From Fibrobacterota bacterium (lineage in GTDB: Bacteria; Fibrobacterota; Chitinivibrionia; Chitinivibrionales; FEN-1185), in assembly GCA_003165595.1 (NCBI GenBank), contig PLWQ01000013.1:1-64000 (forward strand): a stretch of 64,000 nt of DNA, in the 5' to 3' direction. A program made the translations under genes and the position numbers. This document shows, one piece after another, positions 1 through 64,000 of the stretch (position 1 is its first letter; every line of letters begins with the position of its first letter). The notes under the pieces were generated by a model. The model saw only the letters and a list, made by a program, of their open reading frames with translations, had not been told where the DNA came from and searched no databases.

Positions 1-28
1 GCGTTTTTGAATATGTAGAGGTCCCCTT
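1..28 (+). repeat. Outer end of a palindromic repeat element cut by the window edge
   Basis: This stretch matches the reverse complement of 11928-11955 at 27 of 28 positions (outer motif AGGGGACCTCTA, inner motif TTTTTGAATAT). Its orientation makes it the right-hand end of an element whose body lies to the left of the window. It sits just upstream of the first gene. The element at 11928-12164 is the complete example. Confidence 0.7.
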
Positions 29-81
29 TAGTTTATTTTAATGACTGCACATTTTCGGTGGGTCTTCTTGCGAGAACAGTA

Positions 82-906
82 ATGAATCCAAATGGATTTC
101 GGAATCGCTATGGCCCCTGGGCGGTAGTCGCGGGTGCTTCCGAAGGCCTGGGTGCCGCGTTTGCCCGTGAATGCGCATCACGCGGCCTGAACGTTTGTCT
201 CGTTGCCCGGTCCAAGCGGAAGCTTGACGCGGAACTCAAGACAATCGTTGATAAATACAGTGTTGCATGCCGGACGCTGGAGCTTGACCTTTCGGAAGGC
301 AACGCGGCCGAGGTCCTGGACTCGCATACATCCGATATTGACGTGGGGCTTCTCGTGTACAACGCGGCGCTGTCGCTTATCGGACCGTATGCATCTTTTT
401 CCGAGTCGCAGCACCGGGACACTCTTGCGACCAATTGCGTGTCGCCTGCGTTGTGCTCATTCCGGTTTGGCAAGCGCCTTGCCAAGCGGGGGAAAGGCGG
501 AATCCTCCTCATGTCGTCGCTGGCCGGTTTGCAGGGAAGTCCGAACATCGCTCACTACGCCGCCACCAAGGCCTACCTTCTCACCCTCGCGCAGGGACTG
601 GCGTCCGAATACGCATCTGCCAATGTTGACGTTCTGGCCTGCTGCGCCGGGTCAACCGCCACCCCCGGCTTTGCCCGGGCAAGCGGCTCGGCCGAACCGT
701 CACTTCTTGTGATGAGACCGGAAACGGTCGCCCGCAAGGCGCTCAATCACCTGCACAAACGCGGCGTGTATGTGCCGGGGTTCGCTAACGCCGCGAGTGC
801 GTTTGTGCTTTCGCGGCTCCTTCCCAGGCGTGCTGCCGTGGCTATTCTATCGCAATCGACAAGCAAGCTCGGAGGAACCCTTTCCGCTGGCGAGGGGCCT
901 CAATGA
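82..906 (+). CDS. Short-chain dehydrogenase/reductase
   Basis: A 274-residue NAD(P)-dependent oxidoreductase of the classical SDR fold. Visible are the N-terminal cofactor motif GASEGLG, the NAA motif of the fourth beta strand, a Ser pair at about 145-146 and the catalytic YAATK (Tyr159, Lys163). The opening and the VARS segment resemble the 17-beta-hydroxysteroid dehydrogenase/3-ketoacyl reductase branch, but substrate cannot be read from this. ATG at 82 is preferred over an in-frame GTG at 58, because the SDR fold begins right after it and the GTG has no ribosome site. The stop overlaps the next start (ATGA), so the two are translationally coupled. It may act on a keto or hydroxy group of the terpenoid made by the genes that follow, or on a lipid; this is inference. 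Confidence 0.88.
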   Translation: MNPNGFRNRYGPWAVVAGASEGLGAAFARECASRGLNVCLVARSKRKLDAELKTIVDKYSVACRTLELDLSEGNAAEVLDSHTSDIDVGLLVYNAALSLIGPYASFSESQHRDTLATNCVSPALCSFRFGKRLAKRGKGGILLMSSLAGLQGSPNIAHYAATKAYLLTLAQGLASEYASANVDVLACCAGSTATPGFARASGSAEPSLLVMRPETVARKALNHLHKRGVYVPGFANAASAFVLSRLLPRRAAVAILSQSTSKLGGTLSAGEGPQ

Positions 907-1808
907 CGACTCGCATGATGCGCTTTGCTGGCGTTCCGCGGGCGCGCTCGGTGCTCGTGTGCGTTGCCGTGTATTGCGTTGCCGGCGTGTGCGCCCTGCT
1001 TGCGGGAGGTGGTTTTGTCGGGGCGGGTGCGCTGTTGGTTGTTGCGGCAGCCGACCTTGCCGCAACGCTTGCGGTTTTCGCATGCAGTTTCTTCCTTGAC
1101 AATTCGAGCGTATACGACCCGTATTGGAGCGTTGCTCCCATGGCGATCGTTGCGTACCTCGCCTGGCGGTCCGGAAGCCTCACGGATCCCCGCCGGGTGG
1201 CGCTCTTGTGCCTTGTGGCCTTCTGGGCCCTGCGGCTCACCTGGAACTGGCTGCTGCGGTGGCGCGGTCTTGGCGACGAAGACTGGCGGTATGCGGATTT
1301 TCGCTCCAGCCGCGCATACTGGGTGGTGAGCCTTGCAGGGTTCCACCTGTTTCCCACGGTTGCCGTGTATGCCGGGTGCCTGCCCATGGCCGCCGTGATG
1401 CTGCTGCCGGCGCGGCCCCTGGGAATTTTTGACGGGTGGGCCTTGCTGGTCACATGCGCCAGTATCGTGATGGAAATGAAAGCCGACAAAGACCTGCGAG
1501 TGTTCCGGCGTAAGCGCCGGTCGGCGCCGGAGCTATTGACAGAAGGAATATGGTCGTGGTGCAGGCACCCCAATTACCTTGGCGAGGTCATGTTTTGGTG
1601 GGGAATCGGCTTGTTCGGGATTGGGGCAGGCGCTTCGTGGTGGTGGAGCCTGTGCGGCGCAACGGTTATCACGGCGCTATTCCTTTTTATCAGCATTCCG
1701 CTCATGGACAGGCACATGCTTAGGCGGTATCCGGCATACACGGAGAGAATGAAGGCGGTGCCGGGATTTTTTCCGTTTCGGAATCTGCCGAAACCACGCG
1801 TCGGTTGA
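903..1808 (+). CDS. DUF1295 membrane protein, steroid 5-alpha-reductase-like
   Basis: A 301-residue polytopic membrane protein with about eight hydrophobic segments. The C-terminal third carries the family signature WCRHPNYLGE followed by FWWGIGLFG, and a late RYPAY motif. These mark the DUF1295 group within the steroid 5-alpha reductase/isoprenylcysteine methyltransferase fold, which binds NADPH or SAM at the membrane. Members are often annotated 3-oxo-5-alpha-steroid 4-dehydrogenase but few are characterised. It overlaps the SDR gene by 4 bp, so the pair forms one transcription unit. Its position beside a triterpene cyclase makes a ring or side-chain reductase role attractive, but that is inference; a methyltransferase or fatty-lipid reductase role is also possible. 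Confidence 0.85.
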   Translation: MTTRMMRFAGVPRARSVLVCVAVYCVAGVCALLAGGGFVGAGALLVVAAADLAATLAVFACSFFLDNSSVYDPYWSVAPMAIVAYLAWRSGSLTDPRRVALLCLVAFWALRLTWNWLLRWRGLGDEDWRYADFRSSRAYWVVSLAGFHLFPTVAVYAGCLPMAAVMLLPARPLGIFDGWALLVTCASIVMEMKADKDLRVFRRKRRSAPELLTEGIWSWCRHPNYLGEVMFWWGIGLFGIGAGASWWWSLCGATVITALFLFISIPLMDRHMLRRYPAYTERMKAVPGFFPFRNLPKPRVG

Positions 1809-2176
1809 GGGTGTTGACATTGAGGCGCCCAACCATCTGCGCCGCGTCGGGACGGACCGACGCCGGGCTCGACCAACGGGAGGAAATAGTCCCGCGAGAG
1901 CGCGGGGTAGTGCCCAAAGGGAGGGCCGCCGCCGCAAAGCGGCGGGTCGTCCGACTCTTCAATCGGCTTTGTAATCTGATGCCCCGGTAAATCCCCGGTT
2001 CTTTAGTCTTGACACCAAATCGAAGTGCACCTATTTTCTATATCCTCTGTCTTGCGATCCCCGGCTGCGGGGAAGCTTGAGCGCGGATACCGCTTGCGAT
2101 TCCTGGCCGTGGCCTTCGCGCTTTTCCATGATTACGCCAGGGTTTTTGATTCCACTCCGAGTACAACGAGGATGCA
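1809..2176. other. Intergenic region with promoter and leader
   Basis: No convincing gene. The left half is very GC-rich, with short stem-loops (for example CCGCG/CGCGG near 1892 and CCGCCGC/GCGGCGG near 1932) and may be an old repeat. The right half holds the promoter at 2009-2037 and a leader of about 130 nt with a small CCCCG/CGGGG hairpin near 2060. A GAGGA ribosome site lies before the ATG at 2177. Confidence 0.6.
2009..2037 (+). promoter_or_regulatory. Sigma70-type promoter of the terpenoid operon
   Basis: TTGACA at 2009-2014, a 17-bp spacer and TATTTT at 2032-2037. It is the best -35/-10 pair in the left part of the window and is placed to drive the three genes from 2177 to 6548 as a unit separate from the SDR/DUF1295 pair. 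Confidence 0.6.
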
Positions 2177-3478
2177 ATGAAGTTTTCCGTTGCGTGCAAT
2201 TTCGACCATGCGCTGCTTACCGGCCTCGAACCCTATCCGGTTTATGAGGTATACGGCAAGCTCACCAGCGATCATTTTGGCGGCGGCAGGCCGTCGTTCT
2301 ATCTTCCGTCAATAAACGAAACCAAGCTTAAATCCTACGTGGAAGCTTGCCACGGCAGAAAGATTGCGTTCAACTATCTTCTGAATTCCTCCACCATGGG
2401 GAACATGGAATTTACGCGGCAGGGCCAGAGGAAGCTCGACGAGCTGTTCGAATGGCTCGACGGCATAGGCGTTGATTCGGTCACTGTGGCGAGCCCTTTT
2501 TTCCTCAAGCTTGTCAAGACGCGGTATCCCCGCCTCAAGGTGCGCATCAGCTCACACCGCTACACCGACACCCCGCGCAAAATACGGTTCTGGGCCGAGC
2601 AGGGTGCCGACTACATCGTGATTTCGGAAGTGGGCATATACCGGGAATTCAAGGTACTCGAAGCCATGAGAAAAGCCGCGGGCGACCGCGTGGAGTTACA
2701 GCTGATTGTCAACAACTGGTGCCGGCAGGACTGCGCCATTGCCGGCATCCATGCGTCGGCCCTTAACCATGCTTCACAAAAGGGATCGCGCGGGTTTCCG
2801 CTCGACTATTGTTCTATCCTGTGCAATTACGTGCGCCTCATGGACCCGGTAAATTACGTGCGCGCCAACTGGATACGGCCCGAAGACCTTCGCCATTACG
2901 AGGATCTCGGATACGAGAATTTCAAAATTGTCGAGCGTAACACGCCCACGAGGATTCTGGTGGAACGGGTGAAAGCGTATCACAACCGGCGCTACGACGG
3001 GAACCTTCTCGACCTGTTCCAGAACTATGCATATCCCTACGACAAGTTCGGCGAGAAGGAAAAGGAATCGTTTTCCGCCAAGCGGCTGTTCAAATACTTT
3101 GTTAAGCCGCGGGCGGTCAACCTGTTCAAGTTCATGAAGGTCATCAAATTCGGCAAGATGGCCAGCGTCATGTACCCGCTGCGCGGGCCCAATCCGGTAT
3201 TCATCGACAATCGCAAACTTGACGGATTCATCGAATTCTTTCGCGCCGGCAGTTGTGCGGCGCGCGACTGCGACGAGTGCAGGTACTGTCACCAGTGGGC
3301 GCGGAAGTCCGTCGAAATCGATCCCCAGTGGAAAGCCGGCATGGAAGAGATCTACGACGACCTGCTCGGCGACCTGCATTCCGGCGCGTTCTGGGAACCC
3401 TATTACAAGTCGGCAATCGCCTATACTCAGGAATTGTCGAAAGACGTGCTTCAGCGCGGAAAGCGTGCCGCCTCGTGA
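2177..3478 (+). CDS. Peptidase U32-family Fe-S protein (UbiU/UbiV/RlhA-like)
   Basis: A 433-residue protein of the so-called peptidase U32 family. Known members such as UbiU/UbiV and RlhA are not proteases but 4Fe-4S enzymes that hydroxylate substrates without O2. The N-terminal half has the TIM-barrel pattern, including VTVASPFF and the YIVISEVG strand. Cysteines at 182, 186, 212 and 216 lie where the family places its cluster ligands. A second quartet near the C-terminus, C360-X4-C-X2-C-X2-C371, looks like an additional cluster or zinc site and is not part of the short UbiU/UbiV proteins. It is the first gene of a tight operon: its TGA overlaps the GTG of the flavoprotein gene. Context suggests an anaerobic oxidation of an isoprenoid or its precursor; the substrate is unknown. 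Confidence 0.8.
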   Translation: MKFSVACNFDHALLTGLEPYPVYEVYGKLTSDHFGGGRPSFYLPSINETKLKSYVEACHGRKIAFNYLLNSSTMGNMEFTRQGQRKLDELFEWLDGIGVDSVTVASPFFLKLVKTRYPRLKVRISSHRYTDTPRKIRFWAEQGADYIVISEVGIYREFKVLEAMRKAAGDRVELQLIVNNWCRQDCAIAGIHASALNHASQKGSRGFPLDYCSILCNYVRLMDPVNYVRANWIRPEDLRHYEDLGYENFKIVERNTPTRILVERVKAYHNRRYDGNLLDLFQNYAYPYDKFGEKEKESFSAKRLFKYFVKPRAVNLFKFMKVIKFGKMASVMYPLRGPNPVFIDNRKLDGFIEFFRAGSCAARDCDECRYCHQWARKSVEIDPQWKAGMEEIYDDLLGDLHSGAFWEPYYKSAIAYTQELSKDVLQRGKRAAS

Positions 3479-4581
3479 ACTGCGATCTTCCTCTTTGTGT
3501 CGTGGGAGCCGGGCCGTCGGGCGCGACGGCCGCTCGTCTTCTTGCCCAAAGCGGCTGCCGCCGGGTGATTCTTCTCGAAAAATGCGGCTGGCCGCGGCGC
3601 AAAACGTGCGCGGGCGGGTTGGGGCCGCGCGCGCGGGAATGGCTTGACAGACAGGGACTTCTCAAGGAAGCGTCCGTTGCGGCGTCGCGAATCACCAGCC
3701 TCCGATTTACCGCTCCCTCTGGCAAAAGCGCGCGCCTCACCATGAATCGCGAAATGGCAATTGTGATGCCGCGCGACTCGCTCGACGCGTTTCTTGTAAG
3801 TAAAGCAATCGCGGCGGGCGTGGATTTTCGGCCCTCCACCGAGGTCACGTCGGTACGGCAGGAGAGCGGCGGCGTGGTTGTGTGCACGCACGGCGGTGAT
3901 ATCGAAGCAGATGCCGTGGTGCTGGCCGCGGGAGCGCTTAACCGGGCGGCAGACAAGCAACCGCTGCGCACCGGCTGCGCCCATTCGATAATGGCCCGGT
4001 TTGCCGACTTTCCGCACAATCCGGGCGAGATGGAAATGATATACAGCAAGAACCTTTCGCCCTACTACGCCTGGCTTTTTCCGGAACCCGGCGGTCTTGT
4101 GAATGTCGGCCTTGTGGCGCCGTCGCGGCGCAAAGGCGCGTCCCTCCACGACCTCTTTGACGATGCGCTGGAAAACTTCTTTGGTTGGCGGCCAGCCGGT
4201 GCGCGGCAAATCGGGAGGCGTTACGGAGCGCCGATACGCTGCCCGGGACGCATTGGCACAGTCGTTGACGGACGGGTACTGATCGCCGGGGAAAGCGCCG
4301 GGCTGGTGCATTGCCTCACCTGCGAGGGGATCCCGTATGCGCTTGAAAGCGGAGAACTTGCCGCCTCGGCAATCGTTCGCAGTATCACGGGCGGTTCGAG
4401 GCTTGATCCGTTGGCGCTTCGCTGGTACCAACGCGCCGTGGAGCGGCGGTTCTGGCTGCCCGTTACAATGTCGGCGCTGTATCGCTGGTTCGTGGCCAGC
4501 CCGGCATTCCCGCCCGCGGCTCACCTCGGCACTTCTCCCATGTTCGAACGATTCTCGGCCTTTGTACTTGCAAAGGCGTAG
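3475..4581 (+). CDS. Geranylgeranyl reductase-family FAD oxidoreductase
   Basis: A 368-residue flavoprotein. The N-terminus has the FAD dinucleotide motif VGAGPSGATAA. A KTCAGGL segment follows, the cysteine-containing motif typical of geranylgeranyl reductases. A late GESAGLV...CEGI motif closes the FAD site; it is usually GDAAG in the family, so Asp is Glu here. GTG at 3475 is chosen as start because it overlaps the preceding TGA (GTGA) and has GGAAAG upstream; the in-frame extension towards 3253 overlaps the U32 gene and has no protein-like character. Two bases separate it from the cyclase start. Family members saturate isoprenoid double bonds or act as related reductases; squalene epoxidase is less likely given the CAGGL motif. 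It probably prepares or modifies the cyclase substrate or product. Confidence 0.86.
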   Translation: MNCDLPLCVVGAGPSGATAARLLAQSGCRRVILLEKCGWPRRKTCAGGLGPRAREWLDRQGLLKEASVAASRITSLRFTAPSGKSARLTMNREMAIVMPRDSLDAFLVSKAIAAGVDFRPSTEVTSVRQESGGVVVCTHGGDIEADAVVLAAGALNRAADKQPLRTGCAHSIMARFADFPHNPGEMEMIYSKNLSPYYAWLFPEPGGLVNVGLVAPSRRKGASLHDLFDDALENFFGWRPAGARQIGRRYGAPIRCPGRIGTVVDGRVLIAGESAGLVHCLTCEGIPYALESGELAASAIVRSITGGSRLDPLALRWYQRAVERRFWLPVTMSALYRWFVASPAFPPAAHLGTSPMFERFSAFVLAKA

Positions 4582-4583
4582 CC

Positions 4584-6548
4584 ATGGGTATTACCCTTGC
4601 TTCCCTTCGTGAAGCAATCCGGCTGTCGCTGCGCCGCCTGGAAAAGCTTCAGGGAGCGGACGGTGCGTGGGAGGGCGAAGTCGTCTGGTCCCCGGTTATC
4701 ACCGCGCAGTTCGTTATTACCCGCAATTGCATTGGTAAGCCTCTGCTTGCCGAAGAAACCAAAGACTTTCTTACGTATTTCATGCGGCAGCAGTCCGACG
4801 ACGGCGGCTGGGGCCTTCACCCGGAATCGCGATCGTATCTTTTTGCAACCAGCCTTGTGTATGTGGCGCTCCGAATGATGGGCGAAGAGCCTTCCGACCC
4901 GAAGATGGCTGCGGCGCGGGATTGCATCAGCAATCTCGGAACGCCATTATATCTCCCAACCTGGGGCAAGTTGTGGCTTGCCTTTTGCAATCTCTACGAC
5001 TATTCCGGGATGTATTCGGTGCCACCGGAGCTGTGGCTGCTGCCGGCCTGGCTTCCGTTTCATCCCTCGCGGTTCTATTGTCACACGCGACAAATCTATA
5101 GTGGCATGAGCTATCTCTGGGGAAGAAGGTTCCGGCGTCCGGTTGACGACCTGTGCCTTTCCCTGCGCGAAGAGCTGTACGGCGTTCCCTACGAGTCAAT
5201 CGATTTTAAGCGCGGCCGAGGCCTTGTGTCTCGCCGCGACTGTCGCAGCGCGCCGTCACTGTCGCTCACGGCGGCGAATGCGATCTTCTCGACTGCGGAG
5301 AAAAGCATGCCCGTCGCACTGCGGCGGCGCGCGTGCGAGCGGACTCTATCGCTTATCGAATTCGAGCAGCGGTCAACCGAATTCGCCGGACTCTCTCCTG
5401 TCAACGGGGTGCTCAATACGCTATCCCTGTACGCGGCGAATCCGAATCACCCCCAACTTGCCCCGTCGCTTGACGGTCTTAAACACTGGCTGTGGCTCGA
5501 CGATGCCGGCGGCGCACGGCTGTGCGGCGCTCGCAGCCAGGTATGGGACACCGCATTTGTGGTTGAGGCGGTGCATCATGCCGCGCATAAGTCCGCGCTC
5601 GGCCCGAATCTCGCGGCAGCCGCCGCATACCTGCGGGCAAACCAGGTTAAGACCGAACTCGACGACGGCGCAAAGTACTTTCGCTCGCCGCGGCTCGGCG
5701 GCTGGTGTTTCTCCGACGCGCGTCACGGGTGGCCGGTGAGCGATACAACTGCGGAAGCGCTGTGCGCGGATCTTGACCTACGCGAATCAGGCATGGAAAT
5801 GGTTGCGGCGGAATACCTCGATGCCGCGGTGCGATTCCTGCTCGCCCGCCAGAACCGCGACGGCGGCTGGGGCTCATACGAACGCCGGAGAGGAAGCCTG
5901 CTGCTCGAACGCATCAATCCGTCGGAGATGTTCGGGCAGTGCATGGTGGAGCATTCCTACGTGGAGTGCACCGGGTCGGCGCTGTGCGCGCTGGCAAGAT
6001 TCGGGGCTGCATTTCCCGATCATCGCATAACAAAAGGTATTGCAAGTGCCATCCGGCGCGGGCAACGATATATTATCCGCGTCCAGGACCCGTGCGGCGC
6101 ATGGAGCGGGTTCTGGGGTGTCAACTATACGTACGGGACCATGTTCGCGGTGCGCGGACTTGTGGAAAGCGGCGTTTCGCCAAGCCTTCCCGCGATCCGC
6201 AAAGCCTGCGACTGGCTTGTTTCTCATCAGAAAGCCGACGGTGGCTGGGGAGAGCATTGGACCAGCATGGCTGAAAAACGGTACGTGGAGCATCCACGCA
6301 GCCAGGCGGTGCAAACCGCGTGGGCGCTTATGAGTTTGCTACTTGCAAAGGACCCGCGCCGAGAGGTTGCGGACAGGGGAGCGGCGCTGCTCGTGGACCT
6401 GCAGCGCGGCGGCGGATGGCCGCGGGAGGCTGTGACAGGCGTGTTCTTTTCAACCGCAATGCTGCACTACGATTTGTACCGCGAATACTTTCCTCTGTGG
6501 GCGCTGGGGCTTTACAGGGAGGCAAGGCAGAAAAAGGAGAATTGTTAA
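4584..6548 (+). CDS. Triterpene cyclase, oxidosqualene-cyclase-like
   Basis: A 654-residue cyclase of the squalene-hopene/oxidosqualene cyclase superfamily. QW repeats are seen at about 69-76 (QQSDDGGW), 423-429 (RQNRDGGW) and 548 onward (HQKADGGW). The catalytic-acid region reads HGWPVSDTTAE with Asp387, which matches the DCTAE motif of oxidosqualene cyclases (Cys changed to Thr) and not the DxDDTA of squalene-hopene cyclases. HSYVECTGSA and WGVNYTYGTMF (from Trp511) are also oxidosqualene-cyclase-like. Length is nearer to bacterial hopene cyclases than to the roughly 730 residues of sterol cyclases. It is the third gene of the operon, 2 bp after the flavoprotein. No squalene epoxidase is in view, so whether the substrate is epoxidised, hydroxylated or plain squalene is open. 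Confidence 0.85.
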   Translation: MGITLASLREAIRLSLRRLEKLQGADGAWEGEVVWSPVITAQFVITRNCIGKPLLAEETKDFLTYFMRQQSDDGGWGLHPESRSYLFATSLVYVALRMMGEEPSDPKMAAARDCISNLGTPLYLPTWGKLWLAFCNLYDYSGMYSVPPELWLLPAWLPFHPSRFYCHTRQIYSGMSYLWGRRFRRPVDDLCLSLREELYGVPYESIDFKRGRGLVSRRDCRSAPSLSLTAANAIFSTAEKSMPVALRRRACERTLSLIEFEQRSTEFAGLSPVNGVLNTLSLYAANPNHPQLAPSLDGLKHWLWLDDAGGARLCGARSQVWDTAFVVEAVHHAAHKSALGPNLAAAAAYLRANQVKTELDDGAKYFRSPRLGGWCFSDARHGWPVSDTTAEALCADLDLRESGMEMVAAEYLDAAVRFLLARQNRDGGWGSYERRRGSLLLERINPSEMFGQCMVEHSYVECTGSALCALARFGAAFPDHRITKGIASAIRRGQRYIIRVQDPCGAWSGFWGVNYTYGTMFAVRGLVESGVSPSLPAIRKACDWLVSHQKADGGWGEHWTSMAEKRYVEHPRSQAVQTAWALMSLLLAKDPRREVADRGAALLVDLQRGGGWPREAVTGVFFSTAMLHYDLYREYFPLWALGLYREARQKKENC

Positions 6549-6738
6549 TGCCGGAAGGGCCTTGCCCTCATTCCAAGCTCGCGCGCTCGATTTGAGCCGA
6601 GATTTGCCAAATCCTCATCTTCTCCCTGCCGCGCATCCTCGGGGAATAGTATTTTTAATCCATTGGGTTGGTCCTTTGCGATATCCAGCGTTGCGAGGAC
6701 AGGATAATGCGAAAACCGCTTTTCCCGTGCCGGGTCAA

Positions 6739-7812
6739 ATGGAACGAAGTTCTATTCTCTCAGCATGCCTCCGCACGCTCTTTCTGACCGTTTCGCTTCT
6801 TTTTTCAACACCATCGGCTGATGACGAATCCGACAGCCTTCTTTATTATCTGTCGGCGCATGGTCCGGATATTGAGCTCAGCCGTTTCATCGACAGGGGA
6901 GCGCCTGTCAATACACGGCGGGCAGACGGTCTCACCCCGCTTCTTGCCGCAGTGCACGCCGATAATCCGTCAACAGTTTCGATCCTGCTCCGCCATGAGG
7001 CCGACGCCACGGCGGCCGACTCCTCGCATTGCGATGCCTTGTACTGGGCTTTGTACAAGGGTTTCTACCGGGTAGCCGATGTTCTTCTCGATCATGGGGT
7101 GGATGTGGATCGCCCCAATTCGCAGGGCAACTCGCCCCTGATGTCCGCGGTAATGCGGGGAGATCTTGCGACCGCGAACTACCTTCTCGGCCGCGGCGCC
7201 GATCGGACACGAAAGTCTGCCGAAGGGTTGACGCCCATCAAGGTCGCGGCGCGAAACCACGACACCGCGATGAAGACACTGTTGACGTCGTACCGGCAGG
7301 TGGAACGGATCAAACCGGACGCGCAGGCGGCCGACAGCGTCGCAGCGGATTCCGGCCGCACCTTTACAGATGCGAGCGAATTTCTTGCCGCAATTCAAGC
7401 CGGGCATCGCAGCTTCCGGTCGTGCTCGGCGACCGGCATGGACCTCAAGGGCATTCGGTTGTACGGCCTCGATTTCCGCGGAGCGAACCTGTCGAACTGC
7501 GACCTGCGCGGCGCCGACCTTCGCTACTGCGACCTGAGCGGCGCCGCGCTGCGAAACGCGTTCTTGCGCGGCACGGATCTCCGGTACGCAAAACTGGACA
7601 GCGCCGATCTGGGGAATGCCATGCTCACCGCTTCGGATCTCCGCGAGGCAAGGGGGTTGACCTTCGAACAATTGCGGGGTGCGCGGAACCTGTACAAGGC
7701 GAGGGTGGAAAGCGACATCGAGGAAGTGATGCAGCGCGAATTTCCCAAGCTGTTCAAGGATCCTGGCGGGGCGTGGCGTGCGCAAACCAGTGAGGAATCG
7801 AGTGCGAAATAA
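6739..7812 (+). CDS. Secreted ankyrin and pentapeptide-repeat protein
   Basis: About 357 residues. The start at ATG 6739 gives a signal peptide (ACLRTLFLTVSLLFS then a processing-like TPSADD); the open frame reaches back to 6562, but that part is not protein-like. The first half has about four ankyrin repeats, seen as DGLTPLLAA, SHCDALYWAL, GNSPLMSAV and GLTPIKVAA with the intervening LL..GAD turns. After a linker come some nine pentapeptide repeats with the A(D/N)Lxx pattern (for example GANLSNCDLRGADLRYCDL). The combination is a protein-binding solenoid next to a right-handed beta helix; no catalytic residues are seen. It likely acts in the periplasm or on the surface. A strong ribosome site is not evident, so the exact start is less certain than the domains. 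Confidence 0.8.
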   Translation: MERSSILSACLRTLFLTVSLLFSTPSADDESDSLLYYLSAHGPDIELSRFIDRGAPVNTRRADGLTPLLAAVHADNPSTVSILLRHEADATAADSSHCDALYWALYKGFYRVADVLLDHGVDVDRPNSQGNSPLMSAVMRGDLATANYLLGRGADRTRKSAEGLTPIKVAARNHDTAMKTLLTSYRQVERIKPDAQAADSVAADSGRTFTDASEFLAAIQAGHRSFRSCSATGMDLKGIRLYGLDFRGANLSNCDLRGADLRYCDLSGAALRNAFLRGTDLRYAKLDSADLGNAMLTASDLREARGLTFEQLRGARNLYKARVESDIEEVMQREFPKLFKDPGGAWRAQTSEESSAK

Positions 7813-7904
7813 CTGCCTGGTTCCAGGATGAATCCTGCCTTGCCTTGGCTGCAGGTCGGCAAATATTGGTTCTTGCCATAGTAAACAACACAACCTTTCT
7901 CATC

Positions 7905-7934
7905 TTGACGAGAGGCCAAAGAAGATTGTATATT
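7905..7934 (+). promoter_or_regulatory. Putative sigma70 promoter
   Basis: TTGACG at 7905-7910, an 18-bp spacer and TATATT at 7929-7934, about 70 bp upstream of the lipoprotein start at 8005. Confidence 0.5.
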
Positions 7935-8004
7935 GCCGATTCGGACGGGCACATAAAGACGTGGAACCTTTCGATATTCTCACCTTTTTCCAGAGGAGCA
8001 TTGT

Positions 8005-8760
8005 ATGGGGACCCTGAAATTGCTGCTGGGCGCAGCGGTGGTCGCTGCAATCGGGCTGGTTGGCTGCAACGGTTCTTCTTCTCCGACATCGCCGGGAACC
8101 GGCGGAAATACCGGATCGGCGCCCATCATTTACGCAACCGTTGACTGGTCCATTGTCCAGACAAAATTGCTGGCATCAATTGGGATTGCGGTTGAGACGA
8201 CGGTTACCGCAACCGTCGAGGTTGAAAAATCCGCCACTGCTCAGGACACAACAGCGTCCGTCTCGCTGGTTATCAGCGGCGTCAGTTATCCACTTGCCTG
8301 GGTGAATGCCAATAGCGAATTCGTGAACACGGATCAACACAAGATTCCAGCCTCAGCGGTAACGAATGGCGACATGGTTGCCGTGGTCGTCACAAGCGGC
8401 GGCAAGACATACGCGGATTCCGAGCCCATGCCGGGCGGCATTAGCCTTGCCGCAGATGGATCAAGTGTAAGCTGGGCAAATGAAGGCACGGCGGATGATT
8501 TTGTACTTTACCCGGTAGACGCGACCACCGACATGCCCGACCTTTCCAATGCGGTGGTGAGCAGCGTTGCCGGCCTGGGCGGGATGGCGGTAAGCGCCGA
8601 CCTTTCGTCGCCTGTCACGGTGCCCCAGGGCTCGCTATCCTCCGGCAATACGTATGAAGCGGAAGTGATCGTTCAAAAAGATATTCCCTTTTCAGGCGCT
8701 GGCAGGTACAGCGATCTCAATGTGCGGCAGATTTTCCTGAAGGACTATCAAAAGCCCTGA
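8005..8760 (+). CDS. Hypothetical lipoprotein
   Basis: A 251-residue protein starting at ATG 8005 behind a GAGGAG ribosome site. It has a lipoprotein signal peptide with lipobox LVGC (Cys at about 22), then a Ser/Thr/Gly-rich linker. The mature part is rich in beta-forming residues and Asp/Ser and has no motif I recognise; its repeated VxVxxSGKTY-like strands suggest an Ig-like or carbohydrate-binding-type sandwich. It has its own promoter upstream and a strong hairpin terminator at 8809-8849, so it is probably monocistronic. Function unknown; outer-membrane or periplasmic anchoring is the only firm inference. Confidence 0.75.
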   Translation: MGTLKLLLGAAVVAAIGLVGCNGSSSPTSPGTGGNTGSAPIIYATVDWSIVQTKLLASIGIAVETTVTATVEVEKSATAQDTTASVSLVISGVSYPLAWVNANSEFVNTDQHKIPASAVTNGDMVAVVVTSGGKTYADSEPMPGGISLAADGSSVSWANEGTADDFVLYPVDATTDMPDLSNAVVSSVAGLGGMAVSADLSSPVTVPQGSLSSGNTYEAEVIVQKDIPFSGAGRYSDLNVRQIFLKDYQKP

Positions 8761-8808
8761 TTCCGGGCAGATTGTATTTGACAGACAGGGCTTCCTGATA
8801 CGACAAAC

Positions 8809-8849
8809 AAAAGCACCGCGGACTTCTGTCCGCGGTGCTTTTGTTTTTT
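8809..8849. terminator. Intrinsic terminator, probably bidirectional
   Basis: A 15-bp perfect stem with arms AAAAGCACCGCGGAC and its complement around a short TTCT loop region, followed by TTTTGTTTTTT on the plus strand. The minus strand also has a T-rich tail. It sits between the convergent genes ending at 8760 (+) and 8938 (-). Confidence 0.85.
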
Positions 8850-8937
8850 GGGAACTCGCCGCAACAGATTGCCGCGCGCCCTATTGAACGCCGAAGCTCT
8901 TGCCGCCGTCCGTTGACAACGTGACATGCATGAAGAA

Positions 8938-9588
8938 TTACCGCGAAAGGATCTGGAAGAACCCGCTCGTGGAGAAGGGGTTATTGCCGTTATATTCGCA
9001 AACCTGCACTTCGCAGTATGTTCCCACCGATCCTGCGCCAACCACCCACACAAACGACGTGGTCGTCGGCGGAATCGAGCCTGCGGTGTTGAGATTGTTG
9101 TAGCTTTTTCCACTGTCAACCGAGAGGTTGACAAGCAGGGACGAGAACAGTGCAGGATTGTCGCGCCAGCTAATTGTCACCGTATCGCCAGCGTGCACTT
9201 TCTGCCCGGCCGCGGGAGAGGTCACATAGATATACTTTTCCTGAAGATATGCGGACGTTCCGGTAGTTGCCGCTCCCGATCCGTCTTCGACCCGTATCTG
9301 AAAGCTGTCGGAGTACCATGTCGTGGGAAGCACAACCCTGGCTTCCTCCGGACCGAGGGACAGGATCGTGTCGAACGGCTGCCACGTCGCGTTTGCCAAG
9401 TGATAGTTGTACGACAGCACTGGTTTGGAAACGGACGGGTTCCATTGGACCGTTATGGTGTCACCTGCAAGCAGCTTCGCACCTGCCGCGGGCGCGGTGA
9501 TGTCTATTGCCGGCGTCGGCCTATTGCAATTCGCAAGTGACCCCAGGAAGATAGCCGACACGCAGAGAATCAATGATTTCTGTTTCAT
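8938..9588 (-). CDS. Lipoprotein with two Kre9/KNH-type Ig-like repeats
   Basis: A 216-residue protein from ATG 9588; a longer open frame upstream overlaps the preceding gene and is not used. Signal peptide MKQKSLILCVSAIF ends in a LANC lipobox. The mature part holds two repeats opening ITAPAAGAKLLAGDTITVQW and VTSPAAGQKVHAGDTVTISW, the pattern of the Ser-Thr-rich Kre9/Knh1-like Ig-like domain found in many bacterial surface proteins. It is the last gene of a three-gene minus-strand operon, 20 bp after the beta-barrel gene. Likely an outer-membrane accessory subunit; partner and ligand unknown. Confidence 0.75.
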   Translation of the reverse strand: MKQKSLILCVSAIFLGSLANCNRPTPAIDITAPAAGAKLLAGDTITVQWNPSVSKPVLSYNYHLANATWQPFDTILSLGPEEARVVLPTTWYSDSFQIRVEDGSGAATTGTSAYLQEKYIYVTSPAAGQKVHAGDTVTISWRDNPALFSSLLVNLSVDSGKSYNNLNTAGSIPPTTTSFVWVVGAGSVGTYCEVQVCEYNGNNPFSTSGFFQILSR

Positions 9589-9608
9589 CCGAAAACCTGC
9601 GTCCTTCT

Positions 9609-10778
9609 CTAAAACAGTGTTGTTTTGGTCCCGACAAACACGCTCCACCGGTGAAGCACGTCGTGCCAGTCGGGCGCGTTCCATTGCGCCATGGGTTTGG
9701 TATCGTATGGATCTGCCAGTTGTGCATTGGTGGCCGAGGCTGTCTTTCCGTGAAACGGAACATATGCCGCAACGAATATGGGGAAATTGCGTTGTGAGAA
9801 CTCGAGACCGTAGCACAAGGTCGCGGTCCACGACTGATTGTCCGGGTCGGGCGTGGGATTGTATTGTGACGGATCGAAGTTAGGTATCCAGGAAACGCCG
9901 ATAGGCGCCGAGAACATGAGACCGAATGAGTGGACAAAGTTCTCCAGCCCCTTGTATCCATAGAAGGCCGAAACAGTCACGCTGGGAGGACTGTACCCGC
10001 CAAGGTCGTTTTCGCCATAGGGCTTGAAAAAGTACTCAAACCGTTTCTTCTGGTCTGCAGACATCAGGTTCCAGGTGCCTGTGTCATTGTACAAAGGGAA
10101 ATAACTGTTCTTGCCCGAGAAATTGACGGCAAATGGATGGGTATAAATGGCGTCCACAAGTACAATCCCCTTGTCAACGTCCTTTGTATAGCCGAGGTCC
10201 AGCGTAAGGCTGTACAGACCGGTGCCGAGCTGCAGGTTAGTAGGAAGATACTGCGGAATCTTGTCTTTTCCAATGGTGGTGGCATAATCTCCCGTTGGAA
10301 TTGCCAGTGTAAAATTGTAGGTGAATTCTCCGGACACGCCGAAAGCGTTCTGGAAATCGACGCGGATGTCGCCCAGACCGTTGTTGACGATTCCGGTGAT
10401 TTCATCCGCTGCGGTGGATGTCTGCATGGACCCGTTCTTTGCCAGCACGGGAATCGTGAGCGCAAGAATGCTCGTGTACGTCGGGCGAATGCTCAGCCTC
10501 GTTTCCAGTGCATTGGTCATGGATTTCTTTGTGGCGCTTGACCCGTACATTTCCTGTACATCAAGCAACCCGCCTTCCACGCCGTTGCCGATCCATTTTG
10601 CGGTAGCTCCTCCCGCGCCGCCCGACCCTCCCGCGCCGCACCCGCCCACGCACACCCATGGCGTGGCAACCGCCTCCCGGCCTGAATGGCGGATCCCCAG
10701 TGTCCCGAAAAGCAACGCTGCCGCGAAGGAGCAAAGACATAACGAGGAACCACAGATCACCCGAGGTCGTTGTGTCAT
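9609..10778 (-). CDS. Putative outer-membrane beta-barrel protein
   Basis: A 389-residue protein. ATG 10778 overlaps the stop of the upstream gene (ATGA). The N-terminus has a signal peptide (SLCLCSFAAALLFGTLG), then a Gly-rich stretch. The rest alternates aromatic and polar residues in strand-like blocks (for example LQLGTGLYSLTLDLGYTKD) and the chain ends in Phe (VGTKTTLF), as barrels recognised by BAM do. The strand pattern resembles outer-membrane transporters of the phenol-degradation (MetA) type, but I cannot assign it firmly. It lies between two lipoproteins in an operon, which suggests that all three form an envelope complex. Confidence 0.7.
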   Translation of the reverse strand: MTQRPRVICGSSLCLCSFAAALLFGTLGIRHSGREAVATPWVCVGGCGAGGSGGAGGATAKWIGNGVEGGLLDVQEMYGSSATKKSMTNALETRLSIRPTYTSILALTIPVLAKNGSMQTSTAADEITGIVNNGLGDIRVDFQNAFGVSGEFTYNFTLAIPTGDYATTIGKDKIPQYLPTNLQLGTGLYSLTLDLGYTKDVDKGIVLVDAIYTHPFAVNFSGKNSYFPLYNDTGTWNLMSADQKKRFEYFFKPYGENDLGGYSPPSVTVSAFYGYKGLENFVHSFGLMFSAPIGVSWIPNFDPSQYNPTPDPDNQSWTATLCYGLEFSQRNFPIFVAAYVPFHGKTASATNAQLADPYDTKPMAQWNAPDWHDVLHRWSVFVGTKTTLF

Positions 10779-11878
10779 TGTACCCCTCCATCGAAGAAGA
10801 CATACGGCGTCACGGCCGGATCCATGCGTATGGCGTTGATGTTGTTTATTCGCAGCGATTTCCCGCTCTGGATATTGACAAGGTAGATATCGTAATTGCC
10901 GCCGGCGCCGTCCTGCGCAAGCGCGGAGAAATAGCCCGGATCGCTTGACCACCGCGGCCGCTGCCATTCTCCCTTCGATGCGTCCACCACGACATTGACG
11001 TTGAACGCGGATATCATGGTGTTGCTTTTGTCGGCGATAAAGACGTACTTGTGCTCAACGACGGTCTCGGTAAAGTTGGCCATGGTCTGCTTGCCTGCGA
11101 TATTGAGGAACATCATCCTGTCGGTGTGAACGCTATCCGGCGTTACCGAAGGATTGCATGTCTGGTTGCCCGGGTCAATCGGATTAAGTATGGAATCCGT
11201 GCGGTCATAAATATATGCGTATTTATACCCGGTGCAGAGATACCTCCCATCTTTCGAAAGGCCGCCGTAGAACGGATAAGGCGCGATCGTATCGCGCTTG
11301 AGGGCAGGCTGGCCGGTGGCGGCGTCCACCTGCCTCATACAGGTTACGTACGACGTATATGAGGTTATAGCCGCATTGAGAAACCCGAATGTATTGGCAT
11401 ACGTAACGAACAGATTACCCTGTGCATCCTTGTAGAAGTGGGGTTCGCTCCCGGGCTCGTCGACAAGAACGGGAGCGGACGCGGAATCGATTCTTTGTAT
11501 GTACACGGCGCTCTGCTGGCTGGCGGAGAAGCAATGGTAGGTGACGAACTTGCCGTCCGGCGAAACATTCGGGCAATCTGCCTTCCAAGTCTGCCTTCCG
11601 GCCGGCTTCTTGAGCGGTAATGGAACGGCGTTGGAGTCATTCAGATGGACGAAATAAATCGTCTGCAAAAGGACACTTTGTATTTCGTAACTATACAAAA
11701 GGGTCACATTGGCGGTGCCGCAGAACGAATCAATTGTTTGGGGCGAAACGAAAGCGTGCTGGGGCGGCGGAGGCGTGGGCGTAACAAAATGAATAGGCTT
11801 GTACGGCCACCCGCCATCGCACGATACCAGGAGCTGGCACAGGACGATTGCGGAGACAATCACTGCTATTTTTTTCAT
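10775..11878 (-). CDS. Lipoprotein with TolB/WD40-like propeller repeats
   Basis: A 367-residue protein. ATG 11878 has AAGGA upstream on the minus strand. Signal peptide MKKIAVIVSAIVLCQLL ends in lipobox LVSC. A Pro-rich linker follows, then propeller-like repeats such as NVSPDGKFVTYHCF, LSKDGRYLCTGYKY and RWSSDPGYFSALAQDGAG, which match the PD40/TolB type of beta-propeller blades. It is the first gene of the three-gene operon running to 8938, and its TGA overlaps the ATG of the barrel gene. Probably a surface or periplasmic sensor or scaffold; no enzymatic residues are apparent. Confidence 0.7.
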   Translation of the reverse strand: MKKIAVIVSAIVLCQLLVSCDGGWPYKPIHFVTPTPPPPQHAFVSPQTIDSFCGTANVTLLYSYEIQSVLLQTIYFVHLNDSNAVPLPLKKPAGRQTWKADCPNVSPDGKFVTYHCFSASQQSAVYIQRIDSASAPVLVDEPGSEPHFYKDAQGNLFVTYANTFGFLNAAITSYTSYVTCMRQVDAATGQPALKRDTIAPYPFYGGLSKDGRYLCTGYKYAYIYDRTDSILNPIDPGNQTCNPSVTPDSVHTDRMMFLNIAGKQTMANFTETVVEHKYVFIADKSNTMISAFNVNVVVDASKGEWQRPRWSSDPGYFSALAQDGAGGNYDIYLVNIQSGKSLRINNINAIRMDPAVTPYVFFDGGVQ

Positions 11879-11978
11879 CAAGAATCCTTCTGTTGTTCCA
11901 AGACCGAAAATCAGCTGTCTCACACTTAAGGGGACCTCTAAATATTCAAAAACGCGTTTTGTTATTGCAAACGAAGTA

Positions 11979-12032
11979 AAGCACCACGACTAAAACTGCA
12001 TACAGCCCGACAGGAGTAGACGCGTCCGCGAA
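11979..12032 (+). repeat. Dispersed 54-bp repeat, copy 1
   Basis: Opens AAGCACCACGACTA and contains ACAGGAGTAGACGCG. The reverse complement of 22079-22132 matches it over the whole 54 bp with about eight differences. Confidence 0.7.
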
Positions 12033-12047
12033 TCTAGCGTTTTTGAA

Positions 12048-12153
12048 AAGAATTACGGGAGATTCGCAATGCGGCTGCTCCCGTAGTATTGTAACCGGTC
12101 AAAGTCGCGGTGCCACGTCGCTACGCTCCTCGCAATGACATTGAGCAATTCTT
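12048..12153. repeat. Nested insert with short terminal inverted repeats
   Basis: The segment is bounded by AAGAATT (12048-12054) and AATTCTT (12147-12153) and interrupts the right end of the palindromic element. It contains a stem with arms ACGGGAG/CTCCCGT. The 1-28 and 11928-11955 copies represent the uninterrupted form. Confidence 0.5.
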
Positions 12154-12240
12154 AGAGGTCCCCTCAAAAAATAAATTTAGAGCGTCCGCCGTAGGTATTA
12201 TTAATTTGCCGCACACTGAGACCCGTAGAACATAATTACA

Positions 12241-12267
12241 AAGGCCTCCCGCTCTGGGGGAGGCCTT
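12241..12267 (-). terminator. Hairpin after lipoprotein gene, paralogue 1
   Basis: Stem arms AAGGCCTCCC/GGGAGGCCTT, placed 26 bp beyond the stop of the minus-strand gene at 12294. The T tract is weak. The region 12213-12272 is homologous to 14805-14866, downstream of the paralogous gene, so it was duplicated together with the gene. Confidence 0.55.
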
Positions 12268-12293
12268 GAACCCGGCATAACGATGTCTGGTAT

Positions 12294-12848
12294 CTACTTT
12301 ACAATGCTGAAATAGCAATCCGACGTATCCGGGTAATACGGAGGATTATAGGCACGGATTTCGATTAAACATTCACTAGAAATACTGCTGATTTTGTCGC
12401 TACTGCTCAGTTCGTAAAGGGTATCGGGAATCGTAATAACGTTGGCGACGACTATGGAATCTCCATGGAGAGCAAATTCCAGGGAATCTCCCAGCATGGT
12501 GCTGACATTCATAGGACCGGGATAATAGTCCGCCGTCGTATATTCTTTGCCGCCGACGAGTATACGCATCTCCGCCCCGCCCGCAGGCGGGTACTTGGAG
12601 CAGACTTTCACCGTACACTGCTGGCCGACATGAAACACCTCGCCGCCGTTCGGCGAAACGATCCGGATCATCGGATCCGCCACATCCAGCGGTATCGTTT
12701 TCTGCGGGAAAAGAGGGCACTTCGGTCCCGGCGGCGGATTCGTCGCGCCGTCTTTGCAAGAAAATGCCATTGCTATCAGAATCACACACGCCGCAGTGAT
12801 GCCGCGACGACCGAAGAGGGAAATCGAACCGGAAGGCCTAATTGGCAT
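12294..12848 (-). CDS. Small lipoprotein, NGGEVFHVG family, paralogue 1
   Basis: A 184-residue lipoprotein: signal peptide with lipobox AFSC and a Pro-rich linker with several Cys. An Ig-like core follows that opens IRIVSPNGGEVFHVGQQCTV, a form of the Kre9/KNH-like domain, and the chain ends YPDTSDCYFSIVK. AGGAG lies 7 bp before the ATG. It is clearly paralogous to the product of 14998-15534, which shares the NGGEVFHVG motif, the DPxIRI(V/I)SP entry, the SSIS(S/D)ECLI segment and the same ending. Paired cysteines suggest disulfides in the periplasm or outside. Function unknown. Confidence 0.75.
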   Translation of the reverse strand: MPIRPSGSISLFGRRGITAACVILIAMAFSCKDGATNPPPGPKCPLFPQKTIPLDVADPMIRIVSPNGGEVFHVGQQCTVKVCSKYPPAGGAEMRILVGGKEYTTADYYPGPMNVSTMLGDSLEFALHGDSIVVANVITIPDTLYELSSSDKISSISSECLIEIRAYNPPYYPDTSDCYFSIVK

Positions 12849-12894
12849 AGAAAAACTCCTATCCGTTAAGAATTTAGAATAAGTCTACGTCGCA

Positions 12895-14322
12895 CTAGCG
12901 GCCGACGATCATCCGTTGCATTGCTCCTTGCGGCGTTACGGAATAGTAAATGCCCGGGATAAGTTTCGGCATACTCAGGCCTTTTGACACGATGCGACCT
13001 CTGATATCGACTATATAATAACGCGTGGCGGAGGCTGAAACAAGGCCGGTGGTGCGACTGTTCCCTTCAAGCGGCGAAATGACGCCGTCTGATGTCGGAT
13101 CGATCCAGACGGCCGGAAAGTCCAGGAGCGTTTGGTGGCTGACTGGGGCCAGCGGCCTGAGAATCCTGGTCCAGGTGTTGGTTGGATAGTAAATGAGCCA
13201 AATTGCGCCTGTATCAGGTGTGTGAGCGCGTATGGCCTTATTTAATGAATCAGGGGTTATGTTAAAATTGGCCATAACCAGGCTACCAACGATGTAATTG
13301 TTATTATTAGTATAACTCCAACGTCCAAAATCAGCCCCGAAATCGCTGGTTTTAGCATCCCCGTCAAGCGTATCGCCGGCTTTAAGCCAACTGAAATATT
13401 GGCTGGGCGCCCAGTTTATACTGACGGCTTTCGTCTTTACAAGAGTATCAATCCATGATACAGGGGTAGCAGTTTTTTCCTGAAAGGGGACCAGTGTGAG
13501 CGAATGGTGACGAAAATTGCAGGTTTGATCCGCCAGGCAGAGACACCACTGTGCATACCCGGAATTGTAGCCGCCAATAGCTCCGTCATGGGATATCGTA
13601 CACATACAACCAGCCACCTGCTGCTTGGTGGGCACCCACAAATCCGCATCGGTGGCATTGCCGGTCGCGGGAATAGTGGCCATTCTGGGACAATCAGAGC
13701 CAGCGGTATTTATTCGGGCAAAAAGGTGGTTGGCTGCAACGCCGAATGTGAATGAGATGGAACCACCGAACTTGGCGATTGTGCGATCGGCACCGAATGT
13801 AGGCGCAGCAGCGGCGCTGAATGTTACGGGTACTGCATGCACCTCTGCGTCACCACTCGCTCTATAGGCAACATATTTAGTGGTAGCAGTGCTTCCCGGG
13901 GCATTGTACCAAAACGTACAAACACCAAAGCCGGGACCGGGGCCGCCGCCAAGGCTTACGACAGGCACCTGAGTCTTAAACTGACCATCGATACGGATTA
14001 TCCAAAGTTTACCGCTTCCGTAATAGAGGACCCACTGTCCATCTTCAGTTATTGCCGGGCTGGCACACGTGCCGTCACCGGAAGTGTTTGGAATAAGCGT
14101 TGCATTAAGCGAGCCTAATGGGGCGGTTACGACACCAGCACCACTCACAAAGCAGGAAACTACCGTCCCTTTCACGGGTAGAACGTAGCCGGAATCCACA
14201 TACTTTGTGATATTTACCCTGTGGGCAAAAGCCGGACACTGCGCCGAAGCCATGCCGGTGCACACGAGCAAGGCCAGGCAAACCAGGTAAGCTGCTGTCA
14301 GCCGATGCAAAATCCGCATCAT
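12895..14322 (-). CDS. Secreted protein with propeller-like repeats and C-terminal sorting tail
   Basis: A 475-residue protein. ATG 14322 follows AAGGGGGG and starts a signal peptide that ends GMASAQ; the frame is open to 14385 but lacks a ribosome site there. The body has repeated blocks such as SPAITEDGQWVLYYGSGKLW and TISHDGAIGGYNSGYAQW, consistent with beta-propeller blades. The end, YYIVDIRGRIVSKG...PGIYYSVTPQG, matches the DxxGR...GxY pattern of T9SS-type or Fibrobacter-type C-terminal sorting/Ig tails. It lies between the two paralogous lipoprotein genes on the same strand but has its own leader. Probably an exported surface protein; ligand unknown. Confidence 0.7.
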   Translation of the reverse strand: MMRILHRLTAAYLVCLALLVCTGMASAQCPAFAHRVNITKYVDSGYVLPVKGTVVSCFVSGAGVVTAPLGSLNATLIPNTSGDGTCASPAITEDGQWVLYYGSGKLWIIRIDGQFKTQVPVVSLGGGPGPGFGVCTFWYNAPGSTATTKYVAYRASGDAEVHAVPVTFSAAAAPTFGADRTIAKFGGSISFTFGVAANHLFARINTAGSDCPRMATIPATGNATDADLWVPTKQQVAGCMCTISHDGAIGGYNSGYAQWCLCLADQTCNFRHHSLTLVPFQEKTATPVSWIDTLVKTKAVSINWAPSQYFSWLKAGDTLDGDAKTSDFGADFGRWSYTNNNNYIVGSLVMANFNITPDSLNKAIRAHTPDTGAIWLIYYPTNTWTRILRPLAPVSHQTLLDFPAVWIDPTSDGVISPLEGNSRTTGLVSASATRYYIVDIRGRIVSKGLSMPKLIPGIYYSVTPQGAMQRMIVGR

Positions 14323-14584
14323 CGTAGACCCCCCTTTTAATTTTGTTAAGCGGTTTATCGCCCAGTCAAATGAAAATCTCGTCACAGAAATTCAATACTG
14401 TGGCATTATGGACCGGTTAGTAAGGCCGGTAGATGTGCCCGGCGCAACGCATCATTATTGAATTTACAATCTTTTCGCAGCCGCGCTAAGAAATATTGCG
14501 CCGCCAACCCATAATCCGTACTCAGGATGTATACGTTTGTCGGGCTTGGCGTAGCCGCGCTTCACTCATAATATATGGAAAAAA

Positions 14585-14731
14585 GTGCCAAATGCAGCCG
14601 ATTTTTTCCAGCAGGTGCAGGATTTGATTGCGACGGCAATTCCAGGAACAAACGCATGCGTGATCCTGTCGGGATTCTGGCTCCCTGATCGCGACAAAAG
14701 CAAATGGGTCATCGGAGTTTTGTATGGGTGA
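14585..14731 (+). CDS. Possible orphan 48-residue ORF or gene remnant
   Basis: Starting at GTG 14585, the frame encodes 48 residues with protein-like composition (FFQQVQDLIATAIPG, SGFWLPDRDKSKW) and ends at TGA 14729-14731. A GGA lies before the GTG, but there is no clear promoter. The frame opens at 14555 without a better start. It could be the C-terminal scrap of a lost gene. I do not recognise it, and open frames exist on the other strand too. Confidence 0.2.
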   Translation: MPNAADFFQQVQDLIATAIPGTNACVILSGFWLPDRDKSKWVIGVLYG

Positions 14732-14781
14732 CAGGGAGATGCCCCCCAAAGGCCCTTGTGCAAGCGAGCCGTCAATAAGGC

Positions 14782-14809
14782 GTAGGGGCACAAAATTTTG
14801 TGCCCCTAC
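14782..14809. repeat. Perfect 28-bp palindrome
   Basis: Two perfectly complementary 14-bp arms (GTAGGGGCACAAAA and its complement) with no loop. Similar GTAGGGGC-type palindromes are common interspersed repeats in environmental bacteria. No gene association is evident beyond lying downstream of paralogue 2. Confidence 0.8.
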
Positions 14810-14832
14810 TCAGACCTGCGGAACAGAATTAC

Positions 14833-14858
14833 AAGGCCTTCCGCCCTGAGGAGGCCTT
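14833..14858 (-). terminator. Hairpin after lipoprotein gene, paralogue 2
   Basis: Arms AAGGCCTTCC and GGAGGCCTT, homologous in sequence and position to the hairpin at 12241-12267. In this copy an insert (14860-14977) separates it from the gene end. Confidence 0.5.
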
Positions 14859-14859
14859 G

Positions 14860-14977
14860 AATCCCACTGCGAGCGCATTCCCCGAAGCTTGCTTCGGGGA
14901 ATGCGAGCGAATACAAATATTTCTTCTTCCATAGGGATGGAAGATTCCTCGCAGCTTGCTGCGGGGTCTTTCAATCC
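14860..14977. repeat. Inserted hairpin repeat cluster flanked by AATCC
   Basis: Between AATCC at 14860-14864 and AATCC at 14973-14977 lie three stem-loops. The first has 13-bp arms GCATTCCCCGAAG, the second is CTTCCAT/ATGGAAG and the third CCTCGCAG/CTGCGGGG. The second half (14922-14977) recurs as 22159-22214. The paralogous locus near 12268 lacks this block, so it serves as the empty site. Confidence 0.6.
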
Positions 14978-14997
14978 GGTTGATCGCTGCCTGTTAT

Positions 14998-15534
14998 CTA
15001 CTTTATAATACTAAAATAGCAATTGGAGGTGTCCCCGTAATAAGGTGGAGCATAGGTATTGATTGCTATCAAGCATTCATCGGAGATACTGGAGACGATT
15101 CCTCCACCCTGTTGCGCAAAAGAATCTGGAATAGAAAAGATCACTGCCTTGACAATGGTGTCTCCGCCGGCTCCTGCGGCAGAGTCTCCCGGCAGGGAGG
15201 CAACCAATGGGATATACGGCGGCCGGGTCGGGGCCACAACCGCCCCTCCGATGTTGACAAGAACTTCAGCCGAAGAAACCGGGTACCTGGACCTCACCTT
15301 CAGCGTGCACTGATCGCCGACATGGAACACTTCTCCGCCGTTTGGAGAAATGATCCTTATCCAAGGATCAAATGCATCTACAGGCCCTGGCTGTGGCGAA
15401 TGAGGACAATGGTTCGGACCTGGCTTGGCGGGCGAGCAAGAAAGGCCTACGGCAAAAAGGCCGGCAAAAAAAAGAATCCTCGCGATACGCCGGGCCGCGG
15501 CAACGTTTGCAAATGCAATAGAATTTCCTTTCAT
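14998..15534 (-). CDS. Small lipoprotein, NGGEVFHVG family, paralogue 2
   Basis: A 178-residue lipoprotein from ATG 15534, chosen because GGAGG lies 6 bp upstream; in-frame ATGs further up lack this. The signal peptide is long and ends FAVGLSC (lipobox). The mature part has PGPNHCPHSPQPGPVDAFDP and then the Ig-like core WIRIISPNGGEVFHVGDQCT, and ends YGDTSNCYFSIIK. It is the paralogue of 12294-12848. A promoter TTGAGC-16-TATATT lies upstream at 15622-15649. Role unknown; two copies close together suggest a recent duplication of a surface lipoprotein with its 3' hairpin. Confidence 0.75.
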   Translation of the reverse strand: MKGNSIAFANVAAARRIARILFFAGLFAVGLSCSPAKPGPNHCPHSPQPGPVDAFDPWIRIISPNGGEVFHVGDQCTLKVRSRYPVSSAEVLVNIGGAVVAPTRPPYIPLVASLPGDSAAGAGGDTIVKAVIFSIPDSFAQQGGGIVSSISDECLIAINTYAPPYYGDTSNCYFSIIK

Positions 15535-15621
15535 CTTGTACCTCCGCATGGAAGATGTGGTGGGTGTTGGAAAATCCCACGGCGTGCCTCCGGGTAATCT
15601 TCCCTGACAAAACCAAAAAAT

Positions 15622-15649
15622 AATATAAACGAGCATGGCCCGGGCTCAA
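15622..15649 (-). promoter_or_regulatory. Putative promoter for lipoprotein paralogue 2
   Basis: On the minus strand TTGAGC (15644-15649), a 16-bp spacer and TATATT (15622-15627), about 90 bp upstream of ATG 15534. Confidence 0.45.
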
Positions 15650-15679
15650 CGGAAAATGATGGGGGAGAAGTGATTATCC

Positions 15680-15697
15680 GTTACATGAACATGTAAC
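15680..15697. repeat. Short inverted repeat GTTACATG-AA-CATGTAAC
   Basis: Two perfect 8-bp arms with a 2-bp spacer, upstream of the minus-strand promoter. It has the form of an operator for a dimeric regulator, but no regulator gene is nearby. Confidence 0.35.
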
Positions 15698-15953
15698 AAA
15701 CAATGTTTTTTCTGCAATTGTTGATGGGTTCCAAACCTTCACAGTGTCGGAACCATTTGTCTAGAGCGGCGCAGCCGAAATCGCTTGACCCATACGACGG
15801 GAAGCTTGCTTTCGGCTCTTGGAATAGGTAGTTTTTGCAGAGGAGCGACACGGGCAAATCAAGCGCTAGGAGCCTTGCATTGAGGCGGAAGCAGGCGACC
15901 GGCCCCCGGAAATCTCGGCAGACAGCTCCACTCGGCGCAAAGGAGCCAATCCC

Positions 15954-16372
15954 ATGAAGAAAACTGTCCATTCGTTGTTTTTTGCCCTGATATTGTGCGG
16001 ATGTCAATCGTCGACGCAGGCGCCATCCCTCATGATCGGCGCGTCAGACACCGCCATGCGTTGGGATTCGACGTCCTCTTCATTGCGTCATTTTACCGGC
16101 GGGTTCTTGACATCCGATGGGCTTACCCTGTTCTATCAGGGATGGCAGCCGCTCGACTCTGTAAAGGCTGTTGTATGCCTTGTCCACGGCGTCGCCGAGC
16201 ACAGCGGAAGATATGCCCGGTATGCGGCATCGCTGTGCAACGCAAAATTTGCCGTCATCTCGTTTGACCTTCGGGGACATGGCCGGGTTATTTTCACCAG
16301 CTTCACGACGAGCCGGGACACGAAGTGGTTGTGGCCTATGTTACTGCCTGGATGGATTCTTGCATGCGATGA
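15954..16372 (+). pseudogene. Monoacylglycerol lipase-like hydrolase with internal deletion
   Basis: The 5' part encodes a lipoprotein signal (LILCGC) and the start of an alpha/beta hydrolase: GLTLFYQGW, the oxyanion motif VCLVHGVAEHSGRY, and ISFDLRGHG. The frame then shifts. From about 16279 another frame reads YFHQLHDEPGHEVVVAYVTAW and closes at TGA 16370-16372, which is the normal C-terminal end of such lipases (HDEP...V..W). The middle, with the nucleophile GxSxG and catalytic Asp, is missing. So roughly half the gene was lost, with a frame change at the join. Read straight through, the frame would run to 16403 into the neighbouring gene. An AAAGGAG ribosome site before ATG 15954 shows it was once expressed. 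Confidence 0.8.
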
Positions 16373-16377
16373 GGACG

Positions 16378-16599
16378 TCAGAATTCAAGCGGGTTATTGT
16401 TGAAAATGAGGCCCAGCGAAAAAACGGTCATGAACGCGAGCCACAAATACAAAAGCAGGTTGTTGAGAATGGATTCGCTTACCGACTGCTCGGTAGTGCC
16501 GGTTTGCCGCCGTTCGCGAACGTGTTTCCAGATGGAGCGTGCGGTCCAGGCAAGGAGAATAACGCCTGCGATCTTTGCGAGAAGAATGGACAATGGCAT
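16378..16599 (-). CDS. Small two-helix membrane protein
   Basis: 73 residues: an N-terminal hydrophobic helix (LLAKIAGVILLAW), a basic turn (KHVRERR), a polar linker and a second hydrophobic helix (LLLYLWLAFMTVFSLGLIF). AAGGA lies 6-7 bp before the ATG. No family recognised. It follows the DUF6941 gene by about 46 bp on the same strand and may be co-transcribed. Confidence 0.55.
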   Translation of the reverse strand: MPLSILLAKIAGVILLAWTARSIWKHVRERRQTGTTEQSVSESILNNLLLYLWLAFMTVFSLGLIFNNNPLEF

Positions 16600-16645
16600 T
16601 GGGTGTCCTTAGGCGATAGGGCGGTTCACTGTTCCGCCGTGGTGC

Positions 16646-17092
16646 TTACTCTTCGGCCGGCGCTATGCCGGGGGTCTGTTGCGATGGAGGCTGGGGAGGC
16701 GCGTCGAACGCCACCTTTACAGCTGCGAGCCTCCGGGAAAATATCTCCAACCCGTCCCAGTTTACAACGAATTCGTAAAATCCTTCCTCGGGAAGCGGCA
16801 AGCCGTTGATGTTGCCGCCGATCTCAATCACCGACCGCCGGTTGTCGGCGGGATCAACGTCCCACGGCGGCAGGGTCATGGAAAACGAGCCGCCTTCCTT
16901 GCGGAACACGAGCTGGAGCTGGCCCTTTTTCGCGACGTCGGTGAGCGCGATGTAAATGGCGCAGTTGCCATGCTTTGACGGAAAATTCGGGCTGTTGATG
17001 GAACTGAACGTCCCGGCTAGAACACTCTTGCCGGTATGTACGTCTCGGTAATAGTAGTCGCAAACGATCATTGCAAGGACGATGGGTTTCAT
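16646..17092 (-). CDS. DUF6941-like protein
   Basis: A 148-residue soluble protein from ATG 17092. The opening MKPIVLAMIVCDYYYRD, the TGKSVLAGTFSSINSPNFP segment and the PEEGFYEFVVNWDG ending are the layout of the DUF6941 family (small beta-rich proteins of unknown function whose N-terminus names a 'D...GK..L.G.F..I'). The C-terminal tail is Pro/Gln-rich and probably disordered. The open frame upstream to 17374 overlaps the divergent NHL gene and is not protein-like. The ribosome site is weak, so the start could be the second Met. Function unknown. Confidence 0.65.
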   Translation of the reverse strand: MKPIVLAMIVCDYYYRDVHTGKSVLAGTFSSINSPNFPSKHGNCAIYIALTDVAKKGQLQLVFRKEGGSFSMTLPPWDVDPADNRRSVIEIGGNINGLPLPEEGFYEFVVNWDGLEIFSRRLAAVKVAFDAPPQPPSQQTPGIAPAEE

Positions 17093-17201
17093 GCCGGGTT
17101 TTCTTTGGTAGACTTTTGCAAACGCTGATGTCCAAAATAAAATAATTCCTTCCATGGGAGCGCAACGCGAAAATCCGGGACGTATTTTGGTGCACGGTGC
17201 C

Positions 17202-18488
17202 ATGAACAAAATCCACATTCCTTGCATCCTGCTGTTGTGCCTGGTCGCCGACCTGCGGCCGCAGAGCCTGGTTGAGCCTCCGTACCTGCATTCGTTCGGC
17301 ATCCGTAAAGCAACGCCCGCGAACCTCTTTATGTTCTTTGGCCCCATTACCCAGTTCGACGACCCGCAAGGCATTGCAACCGCGAAGATGAAGTCGCGCG
17401 ACGACCCGGCGACAGCGTCGGACGACGACGAACTCGTGGTGTACGGCGTGAACGCGGGGAAGAACCAGCTTATCTACAATACTTCGATGTGGACGCTCGG
17501 CCTGTACGGGAGCAAGGGGAGCGGCGACGGCCAATTCAATTCGCCGGCGGGAATCGCCATTGATGCCGACGGCAATGTGTATGTTGCCGATTGCGGCAAC
17601 AACAGGATCGTGCACCTGTTCAATCCCAAAAAGGATTTGCATTGGGTCGGCTCGTTTACGGGCCGCAGCGCGAGCGATCCGGGCCTCTTGGGTCCGTGCA
17701 GGGTGGCGCTGGACAACCGCGGACGGGTATTTGTGTCCGACTCGGGCAACAGGCGCATCGTTGTGTTCACATCAGCGGGCGCGGAAAGCCGGGTGTTTCC
17801 CGGCACGGAGGCGTACCGCTTTGAGCTGGGGCCTACGATGCTGGCTGTGGCCGATGGATCCGATCCGTGGAGCATGTATCACGGCGAGCGCATCGTGTTC
17901 TGCGCCGACCAGGGCGGCCGCCGGTTGCGGAAAATCGATTTCAACGGGTCTATTATGAAACAGATCATGCTTCCGGAGGGGCATCATGCCTCATATGCTG
18001 CAGTTGACTATTACCACAACCTCTGGATCACCGACCAGGGAAAGCACTGCATTCTCAAATATGATCACGAACTGAACCTGCTGGACGTGTTCGGATCGTA
18101 CGGCGACGGGGCGAACCAGTTCGAGGAACCGCGGGGCATTGCTATCTGGAAACGCTTCGGGCAGACGTTTGTTGCGGAGAAGCACGGAGCCCAATATTTT
18201 TGGGTCGGAACCGATTGCACGGCGAAAAGCTTGCGCAAAATCCGCGACAACAACTATACTCTTTCGCTCACGCTTACCGAGTACAGCTTCGTTTCCGTGT
18301 TTTCCCCTGCCGCCGACACGGTCTGGATGGTGAGGAAACTCATGGCGAACCCGGGAGCGAGCACGGTGCCGATCGTGGATGTCAACGGGATCGTGTCGGG
18401 GGGGAAACCGGTGCTCTTGAGGGTTGAGCCGACCTATTCATCATTCACATACTTCAAACAGGAATACCCGCTTACCGTCAACAGGTAG
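17202..18488 (+). CDS. Secreted NHL-repeat beta-propeller protein
   Basis: A 428-residue protein from ATG 17202, which begins a signal peptide (IPCILLLCLVADLRPQS). NHL repeats are clear: GDGQFNSPAGIAIDADGNVY followed by VADCGNNRIVHLF, then VALDNRGRVFVSDSGNRRIV, AAVDYYHNLWITDQGKHCIL and GANQFEEPRGIAIWKRFG. About five to six blades are seen, so a full propeller is likely. No catalytic or membrane segment follows the signal peptide, so it is exported and probably binds protein or glycan. It ends 10 bp before the kinase-like gene, whose ribosome site lies at this stop, so the two may be co-transcribed. Ligand unknown. Confidence 0.82.
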   Translation: MNKIHIPCILLLCLVADLRPQSLVEPPYLHSFGIRKATPANLFMFFGPITQFDDPQGIATAKMKSRDDPATASDDDELVVYGVNAGKNQLIYNTSMWTLGLYGSKGSGDGQFNSPAGIAIDADGNVYVADCGNNRIVHLFNPKKDLHWVGSFTGRSASDPGLLGPCRVALDNRGRVFVSDSGNRRIVVFTSAGAESRVFPGTEAYRFELGPTMLAVADGSDPWSMYHGERIVFCADQGGRRLRKIDFNGSIMKQIMLPEGHHASYAAVDYYHNLWITDQGKHCILKYDHELNLLDVFGSYGDGANQFEEPRGIAIWKRFGQTFVAEKHGAQYFWVGTDCTAKSLRKIRDNNYTLSLTLTEYSFVSVFSPAADTVWMVRKLMANPGASTVPIVDVNGIVSGGKPVLLRVEPTYSSFTYFKQEYPLTVNR

Positions 18489-18498
18489 AGGAGCGATA

Positions 18499-19176
18499 AT
18501 GGCGCTGCGAAAGGAAGAGATACAACGGAAAGTTCTTCATTTTATTTTCGGATCGATCATTCCGGCCGGAATCTTCTACATCCCGCTTTACGCGGAAAAG
18601 ATGTCGTGGCATGTCCTCCCGCCGTGGACTCTGGCGCCGATCATTCTTGGGTTCTTCCTGGTATTTTTTATCGTGATCGAGACGCTTAGGTTCCGTGTGC
18701 CCGCTGTCCAGGAGGTCTTTCACAAGTACTGCGGCAGCATGCTCCGCCAGTCGGAAAAAGAGAAGACCACCGGGGCCACCTACATTCTCGCATCGTCTCT
18801 TCTGTGTTCGGTCATCTTCAAGAACTACCCCCAGGTTTCGCTCATGGCGCTCTCCACCTTTATATGGGGCGACGCGGTTGCCGCGCTCGTGGGCCAGAGC
18901 ATCGGGAAAACCAAGATCGGCAGCAAGTCGCTGGAAGGGTCGCTCGGCTGCCTCGTGCTGTGCCTGGTGTTTTTCTTTGGCGTGTTTCCGCACGTGCCGT
19001 TGCTTCTTGACAAGTGGAACGGCAGGATCCCGGTTGTACTTTCCCTTATCGCGTCGATAGGAATTACCGTGATGGAATTGTTTCCGATAAGGATAAGGAA
19101 TTTCGAGGTGAACGATAATTTTTCGGTGCCCGTGATTGTCGGCATCGTTATGATCGTGTTGTTCCCGGTGTTATGA
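18499..19176 (+). CDS. Dolichol/phytol kinase-like (DGK1/SEC59-type) membrane protein
   Basis: A 225-residue membrane protein from ATG 18499 with GTAGAGGAG upstream. It has about six hydrophobic segments. The motif region FIWGDAVAALVGQSIGK...KSLEGSLG matches the CTP-dependent lipid kinase family (dolichol kinase, DGK1, phytol kinase VTE5), in which GD..A...G and K(S/T)xEG form the nucleotide site. The ending NFEVNDNFSVPV is also family-like. It would phosphorylate a polyprenol, phytol or diacylglycerol at the cytoplasmic membrane. Since the window also encodes isoprenoid enzymes, a polyprenol substrate is possible but unproven. Confidence 0.8.
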   Translation: MALRKEEIQRKVLHFIFGSIIPAGIFYIPLYAEKMSWHVLPPWTLAPIILGFFLVFFIVIETLRFRVPAVQEVFHKYCGSMLRQSEKEKTTGATYILASSLLCSVIFKNYPQVSLMALSTFIWGDAVAALVGQSIGKTKIGSKSLEGSLGCLVLCLVFFFGVFPHVPLLLDKWNGRIPVVLSLIASIGITVMELFPIRIRNFEVNDNFSVPVIVGIVMIVLFPVL

Positions 19177-19372
19177 ACGTGCCTGTTGCGCCGGTTTGGC
19201 GATAAGAGAATTGTAGATTTGGAAAGGGCTCCGCCCTTTAGATCCCGTTGGGAAAATGCTTGTAATATCGCCCCACCAAACCTCCCCTCACTGGGAGGCT
19301 TTTCACGGGTGGCCTGAGTACTTCAGCTTATGCTCTTGATGCGGTTACATCGGATGGGCAAGGAAGCCTGAC

Positions 19373-20206
19373 GTGAAGATTTCTCGCTCCACACTTCGCC
19401 CCACGTCGGTGGGAGCTTTTCAAGACGCCATTCTGAGGCATTACAAGCGCCACGGCCGGAAAATGCCGTGGCGTGAAACGGATGATCCGTATTGCATCCT
19501 CGTTTCCGAGATCATGCTCCAGCAGACGCAGGTGGGCAGGGTAAGCGGGAAGTACGAGCAGTTTGTGAAGGCGTTTCCCGATTTCGAGGCGCTCGATAAC
19601 GCACCGCTTGCCAAAGTGTATGCAGTGTGGCAGGGGTTGGGCTACAACAGGCGCGCACTGGCGCTCAAGAAGATTGCCCGGATCGTTGTGAGCCAGCCAA
19701 GCGGCGTGCTCCCGCAAACGCATGATGAGCTTGTACGACTGCCCGGGATCGGCGCGGCAACGGCATCGTCGATAGCAGCATTCGCATTCAACAATCCCGT
19801 TGTCTTTGTTGAAACGAATATCAGGACCGTGTTCATTCATTTCTTTTTCATGAAGAAGAAAAAAGTCACCGACGCCGAGATCCTGCCTCTGGTTGATCAA
19901 TGCCTGTACCGAGAAAATCCCCGCGTTTGGTACTGGGCGCTCATGGATTACGGCGTCATGCTCAAGAAGTCCGGGGAAGACAAGAACGAGCGCAGCGCAC
20001 ATTATGTGAAGCAAACCAAGTTTGAAGGGTCGGCGAGGCAGGTGAGGGGAAAAGTTCTCAAGTTACTGGCCGCGAGGGGGAATATCGCTGAGCATGAATT
20101 AGTTCGAGAAATCAACGACAAGCGTGTTCCTGAAATAGTCGACGATCTCTTGGGCGAGGGTTTCCTTCAGCGGCAACGGGGAAGAGTGAGAATTCGTAAC
20201 GTCTGA
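19373..20206 (+). CDS. MutY-like HhH-GPD DNA glycosylase, short form
   Basis: A 277-residue protein from GTG 19373 with AAGGAAG upstream. It contains the MutY/Nth core: PWRETDDPY, VSEIMLQQTQV with the catalytic Glu46 of MutY, WQGLGYNRRA, and the helix-hairpin-helix LPGIGAATASSIA. The Lys that gives endonuclease III its lyase activity is absent from the hairpin. Where MutY and Nth have the catalytic Asp, this protein has Glu147 (VETNIRTV). The four-Cys Fe-S loop and the C-terminal NUDIX-like 8-oxoG reader are missing; a winged-helix-like tail replaces them (ELVREINDKRVPEIVDDLL). It is likely a base-excision repair glycosylase of a divergent MutY branch; lesion specificity is uncertain. Confidence 0.8.
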   Translation: MKISRSTLRPTSVGAFQDAILRHYKRHGRKMPWRETDDPYCILVSEIMLQQTQVGRVSGKYEQFVKAFPDFEALDNAPLAKVYAVWQGLGYNRRALALKKIARIVVSQPSGVLPQTHDELVRLPGIGAATASSIAAFAFNNPVVFVETNIRTVFIHFFFMKKKKVTDAEILPLVDQCLYRENPRVWYWALMDYGVMLKKSGEDKNERSAHYVKQTKFEGSARQVRGKVLKLLAARGNIAEHELVREINDKRVPEIVDDLLGEGFLQRQRGRVRIRNV

Positions 20207-20463
20207 TAACTCTGCACAGCACGATCAGTCCGCGTGAGTCGAAGTCGCAGCGATGCACCTCATCCATCTTAGTTGCAGAAACACGACCTTTCTTGTCTTA
20301 ACCGCAACATTAAGCCTTCGATCGTAACATTCTACAAATCAGAGCATTAAAATAATTAGCATGTTTTGGCATGTGGATTGTACTTACTGGAATGGCAACC
20401 AGCATCGGTGGCTGGTAGTTTCTTCACGAGCTACCTTGTTTCGACAAACAAAGGAGCACTTCC

Positions 20464-22020
20464 ATGAAGACCAACCGCATGACAAAACAGATTGGAATTG
20501 CGAGTCCGGGAATTCTCGATTTCCTGCACATGCTGCTGTTGATCCCCGGAAACCTGATGTTGCGTGTGGTCTGCTCCTCTTTTGAAACGTTCTACTGGAC
20601 GTTCAAAATCCTGCCGCCCTGGTATCTGGAATTGACAAGCAGGGTGAGGGCGAGGGCGGCTGCATTGCATGCTGTCAAGGATGTTCCGGCGTATGCCCAT
20701 TATTTGCAGGGGGGAAAAGACGCCGGCGGGCAATTTCCCGAAACGGACAAGGACAATTACATCAAGGCGTTTTCCACGGAAGATCGGTGTCTGCACGGGG
20801 AGTTGCCGGCCACGAACATCATGATAGACGAGTCGTCGGGCAGCACAGGTACACCGTATAACTGGATCCGGACGCAGAACGAGCGCAGGGAGAGCCAGCA
20901 GGCGGTTAGCTATTTCGCAACCTACTGTTTTGGCAGGGAGCGATGGATTACGATTAACGCGTTTTCCATGGGCGCGTGGGCCACCGGCTACAACATGGGC
21001 GTAGCACTCCAGAAGAACAGCATTGTCAAAAACACAGGCCCGGATATCGAGAAGATTCTACACACGCTTTCGTTTTTCGGTCCACAGTATCCGTATCTGA
21101 TTGCCGGGTATCCGCCGTTCCTGAAACACCTGCTCGATGAAGCAAGGAACCGGAATTTTCCTCTTGGGAAGTACCGGCTCAGCGGGCTTGTCGGAGGAGA
21201 AGGTATGTCCGAAGGCCTGCGCGACTATCTGCAGCAGTGCTTTGCGAAGGTCTACAGCGGATACGGCGCAACCGACCTGGAAATCGGCATTGCCGGCGAA
21301 ACGCCGGTGGCTGTTGCCGTCAGGCGCCTGGCATGGCAAAGGCCGGATATTCGCACCGCATTGTTCGGTGATGATTCCCGTCTTCCGATGTTGTTCCAGT
21401 ACAACCCGCTTATGCACCATATTGAGGTCAATGAGAACCGGGAGCTGCTGTTCACCATAACGCGCAGGACCCTGCTTTCTCCGCGGATCAGGTACAATGT
21501 GCATGACCAGGGCGGCATCATGCGTTTCGATACCTTGAAAAAGAATCTGCTTTCCCTGGGCGTGGACATTTCGAGCTTGCCCGGTTTCGACAGTTCCACG
21601 CTGCTGAATCTTCCCTTTGTCTGGGTTTTTGGAAGACGGGACTATACCATCAGCGTCATGGGCGCCAATATTTATCCCGAAGACCTTGAGCAATGCCTGT
21701 ATGCCGAACCTGAACTTGCAAGAGCCACGCATTCTTTCTGCATGTCGGTATCCGAAAGCCGGCAGGGCGATGTTCGACCGTGCTTCCTCTTCGAAGTCAA
21801 CACGGCACCCGATGAGGCAATGTCGGAAAAATTCAAACGGACAATCCCGGAACAACTCAGGAAATTCAACAGCGATTTCCGGGAGGCCTGGAAGGAATAC
21901 CCGGAAACGCTTGTTCCGGAAATCAAGTTGTACGGCATGGGCCAGGGGCCGTTTGCAAAAGACAAAAACAAGATCAAACAGTCCAGGCTTCTTGTCGCAC
22001 CGTCCAGTACGATCCGTTAA
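20464..22020 (+). CDS. CapK/PaaK-like adenylate-forming enzyme
   Basis: A 518-residue protein of the phenylacetate-CoA ligase/coenzyme F390 synthetase branch of ANL enzymes. AAAGGAGCAC precedes ATG 20464. A hydrophobic N-terminal segment (about 16-45) could associate with the membrane. Core motifs are SSGSTGTPYNW (P-loop), VGGEGMSEGL, YSGYGATDLE and, near the C-terminal lid, GRRDYTISVMGANIYPEDLE. These enzymes activate a carboxylate as adenylate and pass it to CoA or another acceptor; CapK members act in capsule/exopolysaccharide loci. The substrate cannot be read. It stands alone between MutY-like and repeat sequence, with its own leader. Confidence 0.82.
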   Translation: MKTNRMTKQIGIASPGILDFLHMLLLIPGNLMLRVVCSSFETFYWTFKILPPWYLELTSRVRARAAALHAVKDVPAYAHYLQGGKDAGGQFPETDKDNYIKAFSTEDRCLHGELPATNIMIDESSGSTGTPYNWIRTQNERRESQQAVSYFATYCFGRERWITINAFSMGAWATGYNMGVALQKNSIVKNTGPDIEKILHTLSFFGPQYPYLIAGYPPFLKHLLDEARNRNFPLGKYRLSGLVGGEGMSEGLRDYLQQCFAKVYSGYGATDLEIGIAGETPVAVAVRRLAWQRPDIRTALFGDDSRLPMLFQYNPLMHHIEVNENRELLFTITRRTLLSPRIRYNVHDQGGIMRFDTLKKNLLSLGVDISSLPGFDSSTLLNLPFVWVFGRRDYTISVMGANIYPEDLEQCLYAEPELARATHSFCMSVSESRQGDVRPCFLFEVNTAPDEAMSEKFKRTIPEQLRKFNSDFREAWKEYPETLVPEIKLYGMGQGPFAKDKNKIKQSRLLVAPSSTIR

Positions 22021-22078
22021 TCCCAAAGTTTGCGGATTACGGGCTGCTCACCCGGGTGGTAATCGCGGTCCCCCAAGG

Positions 22079-22132
22079 TTCGCTGTCGCGTCTACTCCTG
22101 TAGTGTTGTGTGCAGTCGTAGTCGTGGTGCTT
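22079..22132 (-). repeat. Dispersed 54-bp repeat, copy 2
   Basis: Reverse-complement match to 11979-12032 (about eight differences in 54). It lies just beyond the stop at 22020. No end motif AGGGGACC is seen near it, so the 54-mer may be an independent repeat rather than a part of the palindromic element. Confidence 0.7.
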
Positions 22133-22158
22133 CGGGGTTAGCAAGCGACTACAAAAAA

Positions 22159-22214
22159 TCTTCTTCCTTAGGGATGGAAGATGCCTCGCAACTTGCTGCG
22201 AGGTTCTTCAATCC
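22159..22214 (+). repeat. 56-bp double-hairpin repeat, copy 2
   Basis: Matches 14922-14977 over 56 bp with few differences. Contains CTTCC...GGAAG and the strong stem CCTCGCA/TGCGAGG. It lies downstream of the minus-strand tsaD gene, as copy 1 lies downstream of a minus-strand gene, so it may serve as a transcription end there. Confidence 0.7.
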
Positions 22215-22280
22215 CGAACCGCACGAAGCACACGCCAGTGAACGGGAAAAGGGCAGGCAAGAGGCGAAATCCGAAAAGGC

Positions 22281-23264
22281 TCAAAGTCCCGACGACGGGT
22301 TCATGCTCGGGAAGCGGAGCATGTTTCTCTTGTACCTTTCGTAGCCGGCGCGGCCGATCATGGCCGCGTTGTCGGTGCAGAGCGCGGGCGAAGGAAAGTA
22401 AACATTGTCTCCGAAACGTGCTTTTAGCACCCTGCGCAGTTCTCCGTTGCAGGCCACGCCGCCGGCAACGCCTATGCGCGAAATGCCCGACTGTTCCGCG
22501 GCAATTACGAGATTTCTCGCAAGAGCCTCCACTATCGCTTTCTGAAACGCGCGGCAGATGCCAGCCTTGTTGAGCGCCACCCAACCGTCACCCTTTTCCC
22601 TGCAGAAGTACTTTACCGCGGTCTTGAGACCCGAGAAACTGAAATTGAGCGATGAGCCTCCGAGCCGGGCGACCGGAAACGAAATGTCTCGATCTTCCGG
22701 GGCGAACGCGGCAGCCTGTTCGATCGCCCTTCCGGCAGGGTAGGGGAATCCGAGAAGTTTTCCTATTTTGTCAAATGCTTCGCCCGCGGCGTCGTCAACG
22801 GTTTCGCCCAGGCACGCGTATCGTCCGAAATCATCCGCGCGGTAGATTGCCGTGTGGCCGCCGGACGCGATAAGCGCCAGGAACGGGTAGGAGAGGTCGG
22901 GGTGTTCCAGGAACAGCGAGCAGAGGTGGCCTTCCAGGTGGTTGATGCCCGTTACCGGCATGCCATATTGGGAATGGAGGCCGAGCGCGAACCCGATTCC
23001 AACGAGCAGCGCGCCTGCAAGGCCGGGGCTGTCTGTTACCGCGATGCAGTCAACGGCGCTGCACGTGACACTGCTCTTTGCAAAGAGCGACTGCGCGAGT
23101 GCTTCAACCTTGCCAAGGTGGGCGCGTGAAGCAAGCTCCGGCACCACGCCGCCGTACGCGGCATGAACGGCCTGGGTGTACACTTCGCTTGCGAGGATGG
23201 CGCCGTCTTTAAGGAGTGAAACCGATGTTTCGTCGCAGGATGTCTCGATGCCGAGGATTACCAT
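22281..23264 (-). CDS. tsaD: tRNA N6-adenosine threonylcarbamoyltransferase
   Basis: A 327-residue TsaD, the catalytic subunit that transfers threonylcarbamoyl to A37 of ANN-decoding tRNAs. Seen are the N-terminal ASKHA motif ILGIETSCDETS, the metal-binding NHLEGH, ALIASGGHTAIY, the VDDAAGEAFDKIGKLLG signature and the C-terminal GGVACNGELR and CTDNAAMIGRAG motifs. ATG 23264 is chosen since the family starts at MxILGIETS; the frame upstream overlaps the neighbouring gene. It starts 8 bp after the stop of the membrane protein gene on the same strand, so it is probably translated from the same mRNA. Length is within the family range. Confidence 0.97.
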   Translation of the reverse strand: MVILGIETSCDETSVSLLKDGAILASEVYTQAVHAAYGGVVPELASRAHLGKVEALAQSLFAKSSVTCSAVDCIAVTDSPGLAGALLVGIGFALGLHSQYGMPVTGINHLEGHLCSLFLEHPDLSYPFLALIASGGHTAIYRADDFGRYACLGETVDDAAGEAFDKIGKLLGFPYPAGRAIEQAAAFAPEDRDISFPVARLGGSSLNFSFSGLKTAVKYFCREKGDGWVALNKAGICRAFQKAIVEALARNLVIAAEQSGISRIGVAGGVACNGELRRVLKARFGDNVYFPSPALCTDNAAMIGRAGYERYKRNMLRFPSMNPSSGL

Positions 23265-23272
23265 GCCGGGGC

Positions 23273-24079
23273 TCAGCGGCGCACCAGGGCAAAGAGCGCG
23301 GGACGTTGTTGGAAGATACCCAGAAGTTCGCGGTCGCAATTTTCAAAGGATATGCTGCCGCCCGACTGCAGGATGATAGACTTGAATTTGTCGAGGTACA
23401 GAAGTTCGCGTTCGTAAAGGAATATGACCCCGCTGAAATCAAAGCGGACGTGCGGTTTTGTTGAGCCGGGCAGCTCTTCGGAGAGTTTTCTCCAAGCCGC
23501 GGCAAAATCGGTGTCCTGCTTCGCTTTTGAAAAGAGCATGAGCACGATGACGTTTTTCCCCTCGGCAACCGGATCTGGAGCGGGACGGCTGCCGGACGGC
23601 GGCGCGCGATGTGGTGTCTGCGCCGCTTCCGGTTCAAACGATTTCTGGTGCGCCTGCTGAACCGGCGGAGGCGCGACGCCAGCGGTTTCCCCGAAGGCGG
23701 TAGCAAAATTGTCGTGTGACGGGGAATTGGCATTCTGCATTCCGGGCTGGGAATAATCCGCGTTTTTCTTTCCCATCTCGATGTCGAAATGGTCGAATCC
23801 CGCGCCCCTCACGTTGCGCACGATCTGGATCTGCGAATCCTCGGGCTGCGAAGGTGCAGCCTCGGCGTTCTCCGCGGCCGCAGACATGTTTCTTGCCGAT
23901 GCGGCGAGCGTCTGCCTTTCTTTTCTCGCGGCTTCAAATTCGAGCGCCTTCTTTTCCACCTCTTGTTCAAGACGCGTTACTTTTGATCCGATTGATGAGA
24001 GAAAAAACCAGTTTGAGACTCCCAGGAAGACGGTGGCGGCCGCAACAATGCCCATGGCAATAAGAAAAACCAATTCCAT
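23273..24079 (-). CDS. Membrane-anchored coiled-coil protein with STAS-like C-terminus
   Basis: A 268-residue protein from ATG 24079, preceded by GGAGGAAG. One N-terminal membrane helix (LVFLIAMGIVAAATVFLGVSNWFF) is followed by a heptad-like coiled coil (VTRLEQEVEKKALEFEAARK), a low-complexity Pro/Ala/Gln linker, then a folded C-terminal domain of about 85 residues. That domain, with VRFDFSGVIFLYERELLYLD and GGSISFENCDRELLGIFQQ, has the strand-helix pattern of STAS/anti-sigma-antagonist domains (compare DLSxVxFxDSxG and GG.L.L.N.....V...L). This is inference from pattern only. It lies directly upstream of tsaD in the same unit. Confidence 0.6.
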   Translation of the reverse strand: MELVFLIAMGIVAAATVFLGVSNWFFLSSIGSKVTRLEQEVEKKALEFEAARKERQTLAASARNMSAAAENAEAAPSQPEDSQIQIVRNVRGAGFDHFDIEMGKKNADYSQPGMQNANSPSHDNFATAFGETAGVAPPPVQQAHQKSFEPEAAQTPHRAPPSGSRPAPDPVAEGKNVIVLMLFSKAKQDTDFAAAWRKLSEELPGSTKPHVRFDFSGVIFLYERELLYLDKFKSIILQSGGSISFENCDRELLGIFQQRPALFALVRR

Positions 24080-24224
24080 GCTTATGCTTCCTCCATACTT
24101 CAAGTTGCAAAATAATATCCGATCGCCAAACGTCGCAACCAATTAAAACTTTCCAGGCTTTCCAAATGGGAGATAAGTAGGGCAAAAATACACTTTTGTG
24201 GCCATAACACACCTAAAGTGTACG

Positions 24225-24254
24225 TTTACATTAAATTAATTATTTTGTTATATT
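24225..24254 (+). promoter_or_regulatory. Putative promoter of receiver gene
   Basis: TTTACA (24225-24230), 18 bp, TATATT (24249-24254). The surrounding TTGTTATATTAC is shared with the promoter at 24969-24997. Confidence 0.45.
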
Positions 24255-24317
24255 ACAATCACTAACAGTATGTGTTGCTTCTTGGCACGAACCTAGCTTC
24301 AATAAGTAGTGACTATT

Positions 24318-24683
24318 ATGGGTATTTCATTTAAAATCTTGGTAATCGAGGACAATCCTGCAACGCAGGAGGCGCTCAAGCGTTCATTGTCCCGTCTGGG
24401 TTGCGAAGTGTTCGCGGTTGATACTGCGGAAGGCGGGATAGATGAACTCAGCCGAACTCACTACGACGCTGTTTTTGCCGCGCTCTGCGTCAGGGAAATG
24501 GGCGCGAGAAGTGTTGCTCGCTGGGTCAAGAACAATTCACCGCAAACCAAGTTTTTCGTTGTAACCAGTTGGAAGGGTGATCTCGAATCGAATCTGCTGC
24601 ACCTGGACGGAATTCACGATGTTATCCGCAAACCTCTGATATTTACGGAAATAAGAGATAAGCTTCTGGAATACCTTGGCTAG
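24318..24683 (+). CDS. Stand-alone receiver domain lacking the phosphoacceptor Asp
   Basis: A 121-residue single-domain receiver. The first strand ILVIEDN provides the acidic pair; FFVVTSWKG supplies the conserved Thr/Ser and VIRKPL the conserved Lys. The position of the phosphorylated Asp, at the end of strand three (YDAVFAAL), is Ala55. The protein therefore cannot be phosphorylated in the usual way and would work as a pseudo-receiver, through constitutive protein contacts. ATG 24318 is preferred; a GTG at 24309 is also in frame. It is followed at 11 bp by a zinc-ribbon protein. Confidence 0.8.
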   Translation: MGISFKILVIEDNPATQEALKRSLSRLGCEVFAVDTAEGGIDELSRTHYDAVFAALCVREMGARSVARWVKNNSPQTKFFVVTSWKGDLESNLLHLDGIHDVIRKPLIFTEIRDKLLEYLG

Positions 24684-24693
24684 AACTGGTATC

Positions 24694-24870
24694 ATGTTTA
24701 TGGCACACACAATTACCGTCGCCTGTATCGAATGTGGAAAGAAACTGCAATCCGACGAACAAGAAACAGGTTTCTGCGCAGATTGCAACGCCAAGATCGA
24801 GAACGACATGCGAATTCTTCGCGAATGCGATGGCGATAGTTTCTCGTTTTTGGCCGACCTTGCGGTGTAA
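24694..24870 (+). CDS. Small zinc-ribbon protein
   Basis: 58 residues with two CxxC pairs: ACIECGKKL and FCADCNAKI, spaced 13 residues, which is a rubredoxin-like or zinc-ribbon knuckle. The tail is acidic and aromatic (DGDSFSFLADLAV). The start could be the Met at 24694 or at 24700; neither has a strong ribosome site. It lies 10 bp after the pseudo-receiver gene, so both are probably co-expressed. Function unknown. Confidence 0.6.
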   Translation: MFMAHTITVACIECGKKLQSDEQETGFCADCNAKIENDMRILRECDGDSFSFLADLAV

Positions 24871-24968
24871 GGTCTCCTGTTTCTCAATTCCACAAGCCTC
24901 CAATAAATCGTTTTCCCATCTCGTAATCAAATTCTTGAAGATTGGCCGCCGTAGAAATAATATTTATT

Positions 24969-24997
24969 TTGCATTTCCAAAAATTTATTGTTATATT
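24969..24997 (+). promoter_or_regulatory. Putative promoter of small secreted protein
   Basis: TTGCAT (24969-24974), 17 bp, TATATT (24992-24997), 39 bp before the ATG at 25037. Shares TTGTTATATTAC with the region at 24247-24258. Confidence 0.5.
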
Positions 24998-25036
24998 ACT
25001 AATAAGTCCGTGGAAGTTTCCCAAAGGCGCAATACG

Positions 25037-25231
25037 ATGAAAAAAACGGTCCTTGCATCAGTTGCAATTCTTTCGCTCACAATATGCGCATTTGCCCAAG
25101 CTCCTGTTTCCTCTTCCGATTCTCTCAAATCGGCCCAGAAAATCGAAACCGTCGGTTTCAACAAGAAGACCTCCATCGTTACGCCGAAGCCGCCTACGAA
25201 CTGGTCAAAAATCAAGGATCTCTTCCGGTAA
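25037..25231 (+). CDS. Small secreted protein
   Basis: 64 residues: a typical signal peptide MKKTVLASVAILSLTICAFAQ with an AFA cleavage site, then about 43 residues of Ser/Lys/Thr-rich sequence ending PPTNWSKIKDLFR. AAAGG lies before the ATG. It has its own promoter and a strong terminator (25250-25286), so it is a deliberate monocistronic gene. The mature peptide is basic; no family recognised. Confidence 0.7.
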   Translation: MKKTVLASVAILSLTICAFAQAPVSSSDSLKSAQKIETVGFNKKTSIVTPKPPTNWSKIKDLFR

Positions 25232-25249
25232 GCGTTTTTTGAACCGGAA

Positions 25250-25286
25250 CAAAAAAGGGAATGCAAGCGCGTTCCCTTTTTTGTTG
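25250..25286 (+). terminator. Intrinsic terminator
   Basis: Arms CAAAAAAGGGAA and TTCCCTTTTTTG around a short loop, with the T-run in the descending arm. It closes the small secreted protein gene; the A-run makes it usable for the converging minus-strand gene as well. Confidence 0.8.
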
Positions 25287-25302
25287 CAGAATTGGTTCGG
25301 GC

Positions 25303-26112
25303 TCACGGACTCCACTCCACGTCGGATTTCTCGCCGTAGAGTTTCGGCGTGATCGCGCCGATGCTCACCGAAAACCCCATTTCCTCAATCGGGGCCCTGC
25401 CGTCGAACTTCACTTTCGGGGAAACCGAGAGTTCCAGAGATACGTAGAAGATGTTCTGGCCGTTGAGTTTTTCCTGCGGAAAGTAGTCTACGGCGAGCCA
25501 TCCGCGCACGTTGTTGACATTTGAGTAATTTCCCTTGTTCCCGGCATAGTCGGTCGTTTTGCCAAAAATGAGATATACTTCAGAACCTGCCGATAAGAAG
25601 CCGAAGTTCTGAATATGAAACTGCAGCCCGAGCGCCCCGGCCGCATCCGTTCCGCCATAGACCGTGCCGGCCTCGTTTTTCGATGAAAAGTAACTTCCGT
25701 GAACAATGCCGAGGAGCGACACGAGATTATTAAAGTAAAAGGGAGTTCCGAGCTTCAGGTGCGCCCCGCCCGAAAACCCGTACCCGCCGTGGAAAACGCC
25801 GAACGTGTCGGACGGGGTCGTGTCGCTTGCCACGTCCATTTGCGTGGTCCCGCCGTCGACCCCGATGCTCACGAATGAAAATGGAGAAAAGCTCACCTGG
25901 GCTTGAATCCTGTTCATGATGCTCGGAACCGCGCGATTGGTGAGGGAATATCCGCCCAGATCGTACGACACGCCGATCGCCATCCGGGCGGGAGGAGCAA
26001 TCACCGCCGGATCGGCGAGCGTGGCTGCATGGAGATCGGCGCAGGCCATTACAAAGCCCGCGGCAACTATCGCCCGTCCAAGTCCAAGGGGAAACATGCG
26101 ATTTTGTTTCAT
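25303..26112 (-). CDS. Outer-membrane beta-barrel protein
   Basis: A 269-residue protein from ATG 26112 with TAGGAAC upstream. A signal peptide ends ADLHAA. The remainder is strand-rich with the alternating pattern of small barrels (AIGVSYDLGGYSL, VSFSPFSFVSIGVDG, GGYGFSGGAHLKLG, FYVSLELSVSPKVKF). The end VEWSP lacks the usual terminal Phe, so placement in the outer membrane is likely but not proven. It starts 8 bp after the stop of the giant Ig-like lipoprotein gene, and the two form an operon. It may help anchor or export that protein. Confidence 0.65.
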   Translation of the reverse strand: MKQNRMFPLGLGRAIVAAGFVMACADLHAATLADPAVIAPPARMAIGVSYDLGGYSLTNRAVPSIMNRIQAQVSFSPFSFVSIGVDGGTTQMDVASDTTPSDTFGVFHGGYGFSGGAHLKLGTPFYFNNLVSLLGIVHGSYFSSKNEAGTVYGGTDAAGALGLQFHIQNFGFLSAGSEVYLIFGKTTDYAGNKGNYSNVNNVRGWLAVDYFPQEKLNGQNIFYVSLELSVSPKVKFDGRAPIEEMGFSVSIGAITPKLYGEKSDVEWSP

Positions 26113-26120
26113 GGTTGTTC

Positions 26121-29100
26121 CTACTTCGTCGTCGTGACGCTGGTCGAAATCACAGGCAACACCTGTTGGAGCGGAAACTCGCACTCAACGCCCTGGCATT
26201 CCGCCCAGACCATCACTTCAACCCTATTGGCATTAGTCTGGCCATACACTATGGTGTTGATCGCCTTGCCGCCGCTGGTTTGCACTGTGCGGGTTATGGA
26301 AACGGCGGGCGAGGGTTGGGGATAGGGTTGGGCAGTCCAGGAGAAGTCGTAGGAGTGCAACGCGGGGATGAATCCGGGGCCGCTCATATAAGCGGAATCG
26401 CGGATGCAAAGATGGTACCAATACCCGCTGTCGGCCGTGCTCAACGGCTGCCTGCGATAGATCTTGATAAAAGCGCCATGCGACTGGAGAGAATCGTATG
26501 CGGTCAGATAGTCCGCATCGAGAAGAGGTTCAATAGGGTCCCAAAACCCGTTTTGGTTCAGATCTGGAAGCACGGTGTCTCCATTTGAACACACGTGGGG
26601 CGGCTCGGCAGAGCCGAAAATAATGTCACGAATTCCGTTGTGGTTGATGTCTTCGAACGCGGGCCCGGGATTGTATATCCCATCCCCGTTAAGATCCTCA
26701 CCACGATTTGCAAACCCGTCTCCATTTCGATCTTCACCCGGATCGAGCTTGAAATTGTTGTTAAAATCCTCAAACGTCAGGATTCTTGCCACCGAGTCCC
26801 GTGTAATGTTAACCGCCCATCCGCCAATGCCTGTTTGTTCCGAGTAAACAGGAACAATAACGTAATACACGTACCCCGATGGTTGCAGGCTAAACGTCAC
26901 TTGAGTCCCGTCTGCCACTGGGTTGCCGTTGACATCGGTGACTATCGCCGCGACAGGCAGGCCAAATGTGCCATCGCCATAATCAAGTCCCTTTTCGATG
27001 TTGGCGGCCACGGATATCCTGACGGGCGGTCCCGCGATGGTGACGTAGACGCTGTCCGACTTGATTCCCGATATGTCGCTTGCCACAAGGCCCACGCCGT
27101 GAAACGCGCTTGGCGTGGTGCCTGAAACGAAATTGGCGGACGCGGAACCGTCACTGCCGGTGATTACCATGGCGGGATCAACATATTCCCCGCCGCCCGG
27201 TCCGTTGAACATGTTGAAGGTGAGTTGCTCGTCTTTCACCCGGTTGCCCAGGGAATCGAAGGCGATTGCGGTGAGGACCGATTTGCTGCCGTTGGCCGCG
27301 ATCACGGAGGGAGTGGCGGTCAAGGTGATCTTCCTCACGTTTGTCGACCGGAAGTAGAGTTGAAGATTGGAGGCCGTGACCTCCGCCGTAGTCTTCGCAT
27401 ACGCGAATATAGTGGACGTGTTGGCGAACCCGGGGTTCTTCATGTAAAAGTAAAGGACTCCGTTGTTTGCCGGCGACAGGGTGAATTGCCTGGCGAAAAG
27501 CGTGTCGTGATTGAGCGTGCCCAGAGTGATGCTTATGTTGATCAGCGCATTTTGAACGGGAGTGACCTTGTCTCCCTGGAAATAGCCCACGCGAATCTCG
27601 GTTGAATCTTTTCCGTTCGCGATACAGGGCTGGTAGCCCACCGTGTCGATGGAGAGGAAATTGGCGGAATAATATATCGGAACCTTGGCGGATGCGCCTG
27701 CCGCCTGAATCTTAATGGTGTCGGTTCCGGATCCCTTACCATAGACCTTGCAGATCGCGGTTCCCCGGTTGTCGGTCACCGAATCGGCCTTGAAGATAAA
27801 CGTGCTGTCCTGAAGCTTTGAAAAATTGATCGGCTCGCCCACGATCGGATTCTTCGCGCCGTCCACCAGCGAAATAAAAATTGTGCTCGAGTCCTTTCCA
27901 TTCGCGTTGATGCTCGGCGGATTTGCGCTGGCCGTCAACTGGACGCCCGAGAATTGAACCTGGATCGTGAGGAACTTGGTGGGATCCTTGGCAACTGTCG
28001 CCTTGACGTTGGCAACGGTGTTTCTTCGGTCACTCGTGAGATAGGCGACGGCGCGGCCCGAGTTGTCGGTAATGCCGGCTGCCGACACCATACCGGCGTC
28101 CGTGGTAAAGAGAACGGAGTCGCCCGACATGGGATTGTTGCTGGCATTCTTGACTTGTACGGTTATCACCGACTGGCTCGTTCCGTCGGCCTGGACAACG
28201 GGAGGAACCGCGGTTGCCACGAGCGTCCGCGTTGAGATGAACGACAGGGACGTCGTCGTGGAAGCGAGATCGGACGCGGAGTTGAAGGCCGTCACCTCAA
28301 GCGTCATGACGCACTCGTACGGTAGCGCGAAAATAGAGACGGCGCATTTCCCGGCGGTGTCCGTGGCGGTAAAAAGGTAGTCGCTCGTGTCGGACCCGCC
28401 GATCTGTTTGTAGGATCGCTTGATCTGGACGGTCTTGCGCGCAAGCGGCGATCCGCTGCTGCTGCTGAACACGGCGTGCAACAGGGTCGATTTGGATGCA
28501 TCGGCCTGCAGGATCTTGTCGTCAAGGGAAACCGACAGGGAGAGGTCGGTCACGTTTATCCTGATGGTCGACAGGGCACCCGCGGCCGACACCCTCACCG
28601 AATCCGTGCCGGTTCTTTTTCCCCGTACCACGCATTGCGCGTTTCCAGCGGGCCCCGTCACCGTGTCCTTGGAGACAATTGACAAATTGGATGCGGTGTC
28701 CTTGCCGAGGATAAAGTACACCGGCGTGTAGGGGATAGGACTGTTGGATCCGTCGGTGAGAACCGCGGTAATGGTGGTTTGGCCCGATGGCTTCAGGTTT
28801 GTCGAATCGGCGTGGAGCAGCACGGAAACGCCGCTGAACACCACCTTGGTCTGAGCGTTTTTCGTTTTGTCGGATACGAGATAGGCAGTGATGTACGCCG
28901 TATCGTTGACGGCCGCGCTTGTGAGGACCGCTTGGGCGACGCCCTGGTCGCTGGTTGACGATTGCCCGGTTCCCGAACAGGTCCCCTTGGTTCCCATGAT
29001 CATGCCGGCGCTCGAAATAAACTGGACGCACTGGCCGGAAATCGGGTTGTTGTTCTGGTCCTTGAGCGTTGCCTCTATGGTGGTATTGTCCGTGCCGTCC

Positions 29101-29573
29101 GCCTTGAGGATGGCGCGCGCCGGGACAATAAGAAACTGTTTCTGAATCTTGTCGGGTGCGTCGGTGACCTGGATGCTCAGGGTTTGTTGCGTTTGGCCGC
29201 AGGTAATTACGAGATTCACCTGCGTCTTTACGGAGTCCACAAGCTCAAAGACGACGCGGCCTTTTGCATTGGTGTACAGCGTTTCGGCCGACAGCCAGCC
29301 GTTGGACTGCACACAGGTGACGCGCGCGTCGCCAATGGGAACGTTGTGGAGGCTGTCGGTGAGGACGGTAACACTTATGCCGAGCGTGTCCTTCACGCCG
29401 ATGTATTGACTGTCCGGAACCACCATGAGAAACGGGCTGATGGTGCCGCCGCCAGAGTTGCTGCTCGGTCCGGTGGGCGCAAGCGAGCCGTTGTCATCCT
29501 TGATGGTGCACAAAACCAGAAAGCACGTCGCGAGGGCGACGCAAACACCGGCGATGATGCGTACTGTTTTCAC
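26121..29573 (-). CDS. Giant lipoprotein with about nine Ig-like (Big_1/invasin-type) repeats
   Basis: A 1150-residue protein. GTG 29573 is chosen as start: a consensus AAGGAGG lies 8 bp upstream and the next residues form a signal peptide ending LVLC (lipobox); the frame further upstream is not protein-like. The mature chain has about nine Ig-like units, each with a variant of 'A(D/N)GxxxxxIxVxVxDxxxNPxxGxxVxF' and 'T(D/N)xxGxAxxxxxS'; examples are KADGTDNTTIEATLKDQNNN and INANGKDSSTIFISLVDG. These are Big_1 domains as in intimins, invasins and their relatives. A C-terminal block at roughly 940-1010 has Asp/Asn-rich loops (DRNGDGFANRGEDLNGDGIY) like calcium-binding thrombospondin-3 repeats. 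It is co-transcribed with the beta-barrel gene that follows. A surface adhesin or long spacer lipoprotein is likely. Confidence 0.85.
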   Translation of the reverse strand: MKTVRIIAGVCVALATCFLVLCTIKDDNGSLAPTGPSSNSGGGTISPFLMVVPDSQYIGVKDTLGISVTVLTDSLHNVPIGDARVTCVQSNGWLSAETLYTNAKGRVVFELVDSVKTQVNLVITCGQTQQTLSIQVTDAPDKIQKQFLIVPARAILKADGTDNTTIEATLKDQNNNPISGQCVQFISSAGMIMGTKGTCSGTGQSSTSDQGVAQAVLTSAAVNDTAYITAYLVSDKTKNAQTKVVFSGVSVLLHADSTNLKPSGQTTITAVLTDGSNSPIPYTPVYFILGKDTASNLSIVSKDTVTGPAGNAQCVVRGKRTGTDSVRVSAAGALSTIRINVTDLSLSVSLDDKILQADASKSTLLHAVFSSSSGSPLARKTVQIKRSYKQIGGSDTSDYLFTATDTAGKCAVSIFALPYECVMTLEVTAFNSASDLASTTTSLSFISTRTLVATAVPPVVQADGTSQSVITVQVKNASNNPMSGDSVLFTTDAGMVSAAGITDNSGRAVAYLTSDRRNTVANVKATVAKDPTKFLTIQVQFSGVQLTASANPPSINANGKDSSTIFISLVDGAKNPIVGEPINFSKLQDSTFIFKADSVTDNRGTAICKVYGKGSGTDTIKIQAAGASAKVPIYYSANFLSIDTVGYQPCIANGKDSTEIRVGYFQGDKVTPVQNALINISITLGTLNHDTLFARQFTLSPANNGVLYFYMKNPGFANTSTIFAYAKTTAEVTASNLQLYFRSTNVRKITLTATPSVIAANGSKSVLTAIAFDSLGNRVKDEQLTFNMFNGPGGGEYVDPAMVITGSDGSASANFVSGTTPSAFHGVGLVASDISGIKSDSVYVTIAGPPVRISVAANIEKGLDYGDGTFGLPVAAIVTDVNGNPVADGTQVTFSLQPSGYVYYVIVPVYSEQTGIGGWAVNITRDSVARILTFEDFNNNFKLDPGEDRNGDGFANRGEDLNGDGIYNPGPAFEDINHNGIRDIIFGSAEPPHVCSNGDTVLPDLNQNGFWDPIEPLLDADYLTAYDSLQSHGAFIKIYRRQPLSTADSGYWYHLCIRDSAYMSGPGFIPALHSYDFSWTAQPYPQPSPAVSITRTVQTSGGKAINTIVYGQTNANRVEVMVWAECQGVECEFPLQQVLPVISTSVTTTK

Positions 29574-29895
29574 GGGAAAATCCTCCTTGGTGGCATGAAA
29601 CGGGAATGGGGCGCGGCGTGCCTGAGGCACCGGGAAATTGTCTGGAACCTTTGATCGCCAGGAAAGCCGCGCCGGCCTCCGGCCGTCTTCTTTCTCACGA
29701 GCGGCCCAAAGGGAATGATGTATCTTTTCTCGTTGCGCGGCAGCGCGGAGAACAACAGTTTGTCAATTTGCGCCGTTTGCACGATGCGCTGCGGGCGTCC
29801 GGAATAAATTATAACTTTCCCTGGGCAAGGAAAGCAACATGTTTGCGCCGTGCCGGCACTTTTTACGCCGGCAGGGCGGCCGGGAGATTTGCATC
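29574..29895. other. Divergent intergenic region
   Basis: Separates the giant lipoprotein (minus) from the DUF512 gene (plus). It holds the strong AAGGAGG site of the former and a GGGAGA site for the latter. AT-rich TATAAC-like sequence near 29807 may be a -10 for the plus strand but no good -35 is seen. No gene found. Confidence 0.5.
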
Positions 29896-31191
29896 ATGAC
29901 TGCACGACGGGGACTTGTGGTAAGGGCGGCAGCCAGGGGGCTGCCCGCGTGGACGTGCGGCCTGCGGAAAGGGGACGAGGTCCTTTCCGTCAACGGAGAA
30001 CCGGTGCCAGACGAAATAGATTTCAGGTTTGCGGCGGCGCAGCCGCGCGCTCGTATCGCGGCGAAACGCGCGGGGAAAATGATTTCCCTGGACTTGGTGC
30101 GGCCCGACAACTCCGAGCTGGGGGTTGCCTTTGCCGACACTGCCGTAGCCCGCTGTTCCAATCACTGCGTTTTCTGCTTTATAGACCAGATGCCGCCGGG
30201 GCTGCGCGCGAGCCTCTACGTAAAAGACGAGGACGCCAATCACTCTTTTGTCAATGGAAACTACGTCACCCTCGGCGCAATGACCTATGCGCAGCTCGAT
30301 CATCTCTGCGGCCTGGGACTGTCGCCGCTCTACATATCCGTTCACGCAACCGATCCTCGGGTCCGGCAGCGGATGCTGGGGAACAGGCACATCGGCATTA
30401 TTTTGGACCAGCTCCGGTTTCTCGAAACAAACGGCATCAGGTTTCACACGCAGATTGTGGTGTGTCCCGGTTTCAATAGCGGCGCTGTTCTCACGCGCAC
30501 CATTGAGGACCTCTGCACATTCGGGACCGGGCTTCTCTCGATCGCGGTGGTGCCGGTGGGCCTTACCAGGTATCACAGGAAAGCGCTGGGTCCCGTCGAC
30601 CGCGAGGAGGCCAGGCGCATTTGTGAAGCTACGGCACGCCTGGGCGAACAGGACCTGCGCGGCAGCGGCCGGCGCCGGGTTTTTCTCGCCGATGAACTGC
30701 TTATCCTGGCCGGACTTCCCATTCCCCCGCGCCGCTATTACGAAGACTACCCGCAGATAGAAAACGGCATCGGGCTCGTACGGATGCTCCTGGAGGAGTG
30801 GGCCGCGCTCAAGCGGGGAATGACACGCCAACCTCCCCGGGGCGGAAAACGGCCGGTGCTCATTGTCACATCGGAATCGGCGCATCCGTATCTTGCTCGG
30901 GTTGCCAGGGAGCTTCCCGCGTATGTTCCGAAGCTTGAGGTGCGCGCGGTCGCGGCGAAGAACGAATTCTTCGGCGGAGGGGTAACCGTGGCGGGCCTGC
31001 TTGCGGCACGCGACGTTGTCCGCTGCGCGCGAACCGCGGGATGCCGGGGCTGCACCGTGATTCTCCCGTCGGTCATGTTCAATTGTTCCGGCCACACCCT
31101 GGACGGCTTTTCGGCCCGGCGAATCGGAAGAACGCTCGGTGTGCCGGTGACGGTCGCTGCGTCCCTTAACGACATGGTACAATCCCTATGA
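29896..31191 (+). CDS. DUF512 radical SAM protein with PDZ domain
   Basis: A 431-residue protein of the DUF512 family. An N-terminal PDZ-like domain (GLVVRAAARGLPAWTCGLRK, GDEVLSVNGEPV) precedes a radical SAM core with the cluster motif CSNHCVFC (Cys-X3-Cys-X2-Cys) and GNYVTLGAM. The DUF512 C-terminal domain contains FNCSGHTLDG and related motifs. ATG 29896 is used: GGGAGA lies upstream, and the extension to 29839 has no family match. Its TGA overlaps the ATG of the pseudouridine synthase (ATGA). The family often neighbours the EngA/Der GTPase and may act in translation or membrane maturation, but its substrate is unknown. Confidence 0.9.
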   Translation: MTARRGLVVRAAARGLPAWTCGLRKGDEVLSVNGEPVPDEIDFRFAAAQPRARIAAKRAGKMISLDLVRPDNSELGVAFADTAVARCSNHCVFCFIDQMPPGLRASLYVKDEDANHSFVNGNYVTLGAMTYAQLDHLCGLGLSPLYISVHATDPRVRQRMLGNRHIGIILDQLRFLETNGIRFHTQIVVCPGFNSGAVLTRTIEDLCTFGTGLLSIAVVPVGLTRYHRKALGPVDREEARRICEATARLGEQDLRGSGRRRVFLADELLILAGLPIPPRRYYEDYPQIENGIGLVRMLLEEWAALKRGMTRQPPRGGKRPVLIVTSESAHPYLARVARELPAYVPKLEVRAVAAKNEFFGGGVTVAGLLAARDVVRCARTAGCRGCTVILPSVMFNCSGHTLDGFSARRIGRTLGVPVTVAASLNDMVQSL

Positions 31192-31949
31192 ACCAACCGC
31201 TCACGCCGGGCCCGGTCCGCCTCAACCGCTATCTGGCAAGCTGCGGGCTCGGATCGCGGCGCGCGTGCGATGCGCTGATCGCGGCGGGGCGAATCTATCT
31301 CAACGGCGCCAAGGTCACCGAACTCGGCACCAAAGTGATCCCCGGCCAGGACAAAGTGGATTACCTCGGACGCGCGCTGTCACCCGTTGTGTCGCTGCGG
31401 TACCTGGCGTATCACAAGCCACAGAGCGTGATTGTCACCAAGAGCGATCCCGAAGGCCGAACCACTATTTTTGACGCGCTCAGGGAAAAGGGGTGCGACG
31501 CCGGCGGACTCAACTACGTGGGGCGCCTGGACGTTGCATCCGAAGGCCTGCTCCTTCTTACCAACGACGGCAGTCTTATTCACGCGCTTACCCATCCCCG
31601 GTATCATATCAAGAAAGTGTACGATGTCCAAATCGACAGAAAACTCCAGCCCGCCGATGTTGCGCGGATGACCGGGGAAGGAATCGATTCCGAGGGGCAG
31701 ATCCTCCGGGCCGGCGACGTTCGCGACACCGGTTCCGAGGGCCGCTACTGGTGCCGGGCCGAACTGTACGAAGGCAAGAAACGCCAGATCAGGCGCATGT
31801 TCGAGGCGCTCGGCTACACCGTAATCAGGCTCAGGCGGATTCAATTCGCATCGGTAAAACTCGGCGACCTGGCTCCCGGCGCCGTGCGCGAACTGACCGG
31901 CCGCGAGGTTGACGCGCTCCGCGCCGCCGGGTTCCCCCGGGGGCGCTGA
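31188..31949 (+). CDS. RsuA/RluB-type pseudouridine synthase
   Basis: A 253-residue rRNA pseudouridine synthase of the RsuA/RluB/RluE/RluF group. An N-terminal S4 RNA-binding domain (LNRYLASCGLGSRRACDALI, GRIYLNG) is followed by the catalytic core with the active-site Asp in GRLDVASEGLLLLTNDG and by GKKRQIRRMFEALGY. Start overlaps the DUF512 stop. It isomerises a uridine of 16S or 23S rRNA; which one cannot be decided from sequence alone, though the layout favours the RluB branch. Confidence 0.93.
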   Translation: MNQPLTPGPVRLNRYLASCGLGSRRACDALIAAGRIYLNGAKVTELGTKVIPGQDKVDYLGRALSPVVSLRYLAYHKPQSVIVTKSDPEGRTTIFDALREKGCDAGGLNYVGRLDVASEGLLLLTNDGSLIHALTHPRYHIKKVYDVQIDRKLQPADVARMTGEGIDSEGQILRAGDVRDTGSEGRYWCRAELYEGKKRQIRRMFEALGYTVIRLRRIQFASVKLGDLAPGAVRELTGREVDALRAAGFPRGR

Positions 31950-32144
31950 TTAAAGAAGAGACGTGAGAAGCGGGAAGGCGGGAAATGCGCGACCCGGCAA
32001 CTTTTCAACTCTTTAACTTTTCAACGCTTCAACTTTCTTCTCTCCCTTTGCATTTTCCCTGACGCGACATTATAATCAAGGCCGATGGTCCGCGCGCACC
32101 ATTAAAGCCCGCAGCGCCTGTATGCACATGTTTTGGGGACCGCC

Positions 32145-34091
32145 ATGAAGATAACCGTTGCCGACGTGGAACGCCTCCTTCCCCAGCTTTCAAGCTCTCC
32201 GGACGGCATTATTGTTGTTGACAAAAGCAGTATTGTGCGCTTCGCCAATCCATCTGCGCAGCTTTTTTTCGGGGCCGGCAGCGGCACGCTCGTCGGCAGG
32301 GGCCTGAACCTTGCAATCCGGCCCGGCGAGGCCGTTGAACACGAAACCGGGGGTTGCACGTTCGAGGTGCGCGCCGCGGCAACCTCGTGGGGCAGCGAAA
32401 GCGGAATCCTGCTTGCCATCCGCGACGTCACTGCGCGCAAACGCAGGGAACTGGCGCTGGTGGAAAGCGAAGAACGATACGCGCTTGCGGTCCAGGGAAG
32501 CAACGACGGCCTGTGGGATTGGAATCTTAAGAGCAACGAGGTTTACTATTCGGAAAGGTGGAAGTCGATCCTCGGGTACGAACCGCACGAGATAGCCGCG
32601 AGTCCCGAAGAATGGTTCGGCCGCATCCATCCCGAAGACGTAGCCGCCGTGAAATCCGCGGTTTCGGCCCACATGGAAGGGGCGACGCCTACGCTGGAGA
32701 CCGAATACCGCATGCTGCACAAGGACGGCGCCTATAAGTGGATCCTGTGCCGGGGCATCGCCGTGTTCGGCAAGGACGGCAGCGTGTGCCGGCTTACCGG
32801 ATCGCAAACCGACATCACCGAGCGCAAGCTGGCCGAACAGCAGCTCGCCGCCGCCATGGACGACCTGAAATTCGCGCTGGCCTCCGAGAAAGTGCTCCTC
32901 GATGAACTTGACAAAAAAAACAAGGAGCTCATCGAACTTTCCATCACCGACGGCCTCACGGGCCTGTACAATCACCGCTTTATCCAGGAGCGCTTCGAGT
33001 TCGAATTCAAACGCGTCAGGCGGTACGGCGGCAACCTGAGCTGCATGATGATCGACATCGACCATTTCAAGATGCTTAACGACACCTATGGTCATCAGTG
33101 CGGCGACTTTGTCCTGCGGGAACTGTCGCAGCTTCTCAGAATCCATTCGCGCGAGGTTGATATCTGCGGCAGGTACGGCGGGGAGGAATTCCTTATCCTT
33201 ACCAATGTCGCGCTCGAATACACCATGCAGTACGCAAGCAAGCTCCATGCGGCCATAGACAGCCACGAGTTCACGTTCGACGATAAGAAACTGCACGTGA
33301 CGGTGAGCATCGGTCTTGCCGATTTTCGACCCGGTATGAAGGACCGGCACGAGCTTATCGACCGGGCCGATCTTGCCCTTTACCAGGCCAAGGAAGACGG
33401 CCGCAACCTCATCAGGATCTGGAAGGAAAGGCACGAGGGCGGCGATGCGTCAGTCGATCATTTTTCAGCCGATCAGCTCAAAAAAGAATTTGTGCATCTG
33501 TCCAACCAGATGCGGTCCACCTACATGGAGTATACCAACGCTCTTGTCAAGGCCGTGGACGCCAAAGACCCCTACACCAAGGAACATTCGCAGAATGTCT
33601 CCGCAACGTCGGTGGAGATTGCGACGGGCATGGGGCTGTCGGAAATCGAGATAGAGGTCATCAAATACGCCGGGCTTCTGCACGACGTGGGCAAGATCGC
33701 GGTGAGCCAGGAGATTCTTGTCAAAAAGGAACCGCTTACCCTTGAGGAATACGAGCTGCTCAAGAAACACCCCGTGATCGGCGTTAACATCCTCAAGGAT
33801 ATCCGTTTTCTGGAAAAGGAGATTCCCATCATTCTTCACCACCACGAACGTTTTGACGGCAAGGGATATCCGCACGGGCTCAAAGGGAGGGAAATTCCAG
33901 TGGGCGCGCGCATCCTCGCGGTTTCGGACGCTTTCGACGCGATGACGTCCGGCAGAGGCTACAAGGACAAGGTTTCCCTGGAAAAAACAATCGGCGAACT
34001 GAAGCGGGGAAGCGGGACGCAGTTTGCGCCCGATGTGGTGGAGGTGTTCGTTAAAATTTTGGAAAAGAAACAGCGGGCCGCAGCCGCATAG
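32145..34091 (+). CDS. PAS-PAS-GGDEF-HD-GYP bifunctional c-di-GMP enzyme
   Basis: A 648-residue cytosolic signalling protein. Two PAS domains (about 1-105 and 115-235; the second has the PAS_3-type WNLKSNEVYYSERW and HPED) lead through a short coiled coil to a GGDEF domain. Its active site is GGEEF (345-349), and the RxxD inhibitory site (REVD) sits five residues before it. An HD-GYP domain follows, with His513-Asp514 in LHDVGKIA, then HHHERFDGKGYP (GYP 574-576). Both synthesis and hydrolysis of c-di-GMP are therefore possible, with redox or ligand input through PAS. No membrane segment. ATG 32145 with GGGGA upstream is used; a TTG at 32133 is also in frame. Confidence 0.93.
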   Translation: MKITVADVERLLPQLSSSPDGIIVVDKSSIVRFANPSAQLFFGAGSGTLVGRGLNLAIRPGEAVEHETGGCTFEVRAAATSWGSESGILLAIRDVTARKRRELALVESEERYALAVQGSNDGLWDWNLKSNEVYYSERWKSILGYEPHEIAASPEEWFGRIHPEDVAAVKSAVSAHMEGATPTLETEYRMLHKDGAYKWILCRGIAVFGKDGSVCRLTGSQTDITERKLAEQQLAAAMDDLKFALASEKVLLDELDKKNKELIELSITDGLTGLYNHRFIQERFEFEFKRVRRYGGNLSCMMIDIDHFKMLNDTYGHQCGDFVLRELSQLLRIHSREVDICGRYGGEEFLILTNVALEYTMQYASKLHAAIDSHEFTFDDKKLHVTVSIGLADFRPGMKDRHELIDRADLALYQAKEDGRNLIRIWKERHEGGDASVDHFSADQLKKEFVHLSNQMRSTYMEYTNALVKAVDAKDPYTKEHSQNVSATSVEIATGMGLSEIEIEVIKYAGLLHDVGKIAVSQEILVKKEPLTLEEYELLKKHPVIGVNILKDIRFLEKEIPIILHHHERFDGKGYPHGLKGREIPVGARILAVSDAFDAMTSGRGYKDKVSLEKTIGELKRGSGTQFAPDVVEVFVKILEKKQRAAAA

Positions 34092-34095
34092 AAAA

Positions 34096-34126
34096 TTGGT
34101 GCAAATCCGGCGTGATAATGTATAAT
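34096..34126 (+). promoter_or_regulatory. Putative promoter of STAS gene
   Basis: TTGGTG (34096-34101), 19 bp, exact TATAAT (34121-34126), about 60 bp before ATG 34189. The long spacer and weak -35 suggest modest strength or an activator. Confidence 0.4.
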
Positions 34127-34188
34127 TACACTAGCTTGGCGGATCGCACCGCAACTATATTTTTGTCCGGATGCATGTGGAGGGAAGA

Positions 34189-34539
34189 ATGAAAATACGA
34201 GTGGAATCGGTCGGCGACGTCACCATTGTGTTTATAGACGGGAACGTGCTGCAGGAAAACGTTCCCATTTTCCGGGTGAAACTCCTGGAACTCGTGGAGG
34301 AAGGGAAAGTGAACATCGTGTTGGACATGGTTGCGTCAAACTACATCAGCAGCATGTGCCTGGCAACTATTGTGGATGTCAAGAAGAAGCTCAACGAGCT
34401 TTCGGGCGATTTGAAACTTGCGCGCGTCAACAAGCTCGTGCGGAACCTGCTCGAAACAACCAGCCTCATCAAGAAGGTCGCAACGTTCGACGACGTCGAC
34501 GCGGCCGTCAAGTCGTTTTCCAAGAAGGATTCTGCCTAA
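34189..34539 (+). CDS. STAS-domain (anti-sigma-factor antagonist-like) protein
   Basis: A 116-residue protein with the SpoIIAA-type fold: VTIVFIDGNVLQEN, then VNIVLDMVASNYISSMCLAT, where the phosphorylatable Ser normally lies, and a C-terminal LVRNLLETTSLIKKV helix. ATG 34189 follows a GGAGG site at the right distance; an in-frame ATG at 34171 lacks this. It probably belongs to a partner-switch with an anti-sigma kinase encoded elsewhere. It sits directly downstream of the c-di-GMP enzyme but has its own promoter-like sequence. Confidence 0.88.
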   Translation: MKIRVESVGDVTIVFIDGNVLQENVPIFRVKLLELVEEGKVNIVLDMVASNYISSMCLATIVDVKKKLNELSGDLKLARVNKLVRNLLETTSLIKKVATFDDVDAAVKSFSKKDSA

Positions 34540-34568
34540 GCTCGGTCCGGCCTTCGTACCGGGCGGCG

Positions 34569-37160
34569 CTATGCGGGGCGCGCCGAGGCGGTCCACACGG
34601 GACGCAACGCGCCGCGATCCCCGCACAAACACTCCTTGCGCGTGACCAGAAATTTCCAGCACGACAGTTCGGGAACGAGCGCGGCCAGCAGCTCAAATGG
34701 TTTGCAGGTGCCGGCGGGCTCCATGGAAAGGACCGCCTCAAACGATGCCGCGCCGCGGCCGGGTTCGCATATCGTGAGCGAATACACCAGTGGGCGCAGG
34801 TCCTTCGCGGTTGGCGCGCCGCTCTTTGCGCCGGTGACGATCACCTTAGGGCTTGCCAGAAACGCCGCGATGCGCGCCCGCAGTTCCTCTCCGGCCGGCG
34901 TTTGCGGGGAATCGCCGACCGGTTCAAAGCGGTAGGCAGCCGCGCGAATGCCGGCATTAAGCGAAACGATCCTTGCGGGAATTTCCTCAAACGCAAGTGC
35001 GACAAGGCCGTGGGGCAGGCAGCGATTGACGGCCTCGCAGGGCACGGCGAGCTTCCCCGCGATAACGGCGTCGAACATTTCCGCGTCACCCGCGACGCCG
35101 AGAGACAGCGGCGGACCAAACGCAATAAGGGGGTGGGGTTTGCACCCTGCGGAAAACTCGACCGGAACACATGCAGTGAACAGCGCGCGGTGGAAAACGC
35201 TCACCATGTCGAGATGGCCCAGAAACCTGATGGACGCGCTCTTTCTGTACATGAATCTGTAGCGGTGACGCTCGGAAGCGGGCGCAGGCGTCGCCTTGAC
35301 TTCCGGCATTGGCTCCGGACTCGCAAGGCCGCCGTCCAGCACCGGGGAAAGGCCGTCTTTGCACACGCCGCAGGCGCAGCAGGAGTTGTCCCTGCAATCG
35401 GGCGTTGCCTCTCCGGCTGTGGCCTTGGCGCGTTCCGATTGAAGGAATCCCGTGGCCACGCCGGTCGCTATTGCAGACCAGGGCAACCGCTGTTCAAAGG
35501 GAATGGGACCGCAGAATTTTTCCAGCGAAAGCCCGCAGGATGCTGCCGCGGCTTTCCACCTGTCAAGGTCGAAATGCTCGTCCCAGCCGTCAAAACGGGC
35601 GCCCGCCTCCCAGACCGCGCGTATGCACGCGCACAGGCTCCTGTCGCCGCGCGCCAGAACGGTTTCGAGAAACGCCATAAGCGGGTCGCGATACGACGCC
35701 CGTACGTTGCGCTTCTGCGCAAGACTGTTCTTGATTCGCCTCGATTTCTCAAGGAGGGTAGCCGGTGAGTCCATCGCGTCCCATTGGAAGGGCGTGTTGG
35801 GCTTGGGCGAAAACGGCGACAATGCCACATTGATGCCCACGCGGCGGGAATGCCGCCAGGCTTTCTCGGCGATGTCGTGCGTGAGCCGTATGATGCCCTG
35901 AATGTCTTCGTCGGTCTCGGTGGGCAGGCCTATCATGAAATACAGCTTTATGGTCTGAACGCCCCGTTTGAGCAGAGTCGAAACCGTGGCCATGATTTGG
36001 TCGTCGGAAAACCCCTTGTTGATGGCGTTTCTCAACCGTTGCGTCCCGGCTTCAGGCGCAATTGTGAACGAAGAGAACGGGGCGATCGCCTGCAGCGCGG
36101 TGAGGTCCGCCTCCTCAAGCGCGTCGATCCTTGTGGAGGGCAGCGAGAGCGAAACGTGCTTGCCGGCCGCAAAGCCTGCCGCCGCAACCAAAAGGGGGGT
36201 AAGACCCGAATAGTCGGCTGTCGAAAGGGAAAGCAGGCCGATGTCGCGCCACCCGGTTGCGGCCACGCCCGCTTGCGCCTGGGAGAGGATGTTTTTCACC
36301 GGCCGCTCGCGCACGGGCCGGTAGTAGTAGCCTGCCGAACAGAACCTGCAGCCGCGGGAGCAACCGCGCAACACCTCCACCACGAGCCGGTGGTGCACAA
36401 CATTGACAATCGGAACAATGGGCCGCACCGGGTACGATTCGTCGACAAGCCGCGCGACCTTGGCCGCCCGCACCGGCTCCCCGATATCGGCGGGAACAAT
36501 GAACATCCCCCACGATTTTGTCTTGTGCAGCGACGGAACATATACGCCGCTCACCTTCGACAGGGCCGCGAGAAGGTCGGGCTTCGGCGTTGCGTCCCGT
36601 TTCGCCCGCTCCAGGACCGCGCAGAGGGAAACTACCGCCTCTTCACCGTCGCCTATCACGCATGCGTCAATAAAATCCGCCAGAGGCTCGGGATTGCCCA
36701 TCACAGAGCCGCCCGCGATAACCACGGGAAACTCGCCCCCGCGCTCGCGGCTGTACACGGGAAGCCCGGCGAGGTCGAGCATGTTTATGAGGTTCGTATA
36801 CTGCAGCTCATAGTTTACCGAGAATCCGATCCAGTCGGCCGCGGCGACGGGCGTGAGATATTCGAGGGAGTACAGCGGAATGCGCTTCGCGCGCATGATC
36901 GCCTCGGCGTCGGTCCACGGGTGGTAGCATCGCGACAGCGCCCAGCCCGGACGCTTGTTGACAATATGGTAGAGAATCTGGCCGCCGTAATGCGACATGC
37001 CGATCTCGTACGTTTCCGGGAAGCACAGGACGCCGTGCAGCGCCACCTTGGCAAGGTCCTTGCGGATGCTGTTAAGCTCGCCGCCCGCGTACTGCATGGG
37101 CTTCTGGACAAAGGGCAGAAAGTCCGTTTCGAGGAGGTGCTTGATGTCGGTGCTTTGCAT
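34569..37160 (-). CDS. TIGR03960-type radical SAM protein fused to DUF2344
   Basis: An 863-residue protein. The N-terminal third resembles a B12-binding domain without the cobalamin His signature (LCFPETYEIGMSHYGGQILY). The middle is a radical SAM core with CSRGCRFCSAGYYYRP (Cys-X3-Cys-X2-Cys) and the LSLPSTRIDALEE strand. The last 230 or so residues are the DUF2344/TIGR03936 domain (RHRYRFMYRKSASIRFLGHL and GCKPHPLIAFGPPLSLGV). Such fusions are widespread in anaerobes and often lie next to rplU or RNase G/E genes, which are not visible here. RNA modification is the usual guess. A CxCGxC-like tail (CLCGD) ends the protein. Confidence 0.9.
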   Translation of the reverse strand: MQSTDIKHLLETDFLPFVQKPMQYAGGELNSIRKDLAKVALHGVLCFPETYEIGMSHYGGQILYHIVNKRPGWALSRCYHPWTDAEAIMRAKRIPLYSLEYLTPVAAADWIGFSVNYELQYTNLINMLDLAGLPVYSRERGGEFPVVIAGGSVMGNPEPLADFIDACVIGDGEEAVVSLCAVLERAKRDATPKPDLLAALSKVSGVYVPSLHKTKSWGMFIVPADIGEPVRAAKVARLVDESYPVRPIVPIVNVVHHRLVVEVLRGCSRGCRFCSAGYYYRPVRERPVKNILSQAQAGVAATGWRDIGLLSLSTADYSGLTPLLVAAAGFAAGKHVSLSLPSTRIDALEEADLTALQAIAPFSSFTIAPEAGTQRLRNAINKGFSDDQIMATVSTLLKRGVQTIKLYFMIGLPTETDEDIQGIIRLTHDIAEKAWRHSRRVGINVALSPFSPKPNTPFQWDAMDSPATLLEKSRRIKNSLAQKRNVRASYRDPLMAFLETVLARGDRSLCACIRAVWEAGARFDGWDEHFDLDRWKAAAASCGLSLEKFCGPIPFEQRLPWSAIATGVATGFLQSERAKATAGEATPDCRDNSCCACGVCKDGLSPVLDGGLASPEPMPEVKATPAPASERHRYRFMYRKSASIRFLGHLDMVSVFHRALFTACVPVEFSAGCKPHPLIAFGPPLSLGVAGDAEMFDAVIAGKLAVPCEAVNRCLPHGLVALAFEEIPARIVSLNAGIRAAAYRFEPVGDSPQTPAGEELRARIAAFLASPKVIVTGAKSGAPTAKDLRPLVYSLTICEPGRGAASFEAVLSMEPAGTCKPFELLAALVPELSCWKFLVTRKECLCGDRGALRPVWTASARPA

Positions 37161-37188
37161 GGTGCGACCAAGTTAGAAAGAATACTTT

Positions 37189-37302
37189 CACCACAGAGGC
37201 ACAGAGGACACAGAGAATTCCAACTTGCAGATTATGAGTTGAGAAAAGTCATGACAAATTTTTCGGCCTGATCTTCTCTGTGAACTCTGTGTCTCTGTGG
37301 TG
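37189..37302. repeat. Interspersed inverted repeat (CACAGAG-type)
   Basis: Two 29-bp arms, 37189-37217 and 37274-37302, complementary at 26 positions (core CACCACAGAG...CACAGAGAA), around a 56-bp loop. Arms of this type recur in many environmental genomes as intergenic repeats. It lies between the radical SAM and phosphoesterase genes, both on the minus strand, downstream of no promoter. Confidence 0.75.
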
Positions 37303-37388
37303 AGATTTTTGTTTGTCGTTTGCGCCCGCACAAAAATAATTCGTCCGCTTGCGGGCAAAGGCATCGAAAATGGGAGGGATACGGTGGG

Positions 37389-38120
37389 CTATTTTCCTTT
37401 TTCCAGCCGCTGTGCAAGGAACGCGGGCAGGTTGTTGTCGAGGATCTTGCGCTGGGTTATGGTGTAGTCGTACGGGACGCGCACGAGGCTCACTTCCTGG
37501 CGGTCGGTATCGTAGACTGCGTAGCAGCAGCGCGAATCGAAATCCCGCGGTTGCCCCACGCTGCCCACGTTGATGAGGTAAAAGTTCTTCTTGTCGAGTT
37601 TGATGGAATGCTCGGAATGAAGAATAATCTTGTCTTCTTCCTGGATCATTATGGATGGCCAATGCGTGTGGCCGATAAAATTGAGCCTGAAGACGAGGCT
37701 GTTGAACGCTTCGAACACGGCATCCTCGCTGTCGGGAAACACGTAGATCCAGTCCTGCGGATTCGACGGAGAGGAATGAGTGATGAAAATGCCGTCTTTT
37801 TCTATCGTGAGCGGCAGCGAAGCGAGAAATTCCTTTGCCTTGTCGGAGATGTGGCTTCTCGTCCACTCCATGGCCGCATAGGCGTAATAGGTGAATGTCT
37901 GGATGTCGATGCGATTGATTGCGGCGTAGTCGTGGTTGCCGGCGACGCAATCGTCGACGTGCTCCCGCACGAGGTCTATGCAGCGTTCGGGATCGGGATA
38001 GTAGCCTACGATGTCCCCAAGGCAGATGATGTTGTCAATCGAGCGGGTCTTTATGTCCTTGAGCACGGCCTGCAATGCCTCGACGTTTCCGTGAATATCC
38101 GAAATAACGGCGTATCTCAT
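37389..38120 (-). CDS. Calcineurin-like metallophosphoesterase (YfcE/MJ0936-like)
   Basis: A 243-residue soluble phosphoesterase. All metal-site blocks are present: ISDIHGN (Asp8, His10), CLGDIVGYYPDP, AGNHDYA, ITHSSP and FIGHTHWP. The GD(I/V)VGYYPDPxxCIDLV phrase is typical of the group that hydrolyses phosphodiesters or phosphoproteins with relaxed specificity. It stands alone on the minus strand. Confidence 0.9.
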   Translation of the reverse strand: MRYAVISDIHGNVEALQAVLKDIKTRSIDNIICLGDIVGYYPDPERCIDLVREHVDDCVAGNHDYAAINRIDIQTFTYYAYAAMEWTRSHISDKAKEFLASLPLTIEKDGIFITHSSPSNPQDWIYVFPDSEDAVFEAFNSLVFRLNFIGHTHWPSIMIQEEDKIILHSEHSIKLDKKNFYLINVGSVGQPRDFDSRCCYAVYDTDRQEVSLVRVPYDYTITQRKILDNNLPAFLAQRLEKGK

Positions 38121-38327
38121 GAAGTGGCTGTTTCTTTCCAGGTGTGCAAAATATCCAATAAATATGTTAAATTATATTATTTTTGATTTTACCGTGCAAC
38201 ATAAATCTCCTTCAATCGGCGGGGGGAGAACCGAATTCCGTTCTGTCAGGACTCGAAAACAGCCGTCAATCGCGCGACGAGTTTGGCGTGCGGCACGAAC
38301 CAATACAAAGGCTGGGGAAAGACCACC

Positions 38328-39380
38328 GTGGCGGAAATGACTCGATTTCCCGAATCTCTTGCTCGACGGGTTGACGAATTCAAACGCAGCGTCTCGCCGT
38401 CGGCCTCCACGCTTATCCTTACGCACGACTATCCAGACCCCGATTGCATGGCTTCGGCCTACGGCGTTGCGCACCTGCTTTCGTTCTGGGGCGCCCAGCA
38501 TACCGTTATTTCGTTCGGCGGATTTATCGGCCGGGCCGAGAACAGGGCCATGATCCGGTTTCTCAACATCCGCACCGTTCCATACATGCTGCTCGAGCTC
38601 AAGGATTTCGACCGGATCGTCCTGGTCGACTGCTTTCCCGGGCGCAGCAATGTGTCGCTGCCTGCCGGTATCCCGGTTCACGCCGTGCTGGACCATCACA
38701 TCGCGGGGCCGCTTGCAAACCTGCCCTTTTTCCACGATGTACGGCAGGAAATCGGCGCCGCATCTACAATCATAACGCAATATCTCCGCGCCGCGCAATG
38801 TCCGATACCGGAAAAACTTGCAACCGCGCTTTTCTACGGGATAAAGACCGACACCGGCGACATGGGGCGCGACACCTCCTCCGAAGACCTGGAGTGCTAC
38901 AAGGACATGTTCGAGATCATGGATCACAGCCTGCTTGCCAAAATAGAAAATCCCGACCGGGACGTGGCTTTCTTCAAGATGATTCATCGCGCCGCGCAGT
39001 CCATGATCGCGTTCGGCTCGCTCGGGTATATTCCGCTCGGGCCCGTCGTGTCGCCCGACTACGTCGCCGAAATGGCCGACCTGTTTCACAGCCTGGAAAA
39101 GATCGACACAACCGTGTGCTGCGGCATTTTCAAGAAGAATATATTCTTTTCGATCCGCGCCAAGAATCGCGACGAGGCCGGAAACAATGCGGAAAAGATC
39201 GCGCTTGCGCTGGGCGGCGGCGGCGGCGGGCACGGCAAGGTGGGAGCGGGAAGGATCCCGTTCGACAAGGCGCACGAAGCGGAAATACTGTCCAGTTTTG
39301 TCGACTCGTTCAAGGCCACTTTCAATATCGCCGGTGCAGAGGGCGTATACATTCTGGAGGGTGATAACACTAAAGGGTAG
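38328..39380 (+). CDS. DHH-family phosphoesterase (NrnA-like)
   Basis: About 350 residues. DHH motifs: LTHDYPDPDCMASA (DxD), LVDCFPGRSN, the DHH block AVLDHHI and, in the DHHA1 domain, GGGGGGHGKVGAGR. Such proteins are nanoRNases or 3'-phosphoadenosine phosphatases, or cleave cyclic dinucleotides. GTG 38328 is taken as start since GGGGAAAG lies 6 bp upstream; ATG 38337 is equally in frame. Confidence 0.88.
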   Translation: MAEMTRFPESLARRVDEFKRSVSPSASTLILTHDYPDPDCMASAYGVAHLLSFWGAQHTVISFGGFIGRAENRAMIRFLNIRTVPYMLLELKDFDRIVLVDCFPGRSNVSLPAGIPVHAVLDHHIAGPLANLPFFHDVRQEIGAASTIITQYLRAAQCPIPEKLATALFYGIKTDTGDMGRDTSSEDLECYKDMFEIMDHSLLAKIENPDRDVAFFKMIHRAAQSMIAFGSLGYIPLGPVVSPDYVAEMADLFHSLEKIDTTVCCGIFKKNIFFSIRAKNRDEAGNNAEKIALALGGGGGGHGKVGAGRIPFDKAHEAEILSSFVDSFKATFNIAGAEGVYILEGDNTKG

Positions 39381-39435
39381 GACGTCCCGGCTTTAAGCTT
39401 CAGAAATTACCTTTTTTCCAACTAAAGGACTTCTT

Positions 39436-40272
39436 ATGTGGGAGTACACCGACAAAGTTCGCGACCATTTTCTCAATCCGCGCAATGCCGGGGAAATAGA
39501 GAATCCGGACGGCATCGGCGAGGTGGGGAACATCACCTGCGGCGACGCGCTGCGGCTCACCTTCAAGCTGGATGACCAGGGAAGGATCAAGGACGCGAAA
39601 TTCAAGACGTTCGGGTGCGGGAGCGCAATTGCGTCGGCAAGCGCGCTCACCGAGTTGATTAAAGGGAAGACGCTCGACGAAGCAGCAAAGCTATCAAACG
39701 GCGACATCGCGCAGTATCTCGACGGGCTGCCGCGGGAGAAAATGCATTGCAGCGTCATGGGCCAGGAAGCGCTGGAGGCCGCGATCGTGTATTACAAGTC
39801 GGGCGGGAAGAAGACGGCCCCGCCGGAGAAGGATGGAAAGGTCGTTTGCACCTGTTTCAACGTGACCGACAAGGAAATCGAACGAGCCATTCGCGAGAAC
39901 AAGCTCAAGACGGTTGAGGACGTCACCAACTTCACCAAGGCCGGCGGCGGCTGCGGCGGCTGCCACGAACAAATCCAGGAAATGCTTGACAAATTAAACG
40001 GAGCCGGGACCGCCCGTCCGCAGCCCGTCGCGCGTCTCACCACGCTTCAGAAGATCGACCGTATCCGCGATATTATCCAGACCGACATCCGTCCCATTCT
40101 CGCAAACGACGGCGGAGCCTGCGAGCTGGTCGACGTTGACGGCAACGAAGTTACCGTCAGGTTCAAGGGGCATTGCAACGGGTGCGCGTTCTCCAACAAC
40201 ACGCTGGTTTCCGTTGTTGAGAAGAAGCTGCGGGAGAAAGTGGCGGAGAACTTGGTAGTAAAGATGGTGTAG
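39436..40272 (+). CDS. nifU: Three-domain Fe-S scaffold NifU
   Basis: A 278-residue full-length NifU. The IscU-like N-terminal scaffold has Cys35, Cys61 and Cys105. The central BFD-like [2Fe-2S] domain has Cys138, Cys140, Cys173 and Cys176 (VCTC...GGCGGC). The C-terminal NifU/Nfu domain has CNGC (Cys247, Cys250). This complete form serves Fe-S assembly in nitrogen fixers and in many anaerobes as the general scaffold; no nif genes and no NifS are in the window. It starts 55 bp after the DHH gene. Confidence 0.95.
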   Translation: MWEYTDKVRDHFLNPRNAGEIENPDGIGEVGNITCGDALRLTFKLDDQGRIKDAKFKTFGCGSAIASASALTELIKGKTLDEAAKLSNGDIAQYLDGLPREKMHCSVMGQEALEAAIVYYKSGGKKTAPPEKDGKVVCTCFNVTDKEIERAIRENKLKTVEDVTNFTKAGGGCGGCHEQIQEMLDKLNGAGTARPQPVARLTTLQKIDRIRDIIQTDIRPILANDGGACELVDVDGNEVTVRFKGHCNGCAFSNNTLVSVVEKKLREKVAENLVVKMV

Positions 40273-40443
40273 GCCTCATTTCCCCGGGCTTCTTTGCTGC
40301 TGCGCCCTGGCAGCGCAGAGGTGTGGAAGAGGAGCAAGCTTCTCCGCATCGTGGCCCCATGGTTTTGCCGGATTGAAATAATCCTGTTCAATGGACGGTA
40401 TCCCGGTTTTCGACCGTGCGTGCCCGCATACCGACAGGTTGGT

Positions 40444-40851
40444 ATGAAGAACGTTTTGCCGAAGCTCATTCTCCTGGCGGGGTTGCTTGGCGTATTTCCG
40501 TGTGCGGCAGGCGCGCAGGAGTTGCATACGAATGACATGGGGAGCAGGATGGTCGCCGCGCTTGCGAAGAACGTCATTTCCTCCGTGGGCGCGCGAGCGC
40601 TATTTCAGGTTTCAAGGGTAAATCCCGCAGACCCGGATTTCAGAATAGAGCGCAATCCAAAGTCGGCCGAAAAGAAACACAACCAGGAGGTGGGGCTCAA
40701 TTTCATTATAGCCGGCATAATCGGCCTCACGCTCGGGGGATTCTGGCTGTCAATTTCTGACCGGCCGCAAAAAAGGATCGCCCTTGTTTCCGGCATTGGA
40801 GTCTGCTGTGCGGGATTGATAGTTTTCGGCCTGTTCAAGGCGCTGTTCTAG
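40444..40851 (+). CDS. Small membrane protein, unknown
   Basis: A 135-residue protein from ATG 40444: signal peptide ending AAGAQ, a hydrophilic stretch with RIERNPKSAEKKHNQE, then two membrane segments (LNFIIAGIIGLTLGGFWLS and IALVSGIGVCCAGLIVFGLF). No family recognised. The frame upstream to 40294 is not protein-like. Confidence 0.6.
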   Translation: MKNVLPKLILLAGLLGVFPCAAGAQELHTNDMGSRMVAALAKNVISSVGARALFQVSRVNPADPDFRIERNPKSAEKKHNQEVGLNFIIAGIIGLTLGGFWLSISDRPQKRIALVSGIGVCCAGLIVFGLFKALF

Positions 40852-40918
40852 CGGCGAGATACAACAAGTTAGGCTTTACGGAAGCGAGCATTTCCACTTT
40901 GTAACTTTGGTACTTTTC

Positions 40919-43612
40919 TTACATCTCCGCAATAATCTCTCTCACGCATGCCGCAATCTGGTCCGCTGTCGAATACGGCGTTATCAACTTCGCCCTGATG
41001 AGGCTCTGAAAGGTGAGCGGCGGCCCGAACGTGATGGTCGGCGAAACTTTCCCGCCGGTAAACAATCTGGGCAAGCCGCCTTGCGGCCAGATTTCCATGG
41101 TTCCGCGCACCCTCACAGGCACGATGGTCGCGTTCACTTCGAGCATGAGAAGGCCGATGCCTGACTTGAATTTCCTGAGCTCGCCGGTCCTGGTGGGGCC
41201 GGATTCGGGAAACACGAGCAGATTATTGCCGTCCTTGAGCACGGCAATTGACGTGCGGAGAATGGCCGCGACATCATCATCCCGCTTGACGGGAAGGATG
41301 TGAGCGGAGAGCGAGACGAGCAAGGGCGCAGGCAGCAGCTCGCGGCCGCCGATTACGAACGTTTTTTTCCTGATCGGTTGTGCAAGTGAATACAGTATCC
41401 ACAAAGGGTCTAATACGCTCTGGCGGTTCGCGCACAGGATGATCGACTTGTGCGCCGGGACCCCTTCGGCGCCCGATGCGGAAATGTTCCACAAGACGCT
41501 GCTCGCTCCGCTGGCCACCAGCGGTATGGCGGACGTGATGGCGGCCGCCGCTGCGGCCGGATACGGCGCGGGAAGCTTGGAACCTACGATCCGCTGCTTG
41601 ATGTCCGTGACGGTCTCGGCGCAGCCCGTGGCGCTTGCTCCGGAAACATGGTCCATTGCGGCGGTATACACATCTCCCAGGGTTTCCAATTTCACAAAAT
41701 CTTCTTCCGGGAACGTAAAACAGAATTTGCGTTCGACCATGCACATGAGGTCGAGCTTCTTCATGGAGTCCAGGCCCAGGTCGAGTTCGAGGTTCAGGGA
41801 TGGCGGCAGCTTCGCCTGGTCGCTTTTATTGGAGACCTTTGCGGCAAACGCCGCGATGGTCCGGTATTCCTCGGTGAGCATGAGCCCCGCGTCCATTGCC
41901 GAGACCGCCTGCTTTCCCCGTGGGGCCTGGAATGATTCCTTGAGCGAATAGTACAACTCCCGCAGCTCGTGTTTCTTGAGTTTCTTCGACGTGGTCCGGG
42001 GAAGCGGGTCGTAGACAACCGCGAAATCGGTGATCTTCTTGTAGGAGGGAAGGTCCCGGCCCAGGCGCAGCACCTCGTTGCGCACGATATCGGCGGCCTC
42101 TCCGGCCGGCAAGTTCCGGCGTATGTCCTTGGACGGCACGATGAGGGCGGCCGCGATTTCCTTGCCCTTGAGCGCGGCGGAGAACACGCCGATTTCTTCG
42201 ATGCACTCCGACGCCGAATAGAAATCCTCCAGTTCGTCCGGATATACGTTTTTCCCGCTGTCGAGCACGATTACGTCCTTGATGCGGCCTGAAATAAAGA
42301 TGAACCCGTCTTTGTCAAGCCTACCCAGATCGCCGGTGTGAAACCAGCCGTCGGCGTCGAACGCTTTCGCGGTGAGCGACTCGTTGTTAAGGTATCCGGA
42401 AAACACATTGGTGCCGCGAAAGCACACCTCGCCGATGCCGGAAGCGTCCGGGTTGTCGATTTTTACTTCGTTCTCGGCGAGCGGCACGCCAACGCTGCTC
42501 AATTTCGGTCTTTCCAGAGGGCACAGGGTAATTGCGCCGAACGTCTCCGAAAGGCCATATCCTTCCACGATGTTAAATCCCATGAGCTTGAAGCCGTTAA
42601 AGATGTTCTTCTGGATGGATGCTCCGCCGGAAATAATGATGCTGAGTCGTCCGCCGAAATTCTTGTGGACAGAGGAGAACAGCTTTGCCCGGAACCTCTG
42701 ACCCAGAAGACCGCCGAGAGTGAGGGAAACGAACTTCATTGCCGCAAATATGGTCTGTACCGCAAATCCTTTGGATTTTACATTCTGGTTGATGCTGTTG
42801 TAAAAAAGTTGCAGCATTTTCGGGACGGCGGGGAGCATGGAAACTTTCTTTTCGCGAAGCCCTTCCATGAGGAGCGAACCCTTTACCGTGGGAATGAGCA
42901 CGATGTCGAGTCCGCCTCCGAGTGCACCCGGAAGGCAGGCGCAGGCGCCGAAGACGTGATGCAGCGGCAGTACGGCCATCATGGTGTCTCCCGGCCCCAC
43001 GTGCATGCGGGGAATTGCGGAAAGCGAAATCGCGGTAAAATTCTTCTGGCACAGCACAACGCCTTTTGCCTTGCCGGTTGTGCCTGATGTAAAGATGACC
43101 ACCGTCGGATCGTCCGGGGAAAACGTTCCGGAAAGAACGTCGTCGGACGGGTCGCCCTGGGCACAAAACGATGCAAAGGTCCTTTCTGCGTCCGCGAACG
43201 CCTCGTCGTCGACAATCACCTGCGAGATGCTGGAAATTTCCGCGCGCATCTCATCAAAAAGGACGGCAAAGCCCTTGGAACAGAAGACGAACTTGGGACG
43301 AGTCTGGAACACGATTTCCCGGATTTCCGGCGCAGGAAGGTTGGGGTCCACGGGAACGGTTTTCCCGCCGGCAAGGAAACCGGCATGCCAGGCGAGCACC
43401 CATTCGGGCGTATTGTCTCCGATTATGACAATAACGTCGGTTGGGGCATACCCGCTTTTGCGAAGCGCCGACGCCAATCTGTTAAGGTCGCGGTGAAAGT
43501 CGTGATAGGTCCAGGTCCGGTACTGTTTGTTGCGCTTGATGTGCATGCATGGACCTGCTGAGTTGCGCGCTATCGAATCGCGGAGGATGTCAGCATACAC
43601 GTGAGGGTTCAT
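40919..43612 (-). CDS. Fusion of acyl-AMP ligase, acyl carrier protein and PlsC-like acyltransferase
   Basis: An 897-residue cytosolic or membrane-associated protein. Residues 1-560 are an adenylate-forming fatty-acid ligase (TSGTTGKAKG from 175, EGYGLSETFGA, GWFHTGDLG). Residues 570-640 are a carrier protein with the phosphopantetheine Ser616 in LGLDSMKKLD. The last 210 residues are a PlsC/LPLAT acyltransferase with FPESGPTRTGELRKFKSGIG. In the HX4D motif the His is Arg730 (ANRQSVLDPLW), which would disable the standard mechanism. E. coli Aas joins PlsC and ligase in the opposite order and sits beside the LplT lysophospholipid transporter; here an MFS gene is 1 bp upstream, so lysophospholipid repair is a plausible role, with the reservation of the missing His. 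Confidence 0.88.
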   Translation of the reverse strand: MNPHVYADILRDSIARNSAGPCMHIKRNKQYRTWTYHDFHRDLNRLASALRKSGYAPTDVIVIIGDNTPEWVLAWHAGFLAGGKTVPVDPNLPAPEIREIVFQTRPKFVFCSKGFAVLFDEMRAEISSISQVIVDDEAFADAERTFASFCAQGDPSDDVLSGTFSPDDPTVVIFTSGTTGKAKGVVLCQKNFTAISLSAIPRMHVGPGDTMMAVLPLHHVFGACACLPGALGGGLDIVLIPTVKGSLLMEGLREKKVSMLPAVPKMLQLFYNSINQNVKSKGFAVQTIFAAMKFVSLTLGGLLGQRFRAKLFSSVHKNFGGRLSIIISGGASIQKNIFNGFKLMGFNIVEGYGLSETFGAITLCPLERPKLSSVGVPLAENEVKIDNPDASGIGEVCFRGTNVFSGYLNNESLTAKAFDADGWFHTGDLGRLDKDGFIFISGRIKDVIVLDSGKNVYPDELEDFYSASECIEEIGVFSAALKGKEIAAALIVPSKDIRRNLPAGEAADIVRNEVLRLGRDLPSYKKITDFAVVYDPLPRTTSKKLKKHELRELYYSLKESFQAPRGKQAVSAMDAGLMLTEEYRTIAAFAAKVSNKSDQAKLPPSLNLELDLGLDSMKKLDLMCMVERKFCFTFPEEDFVKLETLGDVYTAAMDHVSGASATGCAETVTDIKQRIVGSKLPAPYPAAAAAAITSAIPLVASGASSVLWNISASGAEGVPAHKSIILCANRQSVLDPLWILYSLAQPIRKKTFVIGGRELLPAPLLVSLSAHILPVKRDDDVAAILRTSIAVLKDGNNLLVFPESGPTRTGELRKFKSGIGLLMLEVNATIVPVRVRGTMEIWPQGGLPRLFTGGKVSPTITFGPPLTFQSLIRAKLITPYSTADQIAACVREIIAEM

Positions 43613-43613
43613 G

Positions 43614-44831
43614 TCAGACTCCGCCGGACGCGGGTTCCTTTACAAACAGGGCGACAATGAGGAATGCGACGCCGCTCATGCACGATCCGAAAATAAAAGG
43701 GGCCGCGGGGGCAAGGGAGAAAAGAAATCCTGCGATCACGCTTGCCGGCAACAGGCCTACTCCCACGATGGTATGGAAAAATCCCAGCGCGGTCGCCTTT
43801 GAGTCCCTGGGCGAAAGGTCGCCCACGAACGCCTTTTCCACGCCCTCCGTCATGGCATAGTACACGCCGTAGACAATCCAGAAAACCCACAACAGCGACG
43901 AATGCTCTTTCGTCATGAGTCCGAAAGATCCGTACACCACGGCGTACAGGGCATAGCCTGCCACAAGGACTCTGCGGCGGCCGATGGCATCCGAAAGCCG
44001 TCCGAAGAAACCGGACAAAACCGTTGACGAAAGGTTGAAAACCAGGTACATGAGAATAACGCCCGACAGGGCGACGCCGAGGTCCATGCTGCGAAGGAGG
44101 AGAAACTGGTTTGAGGAATTGCCGAGAGTAAAGAAGCACTGCGCCAGGAAGAAAATCCTCAGGTTGCGGTCGTATTTCCGGACATCGAGGTTGGGACGGG
44201 GCTTTTCCTTGCCTGCGCCCGCGGGCCGGGTCTCTTTGACGAAAAAAAGGAAAACGACCCCCAGGAACGCGGGGGCGACCGACACGGCAAACAACAGGTA
44301 AAACGCGTTAATGTCGCGAAGGGTTTTGGAAACGGGGTCCAGAAAATGGCGGCACACCATATAACAGACGGCAACGCCGAGGGTCGCCCCCGCAAAATCC
44401 ATTCCCCGCTGAAGGCCGAAAGCAGCGCCCTGGCGTTTCGGCTCGGTGGATTCGTAAATGAGCGCGTCGCGGGGAGCGGTGCGGATGCCTTTGCCCACTC
44501 TGTCGAAGAATCGTGAGATCAGAACAAAGTACCAGCCCGCATACGCGAGGAACAGCAGGAGCTTGGAAACCGCCGAAAGCCCGTAGCCGACAATGGCCGG
44601 CGCTTTACGAAGTTGAATCTTGTCCGAATAATATCCCGCGAAAACCTTAAGCAGGCTCGCCGTGGATTCGGCGACGCCTTCGATAATGCCGAGCGCCGGT
44701 CCGACAAGCGCCTTTTGTGAAGCGAGCACCGTGGACACGAATGCCTGGATGAGCGGGTAGATCATCTCCGTGGAAACGTCGGTAAAGAATGACGTAAATC
44801 CGGTGAGAATGACATTGCGATTATAGTTCAT
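43614..44831 (-). CDS. MFS transporter
   Basis: A 405-residue transporter with about twelve membrane segments. The MFS loop motif is seen as FAGYYSDKIQLRK between helices 2 and 3 and GRLSDAIGRRR between 8 and 9. Its stop is 1 bp before the ligase/acyltransferase start, and its start overlaps the end of the HDAC-like gene by 11 bp, so all three are translationally linked. By analogy with LplT-Aas it may flip or import lysophospholipid, but its RTAPRDALIYEST phrase also fits drug-efflux members; substrate is inference. Confidence 0.85.
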   Translation of the reverse strand: MNYNRNVILTGFTSFFTDVSTEMIYPLIQAFVSTVLASQKALVGPALGIIEGVAESTASLLKVFAGYYSDKIQLRKAPAIVGYGLSAVSKLLLFLAYAGWYFVLISRFFDRVGKGIRTAPRDALIYESTEPKRQGAAFGLQRGMDFAGATLGVAVCYMVCRHFLDPVSKTLRDINAFYLLFAVSVAPAFLGVVFLFFVKETRPAGAGKEKPRPNLDVRKYDRNLRIFFLAQCFFTLGNSSNQFLLLRSMDLGVALSGVILMYLVFNLSSTVLSGFFGRLSDAIGRRRVLVAGYALYAVVYGSFGLMTKEHSSLLWVFWIVYGVYYAMTEGVEKAFVGDLSPRDSKATALGFFHTIVGVGLLPASVIAGFLFSLAPAAPFIFGSCMSGVAFLIVALFVKEPASGGV

Positions 44832-45822
44832 GATTTGCTGTCAACTTGTTCTCAGGCTCATACTCCAGCAGCGTCTTTACATGCGCGCATACCGCCCCGG
44901 CCAGATCCTCGGGAGTGTAGCCGCCCTCGAGCACCGACACGATTCTGTCGCCGCAGTTGCGGTGCGCGATGCCCATTACAATGCGCGTGAGCGCGGCAAA
45001 GCCTTCGTCCGACATGTCAAAGCAGCCGAGCTTGTCGTTTGCGTGGCCGTCGAAGCCGGCTGACACAATCACGAAATCGGGTTTGAACGCATCGGCCCTC
45101 GGCACGAGCATCTGGGTACATACTCCGGCAAAATCATCGTCGACCGCGCCGCACGGCATGTTGACGTTAATGTTGAATCCGAGGCCCTGGCCTTTCCCTT
45201 GCTTTTCCGGATAGCCGGTGCCGGGATAGGCAAGGGCATAATGCGTGGAAAAATACAGCACGCTCGGGTCGTCGTAAAACGACGCCTCGGTGCCGTTTCC
45301 GTGGTGGAAGTCCCAATCGACAATGAGGACCTTTGGCATTTTGCAAACATCCTGGGCATATTTCGCCGCTATGGCGACATTGTTGTAGAAGCAAAAGCCT
45401 TCTTCCCGGCCGGTATTGAGCGAGTGATGCCCCGGCGGGCGCACGGCGCAGAACGCATTTCGGACTGCACCCTGGCACACGGCCTTGACAGCCGCGAGAG
45501 CCCCGCCCACCGCAAGCTCGGCCACCGGGCCAATGGTCTTGAGAGCCTGAATTGCCGTGACGTGCGCCTCGGTATGAATCTTGCGGATGTGCGGGACAAC
45601 ACGGGTGAGCGGCGCGAGTCTGGTTACACGCTTGGCAAGCCCGGTAGCTTCCATCCTGCGCCCGATTGCCGCAAGTCGCTCCGGGCTTTCCGGGTGACCA
45701 AAGTCAAGTTCGTAGGACATGAACGCGTCTTCGAAGACATAGCCGGTGAGGTGATGGACGGAACCCGGGAGCGACGCTTGTTGTTCCGATATTTCTTTTT
45801 GGGTCACGAGCTGACGCTCCAC
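44821..45822 (-). CDS. HDAC-superfamily amidohydrolase
   Basis: A 333-residue zinc hydrolase of the class II HDAC/acetoin-utilisation/acetylpolyamine amidohydrolase group. Motifs: PESPERL near the N-terminus, RPPGHHSL (general base His pair), DWDFHHGNGT (zinc Asp and His), STHY, SAGFDGHANDKLG (zinc Asp) and LEGGY. All catalytic residues are present. GTG 45822 is the start read. It is first in the operon with MFS and the ligase-acyltransferase fusion. It may deacylate small amines or lipids here; bacterial members also act on acetylpolyamines. Confidence 0.9.
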   Translation of the reverse strand: MERQLVTQKEISEQQASLPGSVHHLTGYVFEDAFMSYELDFGHPESPERLAAIGRRMEATGLAKRVTRLAPLTRVVPHIRKIHTEAHVTAIQALKTIGPVAELAVGGALAAVKAVCQGAVRNAFCAVRPPGHHSLNTGREEGFCFYNNVAIAAKYAQDVCKMPKVLIVDWDFHHGNGTEASFYDDPSVLYFSTHYALAYPGTGYPEKQGKGQGLGFNINVNMPCGAVDDDFAGVCTQMLVPRADAFKPDFVIVSAGFDGHANDKLGCFDMSDEGFAALTRIVMGIAHRNCGDRIVSVLEGGYTPEDLAGAVCAHVKTLLEYEPENKLTANHEL

Positions 45823-45963
45823 AAAACAGAATAGGGGTGATGGGATGAACTTAAAATAATGTTTTGGCGACTATTCGATTACATAAATGAAGCCCGGGAA
45901 CAAGACGATTGTTCTACTACTTATAATCAGCACGGTCCGATAGAAGGGCCTGGAAGGTGTAGC

Positions 45964-47583
45964 ATGAAAAGAACCGGGAATGTTCTTGCGGTAATAGTAT
46001 CCGGCCTGGCAATTCTGACGATTGTAAATCCAGCCCCTTCCCAGACGGTCTATCCGCCGACAATAAAGATTCCCGTCACCTATTACGATTTTCATTCCGA
46101 CAGGAGCAATCCCGAATTCGAGCAGCCGTGCATGGCGGGCATTTATGCGGGAACGGTGGCAGATACACTGGACGCAAATCGTAGTCCTTTTCTTGGGCCT
46201 TCACCCTACCTTGATTACGGAATCACGAAATGGTTCAGGCCGTGGGCGCCGGGTGATTTCAGGGCGCCATCGTATCAAAAAGTATCGGGAGGGGAGTTTG
46301 ACGCGGTGATTGCGTATGCGGGAATGGCGACGGTAAATTTCGACACTTCTTTTAAGAATGTGGTGATACAGGATTCTCTGACATTTCGATATGTACCAGG
46401 GTCATTGGGAATATATGAGTATTCCGATTCCTCCTTTCTCCCTCTTGACGGAAAGGGATTCGGCAACGAGGGGCTTGGTCACAACTATTCATTCACCATG
46501 CACTTTGGGTATTCGGGCCTTGCCCTCGGGCGCAACCAGACCCTCAAGTTTGAGGCCGGTGATGACATGTGGGTTTTTGTTGACGGCAAGCTGGTGAAGG
46601 ATCTCGGCGGTATCCACACGCCCAAAAGCGCCTTGCTCAACCTCGACAGCGTGCCCGGGGACAAAACGGCATACCATGATCTCGACGTCTTTTACGCGCA
46701 ACGGCACTCGCCTTCGTCAATAATTAGGATGCAGGTCTGTCTGGTTGCGGACCTTATCGGGCCGACGAGGTTGTTCATGAACCTTGTGCCGCGTTCGGAT
46801 ACAATAATCGCCGGAGACAGCGTGGTCTTCGTCGCGGCAATCATCGACAATCTTGCCAAGGTTCATCCCGAGTTCGACACGTGCATCCATTGGAGTATCG
46901 TTCCGTCCAATTCAAACAGCTGGCTGAGTTCCACGGTTGGCAGCCGTGTCACCTTTCATGCGGTCGGGGCCTACCAGAACAATATTGTCATCGCATGTTT
47001 TTCGGATCCGGTCTTGCCCACCATGGAGTTTATCAGCGCGGACACCCTCTATGTAAAGCCTGGAACGGACTTGCAGTGGTCTGTCGAACCGTATCCGCCT
47101 TCACTTCCCGCCGTGTTGAGCGGCCATGCGTCGCTCGATTCGCTGACATTTTTGGTAAACGACAGTCAGAAAATCGTCGCCGCACTGTTCCGGGATCGCT
47201 ATGGAAATTTCGCCTGCTTCGACACAAATGCAACTTGGCAGGTCCAGGAAAATCCCGGCGTCATCAGGGTTTCTGCGCCCGACGAGCCGTACATTGCCGT
47301 GATAGACAGGATTTCTGCGGGAACCGCCTCCATTAAAGTTGTGAGCCGTTTGTTGACAAAAACGATAGCGGTCGTTGTGTCCGGCGGCACAAAGGCGAAG
47401 ACCTTGGAGACGCTTTCGGCTTTGCAAATACCCAGGGTGACAAAGGAATATTTCAACCTGCGCGGCCGGAAACTGCCGTCGAACTTCTACGGCCTCACGC
47501 ATGCCAACGGCTTGGTGTTCGAACGCGTGATCGAACCGTCGGGAAATGTGCACATTACGAAAAGGCTGGGAACGTTCGAGTGA
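45964..47583 (+). CDS. Fibro-slime domain protein 1 (short form)
   Basis: A 539-residue secreted protein from ATG 45964 with GGAAGG upstream. Signal peptide ends PAPSQ. The fibro-slime domain spans about 30-270: VPVTY-type opening (IPVTYYDFHSDRSNPEF), the NYSF motif and GDDMWVFVDGKLVKDLGGIH around residue 200, ending DVFYAQRHSP. It is followed by an Ig-like unit (SDTIIAGDSVVFVAAI) and one module-A unit (VAALFRDRYGNFACFD). The C-terminus differs from the other three: FNLRGRKLPSNFYGL...KRLGTFE, a short DxxGR sorting-like tail. It is the first and smallest of four family members in this region. In Fibrobacter such proteins are linked to the cell surface and to cellulose adhesion. Confidence 0.87.
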   Translation: MKRTGNVLAVIVSGLAILTIVNPAPSQTVYPPTIKIPVTYYDFHSDRSNPEFEQPCMAGIYAGTVADTLDANRSPFLGPSPYLDYGITKWFRPWAPGDFRAPSYQKVSGGEFDAVIAYAGMATVNFDTSFKNVVIQDSLTFRYVPGSLGIYEYSDSSFLPLDGKGFGNEGLGHNYSFTMHFGYSGLALGRNQTLKFEAGDDMWVFVDGKLVKDLGGIHTPKSALLNLDSVPGDKTAYHDLDVFYAQRHSPSSIIRMQVCLVADLIGPTRLFMNLVPRSDTIIAGDSVVFVAAIIDNLAKVHPEFDTCIHWSIVPSNSNSWLSSTVGSRVTFHAVGAYQNNIVIACFSDPVLPTMEFISADTLYVKPGTDLQWSVEPYPPSLPAVLSGHASLDSLTFLVNDSQKIVAALFRDRYGNFACFDTNATWQVQENPGVIRVSAPDEPYIAVIDRISAGTASIKVVSRLLTKTIAVVVSGGTKAKTLETLSALQIPRVTKEYFNLRGRKLPSNFYGLTHANGLVFERVIEPSGNVHITKRLGTFE

Positions 47584-47730
47584 CGCTCATCGGGCCATCT
47601 CCGCTATGTTAATCGATGGCTCTTGCCTGATTGGAAATCATCGAGCCGACCACATGACGGGTTTGGTTGTGGGCTGCGGGCGAAGCGGCTCAGTCGGCGT
47701 TTTCAATCCACAATCTGAAATCTACAATTC

Positions 47731-48909
47731 TTACAAGCTCTCCATCAAAATCTTCTTCAAATCGTCTTTGTCAAGCATCACCGGGTTGTTCTTGTTGCCC
47801 GTCTTCTCCACGATGGCCGACACCGACGACGGCGTTACGCCGTATGCGCCGAGTTTAGGGAGCCCCAGGACGCGCGCGTATTCCGCAAGCTTTTGCACGA
47901 GCATGTCGCAGGTTTCCTCGGCGGTGTCGCCGCGACTGCCGCACAGCACTTCTCCGGCCTGCGCGAATTTGATAAGGTGGGGAAGCGAGTCTTCCCTGCC
48001 GGCCAGTCTTTCTACGGTAACGCGTACCGCGGGCGCCAGGAGCGCGCCGCAGACAACGCCGTGCGGCACGGAGAACATGCCGCCGATTGACGAGGCGAAC
48101 CCGTGCACGACGCAGAGCCCCGCGTTGGCAAGCGTGATGCCCGACATGAGTGCGCCGTAGGCGAGGTTCGTTCGCACGCTAGCGTCCTGCGCGGCGTTGG
48201 TGCATGCGGGAATGAGGCTGTCTTTGACCCGTTCCATTCCGCTCACCGCAAGCATGTCGGTGAGCACGGTCGCCTTTGTTGACACATAGGATTCCAGGAG
48301 CTGTGCGAGCGCGTCGAGGCCGCAGGCTGCGGTGATTGCCGGCGGGCAGGAAAGCGTGAGCAGCGGGTCGACAATGGCGACATCGGGCATGAAGTTGTCG
48401 TGGCGAAGCGATTTCTTGAACCCGGCGGGTCCCACGCTGCTGAGCACCGCATTCCTGGTGGCTTCGCACCCGGTGCCGGCCGTGGTCGGTATCGCAACAA
48501 ATGGAATCTTTGTGCCCGGGTGGACCTTGAAGCCCACGTCTTCCAGATAGTCTGTTACTCCCTCGTTGAGCGGCAACATGGCCGAAATCGCCTTGCCCGC
48601 ATCGATAACGCTTCCGCCTCCGACCGACAGCACCGCGGAAATCCCGCGGCCCGCGTTTGCGGTAACCGCTTTGTCGACGTCGGCAGGAGTGGGCTCGCCC
48701 GCTATTTCCCATTCGTAAAACTCGATCCCGTCGCTTTTGAGGCTGTCCGCTATTAGGGCGTGAGCGCCGCCATTGGAGAGCGAGTGCCTGCCGCGAATCC
48801 AGAGAACGGTTTTTCCGAACGCCGAGACTGCGCTCCCGACCGTTTCGGCCCGGTGCGCACCGAACTGTATTGCTGGGAGGCGGGAGAATAAAAACGGTCT
48901 TATCGCCAT
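47731..48909 (-). CDS. Iron-containing (group III) alcohol dehydrogenase
   Basis: A 392-residue Fe-ADH. NAD-binding GGGSVIDAGKAI and the signature AIPTTAGTGCEAT are present. Metal ligands seen are Asp199 (GLDALAQ), the first His in VVHGFASSIGG and the His in SVPHGVV. The second usual ligand of the DALTH motif is Gln203, a variation found in some branches. It overlaps the end of the ABM gene by 10 bp, so the two are co-translated. It probably reduces or oxidises a short-chain alcohol, aldehyde or lactaldehyde. The pair is inserted, in opposite orientation, within the fibro-slime array. Confidence 0.92.
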   Translation of the reverse strand: MAIRPFLFSRLPAIQFGAHRAETVGSAVSAFGKTVLWIRGRHSLSNGGAHALIADSLKSDGIEFYEWEIAGEPTPADVDKAVTANAGRGISAVLSVGGGSVIDAGKAISAMLPLNEGVTDYLEDVGFKVHPGTKIPFVAIPTTAGTGCEATRNAVLSSVGPAGFKKSLRHDNFMPDVAIVDPLLTLSCPPAITAACGLDALAQLLESYVSTKATVLTDMLAVSGMERVKDSLIPACTNAAQDASVRTNLAYGALMSGITLANAGLCVVHGFASSIGGMFSVPHGVVCGALLAPAVRVTVERLAGREDSLPHLIKFAQAGEVLCGSRGDTAEETCDMLVQKLAEYARVLGLPKLGAYGVTPSSVSAIVEKTGNKNNPVMLDKDDLKKILMESL

Positions 48910-49211
48910 TTGTTTTTATCCAGCGGTTTCACCACCGTGTAGGGAATGCCTTCGCGAGGCTTTTGCATCCAGTCTTCAACGGTTTTTTTCCATTCGAGAT
49001 AATGAGGCGTCTTCTTGTGGGCCGCAGCCGCTTCTTCGGTCTCGTATGCCTCGTAAAGCATGAACCGGCTCGGATCATCCGCGTCTTGCAGAACGTCGAA
49101 GCGCAGATTACCGCGCTCGCGTACCGACGCCTCGTGGTTCTTGACCGTGGCCTCAATGAACTTGGTGATCGAATCCGGCTTCACCTGTATCATGACGGCT
49201 GTGACGATCAT
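48900..49211 (-). CDS. ABM-family monooxygenase-like protein
   Basis: A 103-residue ferredoxin-like-fold protein from ATG 49211, behind GGAGG. The pattern VTAVMIQVKPDSITKFIEAT, NLRFDVLQDADDPSRFMLYE and AAAAHKKTPHY is the antibiotic-biosynthesis-monooxygenase (ABM)/LsrG/YgiN family. Members oxidise quinones or isomerise small sugars phosphates; many do not need cofactors. Co-transcribed with the Fe-ADH, so a small-carbonyl pathway is likely. Confidence 0.85.
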   Translation of the reverse strand: MIVTAVMIQVKPDSITKFIEATVKNHEASVRERGNLRFDVLQDADDPSRFMLYEAYETEEAAAAHKKTPHYLEWKKTVEDWMQKPREGIPYTVVKPLDKNKWR

Positions 49212-49663
49212 ACGTGGCCTCCTTGTTTGATAATCGCGCTGTGCGGAGATGGAGTGCGCGTGTTGCGCGCACAATTATCCATTGGGTGCAAAATTCCCGG
49301 GCCGCGCGGTCAAGAGCCCTGCCTTGTTCAACGCATGCAGACCCGGGTTCAAATAATAGGGGCAATCACAAGACCCGTGGCGATTTTTCCCTCACTGACA
49401 ACCAAAATATAAATACCTGAAAAACTTGGAGTACGAGATTTTTTTTTATATATTTGTTATAAGGGATTGGGAAGCGCTTGTATTGCCCAAGCTGTCGACG
49501 CATTAAGCGATTAACTTCTTGAAAATCCCTCAAGATCTATTGAACCCGGCGTATGGAACGGGCGACTATTTAGTGTGAGTACCGGGTTCTGCCAAATTTG
49601 TCAAGAGGGCCACGTACAATTCTTTAATGGACAACTGCTTGCAAGCGGGAGGTTAGTTGACTT
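49212..49663. other. Intergenic region upstream of fibro-slime 2
   Basis: AT-rich stretch 49430-49460 with TATATATTTGTTATAA may hold the promoter for the plus-strand gene, though a matching -35 is not clear. The leader after it is about 200 nt and ends in GGGAGG some 12 bp before the ATG. No gene or RNA recognised. Confidence 0.5.
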
Positions 49664-52600
49664 ATGCAAAAGCCCAAGATTCTCCTTCGCGAATTGGTCG
49701 TAGCGGCTGCCGGAGCGGTTCTCATGGCGTCGGTTCCCTCCAGCGGACAGGCCGTGTACCCGGCAAATCTAACGGTTCCGGTAACCTATTTCGACTATCA
49801 TTCCGACGGTTCCAACCCGGATTTCAACTCGGGCACGAACCCCGCTCAGGTGCTGCCGGGAATGGTGCAGCCCACGCTTGACAAAGACGGGTTGCCGGTC
49901 GGCACGACCACCTATCTTTACAGCTGGGGAATCGGGAAATGGTTCCGCACCTGGTCGCAGCAGAAACTGGAGAACTACGGGATCGATACGCAACGGCCCA
50001 CGTACGCCAACGGCGGACACACCGTTGCCGCCGTCAACACCGTTGCCTTCGACACTTCCTACAAGAACATGGTATTTCAGGACAATCTGGTCTTTACCTA
50101 CGTGGCGGGTTCGGCAGGGGTGTATCAGTATCAGAATGCCAACTTTTTTCCGCTTGACAACCGAGGTTTCGGCGCGGACGTGCCGACAATCAACTTCGAC
50201 GGGGCGCCGCTTAACAGAGCGACAAATACACACAACTATTCCTTCGCGATGCACCTCAAAAAAGGTTTCAAATACCGGCCCGGGCTCACGTTTAATTTTG
50301 AGGGTGACGACGACCTGTGGGTATTCATCAATGGCACGCTCGCTCTTGACCTCGGCGGCATTCATGGCACCACCCAAGGACAATTCAACCTTGGCGGGGC
50401 TGCCGACGCTACGGGATTGGCCGCCAAGTTGGGGCTGGTCGCGGGCGATTCGGCCACGCTTGACGTGTTCTACTGTGAACGGCAGTCGGTGGGTTCGGAC
50501 ATCCGCATCACCACCAACATTATTACGGCAAATCCGGTTAAGCTCCTCCTCAACATGAATCCCAAGGTCGACACAATCGCGGCAGGCAGCACCATTTCCT
50601 ACAGTGCAACCGTTGTTGATGACACCAACGGTGTGCGTCACGAATTCGATTCGCAGATCAAGTGGACGCTCACTCCGGCAAACACCAGCTATCTTACTTC
50701 GGCCACGGGGGGTGCGGACACGTTCCACGCCGTGAAGGCATACATGTACGATACCATTAGGGCACAATTTACCGATCCCGTTACGGACACGGTTCTCTGG
50801 GCCGCAGACACCGTGTATGTCAAGGCGGGCCCGGACTACAAGGTCTGGATCGAACCGGATGCGAATATCAATGTCAACGACAGGAGCGCCGCAAGCCTGG
50901 CGCGGCTGCAGAATCCGGATCACGTTCCACTGGTTACCATTTCAGACACGCAGAATACTGCCTTGGTCTACGGGGTTGTCCGCGATCTTTACGGCAATTT
51001 TACGCATCTTGCCACCAGCGCTCAATGGAACGAATATCCGGTTGGCACGGGCATCGCCAACGTCACTGCTTCCACGCCGCAAGACGTGGGTCTTATTCAG
51101 CGTATAACCGGGGTGTTTGGCAACACTCATGCACAGGCTCAGCAGGCCGGAGTGCAGTTCTGGGACACTACTACGGTAAGCATCCTCAACGGATTCATCA
51201 AACAGATCAGATTTGTTGATGTTGCCACCGGTCAGCCCATCACCGGCATCAACATCAATACCGACCAGGACAAATCCATCAAGCTGCAGGGTATATTGTC
51301 CACCGATTCCACAAATACCTGGGTCGACGTGACCGGCACCTGGGCACTCGCGCCGGACATAGCCTCTGCCACTCCGATTCCTGCGGGTATTGCCGGATCG
51401 TGGGACTTTAGCCCCACGGCGCCGGGCGGACCGTCCACTCTCACCGGCACCACGGGCGCCGGGACCGGTCATGTGGCCACTGTCAAGATTCCAGTGACTG
51501 TGACCGTAGCGCCGCCGTCGACCGCGACATTCAACATAATCACGCCGCCTCCGGGACGCATTGCAGGGGACACTATTCTGGCGGTTGTGACCATTTCCAA
51601 CCATGACGGCCTGGTGCCAGGTACATATTGCTATATGGGAGACACCGCCGGGCTGTATCACGACACGCTGGGCAAGGGCGCCTCGGGCTTGCAGCCTGAT
51701 CCCATTATAAAAACGGGAGACGGCACTACCACGCTCAACGCAGGCAACGGCGGCGCCGTTACTACGCCTGAGTGTTTTCAGAACGGCGTTGACACCGTGA
51801 AAGTCGTTCTGTACAACGCACCGTATACGGATCCGCTCACCGGCATCGACACGCTGCACCAGTTGTCCGTCAATCTCAGGGGCGTGACAGCGGTGACCAC
51901 TCCGTTCAAGCTCTTGCCCGGAGATCTTTACTCGTTGCAGCTGGAAAATGCCGCCGGCGTGCATCTCACCGGTATCGACACGCTTACCTATCCCGACGGC
52001 CATGCCAGCATTTACTCTGTGGGGTACGACAGGTTCGGGAACAAGCGGGGAAGGGAGCTTGCAAATTGGAGCGTAACCCCGACGCTGCACGCGCTCACGC
52101 AGACCAGCATGATTTCGCAGATCTACTATGATGCCAGCAACGCTACGTACGACGAATCCGGGCTTGTTTTTGCCCGGGCCGCGCGTTTCTTCAACGGCAC
52201 ATTCGCCGATTCGCTGGCCGTGGACAGTCTCGGAATCTATATCGTCGGGCCTCCGTCGTCGCTTGATTCGGCCGTAACCCGCGACGTCAACGGGGATGGA
52301 TATCTTGACGAAATAGAACTCTACTTCAACAAGCAGGTCACCATTCTTCCCGGTACGGCATTTACCATCACGGCGAACGGCGTGACATTCCCCGTGGACA
52401 GCGTGAGCGGCGTGGGAACTACGGGAAGCACGGGCACGCATTTTATTGCGTACCTGGCCGAGCAGAAAACCGTCCCGCCACAGACCGCGTGGCGGCCGCT
52501 CGTGAGCATTGCCGGAATGCAGGGAACGCCTGATATCAGCAAGTACATGTCCAAAGACGGCGCCGGTCCCGTGATATGGAGCGTCACCAAGACCATCAAC

Positions 52601-53386
52601 AATCCCGAGAACCGGACGCAGGACGTGGTGGTGGTTACCTTCTCCGAGCCGATCACGGGCCCGGGCGGGACGCCCTTCTCGTGGTCCAAAGTAAAGCCTT
52701 CCGACGTGTTTACTGTTTACAAACTCAAGCCCGACGGCACCTACGACACCATCGCCATGGCGCTGGACAGCATCATGTCGTTTGCCGAGCTCGTCAACGA
52801 CAGCACACTCAAGTTCACCATGGCAAACGGCGTGGACATAACGGCAAACGATTACATGAATATCAAGGCGATCACGGGGCAAGTATACGATTCAAAGGGG
52901 AATGCTCCCGTGTCGGATAACCGGAAGGCACCTGTCAAGGTTGTGGGCGCCCCGCCGTCGCGGATCGTTGCGGTGCCAAATCCGTCTGGGCCCACATTTG
53001 TTCACGAGCAGCCCGGAGTGCTAAGTTTTGCGAACAACCCGCATGCGCGGGACTGGGTGCGCACCGAGCATGCCGGCACCGTGATCACGTTCCAGGTAAC
53101 CCCGCCGACAAGCGCGGACGAGACGTTGGAAGGAAACATCATCATCTACGACGCGGTGGGCAATCTGGTGGCTTCCGCCGACAACAAGGATGCGCTGCAA
53201 TCGCTCATTTACGACAAGAACAATCTGAGCAGCGCTTACTCGTACGACATTTACTGGAACGGGTCCAACGAAGCCGGCCTCAAGGTTGCACCCGGGGTGT
53301 ACCGGACCATTGTGTATCTCTCCTACACCTCGCCTGCCAAGAGTGAAAAGAAGAAACTGTGGGGGACGGTGGGAATTTCGTACTAG
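49664..53386 (+). CDS. Fibro-slime domain protein 2 (module order A-B-D)
   Basis: A 1240-residue exported protein. Signal peptide to about 29 (SSGQA), then the fibro-slime domain: VPVTYFDYHSDGSNPDFNSG, the HNYSFAMH motif and GDDDLWVFINGTLALDLGG around 214-233, closing DVFYCERQSVGSDI. Ig-like modules follow: A at about 431 (GVVRDLYGNFT), B at about 536 (IKLQGILSTDSTNTWVDVTG) and D at about 624 (AGDTILAVVTISNHDGLVPG). The last 275 residues, from DGAGPVIW, are almost the same as in the next gene and end in a FlgD-Ig-like tail (IYDAVGNLV, YDIYWNGSN, KVAPGVYR) followed by KKKLWGTVGISY. GGGAGG sits 12 bp before ATG. It is probably secreted to the surface by T9SS or a similar route. Confidence 0.9.
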   Translation: MQKPKILLRELVVAAAGAVLMASVPSSGQAVYPANLTVPVTYFDYHSDGSNPDFNSGTNPAQVLPGMVQPTLDKDGLPVGTTTYLYSWGIGKWFRTWSQQKLENYGIDTQRPTYANGGHTVAAVNTVAFDTSYKNMVFQDNLVFTYVAGSAGVYQYQNANFFPLDNRGFGADVPTINFDGAPLNRATNTHNYSFAMHLKKGFKYRPGLTFNFEGDDDLWVFINGTLALDLGGIHGTTQGQFNLGGAADATGLAAKLGLVAGDSATLDVFYCERQSVGSDIRITTNIITANPVKLLLNMNPKVDTIAAGSTISYSATVVDDTNGVRHEFDSQIKWTLTPANTSYLTSATGGADTFHAVKAYMYDTIRAQFTDPVTDTVLWAADTVYVKAGPDYKVWIEPDANINVNDRSAASLARLQNPDHVPLVTISDTQNTALVYGVVRDLYGNFTHLATSAQWNEYPVGTGIANVTASTPQDVGLIQRITGVFGNTHAQAQQAGVQFWDTTTVSILNGFIKQIRFVDVATGQPITGININTDQDKSIKLQGILSTDSTNTWVDVTGTWALAPDIASATPIPAGIAGSWDFSPTAPGGPSTLTGTTGAGTGHVATVKIPVTVTVAPPSTATFNIITPPPGRIAGDTILAVVTISNHDGLVPGTYCYMGDTAGLYHDTLGKGASGLQPDPIIKTGDGTTTLNAGNGGAVTTPECFQNGVDTVKVVLYNAPYTDPLTGIDTLHQLSVNLRGVTAVTTPFKLLPGDLYSLQLENAAGVHLTGIDTLTYPDGHASIYSVGYDRFGNKRGRELANWSVTPTLHALTQTSMISQIYYDASNATYDESGLVFARAARFFNGTFADSLAVDSLGIYIVGPPSSLDSAVTRDVNGDGYLDEIELYFNKQVTILPGTAFTITANGVTFPVDSVSGVGTTGSTGTHFIAYLAEQKTVPPQTAWRPLVSIAGMQGTPDISKYMSKDGAGPVIWSVTKTINNPENRTQDVVVVTFSEPITGPGGTPFSWSKVKPSDVFTVYKLKPDGTYDTIAMALDSIMSFAELVNDSTLKFTMANGVDITANDYMNIKAITGQVYDSKGNAPVSDNRKAPVKVVGAPPSRIVAVPNPSGPTFVHEQPGVLSFANNPHARDWVRTEHAGTVITFQVTPPTSADETLEGNIIIYDAVGNLVASADNKDALQSLIYDKNNLSSAYSYDIYWNGSNEAGLKVAPGVYRTIVYLSYTSPAKSEKKKLWGTVGISY

Positions 53387-53412
53387 GCGACAAACAGACT
53401 AGTCCCAAGAGG

Positions 53413-53451
53413 AAATCCCGGGAAGAACCTTCCCGGGATTTTTCTTTTCTT
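53413..53451 (+). terminator. Intrinsic terminator of fibro-slime 2
   Basis: Arms AAATCCCGGGAAG and CTTCCCGGGATTT with a short loop, followed by TTCTTTTCTT. The same stem recurs after the next gene (58522-58554). Confidence 0.9.
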
Positions 53452-53625
53452 CAGTGCCCAACCGATGTATTTTGTCATGTGATTCTGTAAAGGTGCGGCG
53501 GAGAGAGTTTCCGAATTCGGCGTCTGCAAAGGGGGCAAGCAAGACGTCGGCGAGCGGCAGGTACAGATACAGCCGGTCAGAGAGCCGGGCGCAACAGAAT
53601 GCGGTTACCCCAAGAATTTTTCCAC

Positions 53626-53642
53626 AAAATGTTGAACATTTT
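53626..53642. repeat. Perfect 17-bp inverted repeat AAAATGTT-G-AACATTTT
   Basis: Two 8-bp arms around a single G, 115 bp upstream of the fibro-slime 3 start. It has the size of an operator; no copy was seen before the other fibro-slime genes. Confidence 0.35.
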
Positions 53643-53756
53643 AGCGATTTCGCGCGACCATGATGGTAAGTATTATCACGCAATTTCCCCGAAAATGGTT
53701 TTTGGAGTGTAAATTCATTCAAATTTTGCGGTTCAGAACCGGAGGTTTGCCTGCCT

Positions 53757-56700
53757 ATGGGAAAACGTCGTGAGATTCGGGACAGAGGCTGTTTGATTCT
53801 TGCCGGTATTCTGTTGACAGCCGGATTTGCTGCGGGGCAAGCTGTGTATCCTCCCACGATACAGGTCCCGGTAACGTTTTTCGACTATCATTCCGACGGC
53901 TCCTGCCCGGATTTCAATCCCGGAACCGACCCGGGCGGGGCGAGAGGCAATAATACGTTGCCTTACCTTGGCCTGGTTCAGGATACTCTCGATGCGGATG
54001 GGCTCCCGATCCGGGGCGATTCTTTGCTGTTCAGCTATTATGTCGGCAAATGGTTCCGGCCGTGGCCCCAAAGTCAGCATGGCCAAGGGAGTGACTTCAT
54101 GCGACCAACGTACGGGGTGGGCGCAATACCACCAAGTTACGGCATGGTCATGGCAGCGAACAACACGGTTGCTTACGATACCTCCTATAAGAATGTTGTC
54201 ATTCCTGATACGCTCACTTTTAGTTATATCCCCGGTTCACATGGACAATATCAGATTAATGTTGCCAATTTCTTCCCGCTTGACGGCATAGGATTCGGGG
54301 CCGATGCCAATACGAAGAACTGGGATTATTACTATTTTACTGCCGCGGCAGGCGGCGCGCCCGGCACGGTTCGAGCGGGCGATTACGTCAATCGCGCGAC
54401 AAATCAGCACAATTATTCGTTTGCCATGCATTTGAAAAGGACCTTCACCTATGCAACGGGACTCAATTTCAATTTCAAGGGAGACGACGACCTGTGGGTT
54501 TTTGTCAATGGGCAACTTGTTTTGGACCTGGGCGGGATGCACAACAATATGCCAGGCGGCTTCGCACTGGACACCATGGCTGCCCGTCTTGGCCTTACGG
54601 TAGGTAAGACTGCGACCATCGACGTTTTCTACTGCGAGCGTCAGGCAACCGGTTCCAATATCATTATCACCTCAAATATCATCACCGCTAACCCGGTAAA
54701 GCTCGAATTGGACATGAACCCCAAAGTCGACACCTTAGCCGCGGGAAGCTTCATTTCTTTTGCGGGAAAAGTGATCGACGATACGGGCGGAATCCGGCAT
54801 GAATTCGACCAGCAGATTCTTTGGTCGCTCAGTCCCGCGAATACGTCCAGCAGGATCAGCGCCACCAGCGGCGGTGTGGACACATTCTACGCGGTACAGG
54901 CCTACATAACCTACATAATCAGTGCTCAATTTACCGATCAGACAAACGGGAAACTGCTTCAGGCGACCGACACCGTCTATGTCAAGCCGGGCCCGCCCGA
55001 TCATCTGGTGATCGAAGCTGACCCCAACGGCCTCACTCGCAGCCCGAACAAGGACAATCCCGTGGGCGGGAACGGCTCAGTCACCATCGGCTCAACGGAC
55101 CTGAGCGACAGTGTCTACGCCACACTGCGCGACAAATACGGCAACTACGTGGGACAATCGACGAACACTAAATGGGACACGATTACGATTATAACTCCGA
55201 GTGTCGTGAAGGCCGCGTCCGGAATAGCGGCGATCGGCCAAGGGGTTATTTCCAAACTCGGCGTCCCGGACTCCGAACTCGTAAGGGCGACGGCCCTTAC
55301 CCAGCCCCTGCTCACCGGCATCACAAAAACGATGATGGACACGATCAAGGCCTATGTCTCGAACATTACCTACGACGCTTTACGGATAGTATCCATGCCT
55401 CCCGGCGACACCATTGTGCTATCGTCACTCACGATGACCGCCGACCAGGATACGCTCCTCACCGTTCAGGGTCTGCGCACCGCCATCAACGACTGGGTAA
55501 ACGTGCCGGGCAACTGGTCGCTGTCCGCCAATCTGAAGTCCGACACCGCCGCGCCCACGAGCAAGGTTACCTGGCTCTTTTCGCCGACCGACACCGGCAA
55601 GGGAACGATCACGGTCACCTTTGCCGGAAAGACCGCTTCAATTCCCGTTACCGTGAACCCGGGTGCGCCGCGCTCGTTGGTGCTGTACCCGAAAGAAGGA
55701 GTGCCAAGCGCAACGAACAAGGCCCTTCCGCGAGACACAACGGTTGTGGCGGGGGTAAATTTCCCGCTTGTCGCGAAGATGTTCGACAACAACAGCGTGT
55801 GGCTTGGCGCCTACGAAACCGTCGACAGCCTCAAGAACCTCATAACATGGACCGTGAGCGATGCCACGGTCGGCACGCTTTCGCCGCTCTCCGGGGACAT
55901 GGCGATTTTCCGGTCAACAAAATCACAGCACAGCGTGGACATCATTGCCACCTACAGAAAGGGGCCGGTTTCGTATGCCGACACCGTGCACCTCACCGTG
56001 CTGCCGGGTCCGGCCACGCAGCTCGTTATTGAGGCGAACAAAGACATTAACCTGAGCCCCAACGCCGCCGATCCCGTGGACAGCATCACGATCAATGCGG
56101 GTGAGACCAACCGGAGCGTCTATGCAATGCTGCGCGATGCATTCGGCAACTGGGTCGCCTATTCACAAATAACGGCATGGACGAGCGGCGACCCCACCGT
56201 CGCAACCGCGACCGGCGGCGTGGCGATTCAGGGGGAGGGAATCGTCACGAGGGCAACGGATTCCGGCGCCACTTGGGTGAGCGCGCTTAATACCGAACCT
56301 GCCTATGCCACCTTGCATCTTGCGGATACCATAAAGGTGATAATGGCCAATATTTTTTACCGTGCTCTGCGCATTGTCGTGCGCGACTCAACACAAATAG
56401 ACACCCTGAGCATGAACACCAACCAGGACACCACCCTCAAGGTGCAGGGCCTGCGGTCGGACAACGGCAAGTGGGAATACGTGTCTGCGCAATGGACCAT
56501 GCAAACCGGCCTTTCAACCGATCCCATGCCGCCGGGCCAGGCAGCCAATTGGACATTTTCGCCCGTTACGCCGGGCAAAGGGTGGATCCGCGTTTCCATG
56601 GCCAACGATTCCACGAAGCCGGATTCGGTGCTCGCAATCTTTGCGCCGGGACCGCCCACCAAAACGGATATCACGATTATCACACCGCCCGACCAGTTGA

Positions 56701-58496
56701 TCGCAGGCGATACCATACGCGCCCTTGTTCGAATTCAGAACCTTGACGGGCTCGTGCCCGGCACCTGGTGCTACGATGGCGCAACGGGCGCGGTGTACCA
56801 GGATGGTTTGGGAAACGGGGGAGGGAAACGTCCGCCGCCGGTTGTGATCGGCGACAGCGGCGCCGTAACGCTCAATCAGGCGCCCTCAACTACCAACACA
56901 ACCGATGAATGTTTCCAAAACGGAATAGACACGATAAAGTTCGTGCTGTATTATGCGCCTTACAAGAGCGACACGTCGCATCAGATCTTCGTGAACCTCG
57001 GCGGGCTCACCGCGAACACTGCGCCGTTCACACTGCTGCCCGGCGCGCTCGACTCGCTTGCACTCGAGGATGTCAATGGCGTGCATCAGCCCGACACCAT
57101 CACCCTGCATTATCCGAATGGCAGCAGGACCGTTGTCGCCGTCGGGTACGACCGTTTCGGCAACAAAATAGGGCCCGAAAACAGCACCTGGACCACCTCA
57201 AATTCCCTGCATCCCGTTCAAGGCGGTACCGGAGTTTCCAGAATTTTCTATGAGACCAGCGGAGTCACCAAGAGCGAAAACGGATGGCTCATGGCTACCG
57301 CGGCCGGCGGCGTAAAAGACAGCATGTATGTCTTGATCGTGGGGCCCGGCGCCACGCTGGTGTCGGCCGTCACAAAAGACGCAGACGGAAACGGCCTGCT
57401 CGACGAGATCGTTCTCACCTACGATAGAAAAGTGACGCTGCCGACCGATCCGGCGTTTCTCTCGACCATTTTCATTGTAGATTCTCTGCATGGAAACACG
57501 GTATTTACGGTGGACAGCATCGGCGGCGGATTGGGCCGCACCGACAGCGTGTTCACGCTTTACTTGAAGGAAGTGGCCGACGGCAAACCGCAGACGGCAT
57601 GGACTCCTCATATTACGGTTGCCGGCGTCACCGGAGCCAACGATTTTGTCAACTTCCCGACCAAGGACGGGGCCGGTCCCGTGATCTGGACCGTCACCAA
57701 AACAATCAGTAATCCCGAGAACCGCAAACAGGACGTTGTTGTGGTTACATTCTCCGAGCCGATCACCGGCCCGGGCGGCAGTCCTTTTGCATGGTCCAAA
57801 GTAAAGCCCTCCGACGTACTTGCCGTGTACCGAAAGGATCCCAGCGGCACCGGGTACGACACCATTTATATGGCGCTCGATAGTATCGTGTCGTTTGCGG
57901 AATTGGTCAACGACAGTACGATCAAGTTCACCATGGCAAACGGCGTGGACCTCACTACGAACGATTTCATGAATATCAAGATCCAGGCCGGCCAGATATT
58001 CGATACCAAGGGAAATGCGCCGGTGAGCGACAACAGAAAGGCTCAGGTGCAGGTTGTTGGCGCGTTGCCGCCGCGGATCATTGCGGTCCCCAATCCGTCG
58101 GGTCCCACGTTTGTGCACGAGGCGCCCGGGGTCCTCAAATTCCAACATAACCCCAACGCCCGCGATTGGGTGCGGCTGGAGCATGCAGGAACGGTCATTA
58201 CTTTCCAGATAACCCCTCTCACCAGCGCTGGCGAGACCGTGGAAGGGAATCTTATCATTTACGATGCCGTTGGCAACCTGGTGGCGTCGGCCCATACCGA
58301 TAATGCTCTCACGTACGATCCTTCCAAAACCAGCGACAGCAGCGCCTACGCGTACGACATATACTGGAACGGGTCAAACGGACAAGGACTCAAGGTGGCG
58401 CCTGGCGTGTACAGGGCCGTGATATTTCTGTCATACACGTCTCCAGCCAAGAGTGAAAAGAAGAAATTGTGGGGAATCGTGGGAATTTCGTATTAG
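53757..58496 (+). CDS. Fibro-slime domain protein 3 (module order A-B-C-A-B-D)
   Basis: A 1579-residue exported protein. Signal peptide to about 29 (AAGQA), fibro-slime domain with VPVTFFDYHSDGSCPDFNPG, HNYSFAMH and GDDDLWVFVNGQLVLDLGGM around 242-261, closing DVFYCERQATGSNI. Modules: A1 about 451 (YATLRDKYGNYV), B1 about 565 (LLTVQGLRTAINDWVNVPG), C1 about 640 (LVLYPKEGVPS), A2 about 787 (YAMLRDAFGNWV), B2 about 892 (TLKVQGLRSDNGKWEYVS), D about 975 (IAGDTIRALVRIQNLDGLVP). The C-terminal block from about 1304 and the FlgD-like tail ending KKKLWGIVGISY are nearly those of fibro-slime 2. It thus equals gene 2 plus one extra A-B-C cassette. Expression signals mirror gene 2: GGAGG 12 bp upstream and the same terminator stem. 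Confidence 0.9.
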   Translation: MGKRREIRDRGCLILAGILLTAGFAAGQAVYPPTIQVPVTFFDYHSDGSCPDFNPGTDPGGARGNNTLPYLGLVQDTLDADGLPIRGDSLLFSYYVGKWFRPWPQSQHGQGSDFMRPTYGVGAIPPSYGMVMAANNTVAYDTSYKNVVIPDTLTFSYIPGSHGQYQINVANFFPLDGIGFGADANTKNWDYYYFTAAAGGAPGTVRAGDYVNRATNQHNYSFAMHLKRTFTYATGLNFNFKGDDDLWVFVNGQLVLDLGGMHNNMPGGFALDTMAARLGLTVGKTATIDVFYCERQATGSNIIITSNIITANPVKLELDMNPKVDTLAAGSFISFAGKVIDDTGGIRHEFDQQILWSLSPANTSSRISATSGGVDTFYAVQAYITYIISAQFTDQTNGKLLQATDTVYVKPGPPDHLVIEADPNGLTRSPNKDNPVGGNGSVTIGSTDLSDSVYATLRDKYGNYVGQSTNTKWDTITIITPSVVKAASGIAAIGQGVISKLGVPDSELVRATALTQPLLTGITKTMMDTIKAYVSNITYDALRIVSMPPGDTIVLSSLTMTADQDTLLTVQGLRTAINDWVNVPGNWSLSANLKSDTAAPTSKVTWLFSPTDTGKGTITVTFAGKTASIPVTVNPGAPRSLVLYPKEGVPSATNKALPRDTTVVAGVNFPLVAKMFDNNSVWLGAYETVDSLKNLITWTVSDATVGTLSPLSGDMAIFRSTKSQHSVDIIATYRKGPVSYADTVHLTVLPGPATQLVIEANKDINLSPNAADPVDSITINAGETNRSVYAMLRDAFGNWVAYSQITAWTSGDPTVATATGGVAIQGEGIVTRATDSGATWVSALNTEPAYATLHLADTIKVIMANIFYRALRIVVRDSTQIDTLSMNTNQDTTLKVQGLRSDNGKWEYVSAQWTMQTGLSTDPMPPGQAANWTFSPVTPGKGWIRVSMANDSTKPDSVLAIFAPGPPTKTDITIITPPDQLIAGDTIRALVRIQNLDGLVPGTWCYDGATGAVYQDGLGNGGGKRPPPVVIGDSGAVTLNQAPSTTNTTDECFQNGIDTIKFVLYYAPYKSDTSHQIFVNLGGLTANTAPFTLLPGALDSLALEDVNGVHQPDTITLHYPNGSRTVVAVGYDRFGNKIGPENSTWTTSNSLHPVQGGTGVSRIFYETSGVTKSENGWLMATAAGGVKDSMYVLIVGPGATLVSAVTKDADGNGLLDEIVLTYDRKVTLPTDPAFLSTIFIVDSLHGNTVFTVDSIGGGLGRTDSVFTLYLKEVADGKPQTAWTPHITVAGVTGANDFVNFPTKDGAGPVIWTVTKTISNPENRKQDVVVVTFSEPITGPGGSPFAWSKVKPSDVLAVYRKDPSGTGYDTIYMALDSIVSFAELVNDSTIKFTMANGVDLTTNDFMNIKIQAGQIFDTKGNAPVSDNRKAQVQVVGALPPRIIAVPNPSGPTFVHEAPGVLKFQHNPNARDWVRLEHAGTVITFQITPLTSAGETVEGNLIIYDAVGNLVASAHTDNALTYDPSKTSDSSAYAYDIYWNGSNGQGLKVAPGVYRAVIFLSYTSPAKSEKKKLWGIVGISY

Positions 58497-58521
58497 GGCG
58501 TGAAAATCGAGGCTGTTTTGC

Positions 58522-58554
58522 AAAATCCCGGGAAGGGCTGCTTCCCGGGATTTT
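58522..58554 (+). terminator. Intrinsic terminator of fibro-slime 3
   Basis: Arms AAAATCCCGGGAAG and CTTCCCGGGATTTT with a GGCTG loop. The stem is the same as that at 53413-53451, which shows that gene and terminator were duplicated together. Confidence 0.85.
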
Positions 58555-58820
58555 CTAGTTTTTGGTGCGCTTGGTAATGTATTTTATGCTCTCTATTTTG
58601 CTCGTTTTGTGTTTTTTACATGAGGACCTGGCGAATGTTCCGTAATTCCGATTCTGATGAAATGGTCTGCCAGAAGGACTGCCAGGAGGAGAAGCATTTT
58701 GCTCGGCGAACAACCTGTTAATCGGTTAAGGGAACAAAATCTTGAACTTCTTATGCTTCTTGTGCGACTATAGTCTTAAGTCTTAAGAATGGGGCTTGAC
58801 CTGGCGTAGATATTTTGGGC

Positions 58821-58848
58821 TTGATTATTGTAGATAATCTGATATAAT
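58821..58848 (+). promoter_or_regulatory. Putative sigma70 promoter of fibro-slime 4
   Basis: TTGATT (58821-58826), 16 bp, exact TATAAT (58843-58848). It lies about 270 bp upstream of the start codon at 59118. Confidence 0.55.
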
Positions 58849-59117
58849 AGTATAGTAACGTAAGTTGTCCTCGGAATGGATCCGGGCAATGAGTTCAGGG
58901 GGGAAGGGGCAAAGCTGTTTCTCGAATGAGAAAGGGCTGGTCTGCTATTGCGCGATGGTATTTTTGTCAACAACCCTCCTCCGTGCTCAAATTTCCTCCG
59001 TTATCAAGGTGCGTTGTTCGTAGGTGTGTCTGCAATATGCGGACGCGCATATAGAGAAGTTCGCAAGATATTCTCACAGAGTCGTTATACGCAGCCATAA
59101 TGGGAAAGGGTAAGCAC

Positions 59118-62100
59118 ATGAAACGAGGTTTGTCGCTTGCGTCGTGCATCATTCTGCTTGTTGCATTTGGAAGCCGGGCTCAGAACTATCCCGCGACGAT
59201 ACAGGTGCCGATTGACATTTTCGACCAGCATTCGGATGGAAGCAACCCGGATTTCAATCCGGGGCAGACAGGCAATTGTGCTCCGAATGCCTGGTCGACA
59301 AATCTGGTGCAGAATATGCTGGATGCCGATGGCTTGCCGGTTCGTGGTTCGGCGATTTCGTGCAGCTACGAAATAGGAAAGTGGTGGCGTGAGTGGCGGC
59401 AGGGAAACGATTATGAAAGGCCCGTGTATTCAAACGGCGGCAAGACCTTTACTCTCACCACGGCATCATACGACACATCATACAAAAACATCCTTGTTAA
59501 ACAGAATCTGACGTTTACGTACGTCGCCGGTTCCCAGGGGCAATACCAGTTCCAAGACGGTAATTTCTTTCCAATCGATGCCGCGGGTTTTCAAACACCT
59601 CCCAATCTGCCTGACCCGGCCAACGGCGTGTGCGGCGGTCTTATCGACCGAACTAAAAATACACACAATTATTCTTTCGCAACGCATATCCACAAGCAGT
59701 TCGGATATGTAAATGGGGCCACAGCTGCGCAGAAATTGACATTTGAATTTCGTGGCGACGATGACATGTGGGTGTTCATCAACAACAGGCTTGTGCTTGA
59801 TCTTGGTGGCATTCATACAACGATCCACGGTTCCTTTGTCCTGAGCGACGGCAATGCCTACGTGTGGGAAAACTATGGCATAAACGGCGACGGAACTCTT
59901 GATACGCTTCACGCTTCTGCCAAGCCGGTTATCAACCTGGGGCTCGCTAATGGCAGCACAAATAACTGGATAGATGTGTTCTACTGCGAACGCCAAACTG
60001 TAGGCTCCGACATCGAGGTTACCTCAAACATCATAACTGCAACTCCCAGTTCCATCTCAATGAGTGTAGTGCCTCCTGGCGATACGGTGGTGGCGGGAAA
60101 AACCAAGACGTACACTGGAACGATTGTTGAGTCGGTCGGATCAAGCTCCGCGTCGTGCGATCAATGCAGCCAAAGCATCCAATGGCACCTCGCATCATAT
60201 TCCAGTCTGAACCCGCTGGTCCCGATAGTCTCCGCAAGCTACCTTACGCCAGCCTCAGACTTGGGTCCAACCTGCACCTTCAATGCCGTTACGGCATATA
60301 CGTGGAATATCGTGAGCGCAACGTACGACACCGTAATAAACGGCCAGGTCATCCACTTGTCCAACCTGGATACGGTGTACGTACTTCCCGGCGCGCCAAC
60401 GCATCTCGTTGTCGAAGGCAGCGCGGACTCCACGCAATCACTTCGTCACGACAACCGTTTGGGTCAACTCATTTTTCCAACCAACACTCTTAAGGAGAGT
60501 GCATACGCCATTCTGCGTGACGCCTATGGCAACTTTGTCCGTCATGACACAATTGCCGTTTGGACATCACGGGACGCGACCATAGCTACGGCGGCAGCAG
60601 GTAATAAGCTGATCGGTGAAGGGGTTATTACCCGCCAAAGCCCCAACAACCTGAGCACATTTGTTGTCGCCTCCGACGCGTACGGCTTCCAGGACTCAGT
60701 AAAGGTGGTTTTGTCAAATGTGAATTACTCCCAAATCCAGATTGTTGTTCGCGGAAACGTCCCCATTGACACTTTACGAATGACAACGGACCAGGACACG
60801 CTTATTTCCGCAATCGGACTGCGCGCCGATGGAAGCGGAATCTGGGACCCTGTCCAGGTTAACTGGGGCAACAGTGCGGGCATGGTCATGACTCCCGCGG
60901 CTCCGCAAACTCCGGCCCTGTCGTGGAGATTCACTCCGGTAAGTCCTGTCACAGGGAAGATTTTTATTATTTGGGGTTCCGGCGCCCAGCAGGTGAGCGA
61001 CTCCATCACTGCCATTTTTTCCTACGGCGTAGCCAACCGCATGGCGTTTTATCCGGCACCGGGCCAACCGGACGTCGGGACAAACCTTGCGTACCCGGCT
61101 GTGCTCACGGTGCAAGCCGGCCAGACTATTCCCCTTGTGGCAAAATTGTTTTCCGCAAGCAACCAATGGCTGAGCGGGTACGAGAGTTCAAATGCGCCAA
61201 TTGTGTGGAGTCCTGTCCAGGAACTTTCCGGAGCCACAAACAGTGGTACGTTGGACAAATATGCAGGATATCAGGCGAATTTTATCGGGTACAAGGCATA
61301 CCAGACAGTGAGGGTAACGGCGACATTTTCACAGAATGGTATAGTAGTTACCCAATCGGTCATGATCACTATTACTCCCGGTCCTGCGGCCAAACTTGTG
61401 ATTGAACCGGATACTCTCGGCAATTCGCTGTTTGAAAACGATCAGACGGCCCAACATCGCGCGGCAACCGTTACCATTGCAGGAACGGCGACAACGGTCC
61501 CGGTCTACGCAGTGCTGCGCGACGCATACGGGAACTTCGTGGCATTTTCCGATCCGACAACGTGGATCGGCCGTGATACGACGACCGTGGTTGCTCAACC
61601 CGGCAACGTTGCCTACGGCCAAGGTATCATGACTCGCAAAGTCAATCAAGGCCAGGCGATTGTGGTGGCGCAAGACGGGGCGCAACCAACTTTTACCGAC
61701 AGCGTTCTTGTTGTCATAAGTCCGGTTTCCTACACTGCGCTCCGTATCGTCGTCCAGGACTCGACGGTCATCACCTCTCTGGGCTTGACAATAGACATGG
61801 ACACAACCCTCAAGGTGGAGGGGCTGCGTTCGGACGGTCAGGGATGGGAGTATGTCAAGGCAAACTGGACTGCCACGGCAGGTTTGCAGAACGCGACGGC
61901 CGCGCCGACTTCGTCGATAAGCTGGGACATTGCTCCCAAAGACACCGGGCATGCATGGATCAAAGTGTCTCTAACCGGTGCAACTCCGGATTCAATACTC
62001 GTTACCATCGGCGCCGGCGTTCCTAAGTACATAGTATTGTACCCGGCCGAAGGTGCTCCCGGCCCGACTAATATGGCATATCCGGATCCCAGTCAGGTAA

Positions 62101-64000
62101 TTCTTGATTCTGCCGGCAAAGCCTTTCCGGTTGTTGGAAAGGTGTTCGACAAGGCGAACGACTGGTTAAGTTCGTTTGAGACGTCGTCGTCGCCCGTGTC
62201 GTGGACCATTGTCGAGGCGGCTGGGAACACTGATATTCCTACGGGATCAGTGGCGCCATTGAGCGGAGACAAGACAACACTTTCTGCGACGCGTGCGAAC
62301 AATACAATTCTGGTGATCGGTTCTTTTGTCCAAAGCGGTCAGACATATCGCGATTCGATCAAGGTGACAGTGGTTCCCGGCAAGCCCGACCATTTGTCTC
62401 TTGAGCCCACATCCGACGCTTCGGCGTCGCCGCACAAGGACAATCCTGCGGATACCGTTTCTATTGCCCAGAACCAGAATAACGGCGTCGTGTACGCGGT
62501 AATTCGCGATCAATACGGGAACTACATCAGCGCCTCGCAAAGTACCGGGTGGCTGTCGCGGGATACCACGATCGTAACGGTAACGGACGGCCTCACGAGC
62601 ATCGGCCAGGGCGTGATTACAAAAGTGCTTACCGCGCAGGGCGACCATGCAAGAGTGCTGGCAACGAGCCTTGTTTATCCCGGTTTCAAGGACTCAACCA
62701 TGGCTGTCGTGCTCAAATACTATTACACTGCTTTGCGTATTATTAATGCAGCCGGAACCGCCATCACCAATCTCACAATGAATACGAACCAGGACACTAC
62801 CATTCAGGTGCAGGGACTGCGTTCGGACGGCGGAGGATGGGAGCTGGTATACGGAGCGTGGACGGCAACATCGGGCCTGAGCACGGTTCCCGGGGCGCCC
62901 ACCAACGCCGCTACGTGGTCATTCTCTCCCGACAAGCCAGGCACGGGCATAATCAGCGTCACACTCGGCGACACGACCAAGACCACGCCCGCCCATATTC
63001 CCGCAAACTTCACCGTTGGTCCGCCGATTTTGGTCGAGACGCAGATTTTGACTCCGGCAAACCTGCTGATCGCCGGTGACACGATAGTGGCCGTAACCCG
63101 CATCAAGAACAAGGACGGCCTGGTGCCCGGTGTATATTGCGATTCGGCAGTAGTATACAAGAATGCACTGGCGAGCCCGACCGGAACAAGGCCGAATCCC
63201 ACGGTAGACAGCACAACCATGGGCACGAACATGGATGAGTGTTTCCAGAACGGAATAGACACGGTAAAGTACGTTTTGTACTATGCTCCCGCAGACAAAG
63301 ACAGCATGGAAAAGGTGATGGTGACTCTGGAGGGCCTGAGCGCGTCTTCCGATCCGTTCGTGCTCAATCCGGGCGCGCTTGCCCGGATATCGCTCGAAGA
63401 CTTTAACGGCAATCATATAGATTCAATCCATCTGAATTATCCCACCGACTCCAAGCTGATTCTCGCCGTGGGCTACGACAAATACGGGAATCTGCGCGGT
63501 CCGGAGAACAGCGATTGGGGCGTGAGCGGAAACCTTCACTCCATAGACAATTCCACGAACGTGCCGCGGGTGTATTATACTTCCGATCCGGCCAAGGGTG
63601 ACGAGAGCGGGTACATTCATGCGTCGGCAATCGGCGTCGGCGGCGCAACCGTGAGCGACAGCACGCCGGTGACCATAACCGGTCCGCTCACGTATCTGGT
63701 GACCGCGGTGACGCGTGATACATCGGGTGACGGGTATCTGGACCAGATCGTATTGCACTTTGACAAGACTATCACGTTTCCCGCGGGCGCACAGGTCATG
63801 GTAACCTACGGCAACGGGAAGTACGTGTTGCTGGTTTCGGGCGTCAAGGGGTTGACCTCGGGTACGTCTACCGACTCGGTGTTTGTGGCAACTCTTGTGG
63901 AGCCCCAGAGCGGCGATCCCGACTATGGAATACCGGAAACGGATTGGCAGCCCTCGGTGACGGTTACCGGCCTTTCCGGCGTGAAACCGATCACCAACTA
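59118..64000 (+). CDS. Fibro-slime domain protein 4, incomplete at window end (A-B-C-A-B-C-A-B-D)
   Basis: Open from ATG 59118 to the window end without a stop, at least 1627 residues. AAAGGG lies before the ATG. Signal peptide ends GSRAQ. Fibro-slime domain: VPIDIFDQHSDGSNPDFNPG, HNYSFATH and GDDDMWVFINNRLVLDLGG around 213-232, closing DVFYCERQTVGSDI. Modules: A1 about 462, B1 558, C1 638, A2 797, B2 895, C2 972, A3 1125, B3 1228, D 1311. All A units carry a YGNF/Y phrase after (L/I)RD, and all B units open with a hydrophobic strand and 'GLR(S/A)DG'. The 3' end reaches the VTRDTSGDGYLDQI segment that precedes the conserved C-terminal block in genes 2 and 3, so about 350 residues are probably missing. 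This gene has one more A-B-C cassette than gene 3. Confidence 0.88.
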   Translation, partial: MKRGLSLASCIILLVAFGSRAQNYPATIQVPIDIFDQHSDGSNPDFNPGQTGNCAPNAWSTNLVQNMLDADGLPVRGSAISCSYEIGKWWREWRQGNDYERPVYSNGGKTFTLTTASYDTSYKNILVKQNLTFTYVAGSQGQYQFQDGNFFPIDAAGFQTPPNLPDPANGVCGGLIDRTKNTHNYSFATHIHKQFGYVNGATAAQKLTFEFRGDDDMWVFINNRLVLDLGGIHTTIHGSFVLSDGNAYVWENYGINGDGTLDTLHASAKPVINLGLANGSTNNWIDVFYCERQTVGSDIEVTSNIITATPSSISMSVVPPGDTVVAGKTKTYTGTIVESVGSSSASCDQCSQSIQWHLASYSSLNPLVPIVSASYLTPASDLGPTCTFNAVTAYTWNIVSATYDTVINGQVIHLSNLDTVYVLPGAPTHLVVEGSADSTQSLRHDNRLGQLIFPTNTLKESAYAILRDAYGNFVRHDTIAVWTSRDATIATAAAGNKLIGEGVITRQSPNNLSTFVVASDAYGFQDSVKVVLSNVNYSQIQIVVRGNVPIDTLRMTTDQDTLISAIGLRADGSGIWDPVQVNWGNSAGMVMTPAAPQTPALSWRFTPVSPVTGKIFIIWGSGAQQVSDSITAIFSYGVANRMAFYPAPGQPDVGTNLAYPAVLTVQAGQTIPLVAKLFSASNQWLSGYESSNAPIVWSPVQELSGATNSGTLDKYAGYQANFIGYKAYQTVRVTATFSQNGIVVTQSVMITITPGPAAKLVIEPDTLGNSLFENDQTAQHRAATVTIAGTATTVPVYAVLRDAYGNFVAFSDPTTWIGRDTTTVVAQPGNVAYGQGIMTRKVNQGQAIVVAQDGAQPTFTDSVLVVISPVSYTALRIVVQDSTVITSLGLTIDMDTTLKVEGLRSDGQGWEYVKANWTATAGLQNATAAPTSSISWDIAPKDTGHAWIKVSLTGATPDSILVTIGAGVPKYIVLYPAEGAPGPTNMAYPDPSQVILDSAGKAFPVVGKVFDKANDWLSSFETSSSPVSWTIVEAAGNTDIPTGSVAPLSGDKTTLSATRANNTILVIGSFVQSGQTYRDSIKVTVVPGKPDHLSLEPTSDASASPHKDNPADTVSIAQNQNNGVVYAVIRDQYGNYISASQSTGWLSRDTTIVTVTDGLTSIGQGVITKVLTAQGDHARVLATSLVYPGFKDSTMAVVLKYYYTALRIINAAGTAITNLTMNTNQDTTIQVQGLRSDGGGWELVYGAWTATSGLSTVPGAPTNAATWSFSPDKPGTGIISVTLGDTTKTTPAHIPANFTVGPPILVETQILTPANLLIAGDTIVAVTRIKNKDGLVPGVYCDSAVVYKNALASPTGTRPNPTVDSTTMGTNMDECFQNGIDTVKYVLYYAPADKDSMEKVMVTLEGLSASSDPFVLNPGALARISLEDFNGNHIDSIHLNYPTDSKLILAVGYDKYGNLRGPENSDWGVSGNLHSIDNSTNVPRVYYTSDPAKGDESGYIHASAIGVGGATVSDSTPVTITGPLTYLVTAVTRDTSGDGYLDQIVLHFDKTITFPAGAQVMVTYGNGKYVLLVSGVKGLTSGTSTDSVFVATLVEPQSGDPDYGIPETDWQPSVTVTGLSGVKPITN

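What the first reader, a model, noticed from the sequence alone, without database searches (positions are those of the whole stretch)
2009..6548. Operon combining a U32 Fe-S protein, a GGR-type flavoprotein and an oxidosqualene-cyclase-like enzyme
Seen: three genes with overlaps or a 2-bp gap behind one promoter. Known: U32 proteins UbiU/UbiV carry out O2-independent hydroxylation; GGR flavoproteins reduce isoprenoids; the cyclase superfamily makes hopanoids and sterols. Inference: an anaerobe could oxidise an isoprenoid without O2 and cyclise it with a sterol-type cyclase, bypassing squalene epoxidase. If true this would be a new route to polycyclic triterpenoids and may be the best candidate here for an undescribed system.
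Basis: partly seen in the sequence, partly recalled or inferred. Interest (0 to 1): 0.82.

Follow-up and report, generated by a model that had tools for sequence, protein, structure and literature searches.

The report
Possible oxygen-free sterol-type lipid operon
A three-gene bacterial operon, with relatives in two other bacterial phyla, seems to replace the oxygen-requiring first step of sterol making with an iron-sulphur enzyme of a family that takes its oxygen from the metabolite prephenate; if true, sterol-like lipids could be made without oxygen gas.

Summary
The operon is real: U32 Fe-S protein (2177-3478), GGR flavoprotein (3475-4581) and a sterol-type oxidosqualene cyclase, OSC (4584-6548). 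It is not confined to this genome. In 296 Spirochaetota genomes, exactly four carry the U32 orthologue (67-70% identity) and exactly those four carry an OSC, adjacent in three and at matching contig ends in the fourth. In 379 Myxococcota-phylum genomes, 14 carry it (50-71%), several in sterol/isoprenoid clusters. One operon reads prenyl synthase > chorismate mutase/DAHP synthase > U32 > GGR > OSC, the window's own order. Chorismate mutase makes prephenate, the oxygen donor of known U32 hydroxylases, and lies beside U32 in 11 of 14 loci. The U32 clade is paired with at least two unrelated OSC lineages. Squalene monooxygenase is absent from six of seven U32+OSC genomes tested but present in 13 of 13 other OSC genomes. 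The GGR resembles Bsr, the bacterial sterol C-24 reductase. Best reading: prephenate-dependent, O2-independent epoxidation feeding a sterol-type cyclase. Nothing was tested biochemically.

The parts
2009..2037 (+). promoter-like site (TTGACA, 17 nt, TATTTT) upstream of the U32 gene
   Evidence: 10/12 consensus match, 4 found vs 1.9 expected; weak
2177..3478 (+). U32-family Fe-S protein, proposed prephenate-dependent O2-independent epoxidase/hydroxylase
   Evidence: AlphaFold2 model pLDDT 86.8, top PDB fold match U32 protein 5d88 E 1.5e-11; orthologues beside OSCs
2720..2824 (+). first Cys set C182-X3-C186-X25-C212-X3-C216, predicted 4Fe-4S site
   Evidence: alignment A2: C182, C186, C216 invariant, C212 nearly so
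3254..3289 (+). second Cys set C360-X4-C365-X2-C368-X2-C371, predicted second 4Fe-4S site
   Evidence: invariant in the 24 aligned family members
3475..4581 (+). GGR-family flavoprotein, Bsr-like (bacterial sterol C-24 reductase) candidate; GTG start overlapping the U32 stop
   Evidence: TIGR02032 176 bits over cut-off; groups with GGRs next to myxobacterial OSCs
3607..3609 (+). Cys45 codon (KTCAGG), equivalent of the active-site Cys of GGRs
   Evidence: sequence; motif from PMC12004948
4066..4083 (+). GGR catalytic motif YxWxFP (YAWLFP)
   Evidence: motif from PMC12004948
4584..6548 (+). sterol-type oxidosqualene-cyclase-like enzyme
   Evidence: OSC tree with SHC outgroup
5742..5756 (+). catalytic motif D387-T388-T-A-E (canonical DCTAE; human D455 kept, C456 replaced by Thr)
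   Evidence: D455, H232, Y503, W387, F444, C533, W581 and F696 equivalents kept; Thr seen in no other OSC compared

Best explanation
The operon encodes an oxygen-independent entry into sterol-type triterpenoid (or closely related polyprenoid) synthesis. U32 uses Fe-S clusters and prephenate as oxygen donor to put an oxygen on the terminal double bond of a squalene-like polyprene, giving a 2,3-epoxide (or equivalent) and replacing the O2-dependent FAD squalene monooxygenase. The OSC-type cyclase protonates that epoxide with the Asp of its D(C/T)TAE motif and cyclises it to a 3-hydroxy polycycle. The GGR flavoprotein, like Bsr, then reduces the side-chain (C-24) double bond. Shown: the operon, the family assignments, retained catalytic motifs, recurrent U32-OSC linkage in three phyla, adjacency of U32 to chorismate mutase/DAHP synthase and to squalene-synthase-type genes in Myxococcota, and absence of squalene monooxygenase from most U32+OSC genomes tested. 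Inferred: the epoxidation itself, prephenate as donor in this subfamily, the order of steps and the product. Open: where the polyprene comes from in the host and Spirochaetota, which lack known squalene synthases.
For: Spirochaetota: U32 orthologue and OSC in the same 4 of 296 genomes (about 3e-9 if independent draws, less striking once kinship is allowed for), adjacent in three and at facing contig ends in G315. Myxococcota phylum: 14 of 379 genomes. G470/L167: prenyl synthase, CM/DAHPS, U32, GGR, OSC with gaps of about 45, 48, 5 and 7 bp, divergent from SQS and HpnE-like genes; G615, G463, G698, G531 and G663 have subsets of the same set. CM/DAHPS (NF009239, 507 bits, cut-off 279) beside U32 in 11 of 14 loci; U32 hydroxylations need prephenate (PMC6599085; PMC11574389) and UbiUV does not take its oxygen from O2 even in air (PMC10470549). 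One U32 clade pairs with separate OSC lineages: AU test rejects window OSC plus Spirochaetota OSCs as one clade, p 2.7e-5. SE (PF08491): none in G000, G151, G315, G255, G250, G152; present in 13/13 other OSC genomes. OSC active site kept. GGR has YxWxFP and Cys and groups with OSC-linked GGRs.
Against: No U32 protein is known to epoxidise an isolated alkene; characterised members hydroxylate aromatic rings or nucleobases. Host and four Spirochaetota genomes have no PF00494 squalene/phytoene synthase, so squalene as their substrate is unproven. The host has COX1, so O2 may be available to it. U32+OSC genome G461 also has an SE-family hit (68 bits), and genome-wide SE was not tested in most U32+ Myxococcota. 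The U32 cysteine spacing differs from the usual CX6CX15CX3C. The window OSC has Thr for the conserved Cys next to the catalytic Asp. Several CM-U32 loci show no OSC within about 9 kb (L174, L176-L178).
Confidence: 0.6

Rival explanations
1. U32 performs a different O2-independent oxidation in the same pathway: it hydroxylates the cyclised product (for example at C-3, C-4 or C-14), while the cyclase takes squalene directly or the epoxide comes from an unrecognised enzyme.
For: Known U32 chemistry is hydroxylation. The window cyclase has Thr instead of the Cys next to the catalytic Asp. G461 carries both U32 and an SE-family hit.
Against: Spirochaetota and Myxococcota partner OSCs keep the full DCTAE motif and the other OSC active-site residues compared, mostly. 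No SE in six of seven tested U32+OSC genomes. No DXDD motif of squalene-hopene cyclases.
Confidence: 0.17
2. In the host and Spirochaetota the substrate is not squalene but another polyprene (prenyl diphosphate, polyprenol or prenylated quinone), and the OSC-type enzyme makes a new cyclic isoprenoid or meroterpenoid.
For: 0 of 5 of these genomes has a PF00494 gene against 15 of 15 other OSC genomes. In Spirochaetota U32-OSC lies within an MEP/prenyl-synthase cluster. U32 relatives UbiU/V act on prenylated phenols.
Against: Partner OSCs keep sterol-cyclase active-site residues and the Myxococcota clusters carry squalene-synthase-type and HpnE-like genes. A non-homologous squalene synthase or uptake of squalene is not excluded.
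Confidence: 0.15
3. U32 and OSC act in separate pathways and are merely co-transferred with isoprenoid genes; U32 modifies RNA or a quinone.
For: Some U32 orthologues lie only beside CM/DAHPS with no OSC nearby (L174, L176-L178). Paralogous U32s sit in ketosynthase and type III PKS clusters.
Against: Exact co-occurrence in Spirochaetota, tight operons in two further phyla, and pairing with unrelated OSC lineages.
Confidence: 0.06
4. Decayed or inactive operon in this host: a transferred sterol cluster that has lost squalene synthase and makes nothing.
For: Absent from 150 relatives; no squalene synthase; C456T; the window starts at a contig end.
Against: All three frames are intact with overlaps and 2-bp spacing and conserved catalytic motifs; the same lack of squalene synthase in four spirochaetes argues for a real pathway state.
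Confidence: 0.07

Closest known systems
UbiU-UbiV (O2-independent ubiquinone hydroxylases), TrhP and RlhA (U32 oxidases)
   Same: U32 domain and predicted TIM-barrel fold, conserved cysteines for 4Fe-4S, link to prephenate, replacement of an O2-dependent enzyme by an O2-independent one.
   Different: Single protein with two predicted cluster motifs rather than a heterodimer; different Cys spacing; linked to sterol-type cyclases; proposed substrate is an aliphatic alkene; about 42% or less identity to any U32 outside its own clade seen here and no NCBIfam equivalog match above cut-off.
Bacterial sterol clusters (squalene monooxygenase + OSC + Bsr), e.g. Sandaracinus amylolyticus
   Same: OSC-type cyclase and Bsr-like GGR side by side, with squalene-synthase and prenyl-synthase genes in the Myxococcota relatives.
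   Different: Squalene monooxygenase is replaced by U32 (with CM/DAHP synthase in Myxococcota); no SE in the host or Spirochaetota.
Bsr, bacterial sterol C-24 reductase (PMC12004948)
   Same: GGR family, YxWxFP motif, active-site Cys, neighbour of OSC.
   Different: Window GGR is only about 30-39% identical to the OSC-linked myxobacterial GGRs compared; activity untested.
Squalene-hopene cyclase / squalene-tetrahymanol cyclase (O2-independent triterpenoid routes)
   Same: Polycyclic triterpenoids without O2; same superfamily.
   Different: Those protonate squalene with a DXDD motif; this cyclase has the OSC-type D(C/T)TAE motif and branches with OSCs.

Membership tests
Oxidosqualene cyclase (sterol-type) | Branches with OSCs apart from squalene-hopene cyclases | tested here: met
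   SH-aLRT 100 for the OSC side
Oxidosqualene cyclase (sterol-type) | Catalytic Asp (human D455), His232, Tyr503, Trp387, Phe444, Phe696, Cys533 | tested here: met
Oxidosqualene cyclase (sterol-type) | Full DCTAE motif (Cys456) | tested here: not met
   Window has DTTAE; the Spirochaetota and Myxococcota partner OSCs have DCTAE
Oxidosqualene cyclase (sterol-type) | TIGR03463 curated cut-off (851 bits) | tested here: not met
   746.6 bits; the broader TIGR01787 cut-off is passed
Oxidosqualene cyclase (sterol-type) | Converts 2,3-oxidosqualene | not testable with these tools
   no biochemistry
U32 oxidase family | PF01136 domain and U32 fold | tested here: met
   (5d88 top hit)
U32 oxidase family | Conserved four-cysteine CX6CX15CX3/4C motif | tested here: inconclusive
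   Conserved but differently spaced CX3C-X25-CX3C plus a second CX4CX2CX2C set
U32 oxidase family | Prephenate dependence and O2-independence | not testable with these tools
   Only indirect: CM/DAHPS beside U32 in 11 of 14 Myxococcota loci
Bsr (bacterial sterol C-24 reductase) | GGR family with YxWxFP motif and active-site Cys | tested here: met
Bsr (bacterial sterol C-24 reductase) | Groups with OSC-linked myxobacterial GGRs | tested here: inconclusive
   100/100 against eight host-order GGRs, but few outgroups and no authentic Bsr sequence used
Bsr (bacterial sterol C-24 reductase) | Reduces C-24 double bond of sterols | not testable with these tools
   no biochemistry
Canonical O2-dependent bacterial sterol pathway | Squalene monooxygenase (PF08491) in the genome | tested here: not met
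   absent in G000, G151, G315, G255, G250 and G152; positive controls 13/13
Canonical O2-dependent bacterial sterol pathway | Squalene synthase (PF00494) in the genome | tested here: not met
   absent in G000 and the four Spirochaetota; present in 15/15 other OSC genomes, including U32+ G152 and G461

The most novel reading that the evidence does not exclude
U32 is the first O2-independent squalene epoxidase: it transfers oxygen from prephenate to an aliphatic alkene, so that true 3-hydroxy sterols can be made without molecular oxygen, with a chorismate mutase/DAHP synthase supplying the donor in Myxococcota. In the host and Spirochaetota squalene would come from a still unknown synthase.
Probability: 0.45. 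Interest if true: 0.95.

Novelty: new variant of a known kind. Interest (0 to 1): 0.84.

Why it matters
Sterol synthesis is regarded as strictly aerobic because squalene epoxidation uses O2, and steranes in old rocks are read as signs of oxygen. A 2016 survey found no OSC in any anaerobe and stated that an alternate anaerobic sterol pathway might yet be discovered (PMC4919349). A conserved U32-OSC-GGR system, with a prephenate-making gene in the Myxococcota clusters, makes that question directly testable. It would also extend U32 oxygen transfer from rings and bases to isolated alkenes. No paper describing such a system was found in the held library; subscription journals and preprints were not searchable.

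Tried and rejected
Viral-contig scan with U32: nothing. OSC search in 150 host relatives: only the host and one spurious fragment. The GGR as 'isoprenoid reductase before cyclisation' was set aside because its nearest relatives here are GGRs next to myxobacterial OSCs and one such GGR (Bsr) was shown to reduce sterol C-24. 'Squalene-hopene cyclase' was rejected (no DXDD; tree). 'Vertical inheritance of one U32-OSC pair' was rejected (AU p 2.7e-5). The hypothesis that the operon marks an anaerobe was dropped after the COX1 hit. The upstream SDR/DUF1295 pair was not seen near the OSCs or U32 genes of the loci searched with it (done before the Myxococcota U32 loci were fetched; the search of those loci also gave no hit to it), so it is not counted as part. 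The U32 crystal relative 5d88 gives the fold but no cluster or substrate information.
Full report
WHAT IS IN THE SEQUENCE. Three genes on the + strand follow one another with a 4-bp overlap and a 2-bp gap: U32 2177-3478, GGR 3475-4581 and a cyclase 4584-6548. The cyclase is closer to lanosterol synthase (E 2e-130) than to squalene-hopene cyclase (2e-51), branches with OSCs, and keeps the equivalents of human D455, H232, Y503, W387, F444, C533, W581 and F696. It has Thr where every other OSC compared has C456 (DTTAE instead of DCTAE). The window is the start of contig C6 of a 5.39-Mb, 98%-complete genome.

THE ASSOCIATION IS NOT A SINGLE CASE. No other member of 150 related genomes has the cyclase; U32 relatives there are only about 40% identical and GGR relatives at most 35%. 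Scanning 296 Spirochaetota genomes with U32 and, separately, with the OSC gave the same four genomes. The genes are adjacent in three; in the fourth they lie at facing contig ends. There the pair sits with dxs, a prenyl synthase, fni and, in at least three, DUF116, i.e. an MEP isoprenoid cluster.

MYXOCOCCOTA GIVE THE CONTEXT. A scan of 379 genomes of the phylum of G152 (Myxococcota by its record title) found 14 with the U32 orthologue at 50-71% identity. In G470 (L167) one tight operon reads prenyl synthase, chorismate mutase/DAHP synthase, U32, GGR, OSC, next to squalene-synthase-family and HpnE-like amine-oxidoreductase genes. G615, G463, G698, G531 and G663 have overlapping subsets. Chorismate mutase/DAHP synthase (NF009239 well above cut-off) lies beside U32 in 11 of 14 loci. 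Its chorismate-mutase product is prephenate. Genetic work shows that U32 proteins RlhA and TrhP need prephenate (PMC6599085), a 2024 review reports prephenate as the oxygen source in anaerobic ubiquinone synthesis (PMC11574389; the primary paper was not held), and UbiUV does not take its oxygen from O2 even under air (PMC10470549).

INDEPENDENT PAIRING. All OSC-linked U32s fall in one strongly supported clade apart from the host-order paralogues. Their OSC partners do not: the Spirochaetota, G470 and G615 OSCs form one clade, G463 lies elsewhere, and the window OSC lies with a different, mostly myxobacterial clade. Holding window and Spirochaetota OSCs together is rejected (AU p 2.7e-5). The same U32 paired with different OSC lineages argues for functional coupling.

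WHAT IS MISSING. Squalene monooxygenase (PF08491) was not found in the host, the four Spirochaetota or G152, but was found in 13 of 13 other OSC genomes; G461 (U32+) has a modest hit. These 13 were not tested for U32 genome-wide, only within about 10 kb of the OSC. Squalene/phytoene synthase (PF00494) was found in 15 of 15 other OSC genomes (including U32+ G152 and G461) but in none of the host and four Spirochaetota. So in Myxococcota squalene is the natural substrate, while in the host and Spirochaetota the polyprene source is unexplained. The host has COX1, so it is probably not a strict anaerobe.

PARTS. U32: AlphaFold2 model with mean pLDDT 86.8, best PDB match the U32 protein 5d88; two conserved cysteine sets, C182/C186/C212/C216 and C360/C365/C368/C371, suggest two 4Fe-4S clusters in one protein, where UbiU-UbiV carry one each (PMC6747719). 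GGR: has the YxWxFP motif and Cys reported for Bsr (PMC12004948) and groups with OSC-linked myxobacterial GGRs, with thin outgroup sampling.

MECHANISM. Most likely U32 replaces squalene monooxygenase as UbiUV replaces the flavin hydroxylases of ubiquinone synthesis: prephenate-derived oxygen is put on the terminal alkene, the OSC cyclises the epoxide, and the GGR saturates the side chain. The genomic pattern is shown; the reaction is inferred. Rivals are a later hydroxylation by U32 and a non-squalene substrate in some lineages.

VERDICT. Observation confirmed; interpretation partly supported and widened, with corrections on the host's O2 relation, on the role of the GGR and on the missing squalene synthase. 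New variant of a known kind (a sterol-type route with a U32 enzyme in place of the monooxygenase), of high interest because it makes O2-independent sterol synthesis testable.

Noticed in passing
L023:7558-8898 (own contig C27) and L004-L021: A paralogous U32 subfamily (about 36-41% identical) is present in many genera of the host's order and mostly lies beside a ketosynthase and acyl carrier protein or a type III polyketide synthase with methyltransferases; possibly another O2-independent hydroxylation in a lipid/polyketide pathway.
   Followed up: partly
L037-L041, L043-L046: OSC open frames of about 1,130-1,180 aa, and squalene-monooxygenase hits in open frames of similar length in several of the same genomes, suggest monooxygenase-OSC gene fusions in Myxococcota and one Bacteroidota bin.
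   Followed up: no
58-1808: SDR (best NCBIfam resemblance 7beta-hydroxysteroid dehydrogenase, far below cut-off) overlapping a DUF1295 protein that also matches the Steroid_dh Pfam model, 368 bp upstream of the operon; could be sterol-modifying, but not seen with it elsewhere.
   Followed up: partly
L144:7493-8035 and L141:13406-13948: DUF116 protein of unknown function within the spirochaete MEP/U32-OSC cluster.
   Followed up: no
45859-58496: Three related large secreted-type repeat proteins (574, 1240 and 1579 aa) close together, resembling fibro-slime-type proteins by eye.
   Followed up: no
40919-43612: 897-aa fusion that reads by eye as AMP-binding ligase, carrier-like and acyltransferase parts.
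   Followed up: no
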